A stretch of DNA of 59,337 nt, taken from Candidatus Margulisiibacteriota bacterium. Lineage in GTDB: Bacteria > Margulisbacteria > Riflemargulisbacteria > GWF2-35-9. Location: contig JAQURL010000007.1 in assembly GCA_028715625.1 (NCBI GenBank), positions 1 through 59,337 on the forward strand, written 5' to 3'. The position numbers were made by a program, and so were the translations under genes. Positions 1 through 59,337 of the stretch are shown one piece after another; within the stretch, counting starts at the first letter, position 1, and each line of letters starts with the position of its first letter. The notes under the pieces were generated by a model. That model worked only from the letters and a program-made list of their open reading frames with translations. It searched no databases and was not told the DNA's origin.

Positions 1-389
1 GCGTGGATTTTATTTGATCTCAGAAAGGTGATATCCCCTGGTTCTAACATGCCCCAGTCTGCGTAGAAGGATGCTTCTTTTTCCAGTCTGTTTTTTTCGC
101 CAAGAAGGTCATCCTGTAATTTTTTTTGTTTAATTATTTTGTCGGCAATATTTATAAGTTCTTCCATAGGATGGCTGGAAGATTTTTGCGTGTTTTTAGC
201 AAAAGCCCCCAGAATTGTTACAGCTTCGTCGATTTTACTTATAACCTCCCTTACATCCGATATTTCTTCGCTGTCCGGGGTTTGTTGATAAGCCAGATGC
301 AATACTCCTGATTCCTTGAGCTTTTGTACGAAATCTTTCCGGGTTTTGTCGCTGAGAAAAAGAGATATCTTTTTCATATTTTCAATCAT
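1..389 (-). CDS. atpI: V-type ATP synthase subunit I, N-terminal part (cut by window edge)
   Basis: The reading frame opens at an ATG at 389 and runs off the left edge of the window, giving about 129 codons. The N-terminus (MIENMKKISLFLSDKTRKDF, then a stretch rich in Glu and Lys) is typical of the cytoplasmic arm of V/A-type subunit I (the a-subunit), which forms the stator and the ion half-channels. The membrane part lies outside the window. Its ATG overlaps the TGA stop of subunit D (ATGA at 386-389), so translation is probably coupled. It is last in the visible order E-DUF2764-A-B-D-I; a proteolipid subunit K would be expected next but is outside the window. The call rests on the N-terminal pattern and on operon position. 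Confidence 0.85.
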   Translation of the reverse strand, partial: MIENMKKISLFLSDKTRKDFVQKLKESGVLHLAYQQTPDSEEISDVREVISKIDEAVTILGAFAKNTQKSSSHPMEELINIADKIIKQKKLQDDLLGEKNRLEKEASFYADWGMLEPGDITFLRSNKIH

Positions 390-1003
390 AATTCCACCTC
401 TTGTAAAACCCGATTGTCCTGGATTTTAGCTTTGGCTATTTTGCCTGTAACCACAGCCGCCGTTTGCATATCGCCCAGGTAGATGCTGATTTTTTTTATA
501 TGATCTCTGGTTTGAGGTATTTTTACTTTTTCAAAAAGGTTAACCCTTTGAGTGGTGGTGGTAAGTTCCGCACGGATCAATTCCTTTTGTTTCATTAGAA
601 CATTTTCTTTAAGAGTAAGCGTCAGCAGGGTTTTTAGAGCTTCCAGGCCTTTGTCTACCCATAGGGGAGTATATTTGTAATCATAAGGTTTTTCTATAAA
701 ACGAACATTTTCAAAAACCGGTATATCTATGCCAGCCACATTGCCTGTTCTTATGATTACTTCCGTTACTTGCAGAATATCGTTTAGAGGATAGTCCTCA
801 TGGAAAACATCTATCCATTGCTGGATATCTGAAAGAAATTCCTCTTTTTTACGACAGAACAATTCTTCTTCGTGAAGTATCTTGACCAGTTCCATTTGCA
901 GCTGCTGTTTTTTCAGGATCAGTGTGGGTAAATACTGGATATATCTTTTCAGGTCGTCTTTCTGCTTTTTCTGTTCGTTTTTTGTGAGTTTAATGGCGGC
1001 CAT
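386..1003 (-). CDS. atpD: V-type ATP synthase subunit D
   Basis: This 205-residue protein is the central rotor stalk subunit, which transmits rotation between the A3B3 head and the membrane ring. The N-terminal motif MAAIKLTKNEQKKQKDDLKR and the long basic/hydrophobic heptads match family members, which form an antiparallel coiled coil and are usually 200-220 residues. I chose the ATG at 1003, just past the subunit B stop (TAA, 1005-1007), because the family begins at this position. A TTG at 1033 would add ten atypical residues and overlap the B gene. There is no clear Shine-Dalgarno sequence before the ATG, so translation probably depends on coupling to subunit B. The stop overlaps the start of subunit I. 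Confidence 0.93.
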   Translation of the reverse strand: MAAIKLTKNEQKKQKDDLKRYIQYLPTLILKKQQLQMELVKILHEEELFCRKKEEFLSDIQQWIDVFHEDYPLNDILQVTEVIIRTGNVAGIDIPVFENVRFIEKPYDYKYTPLWVDKGLEALKTLLTLTLKENVLMKQKELIRAELTTTTQRVNLFEKVKIPQTRDHIKKISIYLGDMQTAAVVTGKIAKAKIQDNRVLQEVEL

Positions 1004-1004
1004 T

Positions 1005-2300
1005 TTATTGTTTGGGCCAGAATTCTTCGACAAGTTCGCTTCTAAAATTTGTTTCCTGCGGCAAGAAACACTGGCTGAGTATTTTCCAGCCGTTATCCAG
1101 AGCCTGATCCAGAGGGATATTAACTTTCAGGTTCATCATCTGGCTTTCAAACAGTTTCCCATATCTTAGAAGTTTATTATCCCACTCATTCATACGAAAA
1201 CCCATGGACCGTTTTTCTTCAGTCTCTTTATACTGTGCGTATAACTGGATCATACCGTCCATAATGGCTCTGTGATCTTTGCGTGTATCCTTGTTGACCA
1301 GCTGCTTTAACCGGCTGAGCGAACCGAAGGGCTCAATACGTCCGTTCCTTAAATAAAACTGCCCTTCAGTAATATATCCGGTATTATCAGGAACAGGATG
1401 TGTAACATCATCCCCCGGCATGGTAGTAACAGCAAGAATTGTTATGGAGCCGGCGCCTTCAAAATCAACAGCTTTTTCATAACGGAAAGCAAGCTGGCTG
1501 TATAAATCTCCGGGATAGCCGCGGTTAGAAGGAACCTGTTCCATGGTTATAGCTATTTCCTTAAGAGCATCAGCATAATTTGTCATATCGGTTAAAAGAA
1601 CCAGAACTTTTTTGCCGGTTAAGGCGAATTTTTCTGCCACAGCCAGTGCCAGGTCAGGAACCATAATTCCTTCAACTATCGGGTCTGCAGCTGTATGGAC
1701 AAAAAAGATCGTACGGCTCAGAACGCCACCTTCTTCCAGTGTATTTTTAAAATACAAATATTGATCATATTTGAGACCAATTCCTCCCATAATGATCATG
1801 TCAACCTGTGCCTGCATGGCTATCCTGGCTAAAAGTTCGTTATATGGTTCCCCTGAAACCGAGAAAATAGGCAGTTTTTGCGATTCTACCAGCGAATTGA
1901 ATACATCGATCATGGGAATATTGGTTAACACAATATTTCTGGGAATAACACGTTTAATAGGATTAACCGAAGGGTCAGCAATTTCGATCAGATTTTCAGT
2001 GATGGGACTGCCATTATCTCTGGGATTGCCGCTTCCGTCAAAAATCCTGCCCAGCATGTTATCAGAAAAGCCAATCTGCATGGGATGTCCCAGAAACCTT
2101 ACTTCATCACCTGTGGAGATACCTCTGGCCCCGGAAAAAACCTGAAGGTGAACAATATCATGGTCCAGACGGATAACCTGTGCCAGCGATTTTTGCTGGC
2201 CGGATGTGATCTCTGCTAATTCCTGATAGGCTATATCTTCAGCCTTAACAGTGATTACATTGCCAGACATGCTCAAAATTTTTGTACAGACTTTTTTCAC
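1005..2300 (-). CDS. atpB: V-type ATP synthase subunit B
   Basis: This 431-residue protein is the non-catalytic nucleotide-site subunit of the A3B3 head, equivalent to F1 alpha. As in other B subunits, the P-loop position carries a non-Walker sequence ([18 protein letters not shown]). The family features [17 protein letters not shown] and the [17 protein letters not shown]-like stretch (here [20 protein letters not shown]) are present, followed by the [20 protein letters not shown] region. Length is normal. The gene begins 12 bases after subunit A ends and is followed at once by subunit D. It is part of one operon with conventional order, and nothing suggests truncation. Confidence 0.96.
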
Positions 2301-2312
2301 AAAATTTTCACC

Positions 2313-4034
2313 TCAAACCTCAGTTAATAATTTGCTAATTACAGTTTCCTGTTCTTTAAATTCGTCAGAACCCCAGGCTTTATAATTCCAATCAATAAAA
2401 GTGTGCCGCAGTTTATAAAAATAATTTCTGGCAGTTTGTTTGTCAGTAAATTCAATTTTTTTATCCAGAATAGTAACAAGCAGTCTGAAAACATATTTTT
2501 GTCTTTCGGCTGTTGTGGCAGCGTCTGTTTCATCAAACGCGTTTTGTTGCAGATAAACACCGTCGAGGAATTCGCTCTTTAAATATACAACAAAGTCATC
2601 AAGGGAAGTGCCTTCTTCTCCCACTACCTTCATCATCTGATAAACATTGTTCCCTCTGCGCAGTATCTGCTTGGCAGTTTCAACAAGTTCGGAGGAAATG
2701 ATGCTGGAGTATTTGCTCCAGCTTTCCAACGGATCTATGGAAGGGAATTTTCGGGCATTGGCTCTGTCTCTTGATAAACCGTGGAAGGCACCTACAACTT
2801 TTAGTGTGCTTTGAGTAACCGGTTCCTCGAAGTTTCCTCCGGCAGGACTTACTGTCCCTCCTATGGTCAGGCTTCCATTTGAACCATCAAATAATCTGAC
2901 AAGACCAGCCCTTTCGTAAAAGCTGGCTATGCGAGATTCCAGATAGGCCGGGTAAGCCTCTTCACCCGGAATTTCTTCCAGTCTTCCGGAAATCTCACGC
3001 ATGGCTTGGGCCCAGCGTGATGTGGAATCTGCCAGCAGCAGTACATTCAACCCCATTTGTCTGTAATATTCAGCCATGGTCGTAGCGGTATAGACTGATG
3101 ATTCTCTGGCCGCAACCGGCATTGAGGATGTGTTGCAGATAATTATAGTACGGTCCATTAGCGATTTTCCGGTTCGCGGGTCGGTTAATTCCGGGAACTC
3201 TCTAAGTGTTTCCACAACTTCTCCGGCTCTTTCACCGCAGGCTGCGATGATAACTATATCAATTTCAGCATAGCGACTTGTGAGTTGCTGTAATACTGTT
3301 TTGCCAGCCCCAAAAGGTCCAGGTATACAGTAGGTGCCACCTCTGGCAATAGGAAAGAATGTATCTATGATCCGGACTTTAGTAATTAAAGGTTCAGTCG
3401 GCTGTAATTTTTCAGAATAGGCGCTTATTGGAATTTTTACAGGCCAGAAGAAAGACATGGTTAAATCGGTTGTTTTGCCATGGCTGTCTTTAATAACTGC
3501 GATTTTGTCATGCAGAGTCACGGCTTTGGAAGGACAGATAAACTCAACAGTATAATCATTAGTATGGTAAAAAGGCACCATTATTTTGTGCTGAAATATG
3601 CCTTCAGGCACAGTTCCCAATACACTGCCACCCCTGACTGTATCACCTATTTTTACGACAGGTTTAAATAACCAGGACTTATCTTTGGGTAAGGCATTTT
3701 TTTCTACACCGACCGGCAAAAAGAAACCGAATTCCGCAGCCAGCTCTGCCAGTGGGTTCTGCAAGCCGTCATAAATCTGGCTGAGAAGTCCAGGCCCCAG
3801 TTGTACAGACAACAAATTGCCCGAGAATTCAACTTTGTCGCCAATTTTTATACCTTTTGTGTATTCAAAAACCTGCATATAAGCGACATCTTTGTTTATT
3901 TTGATTACTTCAGATTTAAGTTTTTGTCCCCGACTGACTACATAGGCTACTTCGTTCTGCATAATATCGCCTTCGAATTTGACAGCGATCATATTGCCGT
4001 TAACAGCTTGGACCTTACCTGATTGCGTGCTCAT
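2313..4034 (-). CDS. atpA: V-type ATP synthase catalytic subunit A
   Basis: This 573-residue protein is the catalytic subunit that hydrolyses or makes ATP. The Walker A motif GPFGAGKT is at residues 239-246, followed by GERAGEVVE and the SRWAQAMREISGRLEEIPGEE segment typical of catalytic A subunits. The non-homologous insert of V/A-type A subunits is present at about residues 110-200. Length fits the bacterial family (570-600). The first 20 bases overlap the end of the DUF2764 gene, which suggests translational coupling. The enzyme may work as an ion-pumping ATPase or as a synthase. Coupling to H+ or Na+ cannot be judged because the proteolipid lies outside the window. Confidence 0.97.
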   Translation of the reverse strand: MSTQSGKVQAVNGNMIAVKFEGDIMQNEVAYVVSRGQKLKSEVIKINKDVAYMQVFEYTKGIKIGDKVEFSGNLLSVQLGPGLLSQIYDGLQNPLAELAAEFGFFLPVGVEKNALPKDKSWLFKPVVKIGDTVRGGSVLGTVPEGIFQHKIMVPFYHTNDYTVEFICPSKAVTLHDKIAVIKDSHGKTTDLTMSFFWPVKIPISAYSEKLQPTEPLITKVRIIDTFFPIARGGTYCIPGPFGAGKTVLQQLTSRYAEIDIVIIAACGERAGEVVETLREFPELTDPRTGKSLMDRTIIICNTSSMPVAARESSVYTATTMAEYYRQMGLNVLLLADSTSRWAQAMREISGRLEEIPGEEAYPAYLESRIASFYERAGLVRLFDGSNGSLTIGGTVSPAGGNFEEPVTQSTLKVVGAFHGLSRDRANARKFPSIDPLESWSKYSSIISSELVETAKQILRRGNNVYQMMKVVGEEGTSLDDFVVYLKSEFLDGVYLQQNAFDETDAATTAERQKYVFRLLVTILDKKIEFTDKQTARNYFYKLRHTFIDWNYKAWGSDEFKEQETVISKLLTEV

Positions 4035-4533
4035 AGTATGTTTCCTTTAAAACCTCGAATTTTTTATAACCCAATTCCTTATTAAATAAAAACAGCCTGT
4101 CCAGAATTTTTAGTTTTTCCAGATAGATTATTAAAATATTCAGATCAAAATTATATTTGGTTTCTTCCGAGTCCAGGAAGTCCCAGCGGAATTTTTCATA
4201 AGCTTTTTCCTTTAACAAAGGATTAACCTGTTCCATGATTTTTCTGCTTTCGGCTGAGGCATTTACGCTGTCCATGTTTTTTCTGGAAGGATCCCGCAGT
4301 ATGGCAAGTTCTGTTTTTAGTTTCAGATTATAATCATACCAGTTTATTAAAAAATTATTATTAATAATATTGATGAATTTAACATTAGTGTCAACGGTAT
4401 TCAGGATTAACAAATCCTGCGAGGTAAGCCATTTCCGGCATTCTTCAAAAAAAGTTTCTTTGTTAATGAGGGGCTTGGTGTTAAATTTTAAGCTGGGTAG
4501 GGAAGCGATTAGATAGTAGTATTTATTGTTCAT
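4015..4533 (-). CDS. DUF2764 family protein of V-type ATPase operon
   Basis: This 172-residue protein begins with a YYYLIASLPSLKFN motif, the hallmark of the DUF2764 family found in V-type ATPase operons of spirochaetes, Chlamydiae and Bacteroidetes. It sits in the usual place between subunits E and A and overlaps subunit A by 20 bases. The visible operon has no recognisable subunit C, and DUF2764 proteins have been thought to fill the role of C, which connects the central stalk to the membrane ring. That role is inferred from position only. No membrane segment or enzyme motif is visible. The sequence is mostly charged and helical, with many Lys, Asn and Leu residues. Confidence 0.82.
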   Translation of the reverse strand: MNNKYYYLIASLPSLKFNTKPLINKETFFEECRKWLTSQDLLILNTVDTNVKFINIINNNFLINWYDYNLKLKTELAILRDPSRKNMDSVNASAESRKIMEQVNPLLKEKAYEKFRWDFLDSEETKYNFDLNILIIYLEKLKILDRLFLFNKELGYKKFEVLKETYYEHAIR

Positions 4534-4538
4534 AAAAA

Positions 4539-5132
4539 CTAGAGAATTTTTGATATTTTAGGGTTAACAAAATCCTTAAAAATTTCAGTCAAAGATTCGG
4601 CAGTAAAGTCATAGTAAGAGTTATTGCCCTTTTTGCCAATTCTGAAACCATGCTGAAATTTATCTGAAACCTTTATGGTAAGACCTTTTGATAGATCTTT
4701 TTTAACTTCCTGATAAAGAAGTTTTTCCAAAGCATCTTTGTCCTTACTATTCAGAACAACCTCCATATCGATTACGCCTTTATTCTGAAAATGCTCGGCT
4801 ATTTTGAGGATCATGTCCTTCATTACAGAGGGGGTCAGCTGTTCTGCGATTTGTTTGTTTAAAACTACATCAAACATTTTAATAAGGTTGTCTTTTAAAT
4901 TCAGAATAATATCTCGAGCGGTCTGCTTGAGGGCTTCTTCACCGGTTTCTTTTAGTTTTATGGCCTGACTTTGTGCTTCTTCTATTAATAATATTTTTCT
5001 GGATTCAGCATCCCGGATAATTTTATCGGCATCTTCCCGTGCCGTGAGGATGATTTCCTGAGCTTGTTTCTCTGCTTCCTGTACTCCATCCGCTTTAATC
5101 TTGTCGATTAACGATTGCAGCTGAATATCCAT
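4539..5132 (-). CDS. atpE: V-type ATP synthase subunit E
   Basis: This 197-residue peripheral stalk subunit has an N-terminal helix (about residues 5-75) rich in Ala, Glu, Lys and Gln with coiled-coil spacing (AEKQAQEIILTAREDADKII). It is followed by a globular domain that ends in a YDFTAESLTEIFKDFVNPKI-like segment typical of the family. It is the first gene of the ATPase block. There is no Shine-Dalgarno sequence before the ATG. Instead a good promoter is placed so that transcription would begin at or within a base or two of the start codon (see the promoter entry). The ankyrin-repeat gene ends 55 bases upstream, so read-through from it is also possible. Confidence 0.9.
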   Translation of the reverse strand: MDIQLQSLIDKIKADGVQEAEKQAQEIILTAREDADKIIRDAESRKILLIEEAQSQAIKLKETGEEALKQTARDIILNLKDNLIKMFDVVLNKQIAEQLTPSVMKDMILKIAEHFQNKGVIDMEVVLNSKDKDALEKLLYQEVKKDLSKGLTIKVSDKFQHGFRIGKKGNNSYYDFTAESLTEIFKDFVNPKISKIL

Positions 5133-5139
5133 ATTTGTT

Positions 5140-5168
5140 AGTATAGGGGATTAATTTTTATTAGGCAA
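5140..5168 (-). promoter_or_regulatory. Sigma-70-type promoter giving a leaderless V-ATPase transcript
   Basis: On the minus strand, TTGCCT (5168-5163) is followed after exactly 17 bases by TATACT (5145-5140). The ATG of subunit E starts 7 bases after the -10 box, at 5132. A start site at the usual distance would therefore fall at or within a base or two of the start codon. The bases before the ATG (TCCCCTATACTAACAAAT) contain no Shine-Dalgarno sequence, which fits a leaderless mRNA. The hexamers match consensus at 4/6 and 5/6. The promoter is inferred from sequence only. Confidence 0.55.
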
Positions 5169-5187
5169 TATTGTTATGTAGAAGTCA

Positions 5188-6729
5188 TTATAATCCGGCA
5201 AGTGTTTTGGAAATGTCTCTGTAACCTTTCATGTCAGCCAGAATACGGGCTGTAATACCGTTATTGTTGCTTATATTGATATCAGCTCCGTATTGCATTA
5301 GTATTTTTACCATTTCATTATCATCATTATTAACTGCAGCCATTAATGGTGTCCACTTGTCTTTGGTGGTAGCGTTTACATTGGCTTTATTGTTCAAAAG
5401 CAGCATGACGGTTTCCAGATGTCCGTTATTAACTGCAGCCATTAGCGCTGTCCAGCCGTCTTTACGTCTGGCATTGATATTAACATTATAGTTCATAAAT
5501 AATTCGATGATCGCGTTATGCCCGTTATTAGCAGCCGACATCAGCGCTGTCCAACCATCGAAGGTTTTAGCATTGATATTGGCTTTATTTTTGAGAAGGA
5601 TTTGGGCTTCTTCCACATGATTGTTATGCGCGGCTGACATCAGCGCCGTCCAGCCGTCATTTCTGGCCGCATTAACATTGGCTTTATGGTTGACAAGCAG
5701 CTGCAAACAATCCGCATATCCCTGGTCTGCTGCTGACATTAAAGGGGTCCAGCCGACATTGTTGCTGACATTGGCATCAGCACCATATTTCAGTAAAATT
5801 TTTGCGGCATCCAATTGACCGTAGTAAGCAGATTCCATTAAGGGGGTTTTGTTTTTTACTACTTTGTTTAAATTTACATCTTTGCTGATCAGGTAAAGAA
5901 GGGTCTTGATATTACCTTTACCAGCGGCATCCAATAGTAACTCATCATCATTCAAAACCACATTTTTTGAGGGTTTCTTTATTAATTTGGTATTGTCTGA
6001 TTTAGGAACAAATAACCACAGACCAGCTAGAAATATTATTAATAAAATTGTAATAATTAATACTTTTTTTCCGGAATTTTTTTTAGATTTAGCCAGCGTC
6101 ATAAGCGGTTGTTCTTTAACAGAATCCAGCTCAGCTATTCTGAAATCATGATTGGAGAGCTCGACCAGACTTATCAGATGATTTATAAGGGGTTCGAAGT
6201 CCGATCTCAGGAGTTTAAGTTCCTGGAAACGTTTTGTTTCTTTAATCAGTTCATATAACTTGTCATAGCTTATATCCTTGAAACTATTCAAATTGAAGTG
6301 TTGTTTGTGAAAAGTAATATCGTCAGTGTATTTTTGAATATCATAATATGATCTTATGTCTTGATTTTTCTTTTTTAAATATTTGACCAGTGATTTTTCA
6401 AAATACATTTTTAAAATCAGATGTATGGTCCTGTTTAATCCCAGGTTCATAAACTGTGAAAAATTCAAAAGATCGGTTATGTTGGGATATAAAGGATGTC
6501 CGATATCAGGATTCAGGAATTTGTTTATTGTGGATTGAGTGACTGTAAAAACATCTTGGCAGAGTTCATTATTCTCGTCAGGCAAACAGATATGCCCGGG
6601 CTGATTTTTGCCAAGCGTCTCGTAAGAAATGGCCTTTGGCCAGCGTTTTATCTGCTCTTTAGGGCTGTTTTTATTTGGCCATTCATCAAGATATTTCTTA
6701 ATATCGTTACATACAAAGGATATTGTCAT
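5188..6729 (-). CDS. Membrane-anchored ankyrin-repeat protein
   Basis: This 513-residue protein has three parts. Residues 1-215 form a largely helical N-terminal region that I do not recognise. Residues 221-241 are a single hydrophobic segment (KKVLIITILLIIFLAGLWLF) that looks like a transmembrane helix, with lysines on the N-terminal side. From about residue 260 to the end there are seven to eight ankyrin repeats of about 33 residues, with cores such as DGWTALMSAANNGH and LLKYGADANV. Ankyrin repeats bind proteins, but no partner can be named. The upstream sequence lacks a Shine-Dalgarno site and is AT-rich near the ATG. The gene lies directly upstream of the V-ATPase genes on the same strand, so it may be co-transcribed with them. 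It is probably anchored in the inner membrane, but the orientation is uncertain. Confidence 0.85.
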   Translation of the reverse strand: MTISFVCNDIKKYLDEWPNKNSPKEQIKRWPKAISYETLGKNQPGHICLPDENNELCQDVFTVTQSTINKFLNPDIGHPLYPNITDLLNFSQFMNLGLNRTIHLILKMYFEKSLVKYLKKKNQDIRSYYDIQKYTDDITFHKQHFNLNSFKDISYDKLYELIKETKRFQELKLLRSDFEPLINHLISLVELSNHDFRIAELDSVKEQPLMTLAKSKKNSGKKVLIITILLIIFLAGLWLFVPKSDNTKLIKKPSKNVVLNDDELLLDAAGKGNIKTLLYLISKDVNLNKVVKNKTPLMESAYYGQLDAAKILLKYGADANVSNNVGWTPLMSAADQGYADCLQLLVNHKANVNAARNDGWTALMSAAHNNHVEEAQILLKNKANINAKTFDGWTALMSAANNGHNAIIELFMNYNVNINARRKDGWTALMAAVNNGHLETVMLLLNNKANVNATTKDKWTPLMAAVNNDDNEMVKILMQYGADINISNNNGITARILADMKGYRDISKTLAGL

Positions 6730-6856
6730 ATATAATATATCGGTTTTTATATCATTTTACCCCACTTTTCACCGAATTTCTTTACTTATTATTTTTACCA
6801 CTATTATGGCATACTGTTTAGTAATGAAATTGCCACATAAAAAAGAGGATTAATTT

Positions 6857-9800
6857 ATGAATAGATTAATATTGTTTAAGGATTACAAGAGAATTTTTAA
6901 AGACGTATTTATTATCTTCCTATTCACTTTGAGCTTTAGCACGGAAACATTGGAAATAAAATCCGGCGCATCTTTACGACAATGGGGTAACGGATGTTGG
7001 GGACCGGGGTCTTCATATAATAACTATAATATAACCGGTAATTATTACCATGACCTAAAATTTTCTACTAATATTCCTGGTAATCGAGGTATCTGGATAG
7101 GACTAATCAACGCTACAGAAAATTATACTCTGGATTTAACAACTTATGACAGAATAAACTTTGATGCCAGAAACAATAACAGCCAAACTATAGTTTATCT
7201 AAAAGACATCAGCAATAACATAACCAATAAAATTTCTTTATATCAACTTTCAGCGGAATATAAAAATTTTACAATATCTGTGAATTCTTTTCTAACCACT
7301 GGTTTTGATATGAAAAAAGTTAAAGAAATACTGTTTGAACCATATTTTAATAATAATTCCGGAACAAATAATTTTATCGCCCGAAACATTAAATTGATAT
7401 CAGATACATTTTATTTAAAAGAAGGGGCTGATAGTGTCCCATGGGGTAACGGGGCCTGGGGTGGTACTTATACATTTTTCCAGATAACACAAAACTTCTA
7501 TCACCAGTTGGAATTTACCAACAGCAATTCCGGCTTCTGGATCGGTATAACACCTTCGAAGAATAAAGATTTGAAACCATATTCCAGACTTTTTTTTCAG
7601 GCAAAAGCCAACAATTCCGAGGCATTGATTTTTTTCAAAGATACAGCCGGAAGAGAATCTTCCAGGTATAAGATTTTTAATATTTCTTCTGATAATTTCA
7701 CGGAGTACGAAATCAGTATGAACTATTTTCTATCCGGGAATTTTAACATAAAGAATGTTTCTGAAATTTTATTTCAGGCCGCTGAACCGCTTTATAACAC
7801 TTCGCAAAAATTAGTTTTGGCTAATATACGTCTTGATAGCAGACAATTAACCACGGGCACATTAAACACCTTGCTTGTCGATGTTTTAAACACACAACAA
7901 TATAAAAATTACAGTCCGCTTATAGGCGGGTTAAATTATAGAAAGCAACTGCAACATTTATGGAACGGTTATAAATATCGATTTATTGATAGTTATAAAA
8001 ATATAGTGGCTCCTAATAAGAATTTGCAAGGCCTGGTCTGGGACACTTATACCGGAATATCACCAACCAAAATAGAAGCAGCGGACATAGCCAAGTCTGA
8101 AGGATCCGGATATGCATTGCTAATGGCTGTTTATATGAATGATCAAAAAACATTTGATGAAATTTTCAGGGCTACCTGGTTGAGCAAAATGCATAAAAAT
8201 ACATCCACAGGTTTGTTCACCTGGAATATTAAAACAGACGCGACATTCCTGGGAAATGATACTAATTCCGCGATAGATGCTGATCAGGATATCGCAATAA
8301 GCCTGATACTGGCAGATACACTTTTAAAGAAAGGTGTCTGGAAAAATACCGGACAAAATTATTATGGATGCGCGCAACAGCTTATTAATGCTATTTATGA
8401 TCAGGGTATTTTATTCGGTATGTTCTTGCTCCCCAGCGACGAAAGTGGCCCGGATGGCAAGGGATTTACTGAAGTTGAGAATGAAACCAATTTGTCCTAT
8501 TTTGCGCCGGCCTGGTATAGAATATTTGACTCTTATGAAGAGATTGACCATGACTGGCAGGCAATTATTGACTGGGGCTATAAGACTATAAATCGGGTGA
8601 ATAAGTATAAAAAGCCTATAGCTCCTGATTGGTGCGATTTCTGGGGTAATAGTCTGGAACAAAAATACTGGTTTTATGCTTATATGCTGGGCAAAGATGC
8701 AATTCGGGTATATTGGCGTCTTGCTACAGATTGGTTATGGTTCGGAGAACCCAAGGCCAGAGATTATTTAACCAGCACCAGACAGCTCTTTCAAGGCTGG
8801 GGAGGCATTTTAAAGCCTGCCGAAATAAAACCTTTGGAGATGAACGGAAGCCTTTCTTATTTAACAAGAGGAAACGCCTTTAATTATACGGATATTTCTT
8901 ATGTTTCCATGTTTGCCGCCGGAGCAATGGGAACAACGGATAATGTTTATCGCAGCCAATGGAAGCTGGCTTATGATGATTATTTGTATTTGGCGCAGAA
9001 CGGGCTGGATTCTTTTTTGGGAGCAAAAAGGCCCGGACAACCTGAAAAAATAGATTTTAACACTAAATATAATTATTACAATCATTGCCTGGGCATTTTG
9101 TCCGGCCTTATGCTTACCGGTTGTTTCCCCAATATTTATCCGGTTAATACGATTATAACTAAAAATATAGATGTCAGCAAAAATCTTAACGCTTACTATC
9201 CTTTTGACGGAGATATTAAGGACAAATCCGGCTATAAAAGAGACCTAAAAGCAAGCGGTACTCTATATTATTCATACCCTGATGCTGTCGCAGGTAAGTC
9301 TTTGAAATTCACTAAACAGCAGTATTTAACAACAAGCAATTTTACAGCAGGCTGGGATAAAATTACTATTTCTTTATGGCTGAAAACTACTGCTCCGTCT
9401 GAGAATTACAAATTAATCAGCACAGCCTTGTGGCCGCCGGGATCAGGGTGGATGCTGGGCACACAATATCCTGAAGCCTGGGCTGAACGTGGAGTGTCTA
9501 TAAGAAAAAACAGCAATTTTAGGCGTTATACCGGATTTGTCGCAAATCAGTGGAACCATCTGGTTTTATCTTACGACCGGACAAATTTTATAGAGTATAT
9601 TAATGGTGAAATTTCTTATGCTGAGAAATTAATTAACGGTCCGAGAATCGGTTCAGGAACAAAACTGATGATTGGAGCCTGGCTGCCTTATACCGCATAC
9701 AACTATTCAGGTTTAATGGACGAAGTAAGAATTTATAATAAGTCTTTGACAGCTTCGGAAGTGAAGACACTTTATTCTTTAAGAAAGCCTAACAATATTT

Positions 9801-10477
9801 CTATAACCGAGGAAAACGGAACGCAGGATTTTTATGAAACAAACTCGTTTAATGTAAGGATATTAGTGAACGGTAAAGTATGTGCTGAAAATGATTTTGT
9901 GCAGAGCAGCCAGCCGGTTATTACTCTAATCGCCGGCAGTGAAGAGGGGCTGATAAAATCATGTCAATTATCGGTTATAAAAGATGGGTTCAATGATCAG
10001 CAAAATATAGAAACTGATGAAATTCAGATCCCACTTGAGCCATCAATAACTATAAATTTGCAGACACCCTGCAAGCTGGATGACGGACGCTATCAGATAA
10101 GCTGTAAGTTAACCGACGGTGATGACCGGATTGCTTACAGTACATCTCCGTATTTTTATGTTCAAGCTTACCAACCCTTAATTGTAACCGGTTCTTTGTC
10201 TGCTCCTAACCCGTTTAACCCAAATACTGAGGTGGCTCATATAGGTTTTAATGTTAACAAGAATTGTACGATAAAGCTGTATATTCATTCATTAAACAGG
10301 GAGCTTGTATATAACAATACTATTATGGCTTCAACCGGTTATAACGAGTTTCTCTGGGATGGATATGATACTTTTCATAAGCTTGTTCCCAGTGGAGGTT
10401 ACTATGCTTATTTAATCGCTGATGATAGCCAGGAAAAAGTAAAAAATCTTATAAAAATTGCAGTGGTAAGAAGGTAA
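6857..10477 (+). CDS. Secreted multidomain glycoside hydrolase family 8 enzyme
   Basis: This 1206-residue protein starts with a probable signal peptide (about 1-32). Two similar beta-rich domains follow (about 35-185 and 188-330; each starts near WGNG.WG and has an FYHQLEF-type strand) and resemble carbohydrate-binding modules. A GH8 catalytic domain spans about 335-765. SEGSGYALLMAV carries the expected proton donor Glu415, and AIDADQDIAISLILAD (Asp474, Asp476) is a close but imperfect match to the GH8 signature. A LamG/concanavalin-like domain lies at about 777-975, and a FlgD-like Ig domain (APNPFNP...WDGYD...SGGYYAYL) at about 1106-1206. GH8 enzymes are inverting hydrolases of beta-1,4 glucans, chitosan or xylan; the substrate here is unknown. 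Start: ATG after AGAGGA. The next gene, a PorV-like barrel, follows after 4 bases. Confidence 0.9.
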   Translation: MNRLILFKDYKRIFKDVFIIFLFTLSFSTETLEIKSGASLRQWGNGCWGPGSSYNNYNITGNYYHDLKFSTNIPGNRGIWIGLINATENYTLDLTTYDRINFDARNNNSQTIVYLKDISNNITNKISLYQLSAEYKNFTISVNSFLTTGFDMKKVKEILFEPYFNNNSGTNNFIARNIKLISDTFYLKEGADSVPWGNGAWGGTYTFFQITQNFYHQLEFTNSNSGFWIGITPSKNKDLKPYSRLFFQAKANNSEALIFFKDTAGRESSRYKIFNISSDNFTEYEISMNYFLSGNFNIKNVSEILFQAAEPLYNTSQKLVLANIRLDSRQLTTGTLNTLLVDVLNTQQYKNYSPLIGGLNYRKQLQHLWNGYKYRFIDSYKNIVAPNKNLQGLVWDTYTGISPTKIEAADIAKSEGSGYALLMAVYMNDQKTFDEIFRATWLSKMHKNTSTGLFTWNIKTDATFLGNDTNSAIDADQDIAISLILADTLLKKGVWKNTGQNYYGCAQQLINAIYDQGILFGMFLLPSDESGPDGKGFTEVENETNLSYFAPAWYRIFDSYEEIDHDWQAIIDWGYKTINRVNKYKKPIAPDWCDFWGNSLEQKYWFYAYMLGKDAIRVYWRLATDWLWFGEPKARDYLTSTRQLFQGWGGILKPAEIKPLEMNGSLSYLTRGNAFNYTDISYVSMFAAGAMGTTDNVYRSQWKLAYDDYLYLAQNGLDSFLGAKRPGQPEKIDFNTKYNYYNHCLGILSGLMLTGCFPNIYPVNTIITKNIDVSKNLNAYYPFDGDIKDKSGYKRDLKASGTLYYSYPDAVAGKSLKFTKQQYLTTSNFTAGWDKITISLWLKTTAPSENYKLISTALWPPGSGWMLGTQYPEAWAERGVSIRKNSNFRRYTGFVANQWNHLVLSYDRTNFIEYINGEISYAEKLINGPRIGSGTKLMIGAWLPYTAYNYSGLMDEVRIYNKSLTASEVKTLYSLRKPNNISITEENGTQDFYETNSFNVRILVNGKVCAENDFVQSSQPVITLIAGSEEGLIKSCQLSVIKDGFNDQQNIETDEIQIPLEPSITINLQTPCKLDDGRYQISCKLTDGDDRIAYSTSPYFYVQAYQPLIVTGSLSAPNPFNPNTEVAHIGFNVNKNCTIKLYIHSLNRELVYNNTIMASTGYNEFLWDGYDTFHKLVPSGGYYAYLIADDSQEKVKNLIKIAVVRR

Positions 10478-10481
10478 TCTG

Positions 10482-11390
10482 ATGAAGAAAAGTATTTTAA
10501 TAATTTTTTTGTTAAGCTTGCTGTTTGCCGGAGATTGGCTTGATGTGCAGCCGGACGCAAGGTCTCAGTCCTTAGGTGGCGCTGATATCTCCACTCTGGG
10601 AAATGCCTGGGCAGCTTTGTCCAATCCCGCATGTTTAACAGGGAATTCACAACTGAGTTTTGCCTCTTTTAAACAAATAGAGGATGTACAGTTTTCATAT
10701 GCGGGTTTTCAAATGGTTTTATTTAACGGATACATAGGCGCTGTCTATATAGATAATGGGGATTTCGGATTCAAAAACACCAGCTATACGGGAGGGCAAC
10801 CTGTAATATCAGGCGCGGACTTCGGGTTTAATAACAGAGCGTTTTTTTTAAGTTGGGCAGCTCCTCTTTTTTCCAATAAAAATTATAACATTCAAGTTAA
10901 CTGGGGAGTTACTTATAAAGTCATTAACCAGAGGATTGCTGATTATTCAGCCTGGGGACAAGGTGCGGATCTGGCCCTGGCTGGCAGCATCGGCAATGCT
11001 TTAAAAATAGGCCTGGTCCAATATAATGCTATATCTCCATCTTTTTTGTGGAATAGTTCCGGTCAGGCAGAATCCATGACAAAAAGAACAAAGATCGGTA
11101 TGGGTTATTTTATTAATAATAGTTTACTGATTGTTTCGGCATATGAATTGGATGGATATAGATATAACAAATTATCAATTGGGATCGAATATTCCATAGT
11201 CAACACATTATTTTTACGGCTTGGCGGTTATCACAACTCAATCTCAAATGATGGAGTGAACAATCAGAATAATATTACAGTCGGTGTAGGTATAAAAATT
11301 TACGGACTGGAGTTGGATTGCGCTTATGAACCGGCGAATATTGAATCTTTAGGGGATACGTTTAAATTTTCCATAGATTATTTGTTATAA
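10482..11390 (+). CDS. PorV/PorQ-like outer membrane beta-barrel protein
   Basis: This 302-residue protein has a short signal peptide (MKKSILIIFLLSLLFAGD). The mature N-terminus (DVQPDARSQSLGGADIS) leads into GNAWAALSNPACL, a pattern characteristic of PorV/PorQ and UPF0164 proteins. The rest alternates hydrophobic and polar residues, as in a FadL-type barrel, and ends in an aromatic-rich C-terminal strand (FKFSIDYLL). In Bacteroidetes, PorV takes part in type IX secretion as an outer membrane shuttle. In other phyla the role is not established. It is coupled to the GH8 gene (4-base gap), whose product ends in a FlgD-like domain of the kind seen on surface-delivered proteins. A role in delivering that enzyme is plausible but inferred. 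Confidence 0.78.
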   Translation: MKKSILIIFLLSLLFAGDWLDVQPDARSQSLGGADISTLGNAWAALSNPACLTGNSQLSFASFKQIEDVQFSYAGFQMVLFNGYIGAVYIDNGDFGFKNTSYTGGQPVISGADFGFNNRAFFLSWAAPLFSNKNYNIQVNWGVTYKVINQRIADYSAWGQGADLALAGSIGNALKIGLVQYNAISPSFLWNSSGQAESMTKRTKIGMGYFINNSLLIVSAYELDGYRYNKLSIGIEYSIVNTLFLRLGGYHNSISNDGVNNQNNITVGVGIKIYGLELDCAYEPANIESLGDTFKFSIDYLL

Positions 11391-11441
11391 ACTGTACAGG
11401 TGAGTGTCGGATTTTGTCTTTCAGGTTATAATTTTACAATT

Positions 11442-12506
11442 ATGAAAAATATATTGAAATGTTTTGTGTGGTTGCTGCTATTTTATGCAGGCAGCTTATT
11501 TGCCGCGCCTCAGATTACAGTATTATCCTATCATCATCTGGACTATGATCCTGTTAAGAAAACTCCTTATTCTGTGAAGAGCGCAAATTTTATCGAACAA
11601 ATGAATACTTTAAAACAAGCCGGGTTTAGTTTTATCACTTTAAAACAGTTGGATAATTATGTTTATAAGAATATTGCCATACCGGATCATTCATTACTGG
11701 TTACGTTTGATGACGGAAATTTGAATACATATACTATCGCTTATCCGATATTAAAAAAACTGAAGATACCCTTTGTGGTTTTCATCTATGCGGGAGCCAC
11801 AACAGCTGGACACAGATTAAGGTTCGCTAACTGGGAGGAAATAAAAGAGATGTCGGACAACGGCGTAGATATTGAATGTCATACCTACACCCACCCTATC
11901 TTATCAATCCCCCCAAAAACAATTAAGTCCGCGGCAGCCTATGAAAAGTGGCTTGATTTTGAACTGGTTGATTCCAGAAAAAAAATTGAGGAGAAATTGG
12001 GTAAACCGGTGCAATACCTGGCTATTCCTTTTGGGGCAATGGACAGTGTAGTTTATGAACAGATTAAAAAGAGTGGTTATAGAATGGCCTTTAATGTTCA
12101 CGGAATGAATAATAATTCTTTGTCTGACCCTTTTAACTATAACCGGATTATGGTCATGAGCACGGATTCTACAAAAAATGTATTGGCAAAGGCCATGGAA
12201 AATCCGGTATATTTTGAAGATTGTCATCCGGTAAACCTGAGTCGTATATTTGAGCAAAACCAGATAATACGTTTTAAATTGAAAAATCAGCAGAACTATT
12301 TGGCGGAAAGTGTAGAACTATATATTTCAGGAATAAAGAAAAAGCCTGTATATAATTGGGGTAACGGATATTATGAAATGCCATATGCTTTTACGCGCAA
12401 GCAATATTATAACCTGTCAGTTATGGCAAGGAACAAGGATAATAAGAAATGTCGAGGAGACTGGATTTTTCAGTATAATAATGAAAAACCGGAGTTCTTA
12501 AATTAG
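11442..12506 (+). CDS. Exported polysaccharide deacetylase (NodB/CE4 family)
   Basis: This 354-residue protein starts at the ATG at 11442, with a clear signal peptide (MKNILKCFVWLLLFYAGSLFA). An upstream in-frame GTG at 11400 would spoil the signal. The catalytic motifs of carbohydrate esterase family 4 are present: TFDDG (metal-binding Asp pair), HTYTHP (the H-x3-H metal ligands) and an IPFG stretch. The start of the mature protein, LSYHHLDYDP, resembles PgaB/IcaB-type deacetylases. Such enzymes remove acetyl groups from N-acetylglucosamine polymers. The last ~90 residues form a beta-rich domain of unknown role. It follows the barrel gene by 51 bases and its stop overlaps that of the convergent phosphotransferase gene by 4 bases. 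The substrate could be the polysaccharide made by the neighbouring cluster. Confidence 0.88.
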   Translation: MKNILKCFVWLLLFYAGSLFAAPQITVLSYHHLDYDPVKKTPYSVKSANFIEQMNTLKQAGFSFITLKQLDNYVYKNIAIPDHSLLVTFDDGNLNTYTIAYPILKKLKIPFVVFIYAGATTAGHRLRFANWEEIKEMSDNGVDIECHTYTHPILSIPPKTIKSAAAYEKWLDFELVDSRKKIEEKLGKPVQYLAIPFGAMDSVVYEQIKKSGYRMAFNVHGMNNNSLSDPFNYNRIMVMSTDSTKNVLAKAMENPVYFEDCHPVNLSRIFEQNQIIRFKLKNQQNYLAESVELYISGIKKKPVYNWGNGYYEMPYAFTRKQYYNLSVMARNKDNKKCRGDWIFQYNNEKPEFLN

Positions 12507-13930
12507 TAAGCGCCTTTTCTGCTGAATACAGCAGGAATGGTTTTTACGATAATTACCAAATCGCCGATTAATGTCCAGGCATCGATATATTTCATATCCA
12601 TATCCATCCAGGTTTTAAAATCAACATCACTTCTGCCGCTTATTTGCCAGAGACAGGTGAGCCCCGGTTTCATGGACAGACGACGACGAAATTCATTCTC
12701 GTAACGTTCTACTTCGGAAGGGATAGGCGGTCTTGGGCCGACAATGGACATATCACCTTTCAACACATTTAATAATTGGGGGAGTTCGTCCAGACTGAAA
12801 CGACGCAGAAATTTTCCGAACGGAGTAATCCTTGGGTCATCCTTCATTTTGAATGTTGGCCCGTCAACCTCACTGCGGTCTCTAAGACCTTCCAGCAGGT
12901 CCTCAGCATTTTCTATCATGGTACGAAACTTGTACATTTTAAAACGACGTCCGTTTAATCCAACTCGTTCCTGAGAAAAAATAATCGGACCGCTGGATGT
13001 CAGTTTTAATATTATAGCTATGGGAATAAACAAAAAGGGTATAAATACAATCAACGAGAAAAAGGTAAAAATTTTATCCAGTGCATATTTGATAAGAATA
13101 AGCCTATGTTTAATCGGAACAGTTGTAAATGTTATCATGGGTATGACTCCAAGATATTCCACATGGGTTTTCGCAATCTTCATCTCGAAATTATCCAGGT
13201 TGATCATGGTCATAATGCCCATCTTTTCACAGAGAAAAATGAAACTACGTACACTGTTAACTTCTTCATTATTAATGGCAAATATAACCAGGTCGACAAT
13301 GTTGGTTTTTAAATAATTTTCCAGATTTTGAATATTATCCCTTACCATTTCTTTATACTTGAAATTTACATCAATTTCGGTCATCCGGCTTAAAACTCCG
13401 ATTAATTTAAAGCCCCAGTGTCCATTTGTATTGATTTCAGAAATTACCATATTTGCTTCTGTCCCCGTGCCGACTACCAATACATTTTGAAGATATTTAC
13501 CTTTGGCATATAATCGATGCAGAGTTTTTCTTTCTATATAACGGAATATCAGAGAAAAAACCAGGGTAGCAGTAAAATAGATCATAACCATACTGCGAGA
13601 AGGAACATAACGTTCGAAAACATAAAAAATAAGCATGGTATAAGCAAAGGCCTGAATATAGGTTGACAGCCACTTTCTAACTATAACCTGTGAATCGTAA
13701 AAACGGTCATATCCGTAAAAATCATTATTGGTACCGACAATATTAACAAGTAATATACAAATAAGAAACAACTGTAGATAATGGAAAGGAGAAATAATTG
13801 TTTTTTGGGTGATGAGCCCTACAAAGAAGTGTTCATGTATAAAATAAGCCGACAAAAAACATAAAAAATTAATTAGAATGTCTATCGCGCGATTAAAATA
13901 GGTTATGGTAGCAATATAGGTTTTCAGCAT
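12503..13930 (-). CDS. Undecaprenyl-phosphate sugar phosphotransferase (WbaP/WcaJ type)
   Basis: This 475-residue initiating enzyme transfers a sugar-1-phosphate from a nucleotide sugar to undecaprenyl phosphate at the inner membrane. Four hydrophobic helices lie in the first ~135 residues. A Rossmann-like region begins with VLVVGTGTEANMVI (about 150). A fifth hydrophobic segment lies near residue 280. The C-terminal catalytic domain has SSGPIIFSQERVG, FKMYKFRTM, DELPQLLNVLKGDMS(I)VGPRP and PGLTCLWQISGRS. All key family motifs are intact. The exact sugar cannot be read from sequence. It is the last gene of the minus-strand glycosyltransferase block and is separated from the preceding gene by about 77 AT-rich bases. 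Confidence 0.95.
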   Translation of the reverse strand: MLKTYIATITYFNRAIDILINFLCFLSAYFIHEHFFVGLITQKTIISPFHYLQLFLICILLVNIVGTNNDFYGYDRFYDSQVIVRKWLSTYIQAFAYTMLIFYVFERYVPSRSMVMIYFTATLVFSLIFRYIERKTLHRLYAKGKYLQNVLVVGTGTEANMVISEINTNGHWGFKLIGVLSRMTEIDVNFKYKEMVRDNIQNLENYLKTNIVDLVIFAINNEEVNSVRSFIFLCEKMGIMTMINLDNFEMKIAKTHVEYLGVIPMITFTTVPIKHRLILIKYALDKIFTFFSLIVFIPFLFIPIAIILKLTSSGPIIFSQERVGLNGRRFKMYKFRTMIENAEDLLEGLRDRSEVDGPTFKMKDDPRITPFGKFLRRFSLDELPQLLNVLKGDMSIVGPRPPIPSEVERYENEFRRRLSMKPGLTCLWQISGRSDVDFKTWMDMDMKYIDAWTLIGDLVIIVKTIPAVFSRKGAY

Positions 13931-14007
13931 TATGACGAACTTTTTTTAGAATATAATTAATAATTATATATTTATTACGGGAATTAGCAATAAATTTATC
14001 GATATTG

Positions 14008-15924
14008 TTATGTTAATTTCATTTTTTTTCTGTATTCTTTGAGTATTTCGCTGAATGATGCTTCTTTGGGGTTAATACGCTGATCGTTAAAATAATATTT
14101 GTGGCGCTGATAATTGGGATCATTAATAACATTCATAATATTATTAATAATTTTTTGTATATCCTTTTTAAAGCGCTCCTTGGAAAACTTTATGGCGTGA
14201 TTGCTGATAAATTCTTTGTCAAAAGCAATAGTGTCAAACTTGAACAGCATTTCTTCCAGGGCTTCGGGCGTCTGCTCATCAAAGAATAATCCGGTTTTGT
14301 TTTCTATTATAGTCTCCAGCGCTCCGCCGCTCCGAAAGGCAATCACCGGTTTGCCGGCCGCCTGGGCTTCCACCGGAGAAATGCCGAAATCCTCCTCGCC
14401 TGGAAAGATAAATGCTAAACATCCGGCCATCATTTTTTCTACAATAAAATTCGGTTGTCTGCCCATAAAAATAATATTATCTCCTGCAAATGACTTGAGA
14501 TGCTCCATGTCCGGCCCTTCACCTATGATGACCAATCTCTTGCCGCTTTTGGTGCAGGCTTTCACTGCCAAATCTATCCTTTTATAACCGACCAGTCTGG
14601 AAACAATAAAAAAGTAGTCACCGGCAACATCAGATTGAGGGAATCTGGAGGTATCAACCGGAGGGTAAATAACCAGTGAATACCGGTTATAAATATTTTC
14701 TATTCGGTTTTTAACATTATCCGAATTGGCAATGAGGTGCGTAATATGCCTGACTGTATAGCGGTCCCAAATACGCAGCGCAGTCAGAAAATAAGGGAGA
14801 AAGAATCGAAGTACAGGGTTGATCCTTTCTCTTTGTACATACTCCTCGGCTCTATATAAAAAACGCGCAGGGGTGTGCATATAGCAGATGTGTTCCTGAT
14901 AATGTTTTACAGGAATGCCTTTGGCATAGGCAGAACTGCTGCTGATGATCACATCGTATTTTTTTAAGTCAAAAAAAGCAAAAGCTAAAGGATACAGAAA
15001 AAAAAGTTTTTTAAAAAGTTTGTAAACAAAAGGAAGTTTTTGCATCCAGGATGTGTGGATAATTGCTTTGTCAAAAACACTCCAACTGGCTCCTTTCTTA
15101 TACAAAGATGTATAAATCGGCGCAGCCGGAAAAAGTTCATGGAGAACCGAAACCACAAATTCCGCCCCTCCCTGCTGGTTGAGAAAATCGTGAACAATCG
15201 CTATTCTAGGTTTGTGAGTGGTTTCAATAAAAAGCACATCAGTTTTTATTTTTTTTGCAAGCTCTCTGATTATGCTGTCTTTTTCCTTATCTTTCTTATC
15301 CTCTATAACTATTATCTGGTCCCATTTTTCAAAATAAACTGTTTGATAGATATCTTCAAAACTGCTGAAAAATTTATTTTTAATACTGTCTTTTTTTATA
15401 GAGACATCGTCCCAAATGAGTATTTTCTGAAAGGAATACTCGGAATTATGGTCATGGTATAAATAATCATAAATTGCTTCGGCCGTTTTTTTTGAAGAGA
15501 TTACCAGGACTTTTTTTTTGGATTTGCGCTTAAATGACATTTTGGAAATGGCCAAATAAAGCACCAGAGAGTAGGCAAGAAGCAGCCCGCTTAGATTGAA
15601 AAGAAAGTCGGTGAAACTAACAATCCTTGAAGGTTCAAGTATTTGCTGCAGCTCATTAGCAGCCGCGAAAACAATTCCCAGAACAGCGTAAATTATGCTG
15701 AAAAAAGGTTTTCTCTGGGTGTAGACTGTAAAGGATTTCAAAAAAAATAAACCCAGAAAAAAGAATACTGCAAAATGAAATAAATTTTTCAGATATTCAT
15801 CGGGTAAAAATGTATGTGTTTGAATATTTGGGAATCCAGACATAACCGTAGCAAAAATCAGCATCAGAAGGAATGCTAAAAAATAAAAACGTTTTCTTCC
15901 GTTAGAAGCCTTGCTCTTCCCCAC
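14008..15924 (-). CDS. VanZ-like / Rossmann-like / GT4 glycosyltransferase fusion
   Basis: This 638-residue protein has an unusual three-part layout. Residues 1-130 carry four membrane helices with a VanZ-like core (ANELQQILEPSRIVSFTDFL, then a final helix). Residues about 137-238 look like a small Rossmann domain (KVLVISSKKTAEAIYDYL) similar to the middle domain of the phosphotransferase at 12503. Residues about 239-638 are a complete GT4 glycosyltransferase (RIAIVHDFLNQQGGAE; FIVSRLVGYKRIDLAVKA; FPGEEDFGISPVEAQAAGKP). The start codon appears to be GTG at 15924, 16 bases after the preceding stop, without a visible Shine-Dalgarno site. The fusion would tether the transferase to the membrane. 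Family membership of the GT part is secure; the roles of the first two domains are unknown. Confidence 0.85.
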   Translation of the reverse strand: MGKSKASNGRKRFYFLAFLLMLIFATVMSGFPNIQTHTFLPDEYLKNLFHFAVFFFLGLFFLKSFTVYTQRKPFFSIIYAVLGIVFAAANELQQILEPSRIVSFTDFLFNLSGLLLAYSLVLYLAISKMSFKRKSKKKVLVISSKKTAEAIYDYLYHDHNSEYSFQKILIWDDVSIKKDSIKNKFFSSFEDIYQTVYFEKWDQIIVIEDKKDKEKDSIIRELAKKIKTDVLFIETTHKPRIAIVHDFLNQQGGAEFVVSVLHELFPAAPIYTSLYKKGASWSVFDKAIIHTSWMQKLPFVYKLFKKLFFLYPLAFAFFDLKKYDVIISSSSAYAKGIPVKHYQEHICYMHTPARFLYRAEEYVQRERINPVLRFFLPYFLTALRIWDRYTVRHITHLIANSDNVKNRIENIYNRYSLVIYPPVDTSRFPQSDVAGDYFFIVSRLVGYKRIDLAVKACTKSGKRLVIIGEGPDMEHLKSFAGDNIIFMGRQPNFIVEKMMAGCLAFIFPGEEDFGISPVEAQAAGKPVIAFRSGGALETIIENKTGLFFDEQTPEALEEMLFKFDTIAFDKEFISNHAIKFSKERFKKDIQKIINNIMNVINDPNYQRHKYYFNDQRINPKEASFSEILKEYRKKMKLT

Positions 15925-15940
15925 AAATTTTATCTTAACG

Positions 15941-16480
15941 TTATTTTTGTAATTCTACAATAATGTTTTCAGCTGGAAATATATAACAGAGAAAAGTAGC
16001 CTCATAAAGACTTTTTATTTTAGGGTGGATGTTGATAACCGTTTCCAGTAAATAATTATATAACAGCCATTTTTTTTCAAAAAGGATGTCAGCCCTGTTT
16101 ATTTTGGCAAAACCAGGGAATTTAAAATAATACTGACGACCAAAACCGGAGTTTTTTACAAAAAATTCAAAGGTCCTGTGAGAAAAAGTTTTTTTGTGGG
16201 TTGGGTCTACATGATTATTGCGGGATGTATAATGCGGGACCCTTATAACAAGTTTTCCTCCCGGTTTCAGAATGCGGTAGAGGTCCTGTACCAGGTTTAT
16301 ATAGTCCAGGTGTTCCAGTACATCCTGGCAGATTATTTCGCTGAAACATTCGGTATGAAAAGGCAAAGGCAGCACATTTATGTCGTGTACCACATCTACA
16401 CCGGGCATAGACGCAATGTCCAGATTCACATACCCTGGCTTTATATCTGTTCCGCAGCCTAGATTAAGTTTTTCATACAT
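15941..16480 (-). CDS. SAM-dependent methyltransferase (class I)
   Basis: This 179-residue protein begins MYEKLNLGCGTDIKPGYVNLD, the glycine-rich SAM-binding motif I of a class of small methyltransferases often found in polysaccharide clusters. The later motifs EIICQDVLEHLDYINLVQDL and RILKPGGKLVIRVPHYTS complete the methyltransferase-11 pattern. The acceptor is probably a sugar or lipid-linked glycan, given the glycosyltransferases on both sides, but this is inferred from context. It starts 4 bases after the preceding glycosyltransferase and ends 16 bases before the VanZ-GT4 gene, so all belong to one transcription unit. Confidence 0.88.
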   Translation of the reverse strand: MYEKLNLGCGTDIKPGYVNLDIASMPGVDVVHDINVLPLPFHTECFSEIICQDVLEHLDYINLVQDLYRILKPGGKLVIRVPHYTSRNNHVDPTHKKTFSHRTFEFFVKNSGFGRQYYFKFPGFAKINRADILFEKKWLLYNYLLETVINIHPKIKSLYEATFLCYIFPAENIIVELQK

Positions 16481-16484
16481 AGTA

Positions 16485-17612
16485 TTAGTTTATAATAGAT
16501 TGATAAATCTGAATAGTTTCTGCGCCAGCTTTTTCCCAAGAGAAATTTTTTGCTCTTTCTTTACCATTTTTTTGCATTTGTTCGAGTTTTTTCGAGTCAT
16601 TATATAGCCAGGATATTTTTTCTCCCAAATCCCGGATATTTGACAGATAAAAATATTCCACGGCAGCCGCGCCTATTTCAGGCAAGGAAGACGAATTATT
16701 GCAAAGCACTGGACAACCACAAGCCATTGCTTCCAGAATAGGGAACCCGAATCCTTCATAAAAGGATGGAAAAATAAAAAGGGAGGAGTTTTTATAGACA
16801 ATTTGTAATTCATCATCTTCCAGATAGCCGGTTTGTATTACTGTGCCGATTTTTTTGTAAGTGCTTATTTTTTGTTCAATATTTTTGTAAAGCCAGCCTT
16901 TTGGACCGACGATAACCAGTGGATATTTTTGTTTTTTTTCTTCCCAGAGCCAAATGAGGGCATCCATCAGGCCTTCGATATTTTTTCGCGGTTCCATGGT
17001 GCCAACAAAAAGCAGATAATTTTCAGGAAGACCTAACCTTCTCAGAAGATTTTGTTCTGTTTCAGGTTTTATAGAGTTGATCTGAAGGTTCAGACCGTTA
17101 TGTACTACAGCGATTTTTGATTCCGGAATATGCAGGATTTCTATCAGGTCTTTTTTTGTGTTTTCGGATACAGCGATAATTCGGTCTGCTTTTCTGGCGG
17201 AAATCGCAGTCATGGTAGTAAGATATTTTTGTTTGGCACCTTTGTAATACTGGGGGAACCTGAAATTGGCCAGATCATGAATGGTAATGACGGTTTTTAT
17301 TTTTTTATCAAGGATAAGAGGAACCACGTGCATGGGATTATGCAGTAAATCAATATGGTTTTTGCGCAAAGCATGTGCCTGCAGAACCTGTTCCCAGAAA
17401 ATTCTTGTATTAGGGTTGCTGGTATTCAGGCTGCTGACCGCATGATGAAAATCGGAGTAAAAAAGAGCAGCCAGATTTTCAGCATGAAAAAGAGTAAGTT
17501 CATATTTTTGTTTATGCAGCGCCCAGAGGAGATTTCTTATATATAGACCTATGCCTGTTGCGCGGTAGTCTTTGGAAAAAGAGAGCAGATGTGCATTAAA
17601 TCCTACTTTAAT
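16485..17612 (-). CDS. GT4 glycosyltransferase with apparent ATT start codon
   Basis: The frame extends upstream of the first ATG/GTG/TTG candidates. Family members begin KVGFNAHLLSFSKDYRATGIGLYIR-like, and exactly this sequence is encoded from an ATT at 17612, preceded by GAGGTG (17623-17618) at a 5-base spacing. An in-frame TGA lies three codons upstream of the ATT, so no conventional start is available. A TTG at 17369 would remove about 81 residues of the donor-side Rossmann fold. The 375-residue product has a C-terminal GT4 domain with FVGTMEPRKNIEGLMDAL and IFPSFYEGFGFPILEAMACGCP, close to mannosyltransferase-like enzymes. It overlaps the end of the upstream GT4 gene by 10 bases. Confidence 0.82.
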   Translation of the reverse strand: MKVGFNAHLLSFSKDYRATGIGLYIRNLLWALHKQKYELTLFHAENLAALFYSDFHHAVSSLNTSNPNTRIFWEQVLQAHALRKNHIDLLHNPMHVVPLILDKKIKTVITIHDLANFRFPQYYKGAKQKYLTTMTAISARKADRIIAVSENTKKDLIEILHIPESKIAVVHNGLNLQINSIKPETEQNLLRRLGLPENYLLFVGTMEPRKNIEGLMDALIWLWEEKKQKYPLVIVGPKGWLYKNIEQKISTYKKIGTVIQTGYLEDDELQIVYKNSSLFIFPSFYEGFGFPILEAMACGCPVLCNNSSSLPEIGAAAVEYFYLSNIRDLGEKISWLYNDSKKLEQMQKNGKERAKNFSWEKAGAETIQIYQSIIN

Positions 17613-18712
17613 TTGATCACCTCAGTGTAAAAGGCGTAATATTTTTTTGCGATGTTCGGCCAGGAAAAAAGGTCCAGTACATGTTGTCTGGCAGCAGGCT
17701 TTTTATTTTGCCATGTTTCCCAGTTTTTTTTGTATTCGGTTATTTTATTGAGCATATCCTGAATATTTCCTTCTTCAAAGATAAGGCCGTAATCACTGGT
17801 GATTTCCGGAATAGAACCTGATTTTGACCCTAAGGTTGTTGTGCCGCAGGCAAATGCTTCTATTATTATACGCCCAAATTGTTCCTTCCATCCAGTCGTA
17901 GTTCTGGAAGGAACGACAAGGAGGTCTAGGCTGTGATAGAAATTAATCAGTTCAGGAAGCTTGAGCGGACCTTTTAGAACAACTTTTTTTTCCAGATGAT
18001 AATTTTTTATATATTTTTTAAGCCGGCTTTCAGCAGGTCCGGAACCACAAATTGTCAAAACCGCGTTATCCAGTGAAATCATGGCAGTCAGCAGGTCGAA
18101 GACGCCTTTGGCTTCTACCAGACGGCCGGCATAACCGAGTTCCAGCGTCTTGCCGGCGAGTTTTGGTTTGTAAAAAAAGATGTCAGTATCAAGGCCCAGA
18201 CCGAGATTTCTTACTTCACCGTTGTATTTTTTCTGCCTTAGAATAGCCGCCACTTCCTGGCTGCAAACATGTATCCCCTGGATATTTCTGAAATTAAAAT
18301 TTTCAATTAAGTTAAAAGGGAAAGGTAGTTTTTTATAAATATTCTGAGCGCTGTAACAGACTATTTTTGCTTTTAGACGCAATATTTTTTTTAATACGAC
18401 AAGTTGTAAAACCGACAAGCTCCAAGGTTCTTCGAAGATTTCTATAAGGTCAGGCTGGAAAGAAAATAAAGCAGTGAACAATTTGTTTATGTAAAAATAA
18501 AGAGCATTATTGCCTGTAAAAAGTGTTTTCCCTTTGATAATCTTGTAAGTTTTATCTTCAGTTTTTTCTGCGAAGACCTTCCTGGTATTCTCATCCCACC
18601 AGGGGGGCACAAGCAGCATAAGTTGCAAATCCCGACCTTGCTGTAAAAGGTAATGAAGCTGTTTATGATTTTCCTGAAGAACAAAATTATGACCGATAAC
18701 AAATATTTTCAT
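17603..18712 (-). CDS. GT4 family glycosyltransferase
   Basis: This 369-residue protein has a two-Rossmann GT-B layout. The N-terminal half starts MKIFVIGHNFVLQENHKQLH. The C-terminal half has LGYAGRLVEAKGVFDLLTAM and VPSRTTTGWKEQFGRIIIEAFACGT with the E-x7-E pattern of retaining GT4 enzymes. Donor and acceptor are not predictable. The start overlaps the stop of the upstream GT4 gene (ATGA, 18709-18712). Its own last bases contain the GAGGTG ribosome-binding site used by the next gene, so the two are translationally linked. It is soluble or peripherally bound to the inner membrane, as is usual for polysaccharide assembly enzymes. Confidence 0.9.
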   Translation of the reverse strand: MKIFVIGHNFVLQENHKQLHYLLQQGRDLQLMLLVPPWWDENTRKVFAEKTEDKTYKIIKGKTLFTGNNALYFYINKLFTALFSFQPDLIEIFEEPWSLSVLQLVVLKKILRLKAKIVCYSAQNIYKKLPFPFNLIENFNFRNIQGIHVCSQEVAAILRQKKYNGEVRNLGLGLDTDIFFYKPKLAGKTLELGYAGRLVEAKGVFDLLTAMISLDNAVLTICGSGPAESRLKKYIKNYHLEKKVVLKGPLKLPELINFYHSLDLLVVPSRTTTGWKEQFGRIIIEAFACGTTTLGSKSGSIPEITSDYGLIFEEGNIQDMLNKITEYKKNWETWQNKKPAARQHVLDLFSWPNIAKKYYAFYTEVIKLK

Positions 18713-19800
18713 TGTATTCCCTGATATATTTTTAAGAGCTTTTCTATCATTATATCTAGCGAAAAAAGGGATTTAAATCTTGTGTATCCCTCTTCGCCCA
18801 TTTGTTCTCTGAGATTTTTATCCTCAATCAGTTGTTTGAGGCTGGTCGTCATTTCCTTAATATTATGCACCAGAAATCCGGTTTTGCCATCATCCACAAT
18901 ATCCAGCGGCCCGCCATAAGCATAAGCGATTACGGGCAGCCGGGCAGACATTGCTTCAATGATAGCGAGTCCGAACCCTTCCAGGAGTGTGGGATTAAGA
19001 AATATAGAGGACTGAAAATAATAGGGTATTACATTATTCACAAGACCAGCAAAGATGATAATATCCGTCAGGCCAAGTTCCCGGCATTTCTTTTTTAATA
19101 CTGTTTCCAGTTCTCCTGTTCCGACAATGTTTACTTTAAAGATAAGTCCCTGTTGTTTTAAAGCGGTAAATACCGGAAGTATCTCCTCTATACCTTTTTC
19201 TTTTTGCAAACGGCTGACAATGAGTATATCAGGGATTTTGTTCCTGTTGATATCACCTTTCAGCTCCTCACTGCCGTTAAAGATTACCGTAATCTTTTGT
19301 AGACTTACTTCTTTTCTGTCCAGCATCTGTTTTTTTACTTCGTTAGATATGGCGATGCATTGATCAAAAAAATAAAAGCTGAATTTAAAGATAATTTTAG
19401 CCAGGAATTTTTTGAGAAAATTACTTTGAGAGCTGGCAGGCCTTAAAAAGTGCTGGGTAAATACAAGTCGTTTTATTCCTGCTGGATATTTAAGGAGAGC
19501 GCCGGCTATGGCGGAACCGCCCAGATTGGCATGCAGAACCTGTATTTTGTTGTGGCGAATGCTGACAAGAAGCGTAAGCAGATTTTTGAGAGATAAAACA
19601 GATCCGCTATACTCATAATAAGGTATCTGATTTTCGTTAAGTTTTTGGGCAAAAGAAGGATTTTTATTGAGCCAGACAACAACATTCCAGTCGCTGGTTT
19701 TTAGTCCTTTGGCTGCGTTCAGGATATAACGTTGTACTCCCGCGAATTCCGGCGCGGAATTAATCAGGAAAAGAACCTTATTGGGATTTTGATTGGACAT
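18709..19800 (-). CDS. GT4 family glycosyltransferase
   Basis: This 363-residue protein starts with the N-terminal GT4 fold KVLFLINSAPEFAGVQRYIL, where the Gly in the first loop is followed by a donor/acceptor cleft helix. The C-terminal half contains LIVSRLQKEKGIEEILPVF and NPTLLEGFGLAIIEAMSARLPVIAYAYGGP, the retaining E-x7-E motif. Length is normal. It overlaps the O-antigen ligase gene upstream by 23 bases (19778-19800) and the next GT4 gene by 4 bases. The sugar specificity is unknown. The family also includes enzymes of lipopolysaccharide and capsule assembly, consistent with the cluster. Confidence 0.9.
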   Translation of the reverse strand: MSNQNPNKVLFLINSAPEFAGVQRYILNAAKGLKTSDWNVVVWLNKNPSFAQKLNENQIPYYEYSGSVLSLKNLLTLLVSIRHNKIQVLHANLGGSAIAGALLKYPAGIKRLVFTQHFLRPASSQSNFLKKFLAKIIFKFSFYFFDQCIAISNEVKKQMLDRKEVSLQKITVIFNGSEELKGDINRNKIPDILIVSRLQKEKGIEEILPVFTALKQQGLIFKVNIVGTGELETVLKKKCRELGLTDIIIFAGLVNNVIPYYFQSSIFLNPTLLEGFGLAIIEAMSARLPVIAYAYGGPLDIVDDGKTGFLVHNIKEMTTSLKQLIEDKNLREQMGEEGYTRFKSLFSLDIMIEKLLKIYQGIQ

Positions 19801-21079
19801 TATGAATCAGTTCCTTTTTTTCGATGAGCACAAATATCAGGCTTAAAAAAATCCAGAACAAAGACCCGGTACCCCTTACCCAGAAAACATCAAAAACACC
19901 ATGTGAGAAATAAGCCGTAATGCTGCCGATTAGCCCGATAATAAGGAGTTTGCTTTCTAAAACGGATTGTTTTGGGATAGCCTGTAGCGTTTTTATAAAA
20001 ATGAATAAAATAAAGAAAATAAACGCGGACAGACCTACAATTCCCATTTCAGAAGCAAATCTTAAAAAAACATTGTGCGGGTCGTAGGAAACAAGATAGG
20101 AAGGTCTGTTGCCGATAAATTTTTTGGATGCTTCGTGAAAATTGGCAAAACCCCAACCCAAAATGGGTCGTTCCTGAAAAGCGGCAATGGCAATGCTCCA
20201 ATAGGTTCCTCTTTCCGAGAGGGTATGCTGACTGGTGGCAGCTGAACGAAAACCGGCAGGTAGCAGAAAAATAAAAAGAAGCGCGCCCGCCAATATTACC
20301 AGAATATATCTGAAAAATACTTTTTTACCAAGAAGCAGGCTCACAACTAATGTGCCGGTGAAACCACCGAACCAGGCCCCTCTGGATAAGGAAGCCATTA
20401 GTCCAAGGGTATTCAGGATCACAAACAGCAACCAGTGTTTTTTGCCGCTGGTCATGAATTTCATATATAAATAGGGCAGGGGAAGTACCAGCAATCCTCC
20501 CAAAGCATTTTTATGTAAACCTAAAATATATAAACCTGCTTGTCCGATCTGCAGAAAACGAATAAAAGCATATCCACCTAAAAGAGCTGTGCCGATTGTC
20601 AGAATATTCATGATCAGATCTACGTGTTGCGTATTTTTTATATTATTAAAAAGCATGGTAGTGTAAAGGAAAGCAAAAACCATGTATTGAATAATTTCTT
20701 TAAGTGTACCCGCTTTGTCGCCTGATACAAAAAATGAAGCGACCATAGCCATAAGCAAGACAGTAGAGGCTATGTCTACACTGGGCAAAACAAACTTTTC
20801 TTTGTACAGTAAGGTGCGCAGCAGCCAGGATATCAGGGTTACCAGCATAACCAGGTCCACCAGAGGGACTATAACAGGCCCTATTTGTCTGGCAACAGGA
20901 ATAATGGCCGCGACAGCGATAAGAGTGACGCCAATTTCTATGTTAAAGAAAATAACAAGCAGTCCCCATAACCCAAGAAACCCCAGTAAAACAAGAAGAG
21001 GGGAAAAAGTGGTGAGAAGTAAGCCCAGCACCAACCCAGTCAAAACGTATAAAAAGTAATTAAAATAATTGTCGTGCAT
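19778..21079 (-). CDS. O-antigen ligase / polymerase family membrane protein (Wzy_C)
   Basis: This 433-residue protein has about 11-12 hydrophobic segments and, near residue 330, the Wzy_C motif SYDPHNVFLRFASEMGIVGL, with the conserved His in a periplasmic loop. The same fold serves both O-antigen ligases (WaaL) and Wzy polymerases, and sequence alone does not separate them. Because this locus has an ABC (Wzm/Wzt) exporter rather than a visible Wzx flippase, a ligase or other glycan-transferring role is somewhat more likely. I chose the ATG at 21079 (MHDNYFNYFLYVLTG), which overlaps the preceding GT2 gene by 20 bases. A longer frame to 21175 would add a non-family N-terminus. Confidence 0.88.
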   Translation of the reverse strand: MHDNYFNYFLYVLTGLVLGLLLTTFSPLLVLLGFLGLWGLLVIFFNIEIGVTLIAVAAIIPVARQIGPVIVPLVDLVMLVTLISWLLRTLLYKEKFVLPSVDIASTVLLMAMVASFFVSGDKAGTLKEIIQYMVFAFLYTTMLFNNIKNTQHVDLIMNILTIGTALLGGYAFIRFLQIGQAGLYILGLHKNALGGLLVLPLPYLYMKFMTSGKKHWLLFVILNTLGLMASLSRGAWFGGFTGTLVVSLLLGKKVFFRYILVILAGALLFIFLLPAGFRSAATSQHTLSERGTYWSIAIAAFQERPILGWGFANFHEASKKFIGNRPSYLVSYDPHNVFLRFASEMGIVGLSAFIFFILFIFIKTLQAIPKQSVLESKLLIIGLIGSITAYFSHGVFDVFWVRGTGSLFWIFLSLIFVLIEKKELIHNVQSKSQ

Positions 21080-21980
21080 AAAAAGAGATGATTTGATTGT
21101 GGAAACGAATTTTTTTAAAGTTGAGCTTAAAGGAAAGCGCAATATTACGCAGAAAATACCCTTTGATCTTAACAATCAGAAAGAACTTTAATCCCCAATT
21201 GCCATAATGTTTGCGGTGATATATAACCTGGCTGAGAAAGAACAGTGGGTTAAAATCAGCCTGGTCTTTCCAACTGCCTTTACCCAGATGAATAATATCT
21301 CCGGCAGGCAAAAAATAGGAACGGAAGCCTTTTTTATATAAACGGAATGCCAGATCGGCCTCTTCAGCGTACATGAAGAATTTTTCATCAAAACCTTGCA
21401 TGGTATTAAATAGAAGTTTGTCTATAAGGAAACATGCTCCGCTTAAATAATCAACCTGTTTCATATCACTATAGGTAAACTTGCGGTAATCACCGAAAAA
21501 TTTGCTCCGAGGGAAAAGGTTGCACAGGAAAAAACTTTCACAAAAAGCTCTCCATAAAGTTGGAAATCTGAAAACAGATTCTTGCAGGGAATGATCTTTG
21601 TTGCGCAATCGCGGTCCGATAATCCCGATTTTTTTATTACTTTCCATCACTACTATTAAAGATTTCAGAAAGGGCTTGGTTATCAGGGTGTCACTGTTTA
21701 GAAATAACAGATATTGTCCGGTAGCTGTCTGTGCTGCTTTATTATTGCCACCGGCAAAACCCAGGTTTTTTGAACTTTCCACCACAACAATCTGCGGATA
21801 AGTATCTTTTATAAGCTGTATACTTTGGTCCTGTGAGTAATTATCGAGCACAATAATTTCGTAAGTTATTTTGTTTTCATAAGCATAAAGCGATTTTATG
21901 CAATCAATTACAAGCTGCGGGGTTTTATAGTTGACAATAATAATAGAGACCAGCGGAGTAGTTTTTTGCTCTGGGCTCAT
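21060..21980 (-). CDS. GT2 glycosyltransferase (rhamnosyltransferase-like)
   Basis: This 306-residue GT-A fold enzyme starts with VSIIIVNYKTPQLVIDCIKSL, followed by NLGFAGGNNKA, a DxD-type site in LLFLNSDTLI and the acceptor-side motif FFMYAEEADLAFRLYKKG. The pattern matches the WbbL/rhamnosyltransferase-like GT2 group of inverting enzymes. The actual sugar is not certain. A basic amphipathic C-terminus (about residues 270-306, FKLNFKKIRFHNQ) may bind the inner membrane. It lies 3 bases after the acyltransferase gene and overlaps the ligase gene by 20 bases. Confidence 0.9.
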   Translation of the reverse strand: MSPEQKTTPLVSIIIVNYKTPQLVIDCIKSLYAYENKITYEIIVLDNYSQDQSIQLIKDTYPQIVVVESSKNLGFAGGNNKAAQTATGQYLLFLNSDTLITKPFLKSLIVVMESNKKIGIIGPRLRNKDHSLQESVFRFPTLWRAFCESFFLCNLFPRSKFFGDYRKFTYSDMKQVDYLSGACFLIDKLLFNTMQGFDEKFFMYAEEADLAFRLYKKGFRSYFLPAGDIIHLGKGSWKDQADFNPLFFLSQVIYHRKHYGNWGLKFFLIVKIKGYFLRNIALSFKLNFKKIRFHNQIISFYARQLF

Positions 21981-21983
21981 AAC

Positions 21984-22523
21984 CTAATATTCCTTTATTG
22001 GTTTGGCTGGAGCTCCAACCACTACAGTTCTGGCCGGTACATCTTTGGTTACAACCGAATTCGCGCCGATTATTGCATCGGATTGGATTCGGATGCCCTT
22101 ATTGATAGTGGATTTTGCTCCAACCCAGACATTGTCTTCAATAAGCGTGGGCAATGAAACCGAACCTCGTTCATTCAGCGGTTTTTCAGGATGATTTTGA
22201 TAATTATGGTCTGTGTCGCGAATGGAAACATATTCGGCAATCATTGTATGTTGTCCGATCCTAACCTGCTTACCGGCCATTATTGTTACTCCATGGGCGA
22301 TAAAAACATGATCTTCGATCTCCAGAACACCTTCACCTTGCGCTGCAATTACCGTGAAACGACGGATTTCTACATTCTTTCCAATAATTATTTTTGAACC
22401 TGGTTCAACTATCCATTGAACGTTACGATCAATTTTTACAAATCCCCGAAGCTGAATTCTTTTATTAAAAAGGATAAGAAAATAACGCCAGGCCCAACCT
22501 AATTTTTGAATAAAGTTTTTCAT
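21984..22523 (-). CDS. Left-handed beta-helix acyltransferase (hexapeptide repeat)
   Basis: This 179-residue protein has repeated hexapeptides with Ile, Val or Leu at every sixth place (for example GKNVEIRRFTVIAAQGEGVL, NVWVGAKSTINKGIRI, IIGANSVVTKDVP). It ends with the VVGAPAKPI motif typical of WbbJ/maa-type sugar O-acetyltransferases. Such enzymes form trimers and use acetyl-CoA or a similar donor. The His in ADYVSIRDTDHNY-like sequence (RDTDHNYQNHP) is the probable catalytic base. The neighbouring glycosyltransferases suggest that it acylates a sugar in the surface polysaccharide. It is separated by 3 bases from both neighbours. Confidence 0.88.
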   Translation of the reverse strand: MKNFIQKLGWAWRYFLILFNKRIQLRGFVKIDRNVQWIVEPGSKIIIGKNVEIRRFTVIAAQGEGVLEIEDHVFIAHGVTIMAGKQVRIGQHTMIAEYVSIRDTDHNYQNHPEKPLNERGSVSLPTLIEDNVWVGAKSTINKGIRIQSDAIIGANSVVTKDVPARTVVVGAPAKPIKEY

Positions 22524-22526
22524 CTT

Positions 22527-24722
22527 TTATATATTATATAATAATCGTTTTACCTCTTCATATCTACTGTCCCAGGAATTCTTTTCCGCTTCCCTTAACC
22601 TTTTATCAAGAAATAAAGGTATTTTATTATTCAAATGATCGTTAATTGCCTGCTTGAAAGTCTGATTGTCTGACACCACGGAAAAAAGTTCCCTGAAGTC
22701 CGTGAAGCCGCTTACAGAAGTGCTGATGACCGGCTTTGAGGAACAGAGATATTCATATTGTTTTATTGGATCAAGACTTTGCGTAAAATCAGTCATTAAA
22801 TGCGGAACGATTAGGATATCCGCGGAGTTTTGATATTTTGGAATATCCTGATAGGCAACAGGGCCTAAAAGAAAGATATTCGAGTATAAATTTATTTTTT
22901 TTAGGGATTCCTGCAGCAAATATATAGGCCCGACAAAGACAAAAGAACAGTCAGGGAACGAAGTAGCGCAATCCAGTACGAGGGGCAGGTCAATTCGCTC
23001 TTCATGTACAGTCCCAGTATACATTAAAACAGGTTTTTTCATGGGCATGTCTATAGTTTCATTTGTTTGATATGCAAATAAATCCACGCCATTTTTTATT
23101 AGAGTAGTTTTTTCATTATAAGATTTTTTAGTTTCCTTTAGTACCTGCGAACAGACAATAATTGCGTCAGATTTGTCTGATATATATCTGTCAGCTGCCA
23201 GGACGCGCTCACACTCTTGAAGCTTATAGCGCGCTTTTGTCCAGTCATCAGTGATATCATAGATAATTTTTCGACCAGCCAACTTATCGACAAGGAAATA
23301 CTTGCTGTGATCGTTGATCCATAAAATATCAATCGGTTGTTTGAGAATATTTTTGATTTGGCGAGTATATAACTTTTGATTCCAAAGGCGAGTGGTTTGA
23401 AAACGTTCGGGAAGGAATTTTCGCAGAGAGTAAATATTTATTTGATTAAAATGTCTTAGCCTCGACTTGGGAAATTTATAGAAAGGCACCTCAGGAGTAA
23501 GGAAGGAAACCTTAAAATCCCGCATCATCCGGGCGGCAAAAAATTGGTTTCGTCTCCAGATTTCATCCCAATTCTCCAGTGAGATAAAGACCAGATGCAG
23601 GGGCTTAATTTTTCGGTAGATTTTTATATATTGTTCACTGATATTGTCCCAACTGAAATTTTTGGCGTATTCAATGTTTCCTGTTTCAAAAATCTGATAT
23701 TTACCCAGCATTTCTTCCAATTTTTCTGTAAACTCACCAACATCGGAGGGATCAACAAGCAGGCCGTTTTTACGGTCCGATACAAATTCCGGCGGGCCAC
23801 CTTTATTAGTGGCAAGAATAGCTTTTCCTGCTGCCATGGCCTCAAGGGCAACTATACCGAAAGGTTCATAACGTGATGGCATTACTACAAACATGCTGTT
23901 TTTCATAAAAGAAACTGTTTGCAGACGGTCCAATCTTCCTAAAAGTATTATTTTGGCAGAGAGGTTAAGTTTCATGATTTGATTTGCCAGTTCATTTTCA
24001 CATTCGCCGCTACCGCCTATAAACAGTTTCAGTTCAGGATATTTTTTTTCGATGAGTGAAAAAGCTTTAATCAACAAATCAAAACCTTTATTATAGGTGA
24101 GACGACCTGTAGCGAAAATATAACGATCTGGGACTGGTGTCACAGCAACTTCGAACTCATTCGGTTCAATTCCGTTATATATTACCGAGGACTTGCAGGA
24201 CACATCCAGGTATTGTTCATTTATTTCATCTAATGTTGCTTTGGAACAAGCAGTTACATGATCAGCCTGTTTAAGTCCTTTACGTAGAACTTTGCGTAAA
24301 AAAGAGGAGTCCTGATATATTTGGGTGGAATCCATTACTGTTTCACCCTGTGTGGTAATAAGCAATGGTGTTTTGGTCATACAGGCCAGTATCCGCAGAT
24401 AGTGTAAATGTCCACTGGTGCATTGAATATGAATAATGTCCGGTTTGTGCTTATGATAAAGCCACACGAGTCTTGACATTTCCAACGGGAAAAAAACAGC
24501 GAAACGCAGCATATTATAAATTTTTCTGGCTGGCAAGTGAAAATGGAAACGATATAAGATTATATTGTCGATATTGTCTGTATATCCTGCATTCGGCAGC
24601 TTATGAGTCAAAATCTGGAGGGTAAATCCTTTTTTAACCAGAGTCGCGGCCAGCTTGCGGGTAAGCTCTTCGACTCCACCCAGAGAAGGATAGTAAGCGC
24701 TCGGACATAACCAGATATTCAT
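22527..24722 (-). CDS. Tandem two-domain glycosyltransferase (GT4 + GT4-like)
   Basis: This 731-residue protein is twice the length of its neighbours and contains two glycosyltransferases. Residues 1 to about 375 form a GT4 enzyme (PSLGGVEELTRKLAATL; ATGRLTYNKGFDLLIKAFS; MPSRYEPFGIVALEAMAAGK). Residues about 380-731 form a second GT-B protein (LVFISLENWDEIWRRNQFFA; MYTGTVHEERIDLPLVLDC; QYEYLCSSKPVIST) that resembles TuaH-like enzymes of teichuronic acid synthesis. There is no stop or obvious linker loss between the parts, so a single two-step enzyme is likely. The start overlaps the next upstream gene by 4 bases (ATGA, 24719-24722). Confidence 0.88.
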   Translation of the reverse strand: MNIWLCPSAYYPSLGGVEELTRKLAATLVKKGFTLQILTHKLPNAGYTDNIDNIILYRFHFHLPARKIYNMLRFAVFFPLEMSRLVWLYHKHKPDIIHIQCTSGHLHYLRILACMTKTPLLITTQGETVMDSTQIYQDSSFLRKVLRKGLKQADHVTACSKATLDEINEQYLDVSCKSSVIYNGIEPNEFEVAVTPVPDRYIFATGRLTYNKGFDLLIKAFSLIEKKYPELKLFIGGSGECENELANQIMKLNLSAKIILLGRLDRLQTVSFMKNSMFVVMPSRYEPFGIVALEAMAAGKAILATNKGGPPEFVSDRKNGLLVDPSDVGEFTEKLEEMLGKYQIFETGNIEYAKNFSWDNISEQYIKIYRKIKPLHLVFISLENWDEIWRRNQFFAARMMRDFKVSFLTPEVPFYKFPKSRLRHFNQINIYSLRKFLPERFQTTRLWNQKLYTRQIKNILKQPIDILWINDHSKYFLVDKLAGRKIIYDITDDWTKARYKLQECERVLAADRYISDKSDAIIVCSQVLKETKKSYNEKTTLIKNGVDLFAYQTNETIDMPMKKPVLMYTGTVHEERIDLPLVLDCATSFPDCSFVFVGPIYLLQESLKKINLYSNIFLLGPVAYQDIPKYQNSADILIVPHLMTDFTQSLDPIKQYEYLCSSKPVISTSVSGFTDFRELFSVVSDNQTFKQAINDHLNNKIPLFLDKRLREAEKNSWDSRYEEVKRLLYNI

Positions 24723-25789
24723 AATAGATCCTTTAAGCAGGCAAGTAGTTTCTCCCCGCTATTTGTCCAGGTTTTATTTTTAACAAGTTCCAATCCTTTT
24801 TCCGAAAGTTTTTTTGTCCATAATGGATCAGAGAGAAATGCCGATAGTTGTGAGATAAGACTGGAACCGTTTTGCGGGTCAAAGAACAGGGCATTACCTG
24901 CAGATACTTCGGGCAGGGAAGAGGTGTTTGCACAGATTACGGGTAAACCGCAAGCAAACGCTTCCAGAACAGGTAAGCCAAAGCCTTCATAGTAAGACGG
25001 GAAAAGCAGGGCTAAAGCTGCTGAAAGGATTCGGGGGACATCATTATCTTCAATATATCCCAGAGATATAACAGAGTCCGGCAGGTTTTGCGGTTTGTTG
25101 CCAAACAGTACAAGGCCAGGCTTATTGCCGACTTTCCAGTCTGAATAAGTTTTTAGAAGGAAGTTGACATTTTTTCTTAGGGAACTGCCTCCGTATGCAA
25201 CAAAAAATTTCTCCGGGAGCCGGTATTTAGCCTTTATTTTTTCTTGATCGGCTTTGGTATGCGGCTTGAATTTACTTAGGTCACAGCCATTAGGAACAAC
25301 TTTTATCTTTTCCGGATCAAGTTTGAAAAAATTAACCATTTCTTTTTTGGAAAATTCAGAAACAGTCAGTATAAGTCTGCATCTGTTTAACAGTTCCGAA
25401 GTGTAAGCAGGAAACGGTTTTTCACCATCAGGATAGCGAAGAGCAACGGTATCATGTATAAACAATATGTATTTGTCAGGTGCAATATGGCGATTTTCAT
25501 GTAAACCGATTTGTATGAAAAAATCATAAGGTTTCAAAAATAAATTTTCGATGTTCAGTTTAAGTTTATTACTCAGAGAAAAAAATTTTCTTGGTAACGG
25601 ACAAGAGATTGTTTGGAAACCGTATTTTTGCATTTCACTGCAATGGGCTTTCAGAAAGTGTTTACGACCCGCGGCAAAATTTGTTACCTCGATGTTCAGG
25701 CCCTGTAAAGCCCTCATTAATTCAAGAGTAGCATAAGTCATACCAAATTTTTGGCTGGAAATAACATCTATATCAAAAACTATTTTCAT
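24719..25789 (-). CDS. GT4 family glycosyltransferase (mannosyltransferase-like)
   Basis: This 356-residue GT-B enzyme begins MKIVFDIDVISSQKFGMTYA. The C-terminal half has YGGSSLRKNVNFLLKTYSD and LFPSYYEGFGLPVLEAFACGLPVICANTSSLPE, the retaining E-x7-E signature. The pattern is closest to mannosyltransferases such as WbaZ/MtfB-like proteins, but donor specificity cannot be read reliably. It lies between two other GT4 genes, 6 bases after the upstream one and overlapping the downstream one by 4. Confidence 0.88.
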   Translation of the reverse strand: MKIVFDIDVISSQKFGMTYATLELMRALQGLNIEVTNFAAGRKHFLKAHCSEMQKYGFQTISCPLPRKFFSLSNKLKLNIENLFLKPYDFFIQIGLHENRHIAPDKYILFIHDTVALRYPDGEKPFPAYTSELLNRCRLILTVSEFSKKEMVNFFKLDPEKIKVVPNGCDLSKFKPHTKADQEKIKAKYRLPEKFFVAYGGSSLRKNVNFLLKTYSDWKVGNKPGLVLFGNKPQNLPDSVISLGYIEDNDVPRILSAALALLFPSYYEGFGLPVLEAFACGLPVICANTSSLPEVSAGNALFFDPQNGSSLISQLSAFLSDPLWTKKLSEKGLELVKNKTWTNSGEKLLACLKDLL

Positions 25790-25795
25790 TCAGAT

Positions 25796-27028
25796 TTACT
25801 CCGGATCATCCTTGGTTGCTGGGGTGTCGATAAAATCGAAGAGAACTTTATCAAGAATACATTCCTTGTATAATCTTCCCAACAGCAAGTTAGTATTATA
25901 AATATGATACTTGTTTTTAAAGAATTTTAAAGCAGCTGCTTTTTTGTGTTCCAGATAAGACATATCTGTCATTAAATTTAATTTTTTGTAAATCGATTCG
26001 ATGTTTCGAGCCTCGGATATTTCGCCGGCTTCACCATATCCTATCATTTCAGGCATGGCCAGTAAGTCGCTTGTCAGTACCGGTATGCTCATGGACAGAG
26101 CTTCCAGAACAACAAGCGGAAAGCCGTCAGCAACAGTGGGATAAGCAAAAATATCAAACTTGGAGAAATAATCTTTAAGTAACTTTTCTCTGGGAACAAA
26201 ATTCAGCCATTCAATCCGGTAAGGCTCCAGTTCCTTTTTATTAAATAATTGTTCACAACCGATAATAAATAGCTGTAAATTCTTTTTTTCAGGATAAAGT
26301 TTTTTATAGGCCTGAAGTAAATACCAGCCCCCTTTAGCGTAAAAATCTTTGGCAATAAAGCCGATTATTATCTGAGACGGGTCTTTAATTTTATAATTTA
26401 CAGGATAAGATGGAAGTCCGATTGGAATTACCCTGATTTTATCCGGATCGGCCCCTTTTTTCAGATATTCATTTTTTAAAACCTCGGAAAATAATATAAT
26501 TTTTTTTACTTTTTTATAACAGACAGAAGTTTCTATAATATTAAAAATTTTACAGAGACCTTTTTCCATAAATTCCATAACAGTAATACGCCATGCCGGA
26601 TAGTTATGAAAAGTTTCCAGAAATTGCCCAGCAGTGAGAGCATTGCTTATTACTACCGGTGGCACTTTCCCGCTCAGGTTTACAGGGAAGACATGAACAT
26701 GGACCAGATCAAAATGGTTTCTGATATGAAAATACTTCCAGGGATTAGCGAAAAGCCACTGTTTCCGACGAAAAATATTAATTATAGTGATTATCAAAGC
26801 CGGGAAGAAATCCTGAAATATCCAGAATTTGCTATATTTCATGTTTTTCCAGAGAAAGCGCAGTCGTTTGCGTTCAACAATATCTTCATTTTTTAAGGCT
26901 GTTACGTAATCGGTATATTCAATGTCTTCAGGAGGTCGGTTTAAGATTGACTCGGTATAAACAATATCTCCGCAATAGATATCAACATCTCTGACAGGGC
27001 TGATGAGCAAAATTTTATAAGCGCTCAT
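25796..27028 (-). CDS. GT4 family glycosyltransferase
   Basis: This 410-residue protein has the GT-B architecture. Its N-terminal half (KILLISPVRDVDIYCGDIVY) is divergent. The C-terminal half contains IGFIAKDFYAKGGWYLLQAY and KFDIFAYPTVADGFPLVVLEALSMSIPVLTSD, in which the usual E-x7-E site is read as D-G-F-P-L-V-V-L-E. The donor is unknown. The first 14 bases overlap the end of the GT2 gene upstream. It fits the general role of the block in building a complex heteropolysaccharide. Confidence 0.85.
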   Translation of the reverse strand: MSAYKILLISPVRDVDIYCGDIVYTESILNRPPEDIEYTDYVTALKNEDIVERKRLRFLWKNMKYSKFWIFQDFFPALIITIINIFRRKQWLFANPWKYFHIRNHFDLVHVHVFPVNLSGKVPPVVISNALTAGQFLETFHNYPAWRITVMEFMEKGLCKIFNIIETSVCYKKVKKIILFSEVLKNEYLKKGADPDKIRVIPIGLPSYPVNYKIKDPSQIIIGFIAKDFYAKGGWYLLQAYKKLYPEKKNLQLFIIGCEQLFNKKELEPYRIEWLNFVPREKLLKDYFSKFDIFAYPTVADGFPLVVLEALSMSIPVLTSDLLAMPEMIGYGEAGEISEARNIESIYKKLNLMTDMSYLEHKKAAALKFFKNKYHIYNTNLLLGRLYKECILDKVLFDFIDTPATKDDPE

Positions 27029-27905
27029 TTTTTCCTTTTTTACCTTTGATAAAATCCATTATTCCCAAGAGAGAATAGGACATATTTTTAAAATTTTTGT
27101 TTTTAGCCGGCTTAAGCAAACCCTTTATTATCAGACGCAGATTGTCAGCAAAAAAATGGTAAATAAATAGCACTATATATTTTTTTCGGCCATACCTGGC
27201 AAAAAACTGCAGTCGGTTTCTTTGACAATAATAGTAAATAAATGGGTTTAGCGCTGCTGTTTTAGACACCTTGTGTTGAACTTCTGATTTTGGGGTTACA
27301 ACACATTTAAATCCATGATGTTTCACCTTCATACAAAAATCAGCATCTTCAAAATAAAGGAAATATTGTTCATCGAAAAGGCCGGTTTTTTCTAACATGT
27401 TGTTACGTATGAGCATAGCCGAGCCTGTAAGAAAATCAACCTCTAAAGGGCCTGCAAGAGGTCGGGTGTTATGAAGTGTCAAACCTTTTTTGTGATCATA
27501 ATAACCACCTGCAAAACAGACATTATTTGTTCCATATACTATATTTTGGGGGGTACATATCCCTATTTGTGTATCCCTTTCCAATACAGAAATTAATTCA
27601 GGCAAAGTACTGGAATTGAGCACAATATCATTATTAAGGATGAAGGAATACTCGTAACCCCTGTTAAGTGCTTCATTAAGACCGGCGTTAACTCCTGCGG
27701 CATAACCCATATTGTCTGGAAGTTCCAGGATACTTAACCACGGTAAAACATTTTTAATATTTTGAACCACAATTTGTGAGGAATGATTATCTATAAGTAA
27801 AAGTTGCTTTTTATTAATTCCGGATTTAATACAGGATTCCAGGCATTCCAGAGTATCCTCAATATTGTTGAAATTTATAATAACTACCAAGGTTTTTTCA
27901 AGCAT
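27015..27905 (-). CDS. GT2 glycosyltransferase (rhamnosyltransferase-like)
   Basis: This 296-residue inverting GT-A enzyme starts with LVVIINFNNIEDTLECLESC. It has NMGYAAGVNAGL, the metal-binding site in YSFILNNDIVL, and the acceptor motif FLYFEDADFCMKVKHHG. The pattern matches other GT2 proteins of O-antigen and capsule clusters. A basic C-terminal tail (PAKNKNFKNMSYSL onwards) is typical. It is the first gene of the long minus-strand block that continues to 12503, and the divergent methyltransferase gene starts 73 bases away, so a promoter for the block should lie in 27906-27978. Confidence 0.9.
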   Translation of the reverse strand: MLEKTLVVIINFNNIEDTLECLESCIKSGINKKQLLLIDNHSSQIVVQNIKNVLPWLSILELPDNMGYAAGVNAGLNEALNRGYEYSFILNNDIVLNSSTLPELISVLERDTQIGICTPQNIVYGTNNVCFAGGYYDHKKGLTLHNTRPLAGPLEVDFLTGSAMLIRNNMLEKTGLFDEQYFLYFEDADFCMKVKHHGFKCVVTPKSEVQHKVSKTAALNPFIYYYCQRNRLQFFARYGRKKYIVLFIYHFFADNLRLIIKGLLKPAKNKNFKNMSYSLLGIMDFIKGKKGKNERL

Positions 27906-27978
27906 CTTCTAATCTCCATTATATTGATATTTTTATATTTGACTATTAAAAAATCTTGGCAGCGGCTAAAATAAAAGA

Positions 27979-28965
27979 ATGAAACATTGTCGTATCTGCA
28001 AGGGAAATTTCAAAAGCGAATTGCAAGTAAAAGAAATGATGTTCGGGTCTGGCAAGGAATTTACCTATCAGCAATGCGAACATTGCGGTTGTCTGCAAAT
28101 CAAACAATATCCTGAAGATATTTCCGGTTTTTATTCTGACCAATACTATTCACTGCAGCCTCTGGAATTTAGCAGAAGGTCCCGGTTCAAACAGTTTATA
28201 CGGCGACAATTTACCAAATACTATTTATATGGCCTTAATCCCTTGGGATATGTGATGTTTAAGCTGCTCAAATGGCCAGCTCCTTTTTATATAAAATGGT
28301 TTCAGGAAGCTGGGGTAAACCTTAAGTCCAGAATCCTGGATGCAGGATGCGGTGCCGGTTATTTATTATTGTCTATGTATAAGGATGGGTTCAGGCATTT
28401 AGCCGGTGCAGACCCGTTTATAAATGAAGAGATCACATACGACCGGAATTTAATCATTTATAAGAAAAGTTTAGAAGAAATGCATGGTAAATTTGACTTT
28501 ATCATGATGAATCATTCCTTTGAGCATATGCAGGAACAGGAAATGATCTTGCGGCAGGTTTATCGTTTGTTGCGTCCTAATAGTTATCTGATGATCAGGA
28601 TCCCGGTTGCAGATTCCTATGCTTTTCGGGCATATGGGGCTAACTGGGTGCAGTTGGACGCACCCCGGCATTTTTATTTGCATACAGTTAAAAGCATCAA
28701 TATCCTTGCGGAGAAAACCGGATTTATTGTAAAAAAAATTGATTATGATTCCAATGAATTTCAGTTTTGGGGAAGTGAACAATATATACGAAATATCGCT
28801 TTGAGGTCTGAAAAGTCTTTTGCTGTCAATCCAGAAATGTCGATCTTTACACAGGATGAGTTGCAAGCCTATAAAGCAAAAGCGCTCGTTTTAAACAAAA
28901 AGCAGGAAGGTGACAGTGCCTGTTTTTATCTATATAAAAAAGATAATAATGATCGTAGACACTAA
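27979..28965 (+). CDS. SAM-dependent methyltransferase with N-terminal zinc ribbon
   Basis: This 328-residue protein opens with a Cys-rich segment (HCRICKG, then QCEHCGCLQIKQYPE), an apparent zinc-binding domain seen in a family of sugar methyltransferases. The catalytic domain begins at about residue 118 with RILDAGCGAGYLLLSMYKDG, followed by FDFIMMNHSFEHM and LRPNSYLMIRIPVADS. The substrate is probably a sugar of the nearby polysaccharide. No Shine-Dalgarno site is evident; a TAAAAT box lies 6 bases before the ATG, without a good -35 partner. It abuts the acyltransferase-3 gene (stop and ATG adjacent). Confidence 0.87.
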   Translation: MKHCRICKGNFKSELQVKEMMFGSGKEFTYQQCEHCGCLQIKQYPEDISGFYSDQYYSLQPLEFSRRSRFKQFIRRQFTKYYLYGLNPLGYVMFKLLKWPAPFYIKWFQEAGVNLKSRILDAGCGAGYLLLSMYKDGFRHLAGADPFINEEITYDRNLIIYKKSLEEMHGKFDFIMMNHSFEHMQEQEMILRQVYRLLRPNSYLMIRIPVADSYAFRAYGANWVQLDAPRHFYLHTVKSINILAEKTGFIVKKIDYDSNEFQFWGSEQYIRNIALRSEKSFAVNPEMSIFTQDELQAYKAKALVLNKKQEGDSACFYLYKKDNNDRRH

Positions 28966-30054
28966 ATGAGCACGACAAACAGATATGTTTTTATTGATGC
29001 CTTAAGAGGTATTGCTGCCTTGGGCGTTGTAATGCATCATTTATTTCATACAACCGTTTTTACCAGAATTTATTATCAGATAATGCCAATCGTTATTAAA
29101 ATAATAAGTGATTACGGCAGAAATGGTGTTCAAATCTTCTTTGTAATAAGCGGTTTCGTGATAGCGCATTCTTTACGCAACAACAAATTAAATATTAAAT
29201 CCATATTTGGGTTCATTATCCGCAGACAGGTAAGATTGGACCCGCCCTATTGGACCGTTATAATTATTATGCTTTTTTATCAATTTGTTGAATCGCACCT
29301 GCCCCTGGTAACCCAGCCATTACCAAGTTTATCAGCTGTTTTATTAAATTGTTTTTATTTACAAAGGATTTTTGATACGACACAAATTCTGGATGTGGCC
29401 TGGACATTATGTCTGGAAATTCAATTTTATTTATTCTTTATTATATTGCTGGCCATTGGAATACGCCTGGTCAAACCAAAAAATAATCCCAGCGTAAGTT
29501 TTGCTTCAGTCGGCTTGGTACTTGTAACCGGTGTAATTTCGCTGATTATTTACAGATATTCCGGAACAGCAAAATTTGTGTGGTTTATATTTGACTGGTT
29601 CTTTTTCGCAGGCGGTGTTCTCTGTTACTGGGCCTTACATCATATAGTATCAAAATGGTTATTTTTTCTGTTTATTACCATTTATATTTATTATATATTG
29701 TTTGCGATTTTTATTCAAAACAGCGGTTTGGATCTCAGCATTCTGCTGGCTGGCTTTGTTACGGTTATTACCATCTACGTTCTGGGGTATTTTAATAAGT
29801 TATCTGTTTTCTTAAAAAATTACTTTCTACAATATTTGGGCAAAATCTCCTACAGCTTATATCTTATTCATCCCATCGTTATTTTTTTTGTAATGCGTTT
29901 GGGTTATAAATTAACAGGGGACAATCATATTCTGGCTTTGGGCTGGTATATACTGGCTTTCTTTGCTACATTTATTGCCGCTCATTTTCTTTATAAGTTT
30001 GTAGAAAGACCTAGCATGAATTTTTCGTCCAGAATAAAGGGTATTCTGACTTAA
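28966..30054 (+). CDS. Acyltransferase 3 family membrane protein (OafA/WecH-like)
   Basis: This 362-residue integral membrane protein has about ten hydrophobic segments. The N-terminal motif FIDALRGIAALGVVMHHLFH contains the conserved Arg and His residues of acyltransferase-3 enzymes, and later SGFVIAHSL and IRRQVRLDPPYW are also present. Such proteins transfer acetyl or other acyl groups across the inner membrane to O-antigen or other surface sugars. It ends with YKFVERPSMNF, the usual C-terminal signature. There is no fused SGNH domain. It is immediately downstream of the methyltransferase, so the two are co-translated. Confidence 0.93.
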   Translation: MSTTNRYVFIDALRGIAALGVVMHHLFHTTVFTRIYYQIMPIVIKIISDYGRNGVQIFFVISGFVIAHSLRNNKLNIKSIFGFIIRRQVRLDPPYWTVIIIMLFYQFVESHLPLVTQPLPSLSAVLLNCFYLQRIFDTTQILDVAWTLCLEIQFYLFFIILLAIGIRLVKPKNNPSVSFASVGLVLVTGVISLIIYRYSGTAKFVWFIFDWFFFAGGVLCYWALHHIVSKWLFFLFITIYIYYILFAIFIQNSGLDLSILLAGFVTVITIYVLGYFNKLSVFLKNYFLQYLGKISYSLYLIHPIVIFFVMRLGYKLTGDNHILALGWYILAFFATFIAAHFLYKFVERPSMNFSSRIKGILT

Positions 30055-30079
30055 GTTCACAGGTATTTTATAAACATTA

Positions 30080-30088
30080 TGTTATAAT
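30080..30088 (+). promoter_or_regulatory. Extended -10 promoter upstream of the FkbM methyltransferase gene
   Basis: TGTTATAAT (30080-30088) is a perfect extended -10 element (TG, one base, TATAAT). It lies 53 bases upstream of the ATG of the FkbM-type methyltransferase gene, within the 87-base gap after the acyltransferase-3 gene. No good -35 box is visible, which is usual for extended -10 promoters. It would give the gene its own transcript. Confidence 0.45.
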
Positions 30089-30141
30089 TGTTGTGATCCA
30101 CAGACAGAGTTCGCAGCATGTAATACAAAAGGAGATTGAAT

Positions 30142-30924
30142 ATGAGATTCGGAACCAGAAGCTATACACAACTTGTCAAGGCATTCATAGACCTAAGGCA
30201 TTACAAGGCATTAATCAATATTTGTACTAAAGCAGTGAACCCCAAAGAATTTTTGAATAAATATTTATTCGGCAGTGGTACTTATCCTTGCCAAATCAAA
30301 GTAAAAACTTCTATCGGGATAATTTCTATAACGGCATTTAATTCTCATGATTTATTGACCATAAATGAAATATTTTTCAGGAAAGATTATCAGGTAAAGC
30401 CTGATATTCAAATAGTAGCAGATATTGGTTCCAATATCGGTATCAGCGCACTTTATTTTTTAACTCAAAATCCCAACGTAAAATGTTACCTGTTTGAACC
30501 CAATCCCAGTAACGTAGAAAAATTGAAACAAAATTTGAAAGGATTTGAGTCCAGGTATGTGCTGCAAACATATGCAGTATCAAACGAATCAGGAACCTTT
30601 GATTTCGGTATAGAAAGCACAGGGCGCTATGGTAGTCTGGAGCAGCATTTGGGGCAAACCATAAAAGTTGACTGCAAGGATATAAACAGTGTTTTACAAC
30701 TTATTATTAATCGGGAAAAGCAGATCGATTTGCTGAAGATCGATACAGAAGGTTCGGAAATAAAAACTTTAAGGGCAATAAACGAAGAGTATCTCAAGGA
30801 TATTAAAATGATCTGTTCCGAATCCGAACAGGTTATTAATAATGGGGAAGCCGAATTGCTGCGCAAGTTTTTCCGGCAAAAGATGTATGGTACAGTATGC
30901 TGTTTATATAACCGGTTTGGTTAG
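30142..30924 (+). CDS. FkbM family methyltransferase
   Basis: This 260-residue protein belongs to the FkbM group of SAM-dependent O-methyltransferases common in polysaccharide and glycosylation clusters. Motif I reads IVADIGSNIGISALYFL, followed by CYLFEPNPSNVEKL. A conserved IDLLKIDTEGSEIKTL stretch marks the FkbM signature. I chose the ATG at 30142 because it sits 7 bases after AGGAG; an upstream in-frame TTG at 30136 is less likely. The last 21 bases overlap the convergent GT2-GT4 gene. The acceptor is probably a sugar hydroxyl of the surface glycan. Confidence 0.9.
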   Translation: MRFGTRSYTQLVKAFIDLRHYKALINICTKAVNPKEFLNKYLFGSGTYPCQIKVKTSIGIISITAFNSHDLLTINEIFFRKDYQVKPDIQIVADIGSNIGISALYFLTQNPNVKCYLFEPNPSNVEKLKQNLKGFESRYVLQTYAVSNESGTFDFGIESTGRYGSLEQHLGQTIKVDCKDINSVLQLIINREKQIDLLKIDTEGSEIKTLRAINEEYLKDIKMICSESEQVINNGEAELLRKFFRQKMYGTVCCLYNRFG

Positions 30925-32832
30925 GACCTTTTTCCACTGCTGAAAAACAACAGGATAGTCATATTTCTCTTTAATCAGCTGTTCGGCTTTTCCCAACAAT
31001 GAGTTCATATCAGAGTTCATTACATCATTGATTTTGGCTATCCAGGATTCAGTATTTAGAGGCAGAAGAAATCCGGTTTCTCCGGAAGAAATAATAGACC
31101 TTGGCCCCACATTGTTTTGTCCGGCAAGAACAACAGTGCGTGAGGCCATGGCTTCCAGGATAACCAGCCCGAAGAGTTCTTCCCATCCTTGACGTGGCCT
31201 GGATGGCAGCAGCAGACATTTGGACTTTTTATAATATTCAGCCAGTTTTTTTGTGGGCTGGAACCTTACCACGGTTATATTAGAAAGTTGTTCGAGGCTC
31301 TGAATCTCAGGACCTTCACCTATAAAGGTAAAATGATATTGCGGCAAGGCAGTGACGAGCTCCTTTAAAAACGAAAAGTTTTTATCGGCGATAAAACGAC
31401 CCACAAACAAAATTCCCTGTTTTTCAGTTTCAGAATTTTTAAACACAGAATAATCCACAGCGTGCGGAATTACCTGAATGGAGGTTGATTTGCCCAAAAA
31501 TTCCGCTAAACCGGCTTTCGCTGTTTCTGTGACAGTAACAATTTTTAGCCGGGATAAAATATTTTTCCAACTGTTCAGAACATCATGGTTATCATTGGGT
31601 AAGGGTTGATTTTGATTTGTCCAGTAAGGCCAGGAGGTCTGATAGATTAATTTGTGTCTGTTCAGAAAAAGTTTAATTTTATCCATATCTGCTGAAAAGG
31701 GTTCCAGTGAAAAAATAATAGTCTTGTTTTTCGAGAGATATTTCAGAGATAAGAAACGCAGATAATCTCCCAGACTGCAGAGCAAGGCTTTGAGCTTCTT
31801 TTGTTTGAAATAAGCCCAGCTGTGTTTTAAGGAAGCGTAATAGGAAAACATGGCCAGTTTATAGTGGCCGTCATATTCTATAACCTGATAAAAATGTTTG
31901 GAACGGCCGGCGTGCATAAGATATATGGTCTTGGAAAATTTATTAAACAAAGTGCGCAGGAAAGATTTTACAAAATTACGGTCGGACAGAAATTTAACCG
32001 GGTCGAGTAGCAGAAAACGCAGATAATTTTTTAAGGCATAGGGCCTGTCCTTTTGCGCGAAACCTACCCAGGCCTGCCACTGATAGCGTATTGCCAGAGA
32101 CTGCCGGTACAGTTTTTTGTCAACACTGGGATATTCTTTGAAAAAATGTTGAATGGACTCAAGGGCCGCAGGACCGATTTTTCTATAAGCATTGGCTGAA
32201 TTGGTTTCATGATGGCGATGCAGGACAAGTTTTTGTGGCAGGTATCCAGCTTCAAATTGATGAGTCATTTTCAGAATAACATAAAAATCTTCAAGAGGCA
32301 GGCCATTTTTAAATCCACCGACAGCATTTAAAGATTCGGTCCTGAAAAAACAGGACGGCCCCAGCAGCTGCGCTTCATTTGAGAGTACTTTTTTTAAAAG
32401 ATAGCCTCTGGGTTCAAGCGCGATGTTTAATGGTTGGTGAGCGGCAAGTTCTTTTTCATGATGATAAACATCACAGTAAATCAGTCCGACAGAGGGAGAG
32501 GCAACCTCGAAATGTTGGGCTATAGTAGTCAGTGTATCAGGCAGCAGCATATCATCAGAAGCAAGGTAATAGAAGTATTTTCCCCTGGCTTTGGATAATC
32601 CCAGGTTAAGCGTAGTGCTGACCCCTTCATTATTTTTATTAATATATTCAAAGCCTTGAGGATACTTTGCCAGAAGCTCCTGAATTTTTTCATGTGTTTG
32701 GTCTTTTGAGCCGTCATTAATTACTATGAACTGGATATTTTTACAGGTTTGTGTGAATACGCTTTCTATAGCTTTTTGCACATAATTTTCATGGTTATAA
32801 GCGGGCATTACTAAGGTAAACAAAGGTTCCAT
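30904..32832 (-). CDS. Two-domain glycosyltransferase (GT2 + GT4)
   Basis: This 642-residue protein joins an inverting GT2 domain (about residues 1-250; TLVMPAYNHENYVQKAIESVF, INDGSKDQTHEKI, YLASDDMLLPDTL) to a retaining GT4-type domain (about 360-642; ILFVGRFIADKNFSFLKEL, LLPSRPRQGWEELFGLVILEAMASR). The middle 250-350 is helical and basic. Both active-site patterns look intact, so it could add two sugars in succession. It is the distal gene of the export operon that starts at 41442, and its 3' end overlaps the convergent FkbM gene by 21 bases. Confidence 0.87.
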   Translation of the reverse strand: MEPLFTLVMPAYNHENYVQKAIESVFTQTCKNIQFIVINDGSKDQTHEKIQELLAKYPQGFEYINKNNEGVSTTLNLGLSKARGKYFYYLASDDMLLPDTLTTIAQHFEVASPSVGLIYCDVYHHEKELAAHQPLNIALEPRGYLLKKVLSNEAQLLGPSCFFRTESLNAVGGFKNGLPLEDFYVILKMTHQFEAGYLPQKLVLHRHHETNSANAYRKIGPAALESIQHFFKEYPSVDKKLYRQSLAIRYQWQAWVGFAQKDRPYALKNYLRFLLLDPVKFLSDRNFVKSFLRTLFNKFSKTIYLMHAGRSKHFYQVIEYDGHYKLAMFSYYASLKHSWAYFKQKKLKALLCSLGDYLRFLSLKYLSKNKTIIFSLEPFSADMDKIKLFLNRHKLIYQTSWPYWTNQNQPLPNDNHDVLNSWKNILSRLKIVTVTETAKAGLAEFLGKSTSIQVIPHAVDYSVFKNSETEKQGILFVGRFIADKNFSFLKELVTALPQYHFTFIGEGPEIQSLEQLSNITVVRFQPTKKLAEYYKKSKCLLLPSRPRQGWEELFGLVILEAMASRTVVLAGQNNVGPRSIISSGETGFLLPLNTESWIAKINDVMNSDMNSLLGKAEQLIKEKYDYPVVFQQWKKVLTKPVI

Positions 32833-32834
32833 AT

Positions 32835-33761
32835 TTATTCCTTTAGCAATTTCAGTTTATACAAAATGAGTACAACCAGCATTTTCAGACTATGCTTTAG
32901 GGAAGCTTTAATAAATGGACGATAAACAAAAAAAAGTCCGGCTGCTTTCATATATTTTTTTTGCAGCCGGTAGTGATTGACCAGCCCAAAATAATAATGA
33001 TCGATTTTAGGTTGAAGGACTTCCGTGTATTGATATTTGAAAAGTTTTTGCAGCTCAACATTAAGCAGCAAAGCCGAAAGGCAATTTCTCTCAAAATGTT
33101 CTGTTTTTTGAGGCGAAAAGATACCGCCGGCATGGACCCGGTATGTGCTTAACACCTCGGGCAGATAATAGATGTCGCCAAACCGGGCATTTAAAATATG
33201 TAACGCATGGTCCAGCGTGAGTATTTTTTCAAACCAGTCAGGGAAAGTTTTAAACAGACGGTTGCGAAACATGACTGAGCAGGTATGCATAAAGTTTTTG
33301 TTTAAGAGGTCAGGAAGGCTGGACCATTCGGCAAAATCAGGCTCAGGGTATAGCGTCGATTTTTCCGGCGCGGCCGTATAGATAACTCTGGTGCAGTTAA
33401 AGCAAATGGCCGCGGCTGAATGAGCATCCAGGATATCAGCCTGCCTTTGCAATTTGTCCGGTTCATTCCAGAAGTCGTCTCCTTCGAGCAGCGCTACATA
33501 TTGTCCGGTACAGGTTTGCAGGCACTGTATAAAGTTTTTGGCCATGCCGATATTTTTGTCCGGTAAAAGTAGTCTGATACGCTCGGGGTATTGGGCTTTA
33601 TATCCGAGAATAATTTCACGGGTTTTGTCTGTAGAGCAATCCTCGCCTATAACCAGCTCAACATCGAAGTTTGTTTTCTGAGCCAAAACACTTTCAATAG
33701 ACTGGGCTATAAAAGCCTCATGGTTGTAAGTAATCATACAGACGCTAACTTTTGGGGCCAT
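32835..33761 (-). CDS. GT2 family glycosyltransferase
   Basis: This 308-residue GT-A enzyme starts with VSVCMITYNHEAFIAQSIES and has ELVIGEDCSTDKTREIIL and the acidic site YVALLEGDDFWNEPDKL. The sequence ILTLDHALHILNARFGDIYYLPE is seen in glycosyltransferases that act on O-antigen repeat units. The donor is unknown. A basic C-terminal helix may bind the membrane. It lies 2 bases upstream of the GT2-GT4 gene and 4 bases downstream of the aminotransferase gene, in one transcription unit. Confidence 0.9.
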   Translation of the reverse strand: MAPKVSVCMITYNHEAFIAQSIESVLAQKTNFDVELVIGEDCSTDKTREIILGYKAQYPERIRLLLPDKNIGMAKNFIQCLQTCTGQYVALLEGDDFWNEPDKLQRQADILDAHSAAAICFNCTRVIYTAAPEKSTLYPEPDFAEWSSLPDLLNKNFMHTCSVMFRNRLFKTFPDWFEKILTLDHALHILNARFGDIYYLPEVLSTYRVHAGGIFSPQKTEHFERNCLSALLLNVELQKLFKYQYTEVLQPKIDHYYFGLVNHYRLQKKYMKAAGLFFVYRPFIKASLKHSLKMLVVLILYKLKLLKE

Positions 33762-33765
33762 TTGG

Positions 33766-34899
33766 CTACGAGTTCCGGAAACTTTTTAAAATGTCGCAAA
33801 TCCTGCAAACATCATCAGCAGACAAGTCGCCGTAAAAGGGCATGGACAGTACTTCTTTAACTACCTGATGCGCAACCGGCAGATTGTGCGGTGAGGAAGA
33901 GGGGATTTGTTTGTAACAGGTATATTCGCTGCACAGCGGATAGAAATATTTACGTGTAAACACATTAAATTTCTTAAATTCAGCATACACAAAATCTCTG
34001 GATTTTCCAAATTCCTCCTCATTTATACGGATTACAAAATACTGGTAACTGTTTTTAATGGCTTCACCCAGGTTCAAAAATTTTATACCGGGAACGTCCT
34101 TCAAAGAATCTTGATACTGCTGTAATATCCTGCTACGTTTTTCTACTTCCGCCTGCATACAACTCAGTACCTCCAGCCCGATTACAGCTTGTATCTCGTT
34201 CATCTTGCCATTAATTCCGGGCATGACCACTTCCTCCTCATTTTTTATACCGAAATTTTTGAGCAGGTTGATTAATTTTTTTGAATGCTCGTTTTTCATA
34301 GTTAAGGCGCCGCCTTCGGCTGTGTGATAGAGCTTGGTGGCGTGAAAGCTGAACATGGTTATATCCCCGAAATTCCCTATACCCTGATCATGGATTTCGG
34401 TGCCGAAGGCATGGGCCGCGTCATATACAACTTTCAGCCCGTAGCGGTCGGCAACCTCCTGAATAGCCTGCACATCGCAGGGCGTTCCAAATACATGTAC
34501 TCCCAAGATTCCAGTAGTATGCGGTGTGATCATGGATTCTATTTTTCTGGCATCGATATTCATGGTCTGCGGATCAATATCGCAAAAAATCGGTTTAATG
34601 TTGTTCCAGGTAAGCACATGAGGTGTGGCCGGGAAGGTAAATGGCGTGGTGATAACTTCTCCGGACAATCTTAAGCACTGACAGGCGACAATGAGCGCGA
34701 TTGTCCCGTTATTAAAAAGAGTAATGTAAGGTACTTTTAATACCTGTTTGAGCTGTTCTTCCAGCTGCTGATGCTGATAACCGTTATTGGTTAGCCATTT
34801 GGCCTGCCATACTTCGGCAAGCCTGTTTTTAATTTTGTCCAGATCAGGCAGGATAGGCCTGGTAATATAGATGGGCGCACTAAAAGGTTCCTGGCTCAT
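33766..34899 (-). CDS. DegT/DnrJ/EryC1/StrS aminotransferase (sugar transaminase, VioA-like)
   Basis: This 377-residue PLP enzyme would aminate a keto-sugar nucleotide. The PLP lysine is Lys189 in SFHATKLYHTAEGGAL, with Asp160 and His163 of YDAAHAFG in the cofactor site and NNGTIALIVACQCL holding the phosphate. The segment KMNEIQAVIGLEVL is a family hallmark. The neighbouring acyltransferase at 34896 begins in the same way as VioB, so the pair may make an N-acylated 4-amino-4,6-dideoxy sugar from a dTDP-4-keto precursor. The precursor genes (rmlA/rmlB type) are not in the window. The start overlaps the acyltransferase stop by 4 bases. Confidence 0.9.
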   Translation of the reverse strand: MSQEPFSAPIYITRPILPDLDKIKNRLAEVWQAKWLTNNGYQHQQLEEQLKQVLKVPYITLFNNGTIALIVACQCLRLSGEVITTPFTFPATPHVLTWNNIKPIFCDIDPQTMNIDARKIESMITPHTTGILGVHVFGTPCDVQAIQEVADRYGLKVVYDAAHAFGTEIHDQGIGNFGDITMFSFHATKLYHTAEGGALTMKNEHSKKLINLLKNFGIKNEEEVVMPGINGKMNEIQAVIGLEVLSCMQAEVEKRSRILQQYQDSLKDVPGIKFLNLGEAIKNSYQYFVIRINEEEFGKSRDFVYAEFKKFNVFTRKYFYPLCSEYTCYKQIPSSSPHNLPVAHQVVKEVLSMPFYGDLSADDVCRICDILKSFRNS

Positions 34900-35474
34900 A
34901 AGGTTCCTTCCAGCTGTTTTTCCAGCTTCAGTAAATTTTTTTGTCTGTCCTTTAGAAAACTGGCTGGTATACCTGCGTAAATGCCCCAGGCCGGAAGTGA
35001 TTTATTTACCAGGCTCATTGCGCCTACAGCAACTCCTTCTTCCAGGTTGAGATCGGGCAGCACTACAGTATGGGCGCCTATTTGAACGTATTTTTTGAGA
35101 CAAACAGGCCCACCGCTAATTTGTTTATATTTTTCCGGCACAGTGGAATTAGTTAAATGTCTGCCGCTGAAATCATCAATCGCGCTATAGATGGTAACCC
35201 GGGCCGAAATGCCACTGAAATCCTCAAAAATAATCTGCCTGGCGCCGTACAAGGCGCAGAAAGCAGAGATATGCACATATGAACCCAGGGTTATTTTGCC
35301 TGAAAGTATGCAGAAGTCATCAATCCGGACATTATCGCCCAAAGAGATATTCTCAGGATTATAGAAACTGGCATTACGGCTGATTAAAACATTCTTTCCG
35401 AAAGTTTTTAACCCTAATTCCCTAAGTTCGGAATCTGTATAAAAGGATGTTTTCAAGATTTTATTCCCTTTCAA
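34896..35474 (-). CDS. Hexapeptide-repeat sugar acyltransferase (VioB-like)
   Basis: This 192-residue left-handed beta-helix protein has repeats such as NVLISRNASFYNPENISLGD and NVRIDDFCILSGKITLGS, ending near IYAGIPASFLKDR. The N-terminal pattern FYTDSELRELGLKTFGKNV is like that of dTDP-4-amino-4,6-dideoxy-glucose acyltransferases. It is coupled to the aminotransferase by a 4-base overlap, which supports action on the amino-sugar made there. The alternative is a plain sugar O-acetyltransferase. The donor is probably acetyl-CoA. Confidence 0.82.
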   Translation of the reverse strand: MKGNKILKTSFYTDSELRELGLKTFGKNVLISRNASFYNPENISLGDNVRIDDFCILSGKITLGSYVHISAFCALYGARQIIFEDFSGISARVTIYSAIDDFSGRHLTNSTVPEKYKQISGGPVCLKKYVQIGAHTVVLPDLNLEEGVAVGAMSLVNKSLPAWGIYAGIPASFLKDRQKNLLKLEKQLEGTL

Positions 35475-35489
35475 ATAATACTCTTTATT

Positions 35490-36257
35490 TTATTTTTCTA
35501 CTACATAGAGCACAGACCTGGGGTGGATACCATTACTAGCAAACTCATCAGCCCCAAAAAAAGTTTGGTCCAGCATTTTTACCTTAAACCCTGCATCCAC
35601 CAGCTTTTGCAGGAACCCTGCCCTAGAGTAAAGCCTGACATGATCATCTTGCGCGTAATATTTCCAGCGTTCCTCAGCAGTTAGTGACCGGTTATACTCC
35701 AGGTCTTCATTGATGTCCAGCATAATAGGGACCATGATTATAGCCCAGCCATGAGGTTTCAGTATCCGTTGAAGTTCTTTAAGTGCTTGCCTGTCATTGG
35801 GGACATGTTCCAATACATGAGAGCAAAGAATTATATCGAAAGAATTATCAGCCAGTGCAGGCATAGCGCTAATATCTACCTGATAGTCTATGGGTTTCAG
35901 ATAGAGATCAGCTGTTTTATATTCCAGCTGTGGATTGCGGACTATAAATTTTTTTAAGGCTTTGGAGGGTGCGAATTCCAGAAGTTTAATATAATTTTTA
36001 ATGAGGTTGGTATTAAGATTATTTTTAAGAAACATGGCGTAAAGTCTTTCTCTGTCTGAAGCTTTGCATACCGGGCAGAGGTAATTAAAAATGTTGAGGG
36101 TTTCAAAATGGAAAGGTGAATAGACAAAACCCTGCTTGTCCAATTCCTTTAAATAACCCTGATCTAACATCAGAAAATGGCTTATCCCTGATCCGCATAC
36201 CGGGCAGTGATAAGATTTAGGTTTCAATAAAGAGTGCAAACGGGAGATAATATTCAT
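35490..36257 (-). CDS. SAM-dependent methyltransferase with zinc-ribbon N-terminus
   Basis: This 255-residue protein has paired Cys motifs (CPVCGSG and YLCPVCKASDRERLY) in the first ~65 residues. A methyltransferase-11 domain follows (LLEFAPSKALKKF; SFDIILCSHVLEHVPNDRQ; RILKPHGWAIIMVPI). I chose the ATG at 36257, which overlaps the ABC-ATPase stop (ATGA, 36254-36257). The longer frame to 36308 lies inside the upstream gene. Its position directly behind Wzt suggests a terminal-methyl cap: Wzt C-terminal domains in some O-antigen systems recognise non-reducing-end modifications. That link is inferred. Confidence 0.85.
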   Translation of the reverse strand: MNIISRLHSLLKPKSYHCPVCGSGISHFLMLDQGYLKELDKQGFVYSPFHFETLNIFNYLCPVCKASDRERLYAMFLKNNLNTNLIKNYIKLLEFAPSKALKKFIVRNPQLEYKTADLYLKPIDYQVDISAMPALADNSFDIILCSHVLEHVPNDRQALKELQRILKPHGWAIIMVPIMLDINEDLEYNRSLTAEERWKYYAQDDHVRLYSRAGFLQKLVDAGFKVKMLDQTFFGADEFASNGIHPRSVLYVVEK

Positions 36258-37516
36258 AGTGCAGTGTCCAACCTGAAATCGATATTTGGTCGCACAGCAC
36301 CTATCCATTTGCCGAACCAGTCTCTTTGTTCGCTGTCCAGTATTTCAAAAAAGGCTATTTCCGGTTTTTTATATAAAATTGTGCCGCGATCACGCACAAA
36401 ATAAATTTCCAGAGAATATTTGTCATCATTGAGGAATTTTCCCGGAATATGACATGTCCCACTACATAGACCTTCAGGCAACACTTTTGATTCGGTAACC
36501 AGATTAAAAATACATTCACCGGTTACCTTCCAGAGGACAAGACTGAGATTCAGGTTTATGTCAGGTTTTAAATTCCAGAATTCCAGCGCAATATCCACCG
36601 GAGTATCTACGGTAAGGGGTTGTCCGGGGTTCAGATGTGAGGGCGGGGCTATTTTGATTTTTTTTATTCTTATAAAATCATTGCCCGGCGCTGACTCCAC
36701 TGGCCACTCCTGTTCTGAAATCATTTGAATTTCATGGTTCAGATAATGGTGAACTATCTGATTTATAGGACCGTATTCAAGGGCTTGCCCGTTTTTCAGT
36801 AGCAGTCCTTTGGTACATAAGCTCTGGACAGCGGACATATTGTGGCTTACAAAAAGTACGGTACGACCCTGCTGAGTGGAGACCTGCTCCATTTTGCCGA
36901 GGCACTTGGCCTGAAACTGCGCGTCTCCCACTGCCAACACTTCGTCAACAATCAGAATATCCGGTTCCAGATGCGCAGCTATGGAAAAAGCCAGTCTTAC
37001 ATACATTCCCGTGGAGTAACGTTTAACAGGAGTATCCAGAAATTTTTCAATCTCAGAAAAAGCGACAATTTCGTCAAATTTTTTCTTAATTTCGGATCGC
37101 GTCATGCCCAGAATAGCGCCATTTAAAAAAATATTTTCCCTCCCGGAGAGCTCCGGATGAAAGCCTGTTCCTACTTCCAGCAAACTGGCAATTTTTCCTT
37201 TGATATAGATTTTCCCGGCAGTGGGCTCAGTAATTTTGCTTAAAATTTTCAGCAGTGTGGATTTTCCGGCTCCGTTGCGCCCGATAATGCCGATCCTGTC
37301 TCCATCCTGAACCTGAAAATTGATATCTTTTAAGGCATAAAACTGTTCCCTGGTTTCGTTTTGTTTCCGAAGTGTTCGAGGGTTTCTAAGAAATTTTTTA
37401 AGACCGATAAATTTTTTAGATATTTCTTCCCTGAGTGTGGAATAATTTTTTAATTGCTGATGCCTTATTACATAGCATTTACTGAGGTTTTCTACATTAA
37501 TAACTGTTTCGGTCAT
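36254..37516 (-). CDS. wzt: Polysaccharide ABC transporter ATP-binding protein with Wzt-type C-terminal domain
   Basis: This 420-residue protein energises glycan export. Walker A is GRNGAGKS (79-86), with the LSGREN Q-loop-side motif, the signature-like RYSTGMYVRLAFS and Walker B ILIVDEVLAVGD. About 145 C-terminal residues (about 275-420) form a beta-rich domain like the carbohydrate-binding domain of Wzt, which recognises the modified non-reducing end of the chain. Tail-less KpsT-type proteins are much shorter. It follows the permease by 2 bases and is coupled to a methyltransferase downstream. Confidence 0.94.
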   Translation of the reverse strand: MTETVINVENLSKCYVIRHQQLKNYSTLREEISKKFIGLKKFLRNPRTLRKQNETREQFYALKDINFQVQDGDRIGIIGRNGAGKSTLLKILSKITEPTAGKIYIKGKIASLLEVGTGFHPELSGRENIFLNGAILGMTRSEIKKKFDEIVAFSEIEKFLDTPVKRYSTGMYVRLAFSIAAHLEPDILIVDEVLAVGDAQFQAKCLGKMEQVSTQQGRTVLFVSHNMSAVQSLCTKGLLLKNGQALEYGPINQIVHHYLNHEIQMISEQEWPVESAPGNDFIRIKKIKIAPPSHLNPGQPLTVDTPVDIALEFWNLKPDINLNLSLVLWKVTGECIFNLVTESKVLPEGLCSGTCHIPGKFLNDDKYSLEIYFVRDRGTILYKKPEIAFFEILDSEQRDWFGKWIGAVRPNIDFRLDTAL

Positions 37517-37518
37517 AT

Positions 37519-38346
37519 TTATATAAAATCCGCGAACTCACGTTCCATTTTTCTAAAATAATAAATTCCATAAAAAAAGATAAATATAGTAATTACTACA
37601 GACAGAATAAATCCCGGCCAGTAAATAGAAAAAGACTGCCCTAGAATCACGAAGCGAAAGCCTTCGATGATGCCGACCAGAGGATTAAGGGAATAAAAGA
37701 ATTTCAAGTTTTCCGGTACGATGCTGCTGTTAAAGCCTACGGGTGACAGGTATAGACCAAATTGCAGGATAAAAGGTACAACATAACGAAAGTCGCGAAA
37801 TTTCACATTAAGAGCAGAAATATAAAATCCTGCGCCCATGGAAGTTATTAATATAAAAACAAGAAGTAAAGGTAAAAGCAGTATTTGCCAGCCCGGCCAA
37901 AAATGATAGTAAAGCATCAGACCAAGCATAATGGCAAATGAGATCAGAAAATCCACACAGCTTATAAGTACAGTGCTGGCCGGAATAATTAGTCTGGGGA
38001 AATAAACCTTGGTCAGCAAATTGGAGTTGTTAATCAGCGATTGGCTGGCCTCGGTGAAGGTGCCGGAAAACAATTGCCAGGGCAGCAAACCGGAGAAAAC
38101 CAGCAACGCATAAGGTATTCCATTAGAAGGGAGTCGAGCCAGTTTCCCAAAGATGAAAGTAAAAACAATCATGGTCATAAGAGGACGAATTATACCCCAG
38201 GCAATACCAAAAACGGTTTGTTTATAACGAACCAGAATATCGCGCCATGATAGGAAAAAGAAAAGCTCACGATACGCCCAAATTTCTTTCCAGTACCTGA
38301 GGTTTTTCTTGTGAGGCTCAATGGTTGTTTCAGGCTTTTTCTGCAT
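37519..38346 (-). CDS. wzm: Polysaccharide ABC transporter permease (Wzm family)
   Basis: This 275-residue inner membrane protein has about six membrane segments. It starts with a cytosolic helix (YWKEIWAYRELFFFLSWRDILVRYKQTVFG) and has the ABC-2 motif GKLARLPSNGIPYALLVFSGLLPWQLF. The family hallmark LNPLVGIIEGFRFVILG is near the C-terminus. Together with the ATPase it exports undecaprenyl-linked glycan across the inner membrane. It is preceded by the Wzc-like gene (6-base gap). Confidence 0.95.
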   Translation of the reverse strand: MQKKPETTIEPHKKNLRYWKEIWAYRELFFFLSWRDILVRYKQTVFGIAWGIIRPLMTMIVFTFIFGKLARLPSNGIPYALLVFSGLLPWQLFSGTFTEASQSLINNSNLLTKVYFPRLIIPASTVLISCVDFLISFAIMLGLMLYYHFWPGWQILLLPLLLVFILITSMGAGFYISALNVKFRDFRYVVPFILQFGLYLSPVGFNSSIVPENLKFFYSLNPLVGIIEGFRFVILGQSFSIYWPGFILSVVITIFIFFYGIYYFRKMEREFADFI

Positions 38347-38352
38347 TGAGAA

Positions 38353-40491
38353 CTATTTTTTATACCTTTCCTGCAATTTTTTATCGATACTGGTATTGTT
38401 CATCATTTTTTCTTGCTGCATAGACTCCAGGACCATGGTTCCCAGCCCTGCAAGAAAACTGATAAGTGTTATAACTATAGTAACATAGAATAAAGTACTT
38501 AAAAAACTTTTTTTCTTGACCTCGTCCGTCATAAGAAATTGGCTGCTGCACATTACAGTGCCAAAGACATTTATTTTCAACTGTTGGAATTTATGGATGA
38601 TATTTTTAAACACGCTTACCTTGGATAATCCTTCCTGGGCAATAAAAATAATACCATCACTTTTGCTGGAAACTATAAGCGCATCTGTATAGAGATTTGC
38701 GGGTGGCAAATAAAAAACTATCAAATCATATTTTTGTTTTAAAAGTTCAATGAAAGCTGTAAATTTATCTTTAATAAAGAGGTCAATAGGATTCCCGGGA
38801 ATATCTCCGGTACCTACAAATTGCAGCTTTTCAACTGGCAAATCATTAATTAATACAGCGTTTTCCGGGTTGCCATTAATAAATTCATTCAGGCCGTATT
38901 TGTTGGGGATATTCAATTTGCGGGCAATAGATGGGGCCCTGTAATTGGCGTCAACAAGAAGCACCGATTTGCCGCTGATGGCTTCATTTATGGCAAAGTT
39001 TATGGCTACATAGGCCGAGTCGTCAAGGTTGTCAAGGGAGGCAAAAGAAACTACTTTGTAATTGGAGTAATGCAGGCGCATATGAGTAGAAATTTCCTTA
39101 AATGATTCCACAAAGGGACTTCTGGGCAGTTCTTCTGTTAGAATTTTTTGTTTTTTGGACTTTAGGGGGATATAGCCAAGAGCCAGAGAAAAATCTTTAT
39201 AATAAAGAAGCTCTTCGTAAGCGTCAAAAGTATTTTCAAAAAAATCACGGAGCACAACCAGACCGATAGAGATGAGTAAGCTTACAAAAAAGACCAGTAC
39301 CAGTTTTTGCTTGCGGCCTGTATGTATTGCTTCTTTGGGATAGTCCGGAGTTTCAATTAGTTTCAGGTTCCCTACATTTAATTCTTTTGATATTTGTGCC
39401 TCCTGCAGTTTTTTTATCAGCAGAAAATAATTTTCCTGCTCAATCTGCAGAAGCTTCTCCAATTGTTTAACGGCATTTTGTTTGTCATTGTCAGCTAACT
39501 GGCCACGGGAATATTTGCTTCTTTCTTCGCTATATACCTGAACTTTGTCCTTGAGGTCTTTTATAGAATCCACCTGATTTTTAATTTTAGTTAAAAGATT
39601 GTCATAATAACCCGATATGGAATTGCCATTTTCTCTGGACAAACTTATTAGTTCATCGCGAATTTTATTATTGATTTCTGCAATATCCTCATGATTTTTT
39701 TGCATTTTTTCCCGTTTTTGGACCATATTTTTGAGGATGGGGGATTGCAGATATTTAATGTAAAATTCCCCTCCCTGTTCAAATTCTTTGTCCAGTTCAT
39801 ATTTACGTTTTTCCGCGATTTTCAAATCTATACTGTACTTGGAAATTTCCGAATCCAGAAAATTTATTTTGTTCGAAAGATCTTCAGCCCTTTTATTGTT
39901 GGCATCAGAGTCTGAAAGATGGGTTTTTTTGAGATCCTCCTGATATTGTATTATTTTATGTCTGGTAAACTCCAGTTGGTCCTGGATCATCAGCTCCACT
40001 TTACGATTTGTTTCCTGATAGATATCCACATTTTGCTTCAGAATGTGTTTGGAATATACATCAGCGATAATAAAAGAAAGCTGTGGGTAGTTGGTGATGG
40101 CTTGAACATTGAGGATATTCGTATTTGATTGTCTGAATATTTTGACATTGTTTTTAAAATTTGCTTCACTGATGGCAATGTCTTTTCTGACCAGCAGATT
40201 TACTTCACTTACAACTCGTTTTATTGTATCTTTGGATTTCATGAGTTGAAGCTCGGTATCGAATTTTTCAGAAGCCTGAGCCCGCGATTCCTCTACCAAC
40301 GGTGCCAGTTTGTCCAGCCAGCCCATTTTGTCTTCTTCTATAAACAGCAGTTTGGCCTCTGATAAATATATGGGTTTTTCCAACAACAGCAAGATACAGG
40401 CAATCGATGTGGATATACCCACAATAATCAGTATCATTTTTATTCTGAGAATAATAAGTTTATATAGTAATTTAAGATCCAGCCACTTCAT
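38353..40491 (-). CDS. Wzc-like polysaccharide co-polymerase with degenerate kinase domain
   Basis: This 712-residue protein has a Wzz-type layout: a first membrane helix at about 13-37, a long periplasmic coiled-coil region (150-370), and TPDYPKEAIHTGRKQKL before a second helix (about 397-415). A CpsD/Wzc-like ATPase domain follows at about 455-655. The P-loop is lost (residues 480-495 read SFASLDNLDDSAYVAI, with no G-x-x-x-x-GKS/T). The Walker A' stretch is partly kept (VLLVDANYR), and Walker B reads LIVFYLPP, without the usual Asp. There is no C-terminal tyrosine cluster. An extra third hydrophobic helix lies at 663-685. It probably controls chain length or links to the Wza channel without tyrosine kinase activity. 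Confidence 0.88.
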   Translation of the reverse strand: MKWLDLKLLYKLIILRIKMILIIVGISTSIACILLLLEKPIYLSEAKLLFIEEDKMGWLDKLAPLVEESRAQASEKFDTELQLMKSKDTIKRVVSEVNLLVRKDIAISEANFKNNVKIFRQSNTNILNVQAITNYPQLSFIIADVYSKHILKQNVDIYQETNRKVELMIQDQLEFTRHKIIQYQEDLKKTHLSDSDANNKRAEDLSNKINFLDSEISKYSIDLKIAEKRKYELDKEFEQGGEFYIKYLQSPILKNMVQKREKMQKNHEDIAEINNKIRDELISLSRENGNSISGYYDNLLTKIKNQVDSIKDLKDKVQVYSEERSKYSRGQLADNDKQNAVKQLEKLLQIEQENYFLLIKKLQEAQISKELNVGNLKLIETPDYPKEAIHTGRKQKLVLVFFVSLLISIGLVVLRDFFENTFDAYEELLYYKDFSLALGYIPLKSKKQKILTEELPRSPFVESFKEISTHMRLHYSNYKVVSFASLDNLDDSAYVAINFAINEAISGKSVLLVDANYRAPSIARKLNIPNKYGLNEFINGNPENAVLINDLPVEKLQFVGTGDIPGNPIDLFIKDKFTAFIELLKQKYDLIVFYLPPANLYTDALIVSSKSDGIIFIAQEGLSKVSVFKNIIHKFQQLKINVFGTVMCSSQFLMTDEVKKKSFLSTLFYVTIVITLISFLAGLGTMVLESMQQEKMMNNTSIDKKLQERYKK

Positions 40492-40500
40492 GAGTATTCC

Positions 40501-41442
40501 TTATTCCGTGTTGGTATTGCGGATAACATCAACAACATTCTTCGGATAATAGAAGGTATCCCGCAGATTCTGCATCTGCCGCAGGATGAATTCCCAATTG
40601 CCGATAAATCCTTTGGGTACAAAAACAATACTGCCGGCGTTTACTCGAACATCGGAGACTGGCAAACGAAGTTGAGGATTTACTTTTACGACCTGGATCT
40701 CTTTCTCTGTTTTAGCATCGGAAATAAGCCCAATCTCGTCGCCGGCATATTGTGTAAGGCCGCCCGCCTGAGCAACATAATCCAGCAACGTAGCTCCCTC
40801 AACATAAGTGAACGCTCCCGGAGCCTTGACTTCACCCAGTATATAAACTTTATTTACCCTGCTGTTCACAATTACGATATCTTCCTGTTGCAACGAGATG
40901 TTAGACGAAACGTTATTCTGTAGCGATTCGATGAGATTTACGGGAATTGCCTGTTGTCCTCTTTTCACCGTAATATAATTTTTGTCGGCGATTTCCGTAA
41001 AACCTCCGGCTTCATGGATTAAAAAAAGGATTTTTTTTGCTGCATCATCGCTGTCTGTTACATAATATACACCGGGATAAAAAACCTGGCCCAGAACATA
41101 AATAGGGATTTTTTTTGCTGTGACCAAAGAAATTACTATATAAGGATTGGTAAAATAATCGGTATATTTTTTGACGAGTTCCTGCCGGAAGTCTTCGATG
41201 CTTTTGTTTTGCGCGTTAACAAGCCCCAGATTGGGTAACTCAATAAATCCACTGAGAGATACTTCATCGGTGGTTTTATTCTTGTATAATTTCTCCAGCG
41301 CTCCATTGTCTTTTATAGAGTAAATGTAAATATCCAGTTTGTCTCCGGGGCCCAGCATATATTTGTCCGTGACGCCAAAACTGAAGGCAAACAAGAAAAA
41401 CAAAACAATAAATATGTGTTTAATAGTATCCCCCAACAACAT
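40501..41442 (-). CDS. Polysaccharide export channel protein (Wza/SLBB family)
   Basis: This 313-residue protein has a signal peptide (about 1-23) followed by the poly-export domain (YMLGPGDKLDIYIYS...FIELPNLGLVNAQNKSIEDF) and two SLBB domains (near KIPIYVLGQVFYPGVYYV and KVYILGEVKAPGAFTYVEG). It would form the outer-membrane or periplasmic channel for exported glycan. No cysteine is present near the signal cleavage site, so it is not an obvious lipoprotein as E. coli Wza is. The ATG at 41442 is preferred to a TTG at 41466. There is no clear Shine-Dalgarno site; a TATACT box lies 14 bases before the ATG. It leads the export operon. Confidence 0.9.
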   Translation of the reverse strand: MLLGDTIKHIFIVLFFLFAFSFGVTDKYMLGPGDKLDIYIYSIKDNGALEKLYKNKTTDEVSLSGFIELPNLGLVNAQNKSIEDFRQELVKKYTDYFTNPYIVISLVTAKKIPIYVLGQVFYPGVYYVTDSDDAAKKILFLIHEAGGFTEIADKNYITVKRGQQAIPVNLIESLQNNVSSNISLQQEDIVIVNSRVNKVYILGEVKAPGAFTYVEGATLLDYVAQAGGLTQYAGDEIGLISDAKTEKEIQVVKVNPQLRLPVSDVRVNAGSIVFVPKGFIGNWEFILRQMQNLRDTFYYPKNVVDVIRNTNTE

Positions 41443-41576
41443 AATTGATTTATTAAAGTATAACAAAAAAAATACAATAACTATAAGACTATAACAAAAA
41501 TTATTAGGTTTTTGTTATGTTTAATTCCGGCAAAAACTGGGAATATTATTCTTAAACCTAGGATAAGGGGGTAAAA

Positions 41577-41699
41577 ATGAGCAAAAAAAACCTGTTAGCC
41601 AAGGATCAATTGAACCCGCGTATAAAAAACAGTCAGTATGATATTGAGAAGCAAATTATCAACCGGAACTTAAAACTGAAGTTATTGCTGGATATTTAG
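41577..41699 (+). CDS. Short unknown protein (40 aa)
   Basis: A 40-codon frame starts at ATG 41577, preceded by AAGGGGGT, a good ribosome-binding site at a suitable distance, and ends at TAG 41697-41699. The product (MSKKNLLAKDQLNPRIKNSQ..., ending LKLKLLLDI) is basic and probably helical, with no signal or membrane segment. I do not recognise it. It is divergent from the Wza-like gene and convergent with the histidine kinase, whose stop is only 7 bases away. Coding is supported by the ribosome-binding site and by its fit between neighbours; no homology is known to me. Confidence 0.5.
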   Translation: MSKKNLLAKDQLNPRIKNSQYDIEKQIINRNLKLKLLLDI

Positions 41700-41706
41700 T
41701 GCGAGG

Positions 41707-43524
41707 TTAGGGGATATTCTCATCTCCGTCAATTGGCAGCAATACGCTGAATGTACTGCCTTTACCCGCACCCTCACTGAAAGCTGAAATAGAGCCACCA
41801 TGTTTTTCTACAAATGATTTGCAGATATATAATCCTAATCCTGTTCCTTTTACCTGTATTCCTACTGCCTCGGAATGTTTTTGAAATTTTCCAAAGAGTT
41901 TTTCCTGGACCATCTGGTTCATACCGATCCCTGTATCGATGATATTAATTTTAAGCATGTCATTTTCTGTTTTCATGGTAACAGTAATGCTTCCTTCTTT
42001 AGTAAATTTCAGGGCGTTGGATATCAGGTTTGTCAAAACCCTGGTTAAAGCGTGAGCATCACCGTTAATTAAAGGTACATCGTCAGGATTAATGTTGGCC
42101 TTTAATTCAACCTGACTGTTCAGCAAAACAGCTTGAAACGATGATATAGCTTTATGGGCAATATCAACCATAGATATCTTTTCTTTTTTAATAGTAAAGT
42201 TTCGAGATTCAATTTCTCGAAATTCCATGATTGTATTAATCATAAGTTCCATATTTTTGATTTCTGAAATACCAATGCCAAGTTTGTAGGAAATCATTTT
42301 TATTTTTTCAATAAGCTTGGGAATATTGGCATCATTTTCCATGAGGGCTTCAAAATAGGGCAGTAAAGTTTTATCTATTACAGCTCTGACCTGCTGAATA
42401 AATCCTCCGACAACCATAGAAGGGCTTCTTAAATCATGCACAATAATGCTGCTGAAATGTTTCTGGGCTTCATTGGCCTGGTGGGCCTGGCGTAAGGCTA
42501 TTTTGAGCGAGTTTTTTTCCTTTTCATCTTTTCGGAATTCTTTATTGATGTCGATGATGTCAAATATCGCGTTTTTCAAAGTACGAAAGTTATCAATGGG
42601 GTCAACTAATGTCGGACCGATAAGCATAAGGATCATCTGATGGTTTTCAGTTTCGTCAATTTTCAGAAAACAACTGGATGTACATTCGGACGGTTTAAAG
42701 TTCTTTTCTTCTATGTCATAAAGAAATTGTTTTTTAAATTTCGGGTGAAGTCCTCTATTGCTGATAAAAAGACCGATTCTGTTATTTCTGTTTCCCGGTT
42801 CGCAGAACACATGTTCAATTTCACTATATTTTTTCTGATTGGTTAACGATAAGGGTTTTATTTTATTGTTAACTATATCTTCAAAATATTTTTTGTCCTG
42901 TCTGGCAGGTCTGGGCTTTTTATAAAGTTTGCCCGCCTGCAGATTCACCTGATCGACCATCTCCCATTCACCGGTTGCTTTGTCTACCAGATATATCGCG
43001 CCCCTAAATGAAGAATGAAATTTTAATTGTTGTTGCTCATCAATGGCAATGAAGCAATCACTTATATTAACAATTTCAGTCAAATAGCCTTTAGCCAGAT
43101 GTTCCTGGTCGGTGATGGACTGCCGGCTTATTCGTCTTAGCTTGATTTCGGTTTGTTTTAGTTTCGCGGACATAAACGCATGATATTTTTCCAAAATACT
43201 ATCCACAACATTTTCCTGGAAAAAATCCAGGACATCCTGTATCGTCTGTTCAGAATATCCCTGCCTGAAACTAAATTTAAGGATATGCGAGTCGCCGAAC
43301 CAAACCGCATTCTGAATGTTTTCAGAAGTGGTTCCATCTTTTTTTGCGCAGGAAATTTTAATGCCTACTGAACAAAGATATTGTCTTAGCTGTTTGTAAA
43401 AATATATATATGATTGAGCAGTTACATTTGAATTCTGCTGTTTTTTCAGATGGGTAATTGTTTTGCTCAGACTTTGATAATCCGCGATAATTTGTAATTG
43501 TAAAGAAACAGTTTTTTTAAACAT
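41707..43524 (-). CDS. Soluble orphan sensor histidine kinase
   Basis: This 605-residue kinase has no hydrophobic segment. The phosphoacceptor is His363 in FSSIIVHDLRSP, and the HATPase domain has VLTNLISNALKFTKEGSITV, IIDTGIGMNQ and GTGLGLYICKSF. The first ~330 residues contain a GAF-like region with WVFGDS-like aromatic stretches and Cys residues (for example CTSSCFLKID); its ligand is unknown. The start is the ATG at 43524, 6 bases after GGAG. No response regulator gene is in the window, so its partner must be elsewhere. It is divergent from the 85-aa protein and the oxygen-defence genes, so a regulatory link to them is possible but not shown. Confidence 0.92.
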   Translation of the reverse strand: MFKKTVSLQLQIIADYQSLSKTITHLKKQQNSNVTAQSYIYFYKQLRQYLCSVGIKISCAKKDGTTSENIQNAVWFGDSHILKFSFRQGYSEQTIQDVLDFFQENVVDSILEKYHAFMSAKLKQTEIKLRRISRQSITDQEHLAKGYLTEIVNISDCFIAIDEQQQLKFHSSFRGAIYLVDKATGEWEMVDQVNLQAGKLYKKPRPARQDKKYFEDIVNNKIKPLSLTNQKKYSEIEHVFCEPGNRNNRIGLFISNRGLHPKFKKQFLYDIEEKNFKPSECTSSCFLKIDETENHQMILMLIGPTLVDPIDNFRTLKNAIFDIIDINKEFRKDEKEKNSLKIALRQAHQANEAQKHFSSIIVHDLRSPSMVVGGFIQQVRAVIDKTLLPYFEALMENDANIPKLIEKIKMISYKLGIGISEIKNMELMINTIMEFREIESRNFTIKKEKISMVDIAHKAISSFQAVLLNSQVELKANINPDDVPLINGDAHALTRVLTNLISNALKFTKEGSITVTMKTENDMLKINIIDTGIGMNQMVQEKLFGKFQKHSEAVGIQVKGTGLGLYICKSFVEKHGGSISAFSEGAGKGSTFSVLLPIDGDENIP

Positions 43525-43573
43525 AATATACTCCACTAAAAGCCATTATTATTATCGGCAGCAAAAAGATAAA

Positions 43574-43590
43574 ATTGCAGATTATTGCAG
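43574..43590. promoter_or_regulatory. Tandem heptamer repeat, candidate regulator site
   Basis: ATTGCAG occurs twice (43574-43580 and 43584-43590) with starts 10 bases apart, one helical turn. The repeat lies in the divergent spacer between the histidine kinase and the 85-aa gene, just before a possible promoter at 43607. Direct repeats at this spacing are typical of activator binding sites. Chance occurrence cannot be excluded. Confidence 0.3.
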
Positions 43591-43606
43591 TTTTTAAAAA
43601 AATTGT

Positions 43607-43636
43607 TTGAATTAAGGGGTTTAAATGTATTATGAT
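43607..43636 (+). promoter_or_regulatory. Putative promoter of the oxygen-defence genes
   Basis: TTGAAT (43607-43612) and TATGAT (43631-43636) are separated by 18 bases, a reasonable sigma-70 pattern. It lies about 50 bases upstream of the 85-aa gene and follows the tandem ATTGCAG repeat. TATTAT (43628-43633) is an alternative -10. Confidence 0.4.
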
Positions 43637-43684
43637 AAGCACACCTATGAACTGAGTATCCTTATGTAAGAAAGGAGTTAAGTT

Positions 43685-43942
43685 ATGGAGAATGAATTAT
43701 TTATGGGAAAAAATAAAAGAGAAGAAAATATTTCTAATAAATCAGGAAAGGATATTCAGCCCAATGAAAAAAAGGTTATTGAGAATCCCGACTTACAGAT
43801 AAAAAAAGACGAAAAATTCAGCAGTTATAAATTGGCCGAGTTTGAGCTGTTAAGAATAAAAGAACAACTCTTGACATCAAATGACAGCAAACAGGTAGAC
43901 CATAGAAAGCTTGCGTCTATTATTCAAAGATTAATGGTATAG
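43685..43942 (+). CDS. Unknown small charged protein (85 aa)
   Basis: This 85-residue protein is preceded by a strong ribosome-binding site (AAAGGAG). It is very hydrophilic, rich in Lys, Asn and Glu in the first 50 residues, and ends with a probable amphipathic helix (SSYKLAEFELLRIKEQL and VDHRKLASIIQRLM). It has no cysteines, signal or membrane segment. I do not recognise it. The C-terminal part vaguely recalls anti-sigma factor FlgM, but there are no flagellar genes here, so this is not a call. It is 9 bases upstream of rubrerythrin and is probably co-transcribed with it. Confidence 0.65.
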   Translation: MENELFMGKNKREENISNKSGKDIQPNEKKVIENPDLQIKKDEKFSSYKLAEFELLRIKEQLLTSNDSKQVDHRKLASIIQRLMV

Positions 43943-43951
43943 GAGAATATA

Positions 43952-44527
43952 ATGAAAAGTATAAAAGGCACACAGACAGAACAAAATTTACTTACGGCTT
44001 TCGCGGGAGAATCGCAGGCAAGAAATCGTTATACTTATTTTTCCAGCCAGGCCAGAAAAGAGGGTTTTATTCAAATTTCGCTGATATTTGAAGAAACCGC
44101 AAACCAGGAAAAGGAACACGCCAAACGGTTTTTTAAATTTTTAGAAGGTGGAGAAGCCCAGATAATCGGAACATTCCCGGCGGGTATAATAGGAAAAACA
44201 GCGGATAACTTAAAAGCAGCTGCTGCGGGCGAGGATTATGAATGGGGCACTATGTACCCGGGTTTTGCTGAAGTTGCCAGAAAAGAGGGCTTTGATATCG
44301 TGGCTAAAGCTTTCGAGGCAATTTCCATAGCCGAAAAACAGCATGGCAAACGTTACAAGGAACTGGCTGCCAATATAGAAAACGGTGCAGTTTTTAAAAA
44401 ATCTGACAGCTTAAAATGGCGTTGTCTGAACTGCGGATATATACATGAAGGCAAGGAAGCTCCGGAAGCTTGCCCTGCATGTTTACATCCTAAAGATTAT
44501 TTCGAGATGCTGGGTGAGAACTGGTAA
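43952..44527 (+). CDS. rbr: Rubrerythrin
   Basis: This 191-residue non-haem iron peroxidase reduces hydrogen peroxide in anaerobes. The ferritin-like diiron domain spans about 1-145 (FAGESQARNRYTYFS, FEETANQEKEHAKRF, AISIAEKQHGKRY, holding the Glu and His ligands). The C-terminal rubredoxin domain holds one iron with CLNCGYIHEGKEAPEACPAC. Length is normal. A good ribosome-binding site (AGGAGA) precedes the ATG. It is the first enzyme of the oxygen-defence operon. Confidence 0.97.
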   Translation: MKSIKGTQTEQNLLTAFAGESQARNRYTYFSSQARKEGFIQISLIFEETANQEKEHAKRFFKFLEGGEAQIIGTFPAGIIGKTADNLKAAAAGEDYEWGTMYPGFAEVARKEGFDIVAKAFEAISIAEKQHGKRYKELAANIENGAVFKKSDSLKWRCLNCGYIHEGKEAPEACPACLHPKDYFEMLGENW

Positions 44528-44532
44528 AAAAT

Positions 44533-44603
44533 ACAGAAAACGAAATTTTTTCGTTTTCTGTGCTCAGAGCTCAGAGCTCGGTGCATAGGATCTCGGGGCT
44601 CTG
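44533..44603 (+). promoter_or_regulatory. Two successive hairpins between rubrerythrin and superoxide reductase genes
   Basis: The first hairpin has perfect 12-base arms (ACAGAAAACGAA at 44533-44544; TTCGTTTTCTGT at 44550-44561) with a 5-base loop. The second has arms CAGAGCTC (44572-44579) and GGGCTCTG (44596-44603), pairing with one G-U. A GCTCAGA direct repeat lies between them. There is no T-run after either on the plus strand, so neither is a normal intrinsic terminator. They may instead attenuate or stabilise the mRNA between the genes. Confidence 0.5.
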
Positions 44604-44642
44604 AATTGAGGGACTTTATTAAATATAGAGAGGGGCGTAAAA

Positions 44643-45023
44643 ATGGCAGAATTTCAAGGTGTTTATAAATGTGAATTGTGCGGAAATATTGTTGAGGTAT
44701 TACATTCAGGGAACGGAGAACTTGTTTGCTGCGGGCAACCGATGGTTATGTTAAAAGAAAATTCTGTCGATGCTGCTAGGGAAAAACATGTCCCTGTTAT
44801 AGAAAAAATTGCTGAAGGTTATAAAGTAAAGATAGGCAGTATCCCTCATCCGATGGAAGAGAAACATTATATAGAATGGATAGAGCTTTTGGCAGACGGC
44901 AAAGCATACCGTCAATACCTAAAGCCCGGACAAGCTCCTGAGGCTTTGTTTTGTGTTGAAGCCAAACAAATTACGGCCAGAGAATATTGTAATCTGCATG
45001 GTTTATGGAGGGCAGAACAATGA
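44643..45023 (+). CDS. dfx: Desulfoferrodoxin (2Fe superoxide reductase)
   Basis: This 126-residue protein reduces superoxide to hydrogen peroxide without producing oxygen. The N-terminal desulforedoxin-like domain has CELCG and VCCGQPM, giving four Cys ligands (CxxC plus a CC pair). The superoxide reductase domain has [22 protein letters not shown] and [10 protein letters not shown], giving the four His and one Cys ligands of the active iron. It is therefore the two-iron class. It follows a GAGGGGCG ribosome-binding site and overlaps ferritin by the ATGA at 45020-45023. Confidence 0.97.
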
Positions 45024-45535
45024 TAGATAAAAAAATTCAGAAAGCAATAAACGAACAGATTAATGCTGAAATGTACTCTGCATATCTTTATTTATCAATG
45101 GCAGCTTATTTTGATCATAATAATTTAAAAGGATTTTCAAGCTGGATGCGTGTGCAGGCTATGGAAGAACTCACTCATGCCAAACGTTTTTATGCCTTTC
45201 TCGTTGATAGAGGAGGCAGAGTCAAGCTTGCTGCCATTGATACCCCACCAGCAGAGTGGAATAACCCTCTGGATGTTTTTACGGAAGCGGCCAAACATGA
45301 ACAAAAAGTGACTAAACTTATAAACGGTTTGGTGGATATGGCTATAGAGCTTCACGATCATGCTGCCAACACGTTTCTGCAGTGGTTTGTCAACGAGCAG
45401 GTGGAAGAAGAGGCTTCTGTTGAAGAGGTAATACAAAGCCTAAAGCTTGTTGATAACCAAGCCAGCGGTTGGTTCCTGATAGACAAGGATTTGGCTGCGA
45501 GAACTTTTATACCTCCAATAGGAGTAACTATATAA
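45020..45535 (+). CDS. ftnA: Ferritin (non-haem, bacterial type)
   Basis: This 171-residue four-helix protein stores iron and limits Fenton chemistry. The start [31 protein letters not shown] is typical of FtnA, with the diiron-site Glu in INAEMYS and the E/H ligands in [33 protein letters not shown] is a further family mark. The true start is ATG 45020, overlapping the desulfoferrodoxin stop, with GGAGGG at 45007-45012. An upstream in-frame start at 45005 is unlikely. Confidence 0.95.
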
Positions 45536-45537
45536 TT

Positions 45538-46248
45538 ATGGCAGAAATTCAACGAGAAGTTCTGAATGACATTAGTTACGGCATGTATATTGTCAGCTCG
45601 CAGAAAGAAGGCCGTTATAATGCGCAAATAGCCAATGTTGTGTTTCAGGTAACTTCCGAGCCCATACAACTAGCCCTATGTATCAACAAAAAAAATTTAA
45701 CTCATGAATATATTGAAAGCAGCGGAATGTTCGGCATATCAATCCTGGAGGAAGCAGCGGATATGCCTTTTATTGGTCATTTCGGCTTCAGGTCAGGCCG
45801 TGAGATGGATAAGTTTGAGAAAGTAAATAAATTAATTACGGCTAATAATGTTCCTTTGGTAACTGATTTCGCAATCAGTGTTTTGGAAGGCAAGGTTCTA
45901 AAACAGATAGATGCTGCAAGCCATACATTATTTATGGGAGAGATTGTTTTTTCCAGAAAACTGAAGAGTGCCAGGAGCATGACCTATGCTTATTACCATG
46001 AAATCAAAAAAGGCAAAACAGCCGTAAATGCTCCAACTTATATTAGCCCGGAAACAAAAAATATTGTAAATAAAGGAGGAATGAATATGAAAAAATATGT
46101 ATGCGGAGTGTGCGGTTATATTTATGATCCGGCGGTAGGAGACCCTGATCACGGGGTTCAGCCAGGAACTGCTTTTGAGAGTTTGCCTGACAACTGGACC
46201 TGCCCTGTATGTGGTGTAAGTAAGGACCAGTTTAATCCGGAAGAATAA
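45538..46248 (+). CDS. Flavin reductase / rubredoxin fusion (high-molecular-weight rubredoxin)
   Basis: This 236-residue protein has an FMN-binding flavin-reductase-like domain (about 1-165; [29 protein letters not shown]) and a C-terminal rubredoxin (from Met184; [17 protein letters not shown] and [14 protein letters not shown]). It resembles Hrb of Moorella, which passes electrons from NAD(P)H to a flavodiiron oxygen or nitric oxide reductase. No such reductase is in the window. The ATG at 45538 follows the ferritin stop by 2 bases. A strong internal ribosome-binding site precedes the rubredoxin part (see separate entry). Confidence 0.92.
46073..46089 (+). promoter_or_regulatory. Internal ribosome-binding site before the rubredoxin domain
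   Basis: AAGGAGG (46073-46079) lies inside the fusion gene, followed after 7 bases by an in-frame ATG (46087-46089) that begins [11 protein letters not shown]. This is a near-ideal translation start for a free 53-residue rubredoxin of normal length. The same bases encode linker residues NKGGMN in the fusion. Both products could be made. Confidence 0.6.
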
Positions 46249-46293
46249 AAGCCTAGTATTTACAAGCATTTCAGCCTCGAAATGTTTAAAAGG

Positions 46294-46317
46294 ATATTCT
46301 ACAGGGAATATTTTTTT
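46294..46317 (+). terminator. Putative intrinsic terminator after the oxygen-defence operon
   Basis: ATATTC (46294-46299) and GAATAT (46306-46311) form a 6-base stem with a 6-base loop, followed by six T residues (46312-46317). It lies 46 bases after the fusion gene stop. The stem is short and AT-rich, so it may be weak. A second small hairpin (GGGGA/TCCCC) lies near 46333-46348 without a T-run. Confidence 0.45.
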
Positions 46318-46355
46318 ATAAGTTATTAATTTGGGGATAATTTTCCCCGATTCTC

Positions 46356-46384
46356 TTAATTTTAAATAAAATTTTTAGTACAAT
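46356..46384 (+). promoter_or_regulatory. Possible promoter of the giant repeat gene
   Basis: TACAAT (46379-46384), a 5/6 match to the -10 box, has a weak TTAATT 17 bases upstream (46356-46361). It lies 29 bases before the TTG start of the giant gene and downstream of a possible terminator. The -35 match is poor, so confidence is limited. Confidence 0.3.
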
Positions 46385-46412
46385 TAAAACAGATTAATTA
46401 CAGGGGATATTT

Positions 46413-49400
46413 TTGCGGTTAACAAAGTGGAATTTTAATTTGAAAAATAAAAGCATTGCTTTCTTTAAATCTTTTTTAGTTGCAGGCATTTTAATCGGTT
46501 CTTTGGTTTTTGCGGACAATCCTCCGACTGAACCTACTCAGCTTAACGTTAGAGGTCTTATTAATCCTACTTCTTTGACTCCTAATTATGTAAATTTTTC
46601 AGCCAGATATAATGATCTTGATGCAAATGATAGCTGCAAATCATATCGCATCCAGATAGCACCCGGACAAACATTTAATCCGGCCATGGTCCTTTGGGAT
46701 AGCGGGACAGTAAATGTCACGGGAATATTATCAGCAAATACTCAAAGCGCGCTATTGGATTTTTCACCATCCGATTTGCAATGGTGTGTTACATATAGCT
46801 GGCGTATAAGATTTATTGATAATCAAAACAATATCGGGCCCTGGAGCACCGAAAATGTATTTTTTCGTTACAGCGAGGAAATAAAACCTTCATTTCAGGT
46901 AGATATTTCTACAGAGGATTATGACAAATGGTATAAAACAACCGCCAACTGGATGAGCTATATTACGATTAATTTTTGGGATAGCGGAGGGTCCAGCCTC
47001 AATGCTGCCTATTTTGAGTATCCGAATGTTCAACAGACACTAATGCCCGGTGTCTTTAACTTTTTAAATATGACCGCTCATTTTGCTGTAATTTTTGCAG
47101 CGCTAAATGAAGGCAAAAATACAATAAGCATAGGTGTTAGCGACAATGCCGGCAACTTTGTGAGTTCTTCGGTTTTTTATATTGAGAAAGACACAGAACT
47201 GCCGAGTATGAATATTTCAGAAAATTTTTCATCTACATATTTCACCGATTGGCAAACAGCGAATGTCGGTTTCTACGATGTAATCAGCGTAAATTTTTCA
47301 GATTTTTCGGGATCGCATCTGCGAAATATTTATTACGGGGTTTCTTCAAACGGACAGCTTATCTGGACGTCTATAACCACGAATCTTAATCAGAATGTAT
47401 ATAACAGTTTATGGGGCATACCATGGAATCAGTTTAGTGAAGGGACAAATGAAATTTATGTGTCAGCGAACGATTATGCTGCGAATAGTCGTTCATTATA
47501 TCTGGCATCAGTCAAACGTGATTCTGTAGCACCTCAGGTTATAAATAATGTTGATAGCGGAATTTATGTAAATAAATGGTATAACTGGTTTGATCAGTCC
47601 ATAAATATAGATTTTGTCGATACCCAGTCCATGATCCAGAATATAGACTACCTGGTTTCATATAATAATCAATTTCAAAATTCGGTTGTAATAACCAGAA
47701 ATTATTCGAAAATACAATATCAGGATGATTTTTCTATTAATTTTAACTCACTGACAAACGGTGTTAACGAAATTTATGTGTCAGTGAATGATTATGCAGG
47801 CAATAAAGTTTTACAAAAAGCATTTTATCTGCAAAAAGATATTTCCGTACCTATTATACAGAACAATGAGAATTCAGAAGATGTTAAATTTAAACAGTGG
47901 TACAAAGCACAGGTTAGCTGGATGCAAAACATTGATGTTGATTTTAAAGACGAGCAATTTTCCAAACTAAAAAACGTTAAATACGAAATTCAAAACAACA
48001 TAAACGGTGCCCGAGTTATTTCTGATAATTTAAATATATCTTCCTATAATTATAATTGGGGAATACAGTGGAACGACACTATCTCCGGGACAAATAATGT
48101 TTATGTATCGGCTGAAGATAACGCAGGGAACCAGACCAGTCAATATGTTTTTACTTTTATAAAAGATGATCAGCCCCCCCAAATAGCTAATGATATGGGT
48201 GACCCCAATGTTTTATTGGCCTGGTATAACAAAGAACCGGCCTGGTTAAGTGATATCAGCATACATTTTTATGATCCGAATTCAGGTATAAACAATATAG
48301 AATATGCGATCTCTAATAATTCGGGGATTAACTGGCATGATATTTCCCGTAATGTAAAACAAAATACTTATTTAAATAATTGGGGTATAAGCTGGAATAA
48401 CTTAGTTGAAGGATACAACAGTATAATTATTTCGGTAGATGATATTATTACCAATTCTTATACACAGCTGTATTTTACTTTTTATAAGGATACAAATTCT
48501 CCCAATTATAATTGTCAGGAAAATTCGACGGACGCAAAATTTTTGTCCTGGTATCATGAGGCACCGGCATGGCTGCCCAGCATAAACGTTACCTTCGTTG
48601 ATGTCGGCTATTCAAAATTAAAAGATATAACCTACATGGTTTCAAACGGGACGCTGACAACCGGGGTAATAAGCAACGCGACAAATCAGGACGCGTACAA
48701 TACCAAATGGCCGATTGACTGGAGTTTGTTAAAAACAGGAACAAATAATATTATAGTTTCCTTTAATGATAATGCCGGGAATAATCGGACAAGTCCGGTT
48801 TTATTTTCGATTAAAAAAGACCCACTTATTCCTTCATACAGTTGCACGGAAATTTCCAGCGATCCCAAATTTGCCAAATGGTATTCGAATTTTCCAAACT
48901 GGATACAATCTATAACTTATACTTTTTATGATGAAGGTTTCTCTCACTTAAAAGATATATCCTATATTATTTCCAATAATTATACCGGAATTCACGAACA
49001 CTTATTAACAAGTAATTTGGGTAAAGACACATATAGTAAAACTCTTAACGATGTTTTATGGAACTGGATGGACAATGGTGTGAATGAATATGTAGTTTCT
49101 TTTAATGATAATGCCGGGAATACAAAAAATAGTGTTTCCTTTATTATCCTTAAAGATGTACTGCCTCCCTGCTATATTAATGATGAAACAGCAGATTTCA
49201 ATAAATGGTACAATACAAGCCCGGAATGGATGAATCATATCAGCGGGAACTTTGTTGACAGCGGAGATTCCAAACTGAATTATGTCGGCTTTCTGGTCAG
49301 TAATGGAGAAAGCGGAGTTTTTTACAGGGATATTTCCACGAATCTTAATTTAGCATCTTATAATAATAACTGGTCTATAAGTTTTAATGAGTTGGACAAT

Positions 49401-52400
49401 GGAGTAAACAACATTTTTGTTGTTATTTCGGATAATGCTGAAAATTTAGTTAATACTCAAATATTCGCAATCAGAAAAGATATCTTAGTTCCTTCATTCG
49501 CTAATAATATCAGTTATTCAAATGTGTGGGAAAATACACCACCTTCCTGGATATCATCCGTAGACATTGATTTTTTTGATGAGGGACATTCATTATTAAA
49601 CAATCTCGATTACATAATTTCAGCAAACGGTTATCAAAAGACAATAACAATTGCGCATCAGGTGAACGCATATAGTTATCAGAATAACTGGAATATCAGC
49701 TGGAATGATTTGGTAAACGGGACTAATGAAATATGGATATCATTTAACGATAATGCCGACAACCGGACTTTAACCAAGGCCATAGAAGTCTGGAAAGATG
49801 TATTGAACCCGTCAATTGATAACAAAATGATCTTGCCCGTGGCTACATATAATAAATGGTATAACTTTAAACCTGCCTGGGCAGACGCCGTGAGTGTGAA
49901 TTTTTATGATGAAGGTGGATCAAGACTAAAAAATGCCTTCTATGAAGTGGCAAACGGAAGTTCAATAAACTGGTATTTGATCAGCGACCCCATTAATAAT
50001 AATACTTTAAATCAAACCTGGATTATATCATGGGATGTTTTGTACAACGGTACCAATAACATTTATGCCCGGGTATCGGATAATGCTAAAAACGGCAATG
50101 TTTCCTCTCTGCTCTTCTGGATAAAAAAAGATATCATTCCTCCGATTATTTCTTGTAACGAAATATCAATCGATGAAAAATTTTCACCCTGGTATAAGGA
50201 TGCTCCGGAGTGGCTGAATAATATAGATGTCGATTTTGAGGATTACGGATTTTCGAATATCGGAAGTATTTATTATATTGTGGACAGTGTATCCGGTTCT
50301 GCTCGTTATACGATTACAAATAATGTTTCTTTAACCAGCTATTATTCTACCTGGGCTATTTCCTGGAATACATTGGCCAATTGTACCAATAGTATCAGAG
50401 TAGCCGTAAGCGATAATGCCGGGAACGGTGTGATAAGCGATGTTCTGTTTTATATTAAAAAGGATACAATTCCTCCGACATACTCCAATTTGCTTTCAAA
50501 TGTAACGACCGCATCATGGTTAAATAAAGCCCCCTCCTGGTTTTCAGATATTCAAACACAATTTTATGATCAGGACCTGTCCCGATTACAAGATTGCCAA
50601 TATATCATTCTTTATGATGATTACAGTACCAATGAACACCCTTTTTCGATAACCAATAATCCGAATTTGGTTACTATGAACAGCCCTTGGATGATAAATT
50701 TTGATTCTTTAGCCGAAGGTTACAACGAAGTTATGGTGAAAGCCATTGATAATGCAGGCAATACCGTTCAATCACCTACATTTGCTGCTATCAAAAAGGA
50801 TACCATAGCTCCCTATATCATTAACAATGTACCTGCCGATAACCAATGGAATAATTCTGTGCCCGGCTGGTTGTCCGACCTGGATGTAAAATTTGAGGAT
50901 ACAGGTGATGAAGGTAAAATTTCCAATATAAAAGATATCGTTTACAAGATAAAAGCCAATGGTGAATTTATTCAGGAAGTTACCCTGACCAATAATTTGA
51001 ATCAAAAATATTATACCACCTCATGGAATATAACCTGGAGCCAGATTACAAATGGTGCCAATGAAGTCTATATTTCAATTAACGACTATGCTACCAACGA
51101 ACGTTTGGATAAAATATTCACTCTTAAAAAAGATACAATAGCGCCATCATATAATTGCCGTGTCAGCGCTGATTTCAATCTCTGGTACAAAGAAAAAGCA
51201 ACCTGGATGTGGAACCTGGATATAGATTTCTATGATACAGGGAATTCAAAACTGAAATATATTTACTATGGAATCTCAGCAAATAATACGACTAATTATT
51301 ACCTGATTGAAAGTTCGCCTTTAAACCAGGATGAATATACCCCCAGTTGGAGTTTAAATTGGGATTATTTGGATGAGGGTACATCCGATATTTTGGTGAA
51401 AGGCTTTGATTATGCCCAAAACATGGTAACAAGCCCGGTTCTCTTTCATATAAGAAAAGATTCCTTGCTGCCATCTTATAATCTGCTGGAAGATCCATCA
51501 GCCGGCAAGTTTAATACATGGTATGGGCCTGACCCGGGTTTGTTTGAAACTATAAATATTCAAATATTTGATCAGGGATATTCAGGTTTGCAGGATATAG
51601 CGTTTTTAGTGTCGGGTAATAATACTATTAAAGAATATGTTATAACCTCCAATTTAGGTGGGTTATCTATAACAATCAACAGTTTTTCTATTTCCTGGAA
51701 TTTATTGGATCAGGGAATAAATCAAATCAAACTACGTATTACCGATAACGCCGGAAATTGTTTACAGACCCCAATACTTTTTCATATATTAAAAGATACC
51801 ACGGTTCCCAGCGCCAATAATAATGGCAATTATGGCTTTAATCACTGGTACTGCACATCTCCCAGCTGGTTAAGCGCTGTTGATGTAAGCTTTTATGATA
51901 ATGAAGGATCGAAACTGAGCAATGTGTATTACGGTATAGTTACAGAATCAACCAAGTGGGTAGAGATTGCGCATGCTATTGATATGAATGTTTATAACTT
52001 TAAGTGGCCCATTCTCTGGACGGATTTAATTAACGGTACCAATGATATCAAGGTTGCCGCTAAAGATAATGCCGGGAACAGCTTCACGTCCAATGTTTTA
52101 TTTCAGATATTGAAAGATGAAATTCTGCCAACTTTTACCTCCTTAATAGTTGTTCCGGTAGTCAGCCAGAATAAATGGTACAACTATTTCCCCGATTGGT
52201 TAAATACTTTAAATGTAAATTGTTATGATCTTGATTATTCCAATATTAAAAAAATAGAATCCGGCGTTAACAGCACCTGGTATGTTATTACGGACAATGT
52301 GAGGATTCCACAATATCTGGATGCGATCAAAGTATCTCAAAATTATTTGGTCAACGGACAGAATGACTTAAAAGTGCGAATCACTGATTTGGCGGGCAAT

Positions 52401-55400
52401 CAGACCGAAAGCCAGACGTTGGCTTATTTCAGATTGGACAGGGTTGCTCCTACCATCAATATCGGCACACCGATTAATGCCAGCAGCCAGAATGCTTGGT
52501 ATTGCGCTGCGCCAAACTGGTTATCTGATCTGGATATTGATTTTACCGATTTGCTTTATTCAAATTTGTATAAAGCTGAATATCTTGTGTCCAGCAGTCA
52601 GCAAGAATTAAATCCGGTTTTAATAACCCAAAACAGTAATGGTATGATGGGATTTTATGACAAGTGGGCTGTTAACTGGAACTCATTAACCAATGATTAT
52701 AATGACATATTTGTTCGCCTGGAGGATATAGCCGGAAATGTTACAACTACCAATAGTTTATTCCATATAAAAAAAGATGTAATTCCACCTACATATAATG
52801 TCGTGTTCATTCCCTCGGTGGCCAGTCAGGCTATGTGGTATAACTATCAACCATCCTGGCTTACAGAGATTAACGTCCAGGTGTTTGATACCAAGTATTC
52901 TTTATTAAAAAAAGTTGATTACGGAGTAAGTACCGTAAATGGAAATACATCCTGGAAAAACGTTACCACAAACAATCAGGGCACACCGACTTATGACAAG
53001 ATTACCACAATGGACTGGAATTTATTGGCAGACGGAACCAATAATATATTGTTCAGGGCAGAGGACAACGCTGGCAATCGCACAACAATCGATAGCTTAT
53101 TTTTTGTAAAAAAAGATATAACCAATCCTACATATCAATTCAATATGAACATTCCGTCTGTCAGTCAAAATAGCTGGTACTGCGCTCTTCCGGCCTGGGC
53201 TCTGCAAATAAGCGCAAATTTTTTCGACAACATATCAAATTTGCTCAAGGTTGAATATTGCGTTAACAATCAGGATGTAATAACAACAAATATCATAACC
53301 CAGAATGTTAATGGTATAGCTACTTTTAACGCCTTATTTCCCATCAACTGGGATTCTTTGAGTGACGGTATAAATAATATTTATTTCCGCGCTCAGGATC
53401 GGGCCAATAATGTTTTAATTACCAATTTTATGTTTGTTATCCGGAAGGATACCCGATTGCCATCTTATAATGTAATTAGCGATATTCCTGCCATTAGCCA
53501 GAATAGATGGTATAACTATTTGCCGGATTGGGCCCAGTCAATAGAAATTAACTTTATCGATCAGGATTATTCTCATTTGCGTCAGATTGATTACGGTCTG
53601 ATTAACGCCAGCGGAAATATCAAGTATATTACGATTACAAAAAATGATGACGGGTTGGAAACATATACAGAACCATTTGCAGTAAGCTGGAACCAGGTAG
53701 AGAACGGAACAAATAGTATAATCGTCAGGCTTGAGGACAGGGCAGGAAATATCGTTACCAGCAACAGTTTGTTTGTACTCAAAAGAGATTCGGTAATCCC
53801 AAGTTATAATACAGTTAGCCCAATACCACAGGTGAGCCAGAATATATGGTATAACAGACTGCCGAATTGGGCACAGTCTTTGAATTATACATTTTCCGAC
53901 GAGTTTTATTCTCATTTGAAGCAGATTAGATATTATATTATTACAACAAATCCCGAATTGTCCGTCTGGGATAATATTACATCCAATGTTAACGGTGATC
54001 CTTTTTATTCATATACGTGGAGCGTCAGCTGGAATAAATGCGCGGATACAACAAACAATATCTATCTTTATGTAGAAGATAATGCCCAAAACATTATCAC
54101 TTCCGATAAACAATTTATCTTAAAAAAAGATACGATTAAGCCGGTTATAATAAATAATGAAGTTAATACCTTCCAGAACTGGACAAGAACAAGCAGTGAT
54201 AAATTGGGAGATATAGGAGTTTTCTTTAAAGATACATTATCCCACTTGAAAGATATTAAATATGTTATAACCAACCTGGGCAATACAACAACCACCGCTA
54301 TCCTGATGGAGAACGGTAATATTGAGGAATATACTACAAGCTGGTCCATAAAATGGAGTGATCTGGGCGGAGGACTTAATACAGTAAATGTTTTTGTTAC
54401 GGATAACGCCGGCAATACTAATAATCAGCTGGTATTTGTTATAAAGAGAGATGATAAATACCCGGAAATTATTAATAATTTAGTATTATCTGCCGATGCT
54501 CTGAATATGTGGTATAGCGAGGCTCCGGCCTGGATAAACGGTGTGGATGTGGATTTCAGAGATAACGACTCTTTATTAGATGATATTTACTATATGGTCT
54601 CATACAACGGCCAGATACAGAATATTGTTTTAATTAGTCAGAACGTTAATTCAGCCAATTATACAAAAAACTGGCAAATTTCCTGGAGTTTACTGGTTTC
54701 CAAAGACATAAACGATATTTATGTAATGGTTAGTGACAATTGTGGCTGGGTTACCCAGTCTCTATTATTTACCTTGAAGAAAGATTTTATAAGTCCTCAT
54801 CTCGATAACCATGAAAATTCTCAAAATATAACATTCAATACATGGTATAACCAGGATAAAGGGCAGTTTAATAATCTGCAGATTTTCTTCTATGATGCAG
54901 GCAGCGGTCTGAATGATATAAATTATGGTTTGGCTACGAATAACACTACCATATACTGGTATCCGCTGGTATCTAACTATGGTTATTTAACATATAATTC
55001 CGGAGTAAATGTGAGCTGGAACAATTTGAATGAAGGTGTGAATAATTTATTTGTATCTTTTAATGACTACGCTTTGAATACAGTCACTTTGAATTTGGTT
55101 ATACCCTTACGTAAAGATATTACAACACCTGATTATTTTGATAACGGGGGCAGGGATGTTATTTGGCATAATACGGCACCGTCCTGGCTCAGCCAACCGG
55201 GCATTGAATTTCATGACAGAGGTGGTTCAGGTTTAAGGAGTATTTTTTATCAAACAATCCAGAATAGCAACACTGTTAACATATCGACGATATCCGACAA
55301 CATACCGGCCGCATCATTGAATGATTATTTGAATAACTGGAATATCAGCTGGGATCAACTTGCGAACGGCACCAATGATATAAAGTTCATAATCAAAGAC

Positions 55401-58400
55401 AATGCCACAAACGTAAATACAACCGACATAATATTCTCTATCCTTAAAGATGAAATAATTCCTTCCTATTCCTCTCATGAAAACCCGAGTAGTCCTGATT
55501 TTCAGATTTGGTATAGCTTAAAATACAAACCGGATTTTCTTAATCATATATATGTAGATTTTAGTGATGAAGGAGGTTCTCTGCTACAAAACCTTCAGTA
55601 TGTGGTATCAAATAACAATCAGGTATATTCGTATAAAATCAGCTATAACGTGGTACAAAAAATATATACTAATAACTGGCCTATCAACTGGCCTGATTTG
55701 AAAGACGGAACTAACGATATTACCATTAAAATTACCGACAGGGCCAATAACCTGACTACAAGCAACAAACTATTCACAATTTATAAAGATGATATTCCGC
55801 CCAGCTATAACAATATGGAAAACAGTAATTTTGGTGTGTGGTACAGCAATGTAAATTATCCAACCTGGATCGAACATATAAGTGTAACTTTTAATGACAC
55901 AGGATATTCAGGCCTGAACAACATATATTACGGTGTGAAAAATAAAACCGGTTTGTCCTGGTATTTTATAACGGGCAATTTGGTAAGCAAAGAGCAATTT
56001 AACACTCCCTGGGCTATTGACTGGTTAACTTTGACCAACGGGGTAAATGAAATTTATGTCAGTTTCAATGACCGCGCCAGAAATCAAACCTCAAGTTCTG
56101 TTCTTTTCCAGATACTGAAGGATATTATTCCACCGTCGGCCAACAATAATCAGGTGAGCAGTTTTGATGTCTGGTATAATTATAAGCCAGCCTGGATGAG
56201 CCAGATAAATGCCAATTTTTATGATACCGGATCAAGTAATTTAAAAGAAATAGGGTACGGCATTTTATATGATAACCAGCTTTATAATTCCTTTACTATT
56301 TCCAGCGACATGAACAGCGAAGTTTATACAAAAAACTGGGACATTAACTGGAATGCATTAAATGAAGGGACAAGCGATGTGATTGTTATGGCCACAGATA
56401 ACGCCTATAACTCATTTATCAGCAATACGTTTTTCCACATACTAAAGGATACTTTGTCACCGACTATTGATGACCATGAAAATTTAAGCCATGGGGCAAT
56501 GGACCAATGGTATGGTGTTCAACCGGAATGGAGCAAACATCTTAGTATCAATTTTGTTGACCGAGGATTTTCTGGGCTTGTAACAATTTCTTATGTTATA
56601 TCTGACAATGGACATACACCGCTTCCACAGTATTTGTCGACCACCTTGCAGGGTACTACTTATAATCAACTCTGGCAGGTATCATGGCCATCCTTATATG
56701 AGGGTACAAACAATATAAACATTCTATTGTCCGATCGGGCAGGAAACCAGTCAACTTTTAACAATTTGTTTTATATAAGAAAGGATATCTCAACTCCATA
56801 CCTGATAAACAATTTTGCGTTTGATGATAGTAAATGGTATAAGGATGAACCTCTGGTAATCAGGGCCGTAAACATAAATTTCTATGACACATATTCGGGA
56901 TTGAATTCTGTTCATTATATTATTTCCGATAATAACGGATTAAGGGAAAAAACTATAAGTGACAATGTAAATGGCGGTAATATTTACGAACTGCCCTGGT
57001 TGATATCCTGGAATATCCTGGAAAATGGTATTAATGATATTTATGTGTCAGCTAATGATAAGCTGGATCATTTACTTTACAGTTATGTATTTAAGATCAA
57101 GAAAGATATAACTCCACCTTACTTCATAAATTTCGGCAATCCTGATTTGGTCAAATGGTATAACGAAAAACCGCTCTGGATGCAGGAAGTTAACGTTGAA
57201 TTTTACGATCAGGGTGGTTCCTTTATCAAAGATATTTTTTACGTGGTTTCCAATAACGGGACAATTATCAGCAGCGATATAATCAAATCCGGGTGGAACG
57301 CTCCAACGTATTCAAGCGGATTTGATATTAAATGGGAAAACCTGGATAACGGTATCAATTCCATTATTATCAGCATGAATGATAACGCCGCAAATACAAC
57401 ATATAACACGTTATTTAATATCAAAAAGGATATTATCTATCCAGAATTTATTGTCAAATCCAGCCCAACATCTTCTAATATATGGTATGCGAACGCGCCT
57501 TCCTGGTTTAATGCTGTTAATATTGAATTTTCCGATAGTGGTGGTTCACAGCTTAAACAAATAAAATATGGCTTATCAATAAATAACGCTATTTATTATT
57601 GGGAAATAATTACCGATAACAGATCCATTCCATCTTATAATAAGCTTTTTAATATTAACTGGGGGAAAGTTACAGAAGGTGTGAATGACATTATTATTTA
57701 TGTGGAAGACAACGCCGGAAACATTGTTAGTCAAAAAATCGGTTACGTAAAAAAAGATACTTCGGTGCCACGAATAAATAATAATTCTTACGATCTGGTT
57801 CGTTTTAATAGTGAGGTAAAGGGCAGGGGTTTATATAATTTTAACATTACTTTCCTCGATGACATCAAGGGTTCTCCGCTAAATGATATTCAATATATTA
57901 TTTCTCATAATAATATAAAAGATTATAGGTATATTACGCAGAACTATAATTTATTCAGCTACACCAATACCTGGAATATTCCCTGGCAGGTCGTATCCGA
58001 CGGCTACAGTGAAGTTTATCTTTCTTTAAATGACCTGGCCAATAATTTGGGATATTATTATGCGTTTCAGATAATCAAAGACGATTTGCCCCCGGTTGTA
58101 ATTAATAATGATGACAAGCAAAAATATAATGTCTGGTTGAATAATACATATAAACCTGCGGAACTGGACAGTTTAAATATATATTTTGTAGACAGTGGGA
58201 ATGCTAACGTCAATTCCAAGCTGAACGACATATATTACTGCATTTCCAATAATATGTTTGTAACCTGGAACATTATAACTATAAATTATTTACAAAATAC
58301 TTATAATTACGGATGGCGGCTGAGTTGGGAAACTTTAATCAATGGGACCAATGATATTTATGTGTCGGCTAACGATTTTGCCTATAATACAACTTCTATA

Positions 58401-59337
58401 TCTCTATTCACTATTAAAAAAGATACCGTATCGCCCGATTATATAAATCATGAACCTGACTATAATGATGGAAAATTTAAGACATGGTATGGCTCTACAC
58501 CATCTTGGCTGGCTTCGATGGATGTCAGTTTTAAAGATGACGGTTATTCGGGTCTGAACTCAATTTATTATGGAATATTAAATACCCAAAACAGTTTTTC
58601 AATTCAATGGCAGGGTATTTCCAATGATTGCAGGGGAAGCCCAAGTTACAACCTGAAATGGGCCATACCATGGAACACATTAACCAACGGTGTTAGCGAG
58701 ATATATATTTCCCTGAATGATCTCGCCAGAAATAACAGATTGTCCAACGTATTATTCTCGATAAGAAAAGATATTATTCCACCTTATTATATAAATCATG
58801 AAAATCCGGCAAGTGTCACTTTTAATCAATGGTACGGTTCAGACAAATTACTATATCTGGACGTAGACTTTTTTGATGAGGGATTTTCCAAATTAAAAAC
58901 AATTCAATATGGTATATCCAATAATAATAGCCTGAAATGGTTTAGTTTATATAACGAGGTCAGTCAAAACAATATGGTTACTGACTGGACTATTAATTGG
59001 AATAATTGTACGCAAGGAGTTAATGAGATTTACGTCTCATTCAACGATTTTGCCAATAATACTACGACAAGCGGAATATTGTTCACTATAAAAATAGACA
59101 AAACACCGCCTTCATATAATTCGCATGTCACACCCAATTGGCTTTTTAATTATTACAATTTAAAAGGGATAAATGAAGTCGGTCCATATGATGTAGATTT
59201 TTCCGATTCAGGTTTTTCGCATTTAAAAATGGCCTGGTACGGAATATCCTGCAATGGAGATATACAGTGGTATCCAATAACTTCGAATTATATCAGTGCT
59301 GATGCTTATAATGTAGACTGGTTTATATCGTATGATG
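46413..59337 (+). CDS. Giant secreted repeat protein (5' part, runs off the window)
   Basis: One frame is open from TTG 46413, which lies 6 bases after AGGGG, to the window end without a stop: at least 4,308 codons. A second TTG (46440) is an alternative start. The N-terminus is a signal peptide (KNKSIAFFKSFLVAGILIGSLVFA). A fibronectin-III-like domain (about 40-150, with YSWRIRFIDNQNNIGPWST) is followed by about 38 tandem units of about 110 residues. Each unit reads roughly KD-x3-P ... F-x2-WY-x3-P-x-WL-x2-I-x-V-x-F-x-D-x-G-x-S-x-L ... W-x-I-x-W-x2-L-x2-G-x-N-x-I-x-V-x3-DNAGN. Ig-like beta domains are probable (the DNAGN...KD..PP junction recalls bacterial Big/cadherin-like repeats). It is probably a secreted surface or fibre protein. 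No catalytic motif is seen. The C-terminus and any anchor are outside the window. Confidence 0.9.
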   Translation, partial: MRLTKWNFNLKNKSIAFFKSFLVAGILIGSLVFADNPPTEPTQLNVRGLINPTSLTPNYVNFSARYNDLDANDSCKSYRIQIAPGQTFNPAMVLWDSGTVNVTGILSANTQSALLDFSPSDLQWCVTYSWRIRFIDNQNNIGPWSTENVFFRYSEEIKPSFQVDISTEDYDKWYKTTANWMSYITINFWDSGGSSLNAAYFEYPNVQQTLMPGVFNFLNMTAHFAVIFAALNEGKNTISIGVSDNAGNFVSSSVFYIEKDTELPSMNISENFSSTYFTDWQTANVGFYDVISVNFSDFSGSHLRNIYYGVSSNGQLIWTSITTNLNQNVYNSLWGIPWNQFSEGTNEIYVSANDYAANSRSLYLASVKRDSVAPQVINNVDSGIYVNKWYNWFDQSINIDFVDTQSMIQNIDYLVSYNNQFQNSVVITRNYSKIQYQDDFSINFNSLTNGVNEIYVSVNDYAGNKVLQKAFYLQKDISVPIIQNNENSEDVKFKQWYKAQVSWMQNIDVDFKDEQFSKLKNVKYEIQNNINGARVISDNLNISSYNYNWGIQWNDTISGTNNVYVSAEDNAGNQTSQYVFTFIKDDQPPQIANDMGDPNVLLAWYNKEPAWLSDISIHFYDPNSGINNIEYAISNNSGINWHDISRNVKQNTYLNNWGISWNNLVEGYNSIIISVDDIITNSYTQLYFTFYKDTNSPNYNCQENSTDAKFLSWYHEAPAWLPSINVTFVDVGYSKLKDITYMVSNGTLTTGVISNATNQDAYNTKWPIDWSLLKTGTNNIIVSFNDNAGNNRTSPVLFSIKKDPLIPSYSCTEISSDPKFAKWYSNFPNWIQSITYTFYDEGFSHLKDISYIISNNYTGIHEHLLTSNLGKDTYSKTLNDVLWNWMDNGVNEYVVSFNDNAGNTKNSVSFIILKDVLPPCYINDETADFNKWYNTSPEWMNHISGNFVDSGDSKLNYVGFLVSNGESGVFYRDISTNLNLASYNNNWSISFNELDNGVNNIFVVISDNAENLVNTQIFAIRKDILVPSFANNISYSNVWENTPPSWISSVDIDFFDEGHSLLNNLDYIISANGYQKTITIAHQVNAYSYQNNWNISWNDLVNGTNEIWISFNDNADNRTLTKAIEVWKDVLNPSIDNKMILPVATYNKWYNFKPAWADAVSVNFYDEGGSRLKNAFYEVANGSSINWYLISDPINNNTLNQTWIISWDVLYNGTNNIYARVSDNAKNGNVSSLLFWIKKDIIPPIISCNEISIDEKFSPWYKDAPEWLNNIDVDFEDYGFSNIGSIYYIVDSVSGSARYTITNNVSLTSYYSTWAISWNTLANCTNSIRVAVSDNAGNGVISDVLFYIKKDTIPPTYSNLLSNVTTASWLNKAPSWFSDIQTQFYDQDLSRLQDCQYIILYDDYSTNEHPFSITNNPNLVTMNSPWMINFDSLAEGYNEVMVKAIDNAGNTVQSPTFAAIKKDTIAPYIINNVPADNQWNNSVPGWLSDLDVKFEDTGDEGKISNIKDIVYKIKANGEFIQEVTLTNNLNQKYYTTSWNITWSQITNGANEVYISINDYATNERLDKIFTLKKDTIAPSYNCRVSADFNLWYKEKATWMWNLDIDFYDTGNSKLKYIYYGISANNTTNYYLIESSPLNQDEYTPSWSLNWDYLDEGTSDILVKGFDYAQNMVTSPVLFHIRKDSLLPSYNLLEDPSAGKFNTWYGPDPGLFETINIQIFDQGYSGLQDIAFLVSGNNTIKEYVITSNLGGLSITINSFSISWNLLDQGINQIKLRITDNAGNCLQTPILFHILKDTTVPSANNNGNYGFNHWYCTSPSWLSAVDVSFYDNEGSKLSNVYYGIVTESTKWVEIAHAIDMNVYNFKWPILWTDLINGTNDIKVAAKDNAGNSFTSNVLFQILKDEILPTFTSLIVVPVVSQNKWYNYFPDWLNTLNVNCYDLDYSNIKKIESGVNSTWYVITDNVRIPQYLDAIKVSQNYLVNGQNDLKVRITDLAGNQTESQTLAYFRLDRVAPTINIGTPINASSQNAWYCAAPNWLSDLDIDFTDLLYSNLYKAEYLVSSSQQELNPVLITQNSNGMMGFYDKWAVNWNSLTNDYNDIFVRLEDIAGNVTTTNSLFHIKKDVIPPTYNVVFIPSVASQAMWYNYQPSWLTEINVQVFDTKYSLLKKVDYGVSTVNGNTSWKNVTTNNQGTPTYDKITTMDWNLLADGTNNILFRAEDNAGNRTTIDSLFFVKKDITNPTYQFNMNIPSVSQNSWYCALPAWALQISANFFDNISNLLKVEYCVNNQDVITTNIITQNVNGIATFNALFPINWDSLSDGINNIYFRAQDRANNVLITNFMFVIRKDTRLPSYNVISDIPAISQNRWYNYLPDWAQSIEINFIDQDYSHLRQIDYGLINASGNIKYITITKNDDGLETYTEPFAVSWNQVENGTNSIIVRLEDRAGNIVTSNSLFVLKRDSVIPSYNTVSPIPQVSQNIWYNRLPNWAQSLNYTFSDEFYSHLKQIRYYIITTNPELSVWDNITSNVNGDPFYSYTWSVSWNKCADTTNNIYLYVEDNAQNIITSDKQFILKKDTIKPVIINNEVNTFQNWTRTSSDKLGDIGVFFKDTLSHLKDIKYVITNLGNTTTTAILMENGNIEEYTTSWSIKWSDLGGGLNTVNVFVTDNAGNTNNQLVFVIKRDDKYPEIINNLVLSADALNMWYSEAPAWINGVDVDFRDNDSLLDDIYYMVSYNGQIQNIVLISQNVNSANYTKNWQISWSLLVSKDINDIYVMVSDNCGWVTQSLLFTLKKDFISPHLDNHENSQNITFNTWYNQDKGQFNNLQIFFYDAGSGLNDINYGLATNNTTIYWYPLVSNYGYLTYNSGVNVSWNNLNEGVNNLFVSFNDYALNTVTLNLVIPLRKDITTPDYFDNGGRDVIWHNTAPSWLSQPGIEFHDRGGSGLRSIFYQTIQNSNTVNISTISDNIPAASLNDYLNNWNISWDQLANGTNDIKFIIKDNATNVNTTDIIFSILKDEIIPSYSSHENPSSPDFQIWYSLKYKPDFLNHIYVDFSDEGGSLLQNLQYVVSNNNQVYSYKISYNVVQKIYTNNWPINWPDLKDGTNDITIKITDRANNLTTSNKLFTIYKDDIPPSYNNMENSNFGVWYSNVNYPTWIEHISVTFNDTGYSGLNNIYYGVKNKTGLSWYFITGNLVSKEQFNTPWAIDWLTLTNGVNEIYVSFNDRARNQTSSSVLFQILKDIIPPSANNNQVSSFDVWYNYKPAWMSQINANFYDTGSSNLKEIGYGILYDNQLYNSFTISSDMNSEVYTKNWDINWNALNEGTSDVIVMATDNAYNSFISNTFFHILKDTLSPTIDDHENLSHGAMDQWYGVQPEWSKHLSINFVDRGFSGLVTISYVISDNGHTPLPQYLSTTLQGTTYNQLWQVSWPSLYEGTNNINILLSDRAGNQSTFNNLFYIRKDISTPYLINNFAFDDSKWYKDEPLVIRAVNINFYDTYSGLNSVHYIISDNNGLREKTISDNVNGGNIYELPWLISWNILENGINDIYVSANDKLDHLLYSYVFKIKKDITPPYFINFGNPDLVKWYNEKPLWMQEVNVEFYDQGGSFIKDIFYVVSNNGTIISSDIIKSGWNAPTYSSGFDIKWENLDNGINSIIISMNDNAANTTYNTLFNIKKDIIYPEFIVKSSPTSSNIWYANAPSWFNAVNIEFSDSGGSQLKQIKYGLSINNAIYYWEIITDNRSIPSYNKLFNINWGKVTEGVNDIIIYVEDNAGNIVSQKIGYVKKDTSVPRINNNSYDLVRFNSEVKGRGLYNFNITFLDDIKGSPLNDIQYIISHNNIKDYRYITQNYNLFSYTNTWNIPWQVVSDGYSEVYLSLNDLANNLGYYYAFQIIKDDLPPVVINNDDKQKYNVWLNNTYKPAELDSLNIYFVDSGNANVNSKLNDIYYCISNNMFVTWNIITINYLQNTYNYGWRLSWETLINGTNDIYVSANDFAYNTTSISLFTIKKDTVSPDYINHEPDYNDGKFKTWYGSTPSWLASMDVSFKDDGYSGLNSIYYGILNTQNSFSIQWQGISNDCRGSPSYNLKWAIPWNTLTNGVSEIYISLNDLARNNRLSNVLFSIRKDIIPPYYINHENPASVTFNQWYGSDKLLYLDVDFFDEGFSKLKTIQYGISNNNSLKWFSLYNEVSQNNMVTDWTINWNNCTQGVNEIYVSFNDFANNTTTSGILFTIKIDKTPPSYNSHVTPNWLFNYYNLKGINEVGPYDVDFSDSGFSHLKMAWYGISCNGDIQWYPITSNYISADAYNVDWFISYD
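46862..59337 (+). repeat. About 38 tandem divergent protein-coding repeats, period about 330 bases
   Basis: The first unit starts near 46862. The later unit joints, marked by a Lys-Asp (or similar) pair before a Pro, lie near 47187, 47517, 47835, 48172, 48486, 48816, 49152, 49476, 49794, 50127, 50460, 50796, 51128, 51456, 51792, 52113, 52437, 52773, 53112, 53445, 53784, 54126, 54447, 54780, 55113, 55446, 55785, 56118, 56445, 56781, 57102, 57426, 57753, 58077, 58418, 58767 and 59094. Spacing is 314-349 bases, mean about 331. Units share a protein pattern but have diverged strongly in DNA, so the array looks old rather than recently expanded. The last unit is cut by the window edge. Confidence 0.88.

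Follow-up and report, generated by a model that had tools for sequence, protein, structure and literature searches.

The V-type ATPase genes near the left end of a 59,337-nt stretch of Candidatus Margulisiibacteriota DNA (hereafter, the window) raise the question of where their message begins. A promoter-like sequence lies so close to the start codon of the first gene that transcription might start on the codon itself, producing an mRNA with no 5′ leader. An earlier note on this DNA had predicted such a leaderless transcript and had suggested that the arrangement could be a trait of the genome.

The V-type ATPase operon and the site upstream of subunit E

All genes of the operon lie on the minus strand. 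Subunit A (2313-4034), subunit B (1005-2300; GTG start at 2300, with an ATG start at 2270 possible) and subunit D (386-1033; TTG start at 1033, ATG at 1003 possible) match their profiles above the curated cut-offs (NF003220, NF002555 and NF002565, respectively), as does the DUF2764 protein (4015-4533; PF10962), the usual neighbour in operons of the order E-DUF2764-A-B-D. A further gene, of which the start is present (3-389), runs off the contig; its position makes it a candidate for subunit I. The product of the first gene (4539-5132, 197 amino acids) has no Pfam match, and its best NCBIfam model, NF002424, scores 169 bits, under the cut-off of 241 bits; a 43% identical homologue is found in a genome of the same class. 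The full-length alignment to NF002424 and the position of the gene suggest that it is subunit E. On the same strand, 55 nt upstream, lies the gene for an ankyrin-repeat protein of 513 amino acids (5188-6729), a possible source of read-through. A scan of positions 1-8000 lists no terminator-like site between this gene and subunit E, and the window has no Rfam match at the gathering thresholds. At the opposite end of the window lies a giant protein gene, one open reading frame of 4308 codons (46413-59336, plus strand) that is cut off by the right-hand end of the contig.

The elements upstream of subunit E, read on the minus strand, are exactly as the earlier note gave them. A TTGCCT hexamer (5163-5168; 4/6 match to TTGACA) is separated by 17 nt from TATACT (5140-5145; 5/6 match to TATAAT), a spacing within the 16-18 nt of sigma-70 promoters. 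TATACT is preceded immediately by CCCC and followed by a 7-nt discriminator, AACAAAT (5133-5139), then by the ATG (5130-5132), which places it within the approximately 5-9 nt at which a -10-type hexamer precedes TA-led genes. Both hexamers fit the boxes learned from the other first genes of this genome that lack a Shine-Dalgarno (SD) sequence: the -35 box reads TTG, then A/C/T, C/A and T/A, and C at position 5 of the -10 box has a share of 15-18%. The predicted transcription start is A5132 or, alternatively, T5133; a T at -1 followed by an A at +1 would make a good pyrimidine/purine start. No SD word (AGGA, GGAG, GAGG, AAGG or AGGT) and no purine-rich stretch precedes the gene. Its ATG is the sole start in the reading frame and the majority of homologues align from residue 1 (MDIQLQSLIDKIK...), so that the start codon is well supported.

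A consensus scan of positions 1-8000 finds 28 promoter-like sites, the subunit E pair among them, against 24.6 ± 4.2 in shuffled sequence. As such matches occur at chance level, a single TTGCCT/TATACT match proves nothing alone, and the scan was rejected as sole evidence. By the sequence statistics given below, the placement of the motif before the ATG does exceed chance expectation once the counts from the genome are included.

The description of the complex as a core energy complex went too far. Elsewhere the genome carries two alpha genes of F1-type ATP synthase (contigs 22 and 71), so the V-type enzyme is not the sole rotary ATPase; the one on contig 22 scores above the cut-off of the "alternate F1F0 ATPase" model. 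Moreover, among 75 subunit E homologues with the start in hand, 69 have an SD and only two a -10 box at 5-9 nt.

-10 boxes before start codons in the genome and its relatives

The earlier note had proposed counting -10 boxes before starts across the genome. The count covered the window and 40 stretches of the same genome, 20 kb each, together 859 kb out of 2.63 Mb (33%; 35.7% GC). Genes were called with a simple dicodon model; the final set comprises 538 ATG genes whose context could be used. Genes with a divergent neighbour or a gap of at least 45 nt were taken as heads of transcription units (n = 283), and those following a gene on the same strand within 25 nt or less as internal (n = 237). 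A -10 match was defined as a TATAAT-like hexamer with at least 5/6 identities, A2 and T6 being required, 5-9 nt before the ATG; the null was obtained by shuffling the last 24 upstream bases gene by gene.

SD words precede 157 of the 283 head genes and 142 of the 237 internal genes. The 126 head genes without SD include 39 with a -10 box at 5-9 nt, as compared to 11.5 ± 3.2 under the null (0 of 2000 shuffles as high), whereas the 95 internal genes without SD include 9 (null, 7.1 ± 2.6). In this 33% sample, the -10 signal of TA-led genes is thus enriched at unit heads. The excess over the null amounts to about 22% of the head genes without SD, which corresponds by arithmetic to about 10% of all 283 sampled head ATG genes; some 11.5 of the 39 matches are expected from composition alone. 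The distance profile peaks at 6-9 nt (10, 12, 7 and 8 genes) and falls to about 2-3 farther upstream. When only genes with a single possible start are considered, the box is found in 20 of 51 at 5-9 nt and in 1-8 in other 5-nt ranges.

A TTGACA-like hexamer (at least 4/6) lies at a spacer of 16-18 nt in 20 of the 39 -10 matches, against 4-6 at four wrong spacer ranges. The complete combination occurs in 20/126 head genes without SD versus 2/95 internal genes, and subunit E is one of the 20. Genes placed like subunit E, behind a gene on the same strand with a gap of 45-100 nt, have a -10 box in 12 of 34 cases, seven of these with a -35 box. Among the 19 other complete matches, four have no Pfam match and the rest are ordinary genes, including those of a P-type cation ATPase, a LeuA-like synthase, response regulators, a MotA/ExbB protein and HypA.

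Head genes with an SD show no peak at 5-9 nt, their -10 boxes being spread over about 14-35 nt; as a control this carries little weight, since in these genes the place is taken up by the SD. When the consensus was permuted, TATAAT ranked first of 20 A/T permutations (42/129 genes in an earlier gene set), with TAATAT and ATAATT so close behind (38 each) that the test is weak alone. The base at -1 does not separate matches from non-matches (pyrimidine in 25/39 and 55/87, respectively). Loss of the anti-SD was considered as the cause of the starts without SD and rejected, the CACCTCC sequence being intact in the 16S RNA of this genome; its presence is in keeping with a mixed use of starts with and without SD. 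Among operon-internal ATG genes, 95/237 have no SD word; SD-independent initiation or coupling is also common.

Two further genes of the window had been cited as having -10-like boxes close to an ATG that lacks an SD. For the methyltransferase gene starting at 27979 (plus strand), TAAAAT does lie 6 nt before the ATG, but the -35 box matches at only 3/6 positions, which makes it a weaker example. For the Poly_export/SLBB (Wza-like) gene starting at 41442 (minus strand), the TATACT box is there but lies 14 nt before the ATG, so that the predicted message is not leaderless but has a short leader of about 7 nt. This box is preceded by TGT, the extended -10 form, and the gene is intermediate between leaderless and normal.

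The suggestion that the arrangement is a trait of the genome gains from its recurrence in the phylum. Eight relatives, from family to phylum level, have the -10 box in 45/111 head genes without SD (null 7.3 ± 2.6; 0/2000 as high) and in 8/79 internal ones (null 4.3); here the base at -1 leans to pyrimidine (33/45 matches against 33/66 non-matches). Twenty further same-phylum stretches, one per genome, give 24/52 (null 4.3 ± 2.0; 0/1000 as high). In this last sample the -35 test is unsupportive (8/24, controls 4, 7, 3 and 8) and internal genes also exceed the null (9/59 against 2.9; 1/1000 as high). Eight sets from other phyla and named loci have the box in 5/70 genes, and Escherichia coli in 0/14 over 100 kb, the first 50 kb of which are also one of those eight sets. 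Nineteen stretches of 16 other-phylum genomes give 5/38 (null 1.8 ± 1.3; 21/1000 as high), a weak excess suggesting that some of these may share the trait. Three of the other-phylum stretches (G089, G088 and G086) have the box at 5-9 nt in 2/2, 1/1 and 1/2 first genes without SD, respectively, all tiny counts.

The layout at subunit E itself is not conserved and appears to be a local change, as the homologues of two same-phylum genomes (G002 and G007) have an SD. Subunit E was found in six of 95 genomes, its own included, three of them of the same phylum, and within the set of 80 loci retained, from which close copies of this genome may be missing, the A subunit of Ca. Aadella gelida is the nearest (74% identity); on these two grounds the operon looks patchy. 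No relative of subunit E was found in viral contigs. Ca. Aadella gelida presumably belongs to the Omnitrophota. Placement of the present genome in that phylum from the A subunit is not supported by the length of RpoB, whose open frame measures 1069-1093 amino acids in this genome and the nine same-phylum genomes searched, 1236 in Aadella, and 1235, 1249 and 1154 in three searched genomes titled Omnitrophota. Identity of 16S RNA over the longest pieces (77.0% and 75.3% to two Omnitrophota, 77.5% to Scalindua) does not discriminate.

The subunit E site in trained models and the competing explanations

A mixture model was trained on the 125 other head genes without SD, subunit E being left out. 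It learned a TATAAT box with the tolerance for C at position 5 noted above, 17 nt as the favoured spacer length (72%) and TTG as the first three bases of the -35 box. The likelihood ratio of subunit E under this model is 652, a value reached by 1/125 peers, 0/95 internal genes and 0/157 head genes with an SD. With the -10 box alone, the ratio is 17, reached by 4/95 internal and 3/157 SD-bearing head genes. Ratios of at least 100 are found in 13/125 real genes versus 0, 0, 3, 0 and 2 in five shuffled sets of 126 genes each. The model is overconfident, giving a posterior above 0.5 to 13/95 internal genes and arriving at a mixing share of 0.30-0.54 even when the input is shuffled. The mixing share was therefore rejected as a frequency of leaderless genes and observed minus null was used instead. 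In view of this overconfidence we rely more on a second model, trained only on the 163 head genes without SD of the same-phylum relatives. Here the ratio of subunit E is 115, the seventh highest of 126; this value is reached by 1/95 internal genes, 1/157 SD-bearing head genes and 0/142 SD-bearing internal genes.

The interpretation most consistent with these data is that the subunit E message is leaderless, one case of a lineage-wide trait that exists beside SD initiation; from the sequence evidence we regard this as likely. The excess of -10 boxes at head genes without SD and not at internal genes, the spacing of the -35 boxes and the recurrence in relatives all support transcription from the ATG, as had been predicted. 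RNA polymerase with the housekeeping sigma factor would recognize TTGCCT-17-TATACT as a sigma-70-type promoter and start at A5132 or T5133, so that the E-DUF2764-A-B-D message would begin with its own start codon. Ribosomes can start on a 5′-terminal AUG, as is known from leaderless messages; here translation would begin in this way, presumably by 70S ribosomes, and the downstream genes would be read by coupling or from their own SD sites.

Alternatively, read-through from the ankyrin gene could be the sole source of V-ATPase transcripts, subunit E being translated from a leadered RNA without SD by an SD-independent, AT-rich (S1-type) mechanism, and the -10 box being fortuitous. The same orientation of the two genes, the 55-nt gap and the terminator scan fit this explanation, and the fact that about two-fifths of internal genes (95/237) have no SD word indicates that translation without SD on leadered RNA probably occurs. 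Against it stand the restriction of the combined -10 and -35 signal largely to head genes (20/126 versus 2/95) and the place of subunit E among the strongest sites in both models, and we judge it unlikely. Fortuitous resemblance in an AT-rich upstream region (the sample has 36% GC), an explanation that overlaps with the preceding one, draws on the chance-level frequency of promoter-like matches in positions 1-8000 and on the 11.5 of 39 matches expected by composition. It is very unlikely given that a model trained on other genomes accommodates the placement, the 17-nt spacing and the -35 box, and that only one of the 95 internal genes attains the score which this model gives to the site.

Leaderless initiation and read-through could also coexist. 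With a promoter signal present and no terminator listed in the gap between the ankyrin gene and subunit E, the leaderless promoter may sit inside a larger ankyrin-V-ATPase unit, and read-through may add a leadered message to the leaderless one. This arrangement, which overlaps with our main interpretation, seems possible, if on the doubtful side. Extended to the whole phylum, the leaderless interpretation would imply two modes of initiation, in which transcription of about one-fifth of unit heads lacking an SD begins with the AUG, a -35 box being present in many of them at a distance of 17 nt from the -10 box, and in which genes switch modes in evolution, as the V-ATPase operon would have done (SD in relatives, leaderless here). 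We consider this broader proposal reasonably probable.

Relation to known leaderless systems

The data point to a further lineage of an already known kind of gene expression. According to Zheng et al. 2011 (PMC3160421), TA-led, that is leaderless, genes occur in 207/953 genomes of the groups listed, and leaderless genes are known above all in Actinobacteria and Deinococcus-Thermus. The TA-led genes described there and those found here have in common a TA-like -10 element some 10 bp ahead of the start codon, absence of an SD, co-existence with SD genes and, in AT-rich genomes, the TATAAT-like form; they differ in that about half of the -10 matches here (20/39) are accompanied by a -35 box at a spacer of 16-18 nt. 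In Deinococcus-Thermus, -10 regions a few bp before ORFs act phylum-wide as leaderless promoters, and adding a -35 region raised transcription (PMC12340547). The share given there is about 30% of ORFs, compared to the present 22% or so of head genes without SD above the null, or about 10% of all 283. Literature searches for leaderless genes in Margulisbacteria found nothing, and those combining leaderless genes with V-type ATPase (by title and start of abstract) or with Omnitrophota (in the portions of the records consulted) returned nothing on topic; such results do not show that no account is in print.

The V-ATPase E genes of Spirochaetes, Omnitrophota and others belong to the same subunit families; the E homologues are mostly preceded by an SD (69 of 75), absent here. 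Their operons share the order E-DUF2764-A-B-D. If the interpretation proposed here is correct, this lineage would be added to those with widespread leaderless signals. In such genomes, gene-calling programs built around the SD can place start codons wrongly, and the 5′ end of expression constructs would have to be designed differently for this lineage. The V-ATPase operon provides a tangible example, with a single gene that is SD-led in relatives and probably driven by a leaderless promoter in this genome.

Follow-up and report, generated by a model that had tools for sequence, protein, structure and literature searches.

Giant surface proteins built from long series of Ig-like repeats are already known, as is the richness of Margulisbacteria in huge proteins. 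SiiE, the giant adhesin of Salmonella enterica, comprises 53 BIg domains and 595 kDa, and its type I Ca2+ site is formed at the domain interface by D117(n-1) of the preceding domain together with D43 and D97 of the next (PMC5466336). The extenders of RTX adhesins (MhLap, AhLap, MpIBP) are acidic tandem repeats of ~100-residue β-sandwiches, in which Ca2+ bound in the linkers stiffens the rod, and their number varies (5-120), in RtxA between strains (PMC7493085). Periscope proteins (SasG, Rib, Sgo_0707) are surface rods of tandem folded domains, with variable number and high repeat identity (PMC8201768). For Margulisbacteria, an enrichment in proteins >5000 aa without assigned function has been reported (PMC11573180). 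The accessible parts of this and a second source (PMC10066038) describe no family, architecture or repeat conservation for the huge proteins of Margulisbacteria, Omnitrophota and Elusimicrobiota, and the second reports the giants of Velamenicoccia to be poorly conserved.

The window analysed here, 59,337 bp long, is the entire contig C7 of a Candidatus Margulisiibacteriota genome (G000) and ends at the contig end. Its features are collected in Table 1. As the first-pass annotation had claimed, one open frame runs off the window: read from the sequence, positions 46413-59336 comprise 4308 codons, and the in-frame stop that it had named as refuting was sought there and not found. At the base composition of the window, the chance of such a frame is ~1e-141. 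The gene begins with TTG, and its product opens with the leader and the single FN3-like domain that had been described: the hydrophobic stretch FLVAGILIGSLVF, with likely cleavage after VFA, was read by eye, as was the hydrophobic leader that also opens the orthologues. The domain matches Pfam Ig_Rha78A_N just under its cut-off (E 3.2e-5, 24.6 bits, cut-off 27.4).

Table 1. Features of the giant gene and its surroundings; coordinates refer to the window unless a contig is named.
Feature	Coordinates	Strand	Basis or remark
Exported GH8/BcsZ-like + LamG protein, separate from the giant protein	6857..10477	+	final domain is a distant homologue of the giant protein's C-terminal one
Upstream neighbours: rubrerythrin, desulfoferrodoxin, ferritin, flavin reductase-rubredoxin	43952..46248	+	locus context, no functional part
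AGGGGA, Shine-Dalgarno-like, likely ribosome binding site	46402..46407	+	5 nt upstream of TTG; consensus match only
Predicted signal peptide	46413..46514	+	~34 residues; read by eye
N-terminal part of the giant gene	46413..59337	+	first 4308 codons of 16,419; intact orthologues of similar length
FN3/Ig-like domain ahead of the array, residues 41-150	46533..46862	+	Pfam Ig_Rha78A_N
Array units 1-38 of 64, residues 154-4308	46872..59336	+	unit HMM, alignment, AlphaFold2; unit 38 cut by contig end
Two adjacent units modelled	55785..56444	+	AlphaFold2 pLDDT 95.8, pTM 0.87; Foldseek matches
Exact 127-bp overlap with the start of contig C5	59211..59337	+	in frame; unique in the genome
Downstream genes: hexapeptide transferase, DnaJ-like, CheD, CheR, HDOD, FliM	C5 about 36,500-41,100 (L005 10525-15128)		directly after the giant gene

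The final 127 bp of C7 are identical to the opening 127 bp of contig C5 and have no other copy in the genome; an overlap of this length would be what an assembly graph with k=127 leaves at a break. Because it is in frame and unique, we take the full protein to be 16,419 aa long: the frame runs on in C5 for 12,153 codons, with a stop codon directly after C5:36459. The first-pass estimate of at least 4,308 residues was right about a giant open frame, but covers only the N-terminal 26% of a protein nearly four times longer, whose C-terminus was reached by following the sequence beyond 59337, as the annotation had proposed. The protein has a mass of 1.86 MDa and is acidic (net charge about -607), and its gene makes up ~1.9% of the genome. 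No second array was found elsewhere in the genome, and since all of the unit matches listed are confined to C7 and C5, the gene is single-copy.

Behind the leader and the FN3-like domain, the joined protein consists of 64 units (residues 154-7297, by unit HMM), other Ig/FN3-like domains (about 7300-10,800), an array of a ~410-residue multi-Ig module (10,827-13,340; five full copies and a partial one), another repeat region that reaches about residue 15,100 and, at the C-terminus, a FlgD_ig-like domain of ~100 residues. Besides chance matches below the cut-offs, Pfam finds no domains other than Ig/FN3 types and the one at the C-terminus; it has no match at residues about 9,600-12,930, and recognises no ligand-binding or catalytic domain anywhere in the 16,419 residues. 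The diverged repeats at residues about 13,000-15,100 (C5, L004/L005) contain loops such as DKDSKGDGIDPLYGYYD, which resemble Ca2+ loops and are variably kept in orthologues. Loops of the DxDxxGDG type in the same region were considered as Ca2+ loops and rejected, the strict motif being rare and not kept in orthologues.

The ~38 strongly diverged units with a period of ~331 bases that had been counted in the window agree with the 38 units located by the HMM, with their spacing of 110.2 ± 2.4 aa (range 106-116, n=36 complete units), equal to 330.7 bp, and with their mean identity of 33% in protein and 46% in DNA. The conclusion drawn from this period, that spacing or shape is under selection, does not follow from it: a constant period of ~110 aa is that of a single folded domain and therefore by itself no sign of selection on spacing. 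The tryptophan pattern that had been described for the unit is indeed conserved, but D, P, D, S and D rank above the tryptophans. Over 311 units from seven genomes, D3 (301/301), P7 (98%), D97 (303/309) and D40 (298/311; all HMM positions) are conserved ahead of any tryptophan, with W23 at 93% and W81 at 78%.

The units are predicted with high confidence to fold Ig-like, as had been presumed. An AlphaFold2 model of two adjacent units, a step that the first-pass annotation had suggested, yields β-sandwiches (pLDDT 95.8, pTM 0.87), to which Foldseek matches Fn3-like modules of CbhA, BIg domains of SiiE, the extender of MhLap and the HPI S-layer of Deinococcus. The whole-query TM-scores of the best matches are low (0.33-0.47), as expected for several domains with differing angles, and we read matches to a predicted model as likeness of fold, not as membership in a family. 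The ~410-residue module was modelled as consecutive β-sandwich domains (pLDDT 85.2) with SiiE as the top Foldseek match, and structures of MpIBP, MhLap and SiiE are among the fold matches across the two models. Searched as a profile against PDB sequences, the units had no match (best E 0.61). A strong match of the unit to a named domain, sought with Pfam, was not found for single units, which match Big_13 weakly (6/36 at E<=0.01, best E 1.7e-4). The earlier statement that no named domain can be assigned thus holds for units taken singly, but not for the whole protein, which scores 130 bits against Big_13 (cut-off 27); together with Ig/FN3-type extender domains as the nearest structures, this makes the units assignable.

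The D3/D40/D97 pattern of the units (100%, 96% and 98% conserved) matches the type I triad of SiiE, and from this match of conserved aspartates to published SiiE and RTX sites we infer, by analogy, that the triad may bind Ca2+ between successive units. The two proteins share a long tandem Ig-like array, three conserved aspartates, of which one lies at the junction and two within the domain that follows, and a conserved tryptophan in most domains, and solved BIg domains of SiiE are among the fold matches. They differ in that the giant protein is ~3 times larger and has no sequence match to solved structures, and in that a type I system secretes SiiE, whereas the giant protein carries a leader at its N-terminus and a FlgD_ig-like domain at its C-terminus. 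The units also resemble RTX extenders as acidic β-sandwich tandem repeats of ~100 residues; in the extenders linker Ca2+ makes the rod, as it would in the giant protein. RTX adhesin repeats are 65-100% alike within a protein, in contrast to ~33% in the giant protein.

The C-terminal 100 residues match Pfam FlgD_ig above the cut-off, and Por_Secre_tail (E 1.3e-4) and CHU_C (E 2.3e-4) below it. A homologous domain is found in ten other proteins of the genome, 0-17 residues from the stop in each, which suggests a role in sorting or anchoring. The contigs C22, C27 and C2 of the same genome hold ORFs of 6,900, 3,975 and 2,523 aa with this C-terminal domain and without the unit. The similarity to T9SS substrates carrying Por_Secre_tail or CHU_C stays under both cut-offs, and a search of four genomes (G000, G002, G003, G005) for the T9SS translocon SprA had no match, although three Bacteroidota controls matched. 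Pfam recognised no RTX repeats and no T1SS/RTX C-terminus in the giant protein. The Wza-like export protein encoded in the window indicates an outer membrane, and the giant protein points to a sorting route at this membrane other than a SprA-type T9SS. A literature search for Margulisbacteria together with adhesins or type IX secretion found nothing relevant.

With moderate confidence, we interpret the giant protein as a Sec-exported surface rod, rigidified by Ca2+ and sorted by its C-terminal domain, that serves as a tether or adhesin. The leader peptide would direct Sec export, and the aspartate triad would hold Ca2+ between adjacent domains in the manner of the SiiE type I site, giving a stiff rod. 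At ~4 nm per domain, the 64 units would extend over roughly 0.25 µm and the whole protein over 0.5-0.7 µm. The C-terminal domain may guide outer-membrane crossing and anchoring through machinery other than a SprA-type T9SS, and the rod could then touch other cells, surfaces or polysaccharide. The fibre or adhesin role favoured by the first-pass annotation is thereby plausible, but Pfam recognises no ligand-binding domain; because no adhesive domain was recognised, we class the protein as adhesin-like in its working, not as an adhesin.

Among 55 genomes of the phylum, arrays are present in our own, in four others of its family and in two members of another family in that order; the remaining genomes have single or few unit matches or none. 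The unit HMM had no match in 198 Bacteroidota genomes, and the array is absent from G007, which belongs to another order of the same class (63 first-look candidates, one match under 1e-3). This genome has other giant ORFs, of 6,967 and 5,695 aa, on its contigs C26 and C58. With the last 480 residues of the protein as query, orthologues were found in Ca. Margulisbacteria GWF2_35_9, in an uncultured Ca. Marinamargulisbacteria and in a MAG that bears the label Ca. Termititenax sp. The orthologues of G003 (16,438 aa) and G005 (16,989 aa) are single unbroken frames that align to the giant protein along its full length, mostly at 30-45% identity, which supports the C7-C5 join independently. Intact orthologues occupy the same locus in both families: rubrerythrin, desulfoferrodoxin and ferritin are syntenic in G003 and G004, rubrerythrin in G005, and the downstream hexapeptide transferase, DnaJ-like, CheD, CheR, HDOD and FliM genes are syntenic in relatives. 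This downstream region is a motility and chemotaxis neighbourhood.

It is the number and order of the units in these relatives, not their period, that speak for constraint. By unit HMM, the array has 64 units in our genome, 64 in G003 and 63 in G005, in one-to-one register, with one unit near number 53 apparently missing in G005; the contig of G002, which starts within the array, covers units 22-64. In-register unit pairs outscore every other offset by far in G001, G002, G003 and G005 (in-register against mean other-offset scores of 273.1/132.0, 228.0/116.7, 177.5/103.8 and 141.4/95.8, respectively). In each of the four genomes compared, the module array comprises five full modules, mostly in register. 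The lengths of the regions in our genome, G003 and G005 are 7144/7194/7338 aa for array 1, 3529/3577/3730 aa for the middle, 2078/2057/2136 aa for array 2 and 3515/3459/3616 aa for the tail. Across genera and two families, at ~35% protein identity, the size of the protein is kept within 3.5% and the repeat number within one. This fixed number sets the protein apart from RTX adhesins; periscope proteins are its opposite in both number and repeat identity, and its conservation across families differs from what is reported for the Velamenicoccia giants. As far as our tools show, the protein family, its architecture and its conserved unit number and order are new, and they provide a worked architecture for one of the uncharacterised huge proteins in which Margulisbacteria are rich.

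The copy number may have been frozen passively, without selection on length, since units so diverged would no longer slip or recombine unequally, and we give this an even chance. The low DNA identity among the units (maximum 56%) means that a freeze may arise without selection on reach, and variable surface rods change their number most where the repeats are most identical (PMC8201768). The unit apparently lost in G005 speaks against a passive freeze, as it indicates that changes in number do occur; at such divergence one would also expect large deletions, unless selection removes them. A passive freeze is compatible with the surface rod and bears only on the reason for the frozen number. More tentatively, and with considerable doubt, we suggest that the protein is a molecular tether defining its lineage, selected for its length, whose 64 distinct units and five modules were fixed before the families split, and which is exported by an uncharacterised non-T9SS route through the FlgD_ig-like domain found in at least 11 proteins. 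Each unit would then have kept its own identity since before the split of the two families. Surface-rod repeat proteins usually change length fast, and the giant protein offers a clean case in which to ask whether reach itself is under selection.

Alternatively, the protein could be a structural coat, an S-layer-like or matrix protein packed laterally around the cell, with its length providing thickness or coverage instead of reach. We consider this rather unlikely. The lack of a recognised adhesive tip domain, the Deinococcus HPI S-layer among the fold matches and the large exopolysaccharide cluster adjoining the gene would fit a coat, but no S-layer anchoring domain was found, and the putative Ca2+ triad and the fold fit extender rods at least equally well. 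To our knowledge, a single chain of the giant protein is also far longer than known S-layer subunits. It is very improbable that the Ig array scaffolds a catalytic part in an enzyme-bearing or predation protein, as proposed for some giants of Omnitrophota. A giant protein of Velamenicoccus has been proposed to break down surface polysaccharides of target cells (PMC10066038), and the GH8/LamG protein of our genome has the same C-terminal domain as the giant protein; yet the latter is devoid of any catalytic Pfam domain, and its Pfam-blank residues about 9,600-12,930 are predicted to fold as Ig-like modules. Finally, a wrong frame or C7-C5 join is hardly credible even in a genome of 127 contigs with the gene split across two, as separate assemblies show a single unbroken frame with the same length, order and flanks, the units are too diverged for an assembler to confuse, and the unique overlap and intact orthologue frames rule out an artefact.

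The exopolysaccharide cluster upstream of the giant gene occupies positions 12503-41466 of the window and encodes Wza-, Wzc/GNVR- and WcaJ-like proteins and many glycosyltransferases. Two of its proteins are fusions, one of a sugar-transferase N-part/VanZ with GT4 (14008-15924) and one of GT2 with GT4 (30904-32832). Among the co-directional genes at the contig start, positions 2313-4034 encode subunit A of a V-type ATP synthase.
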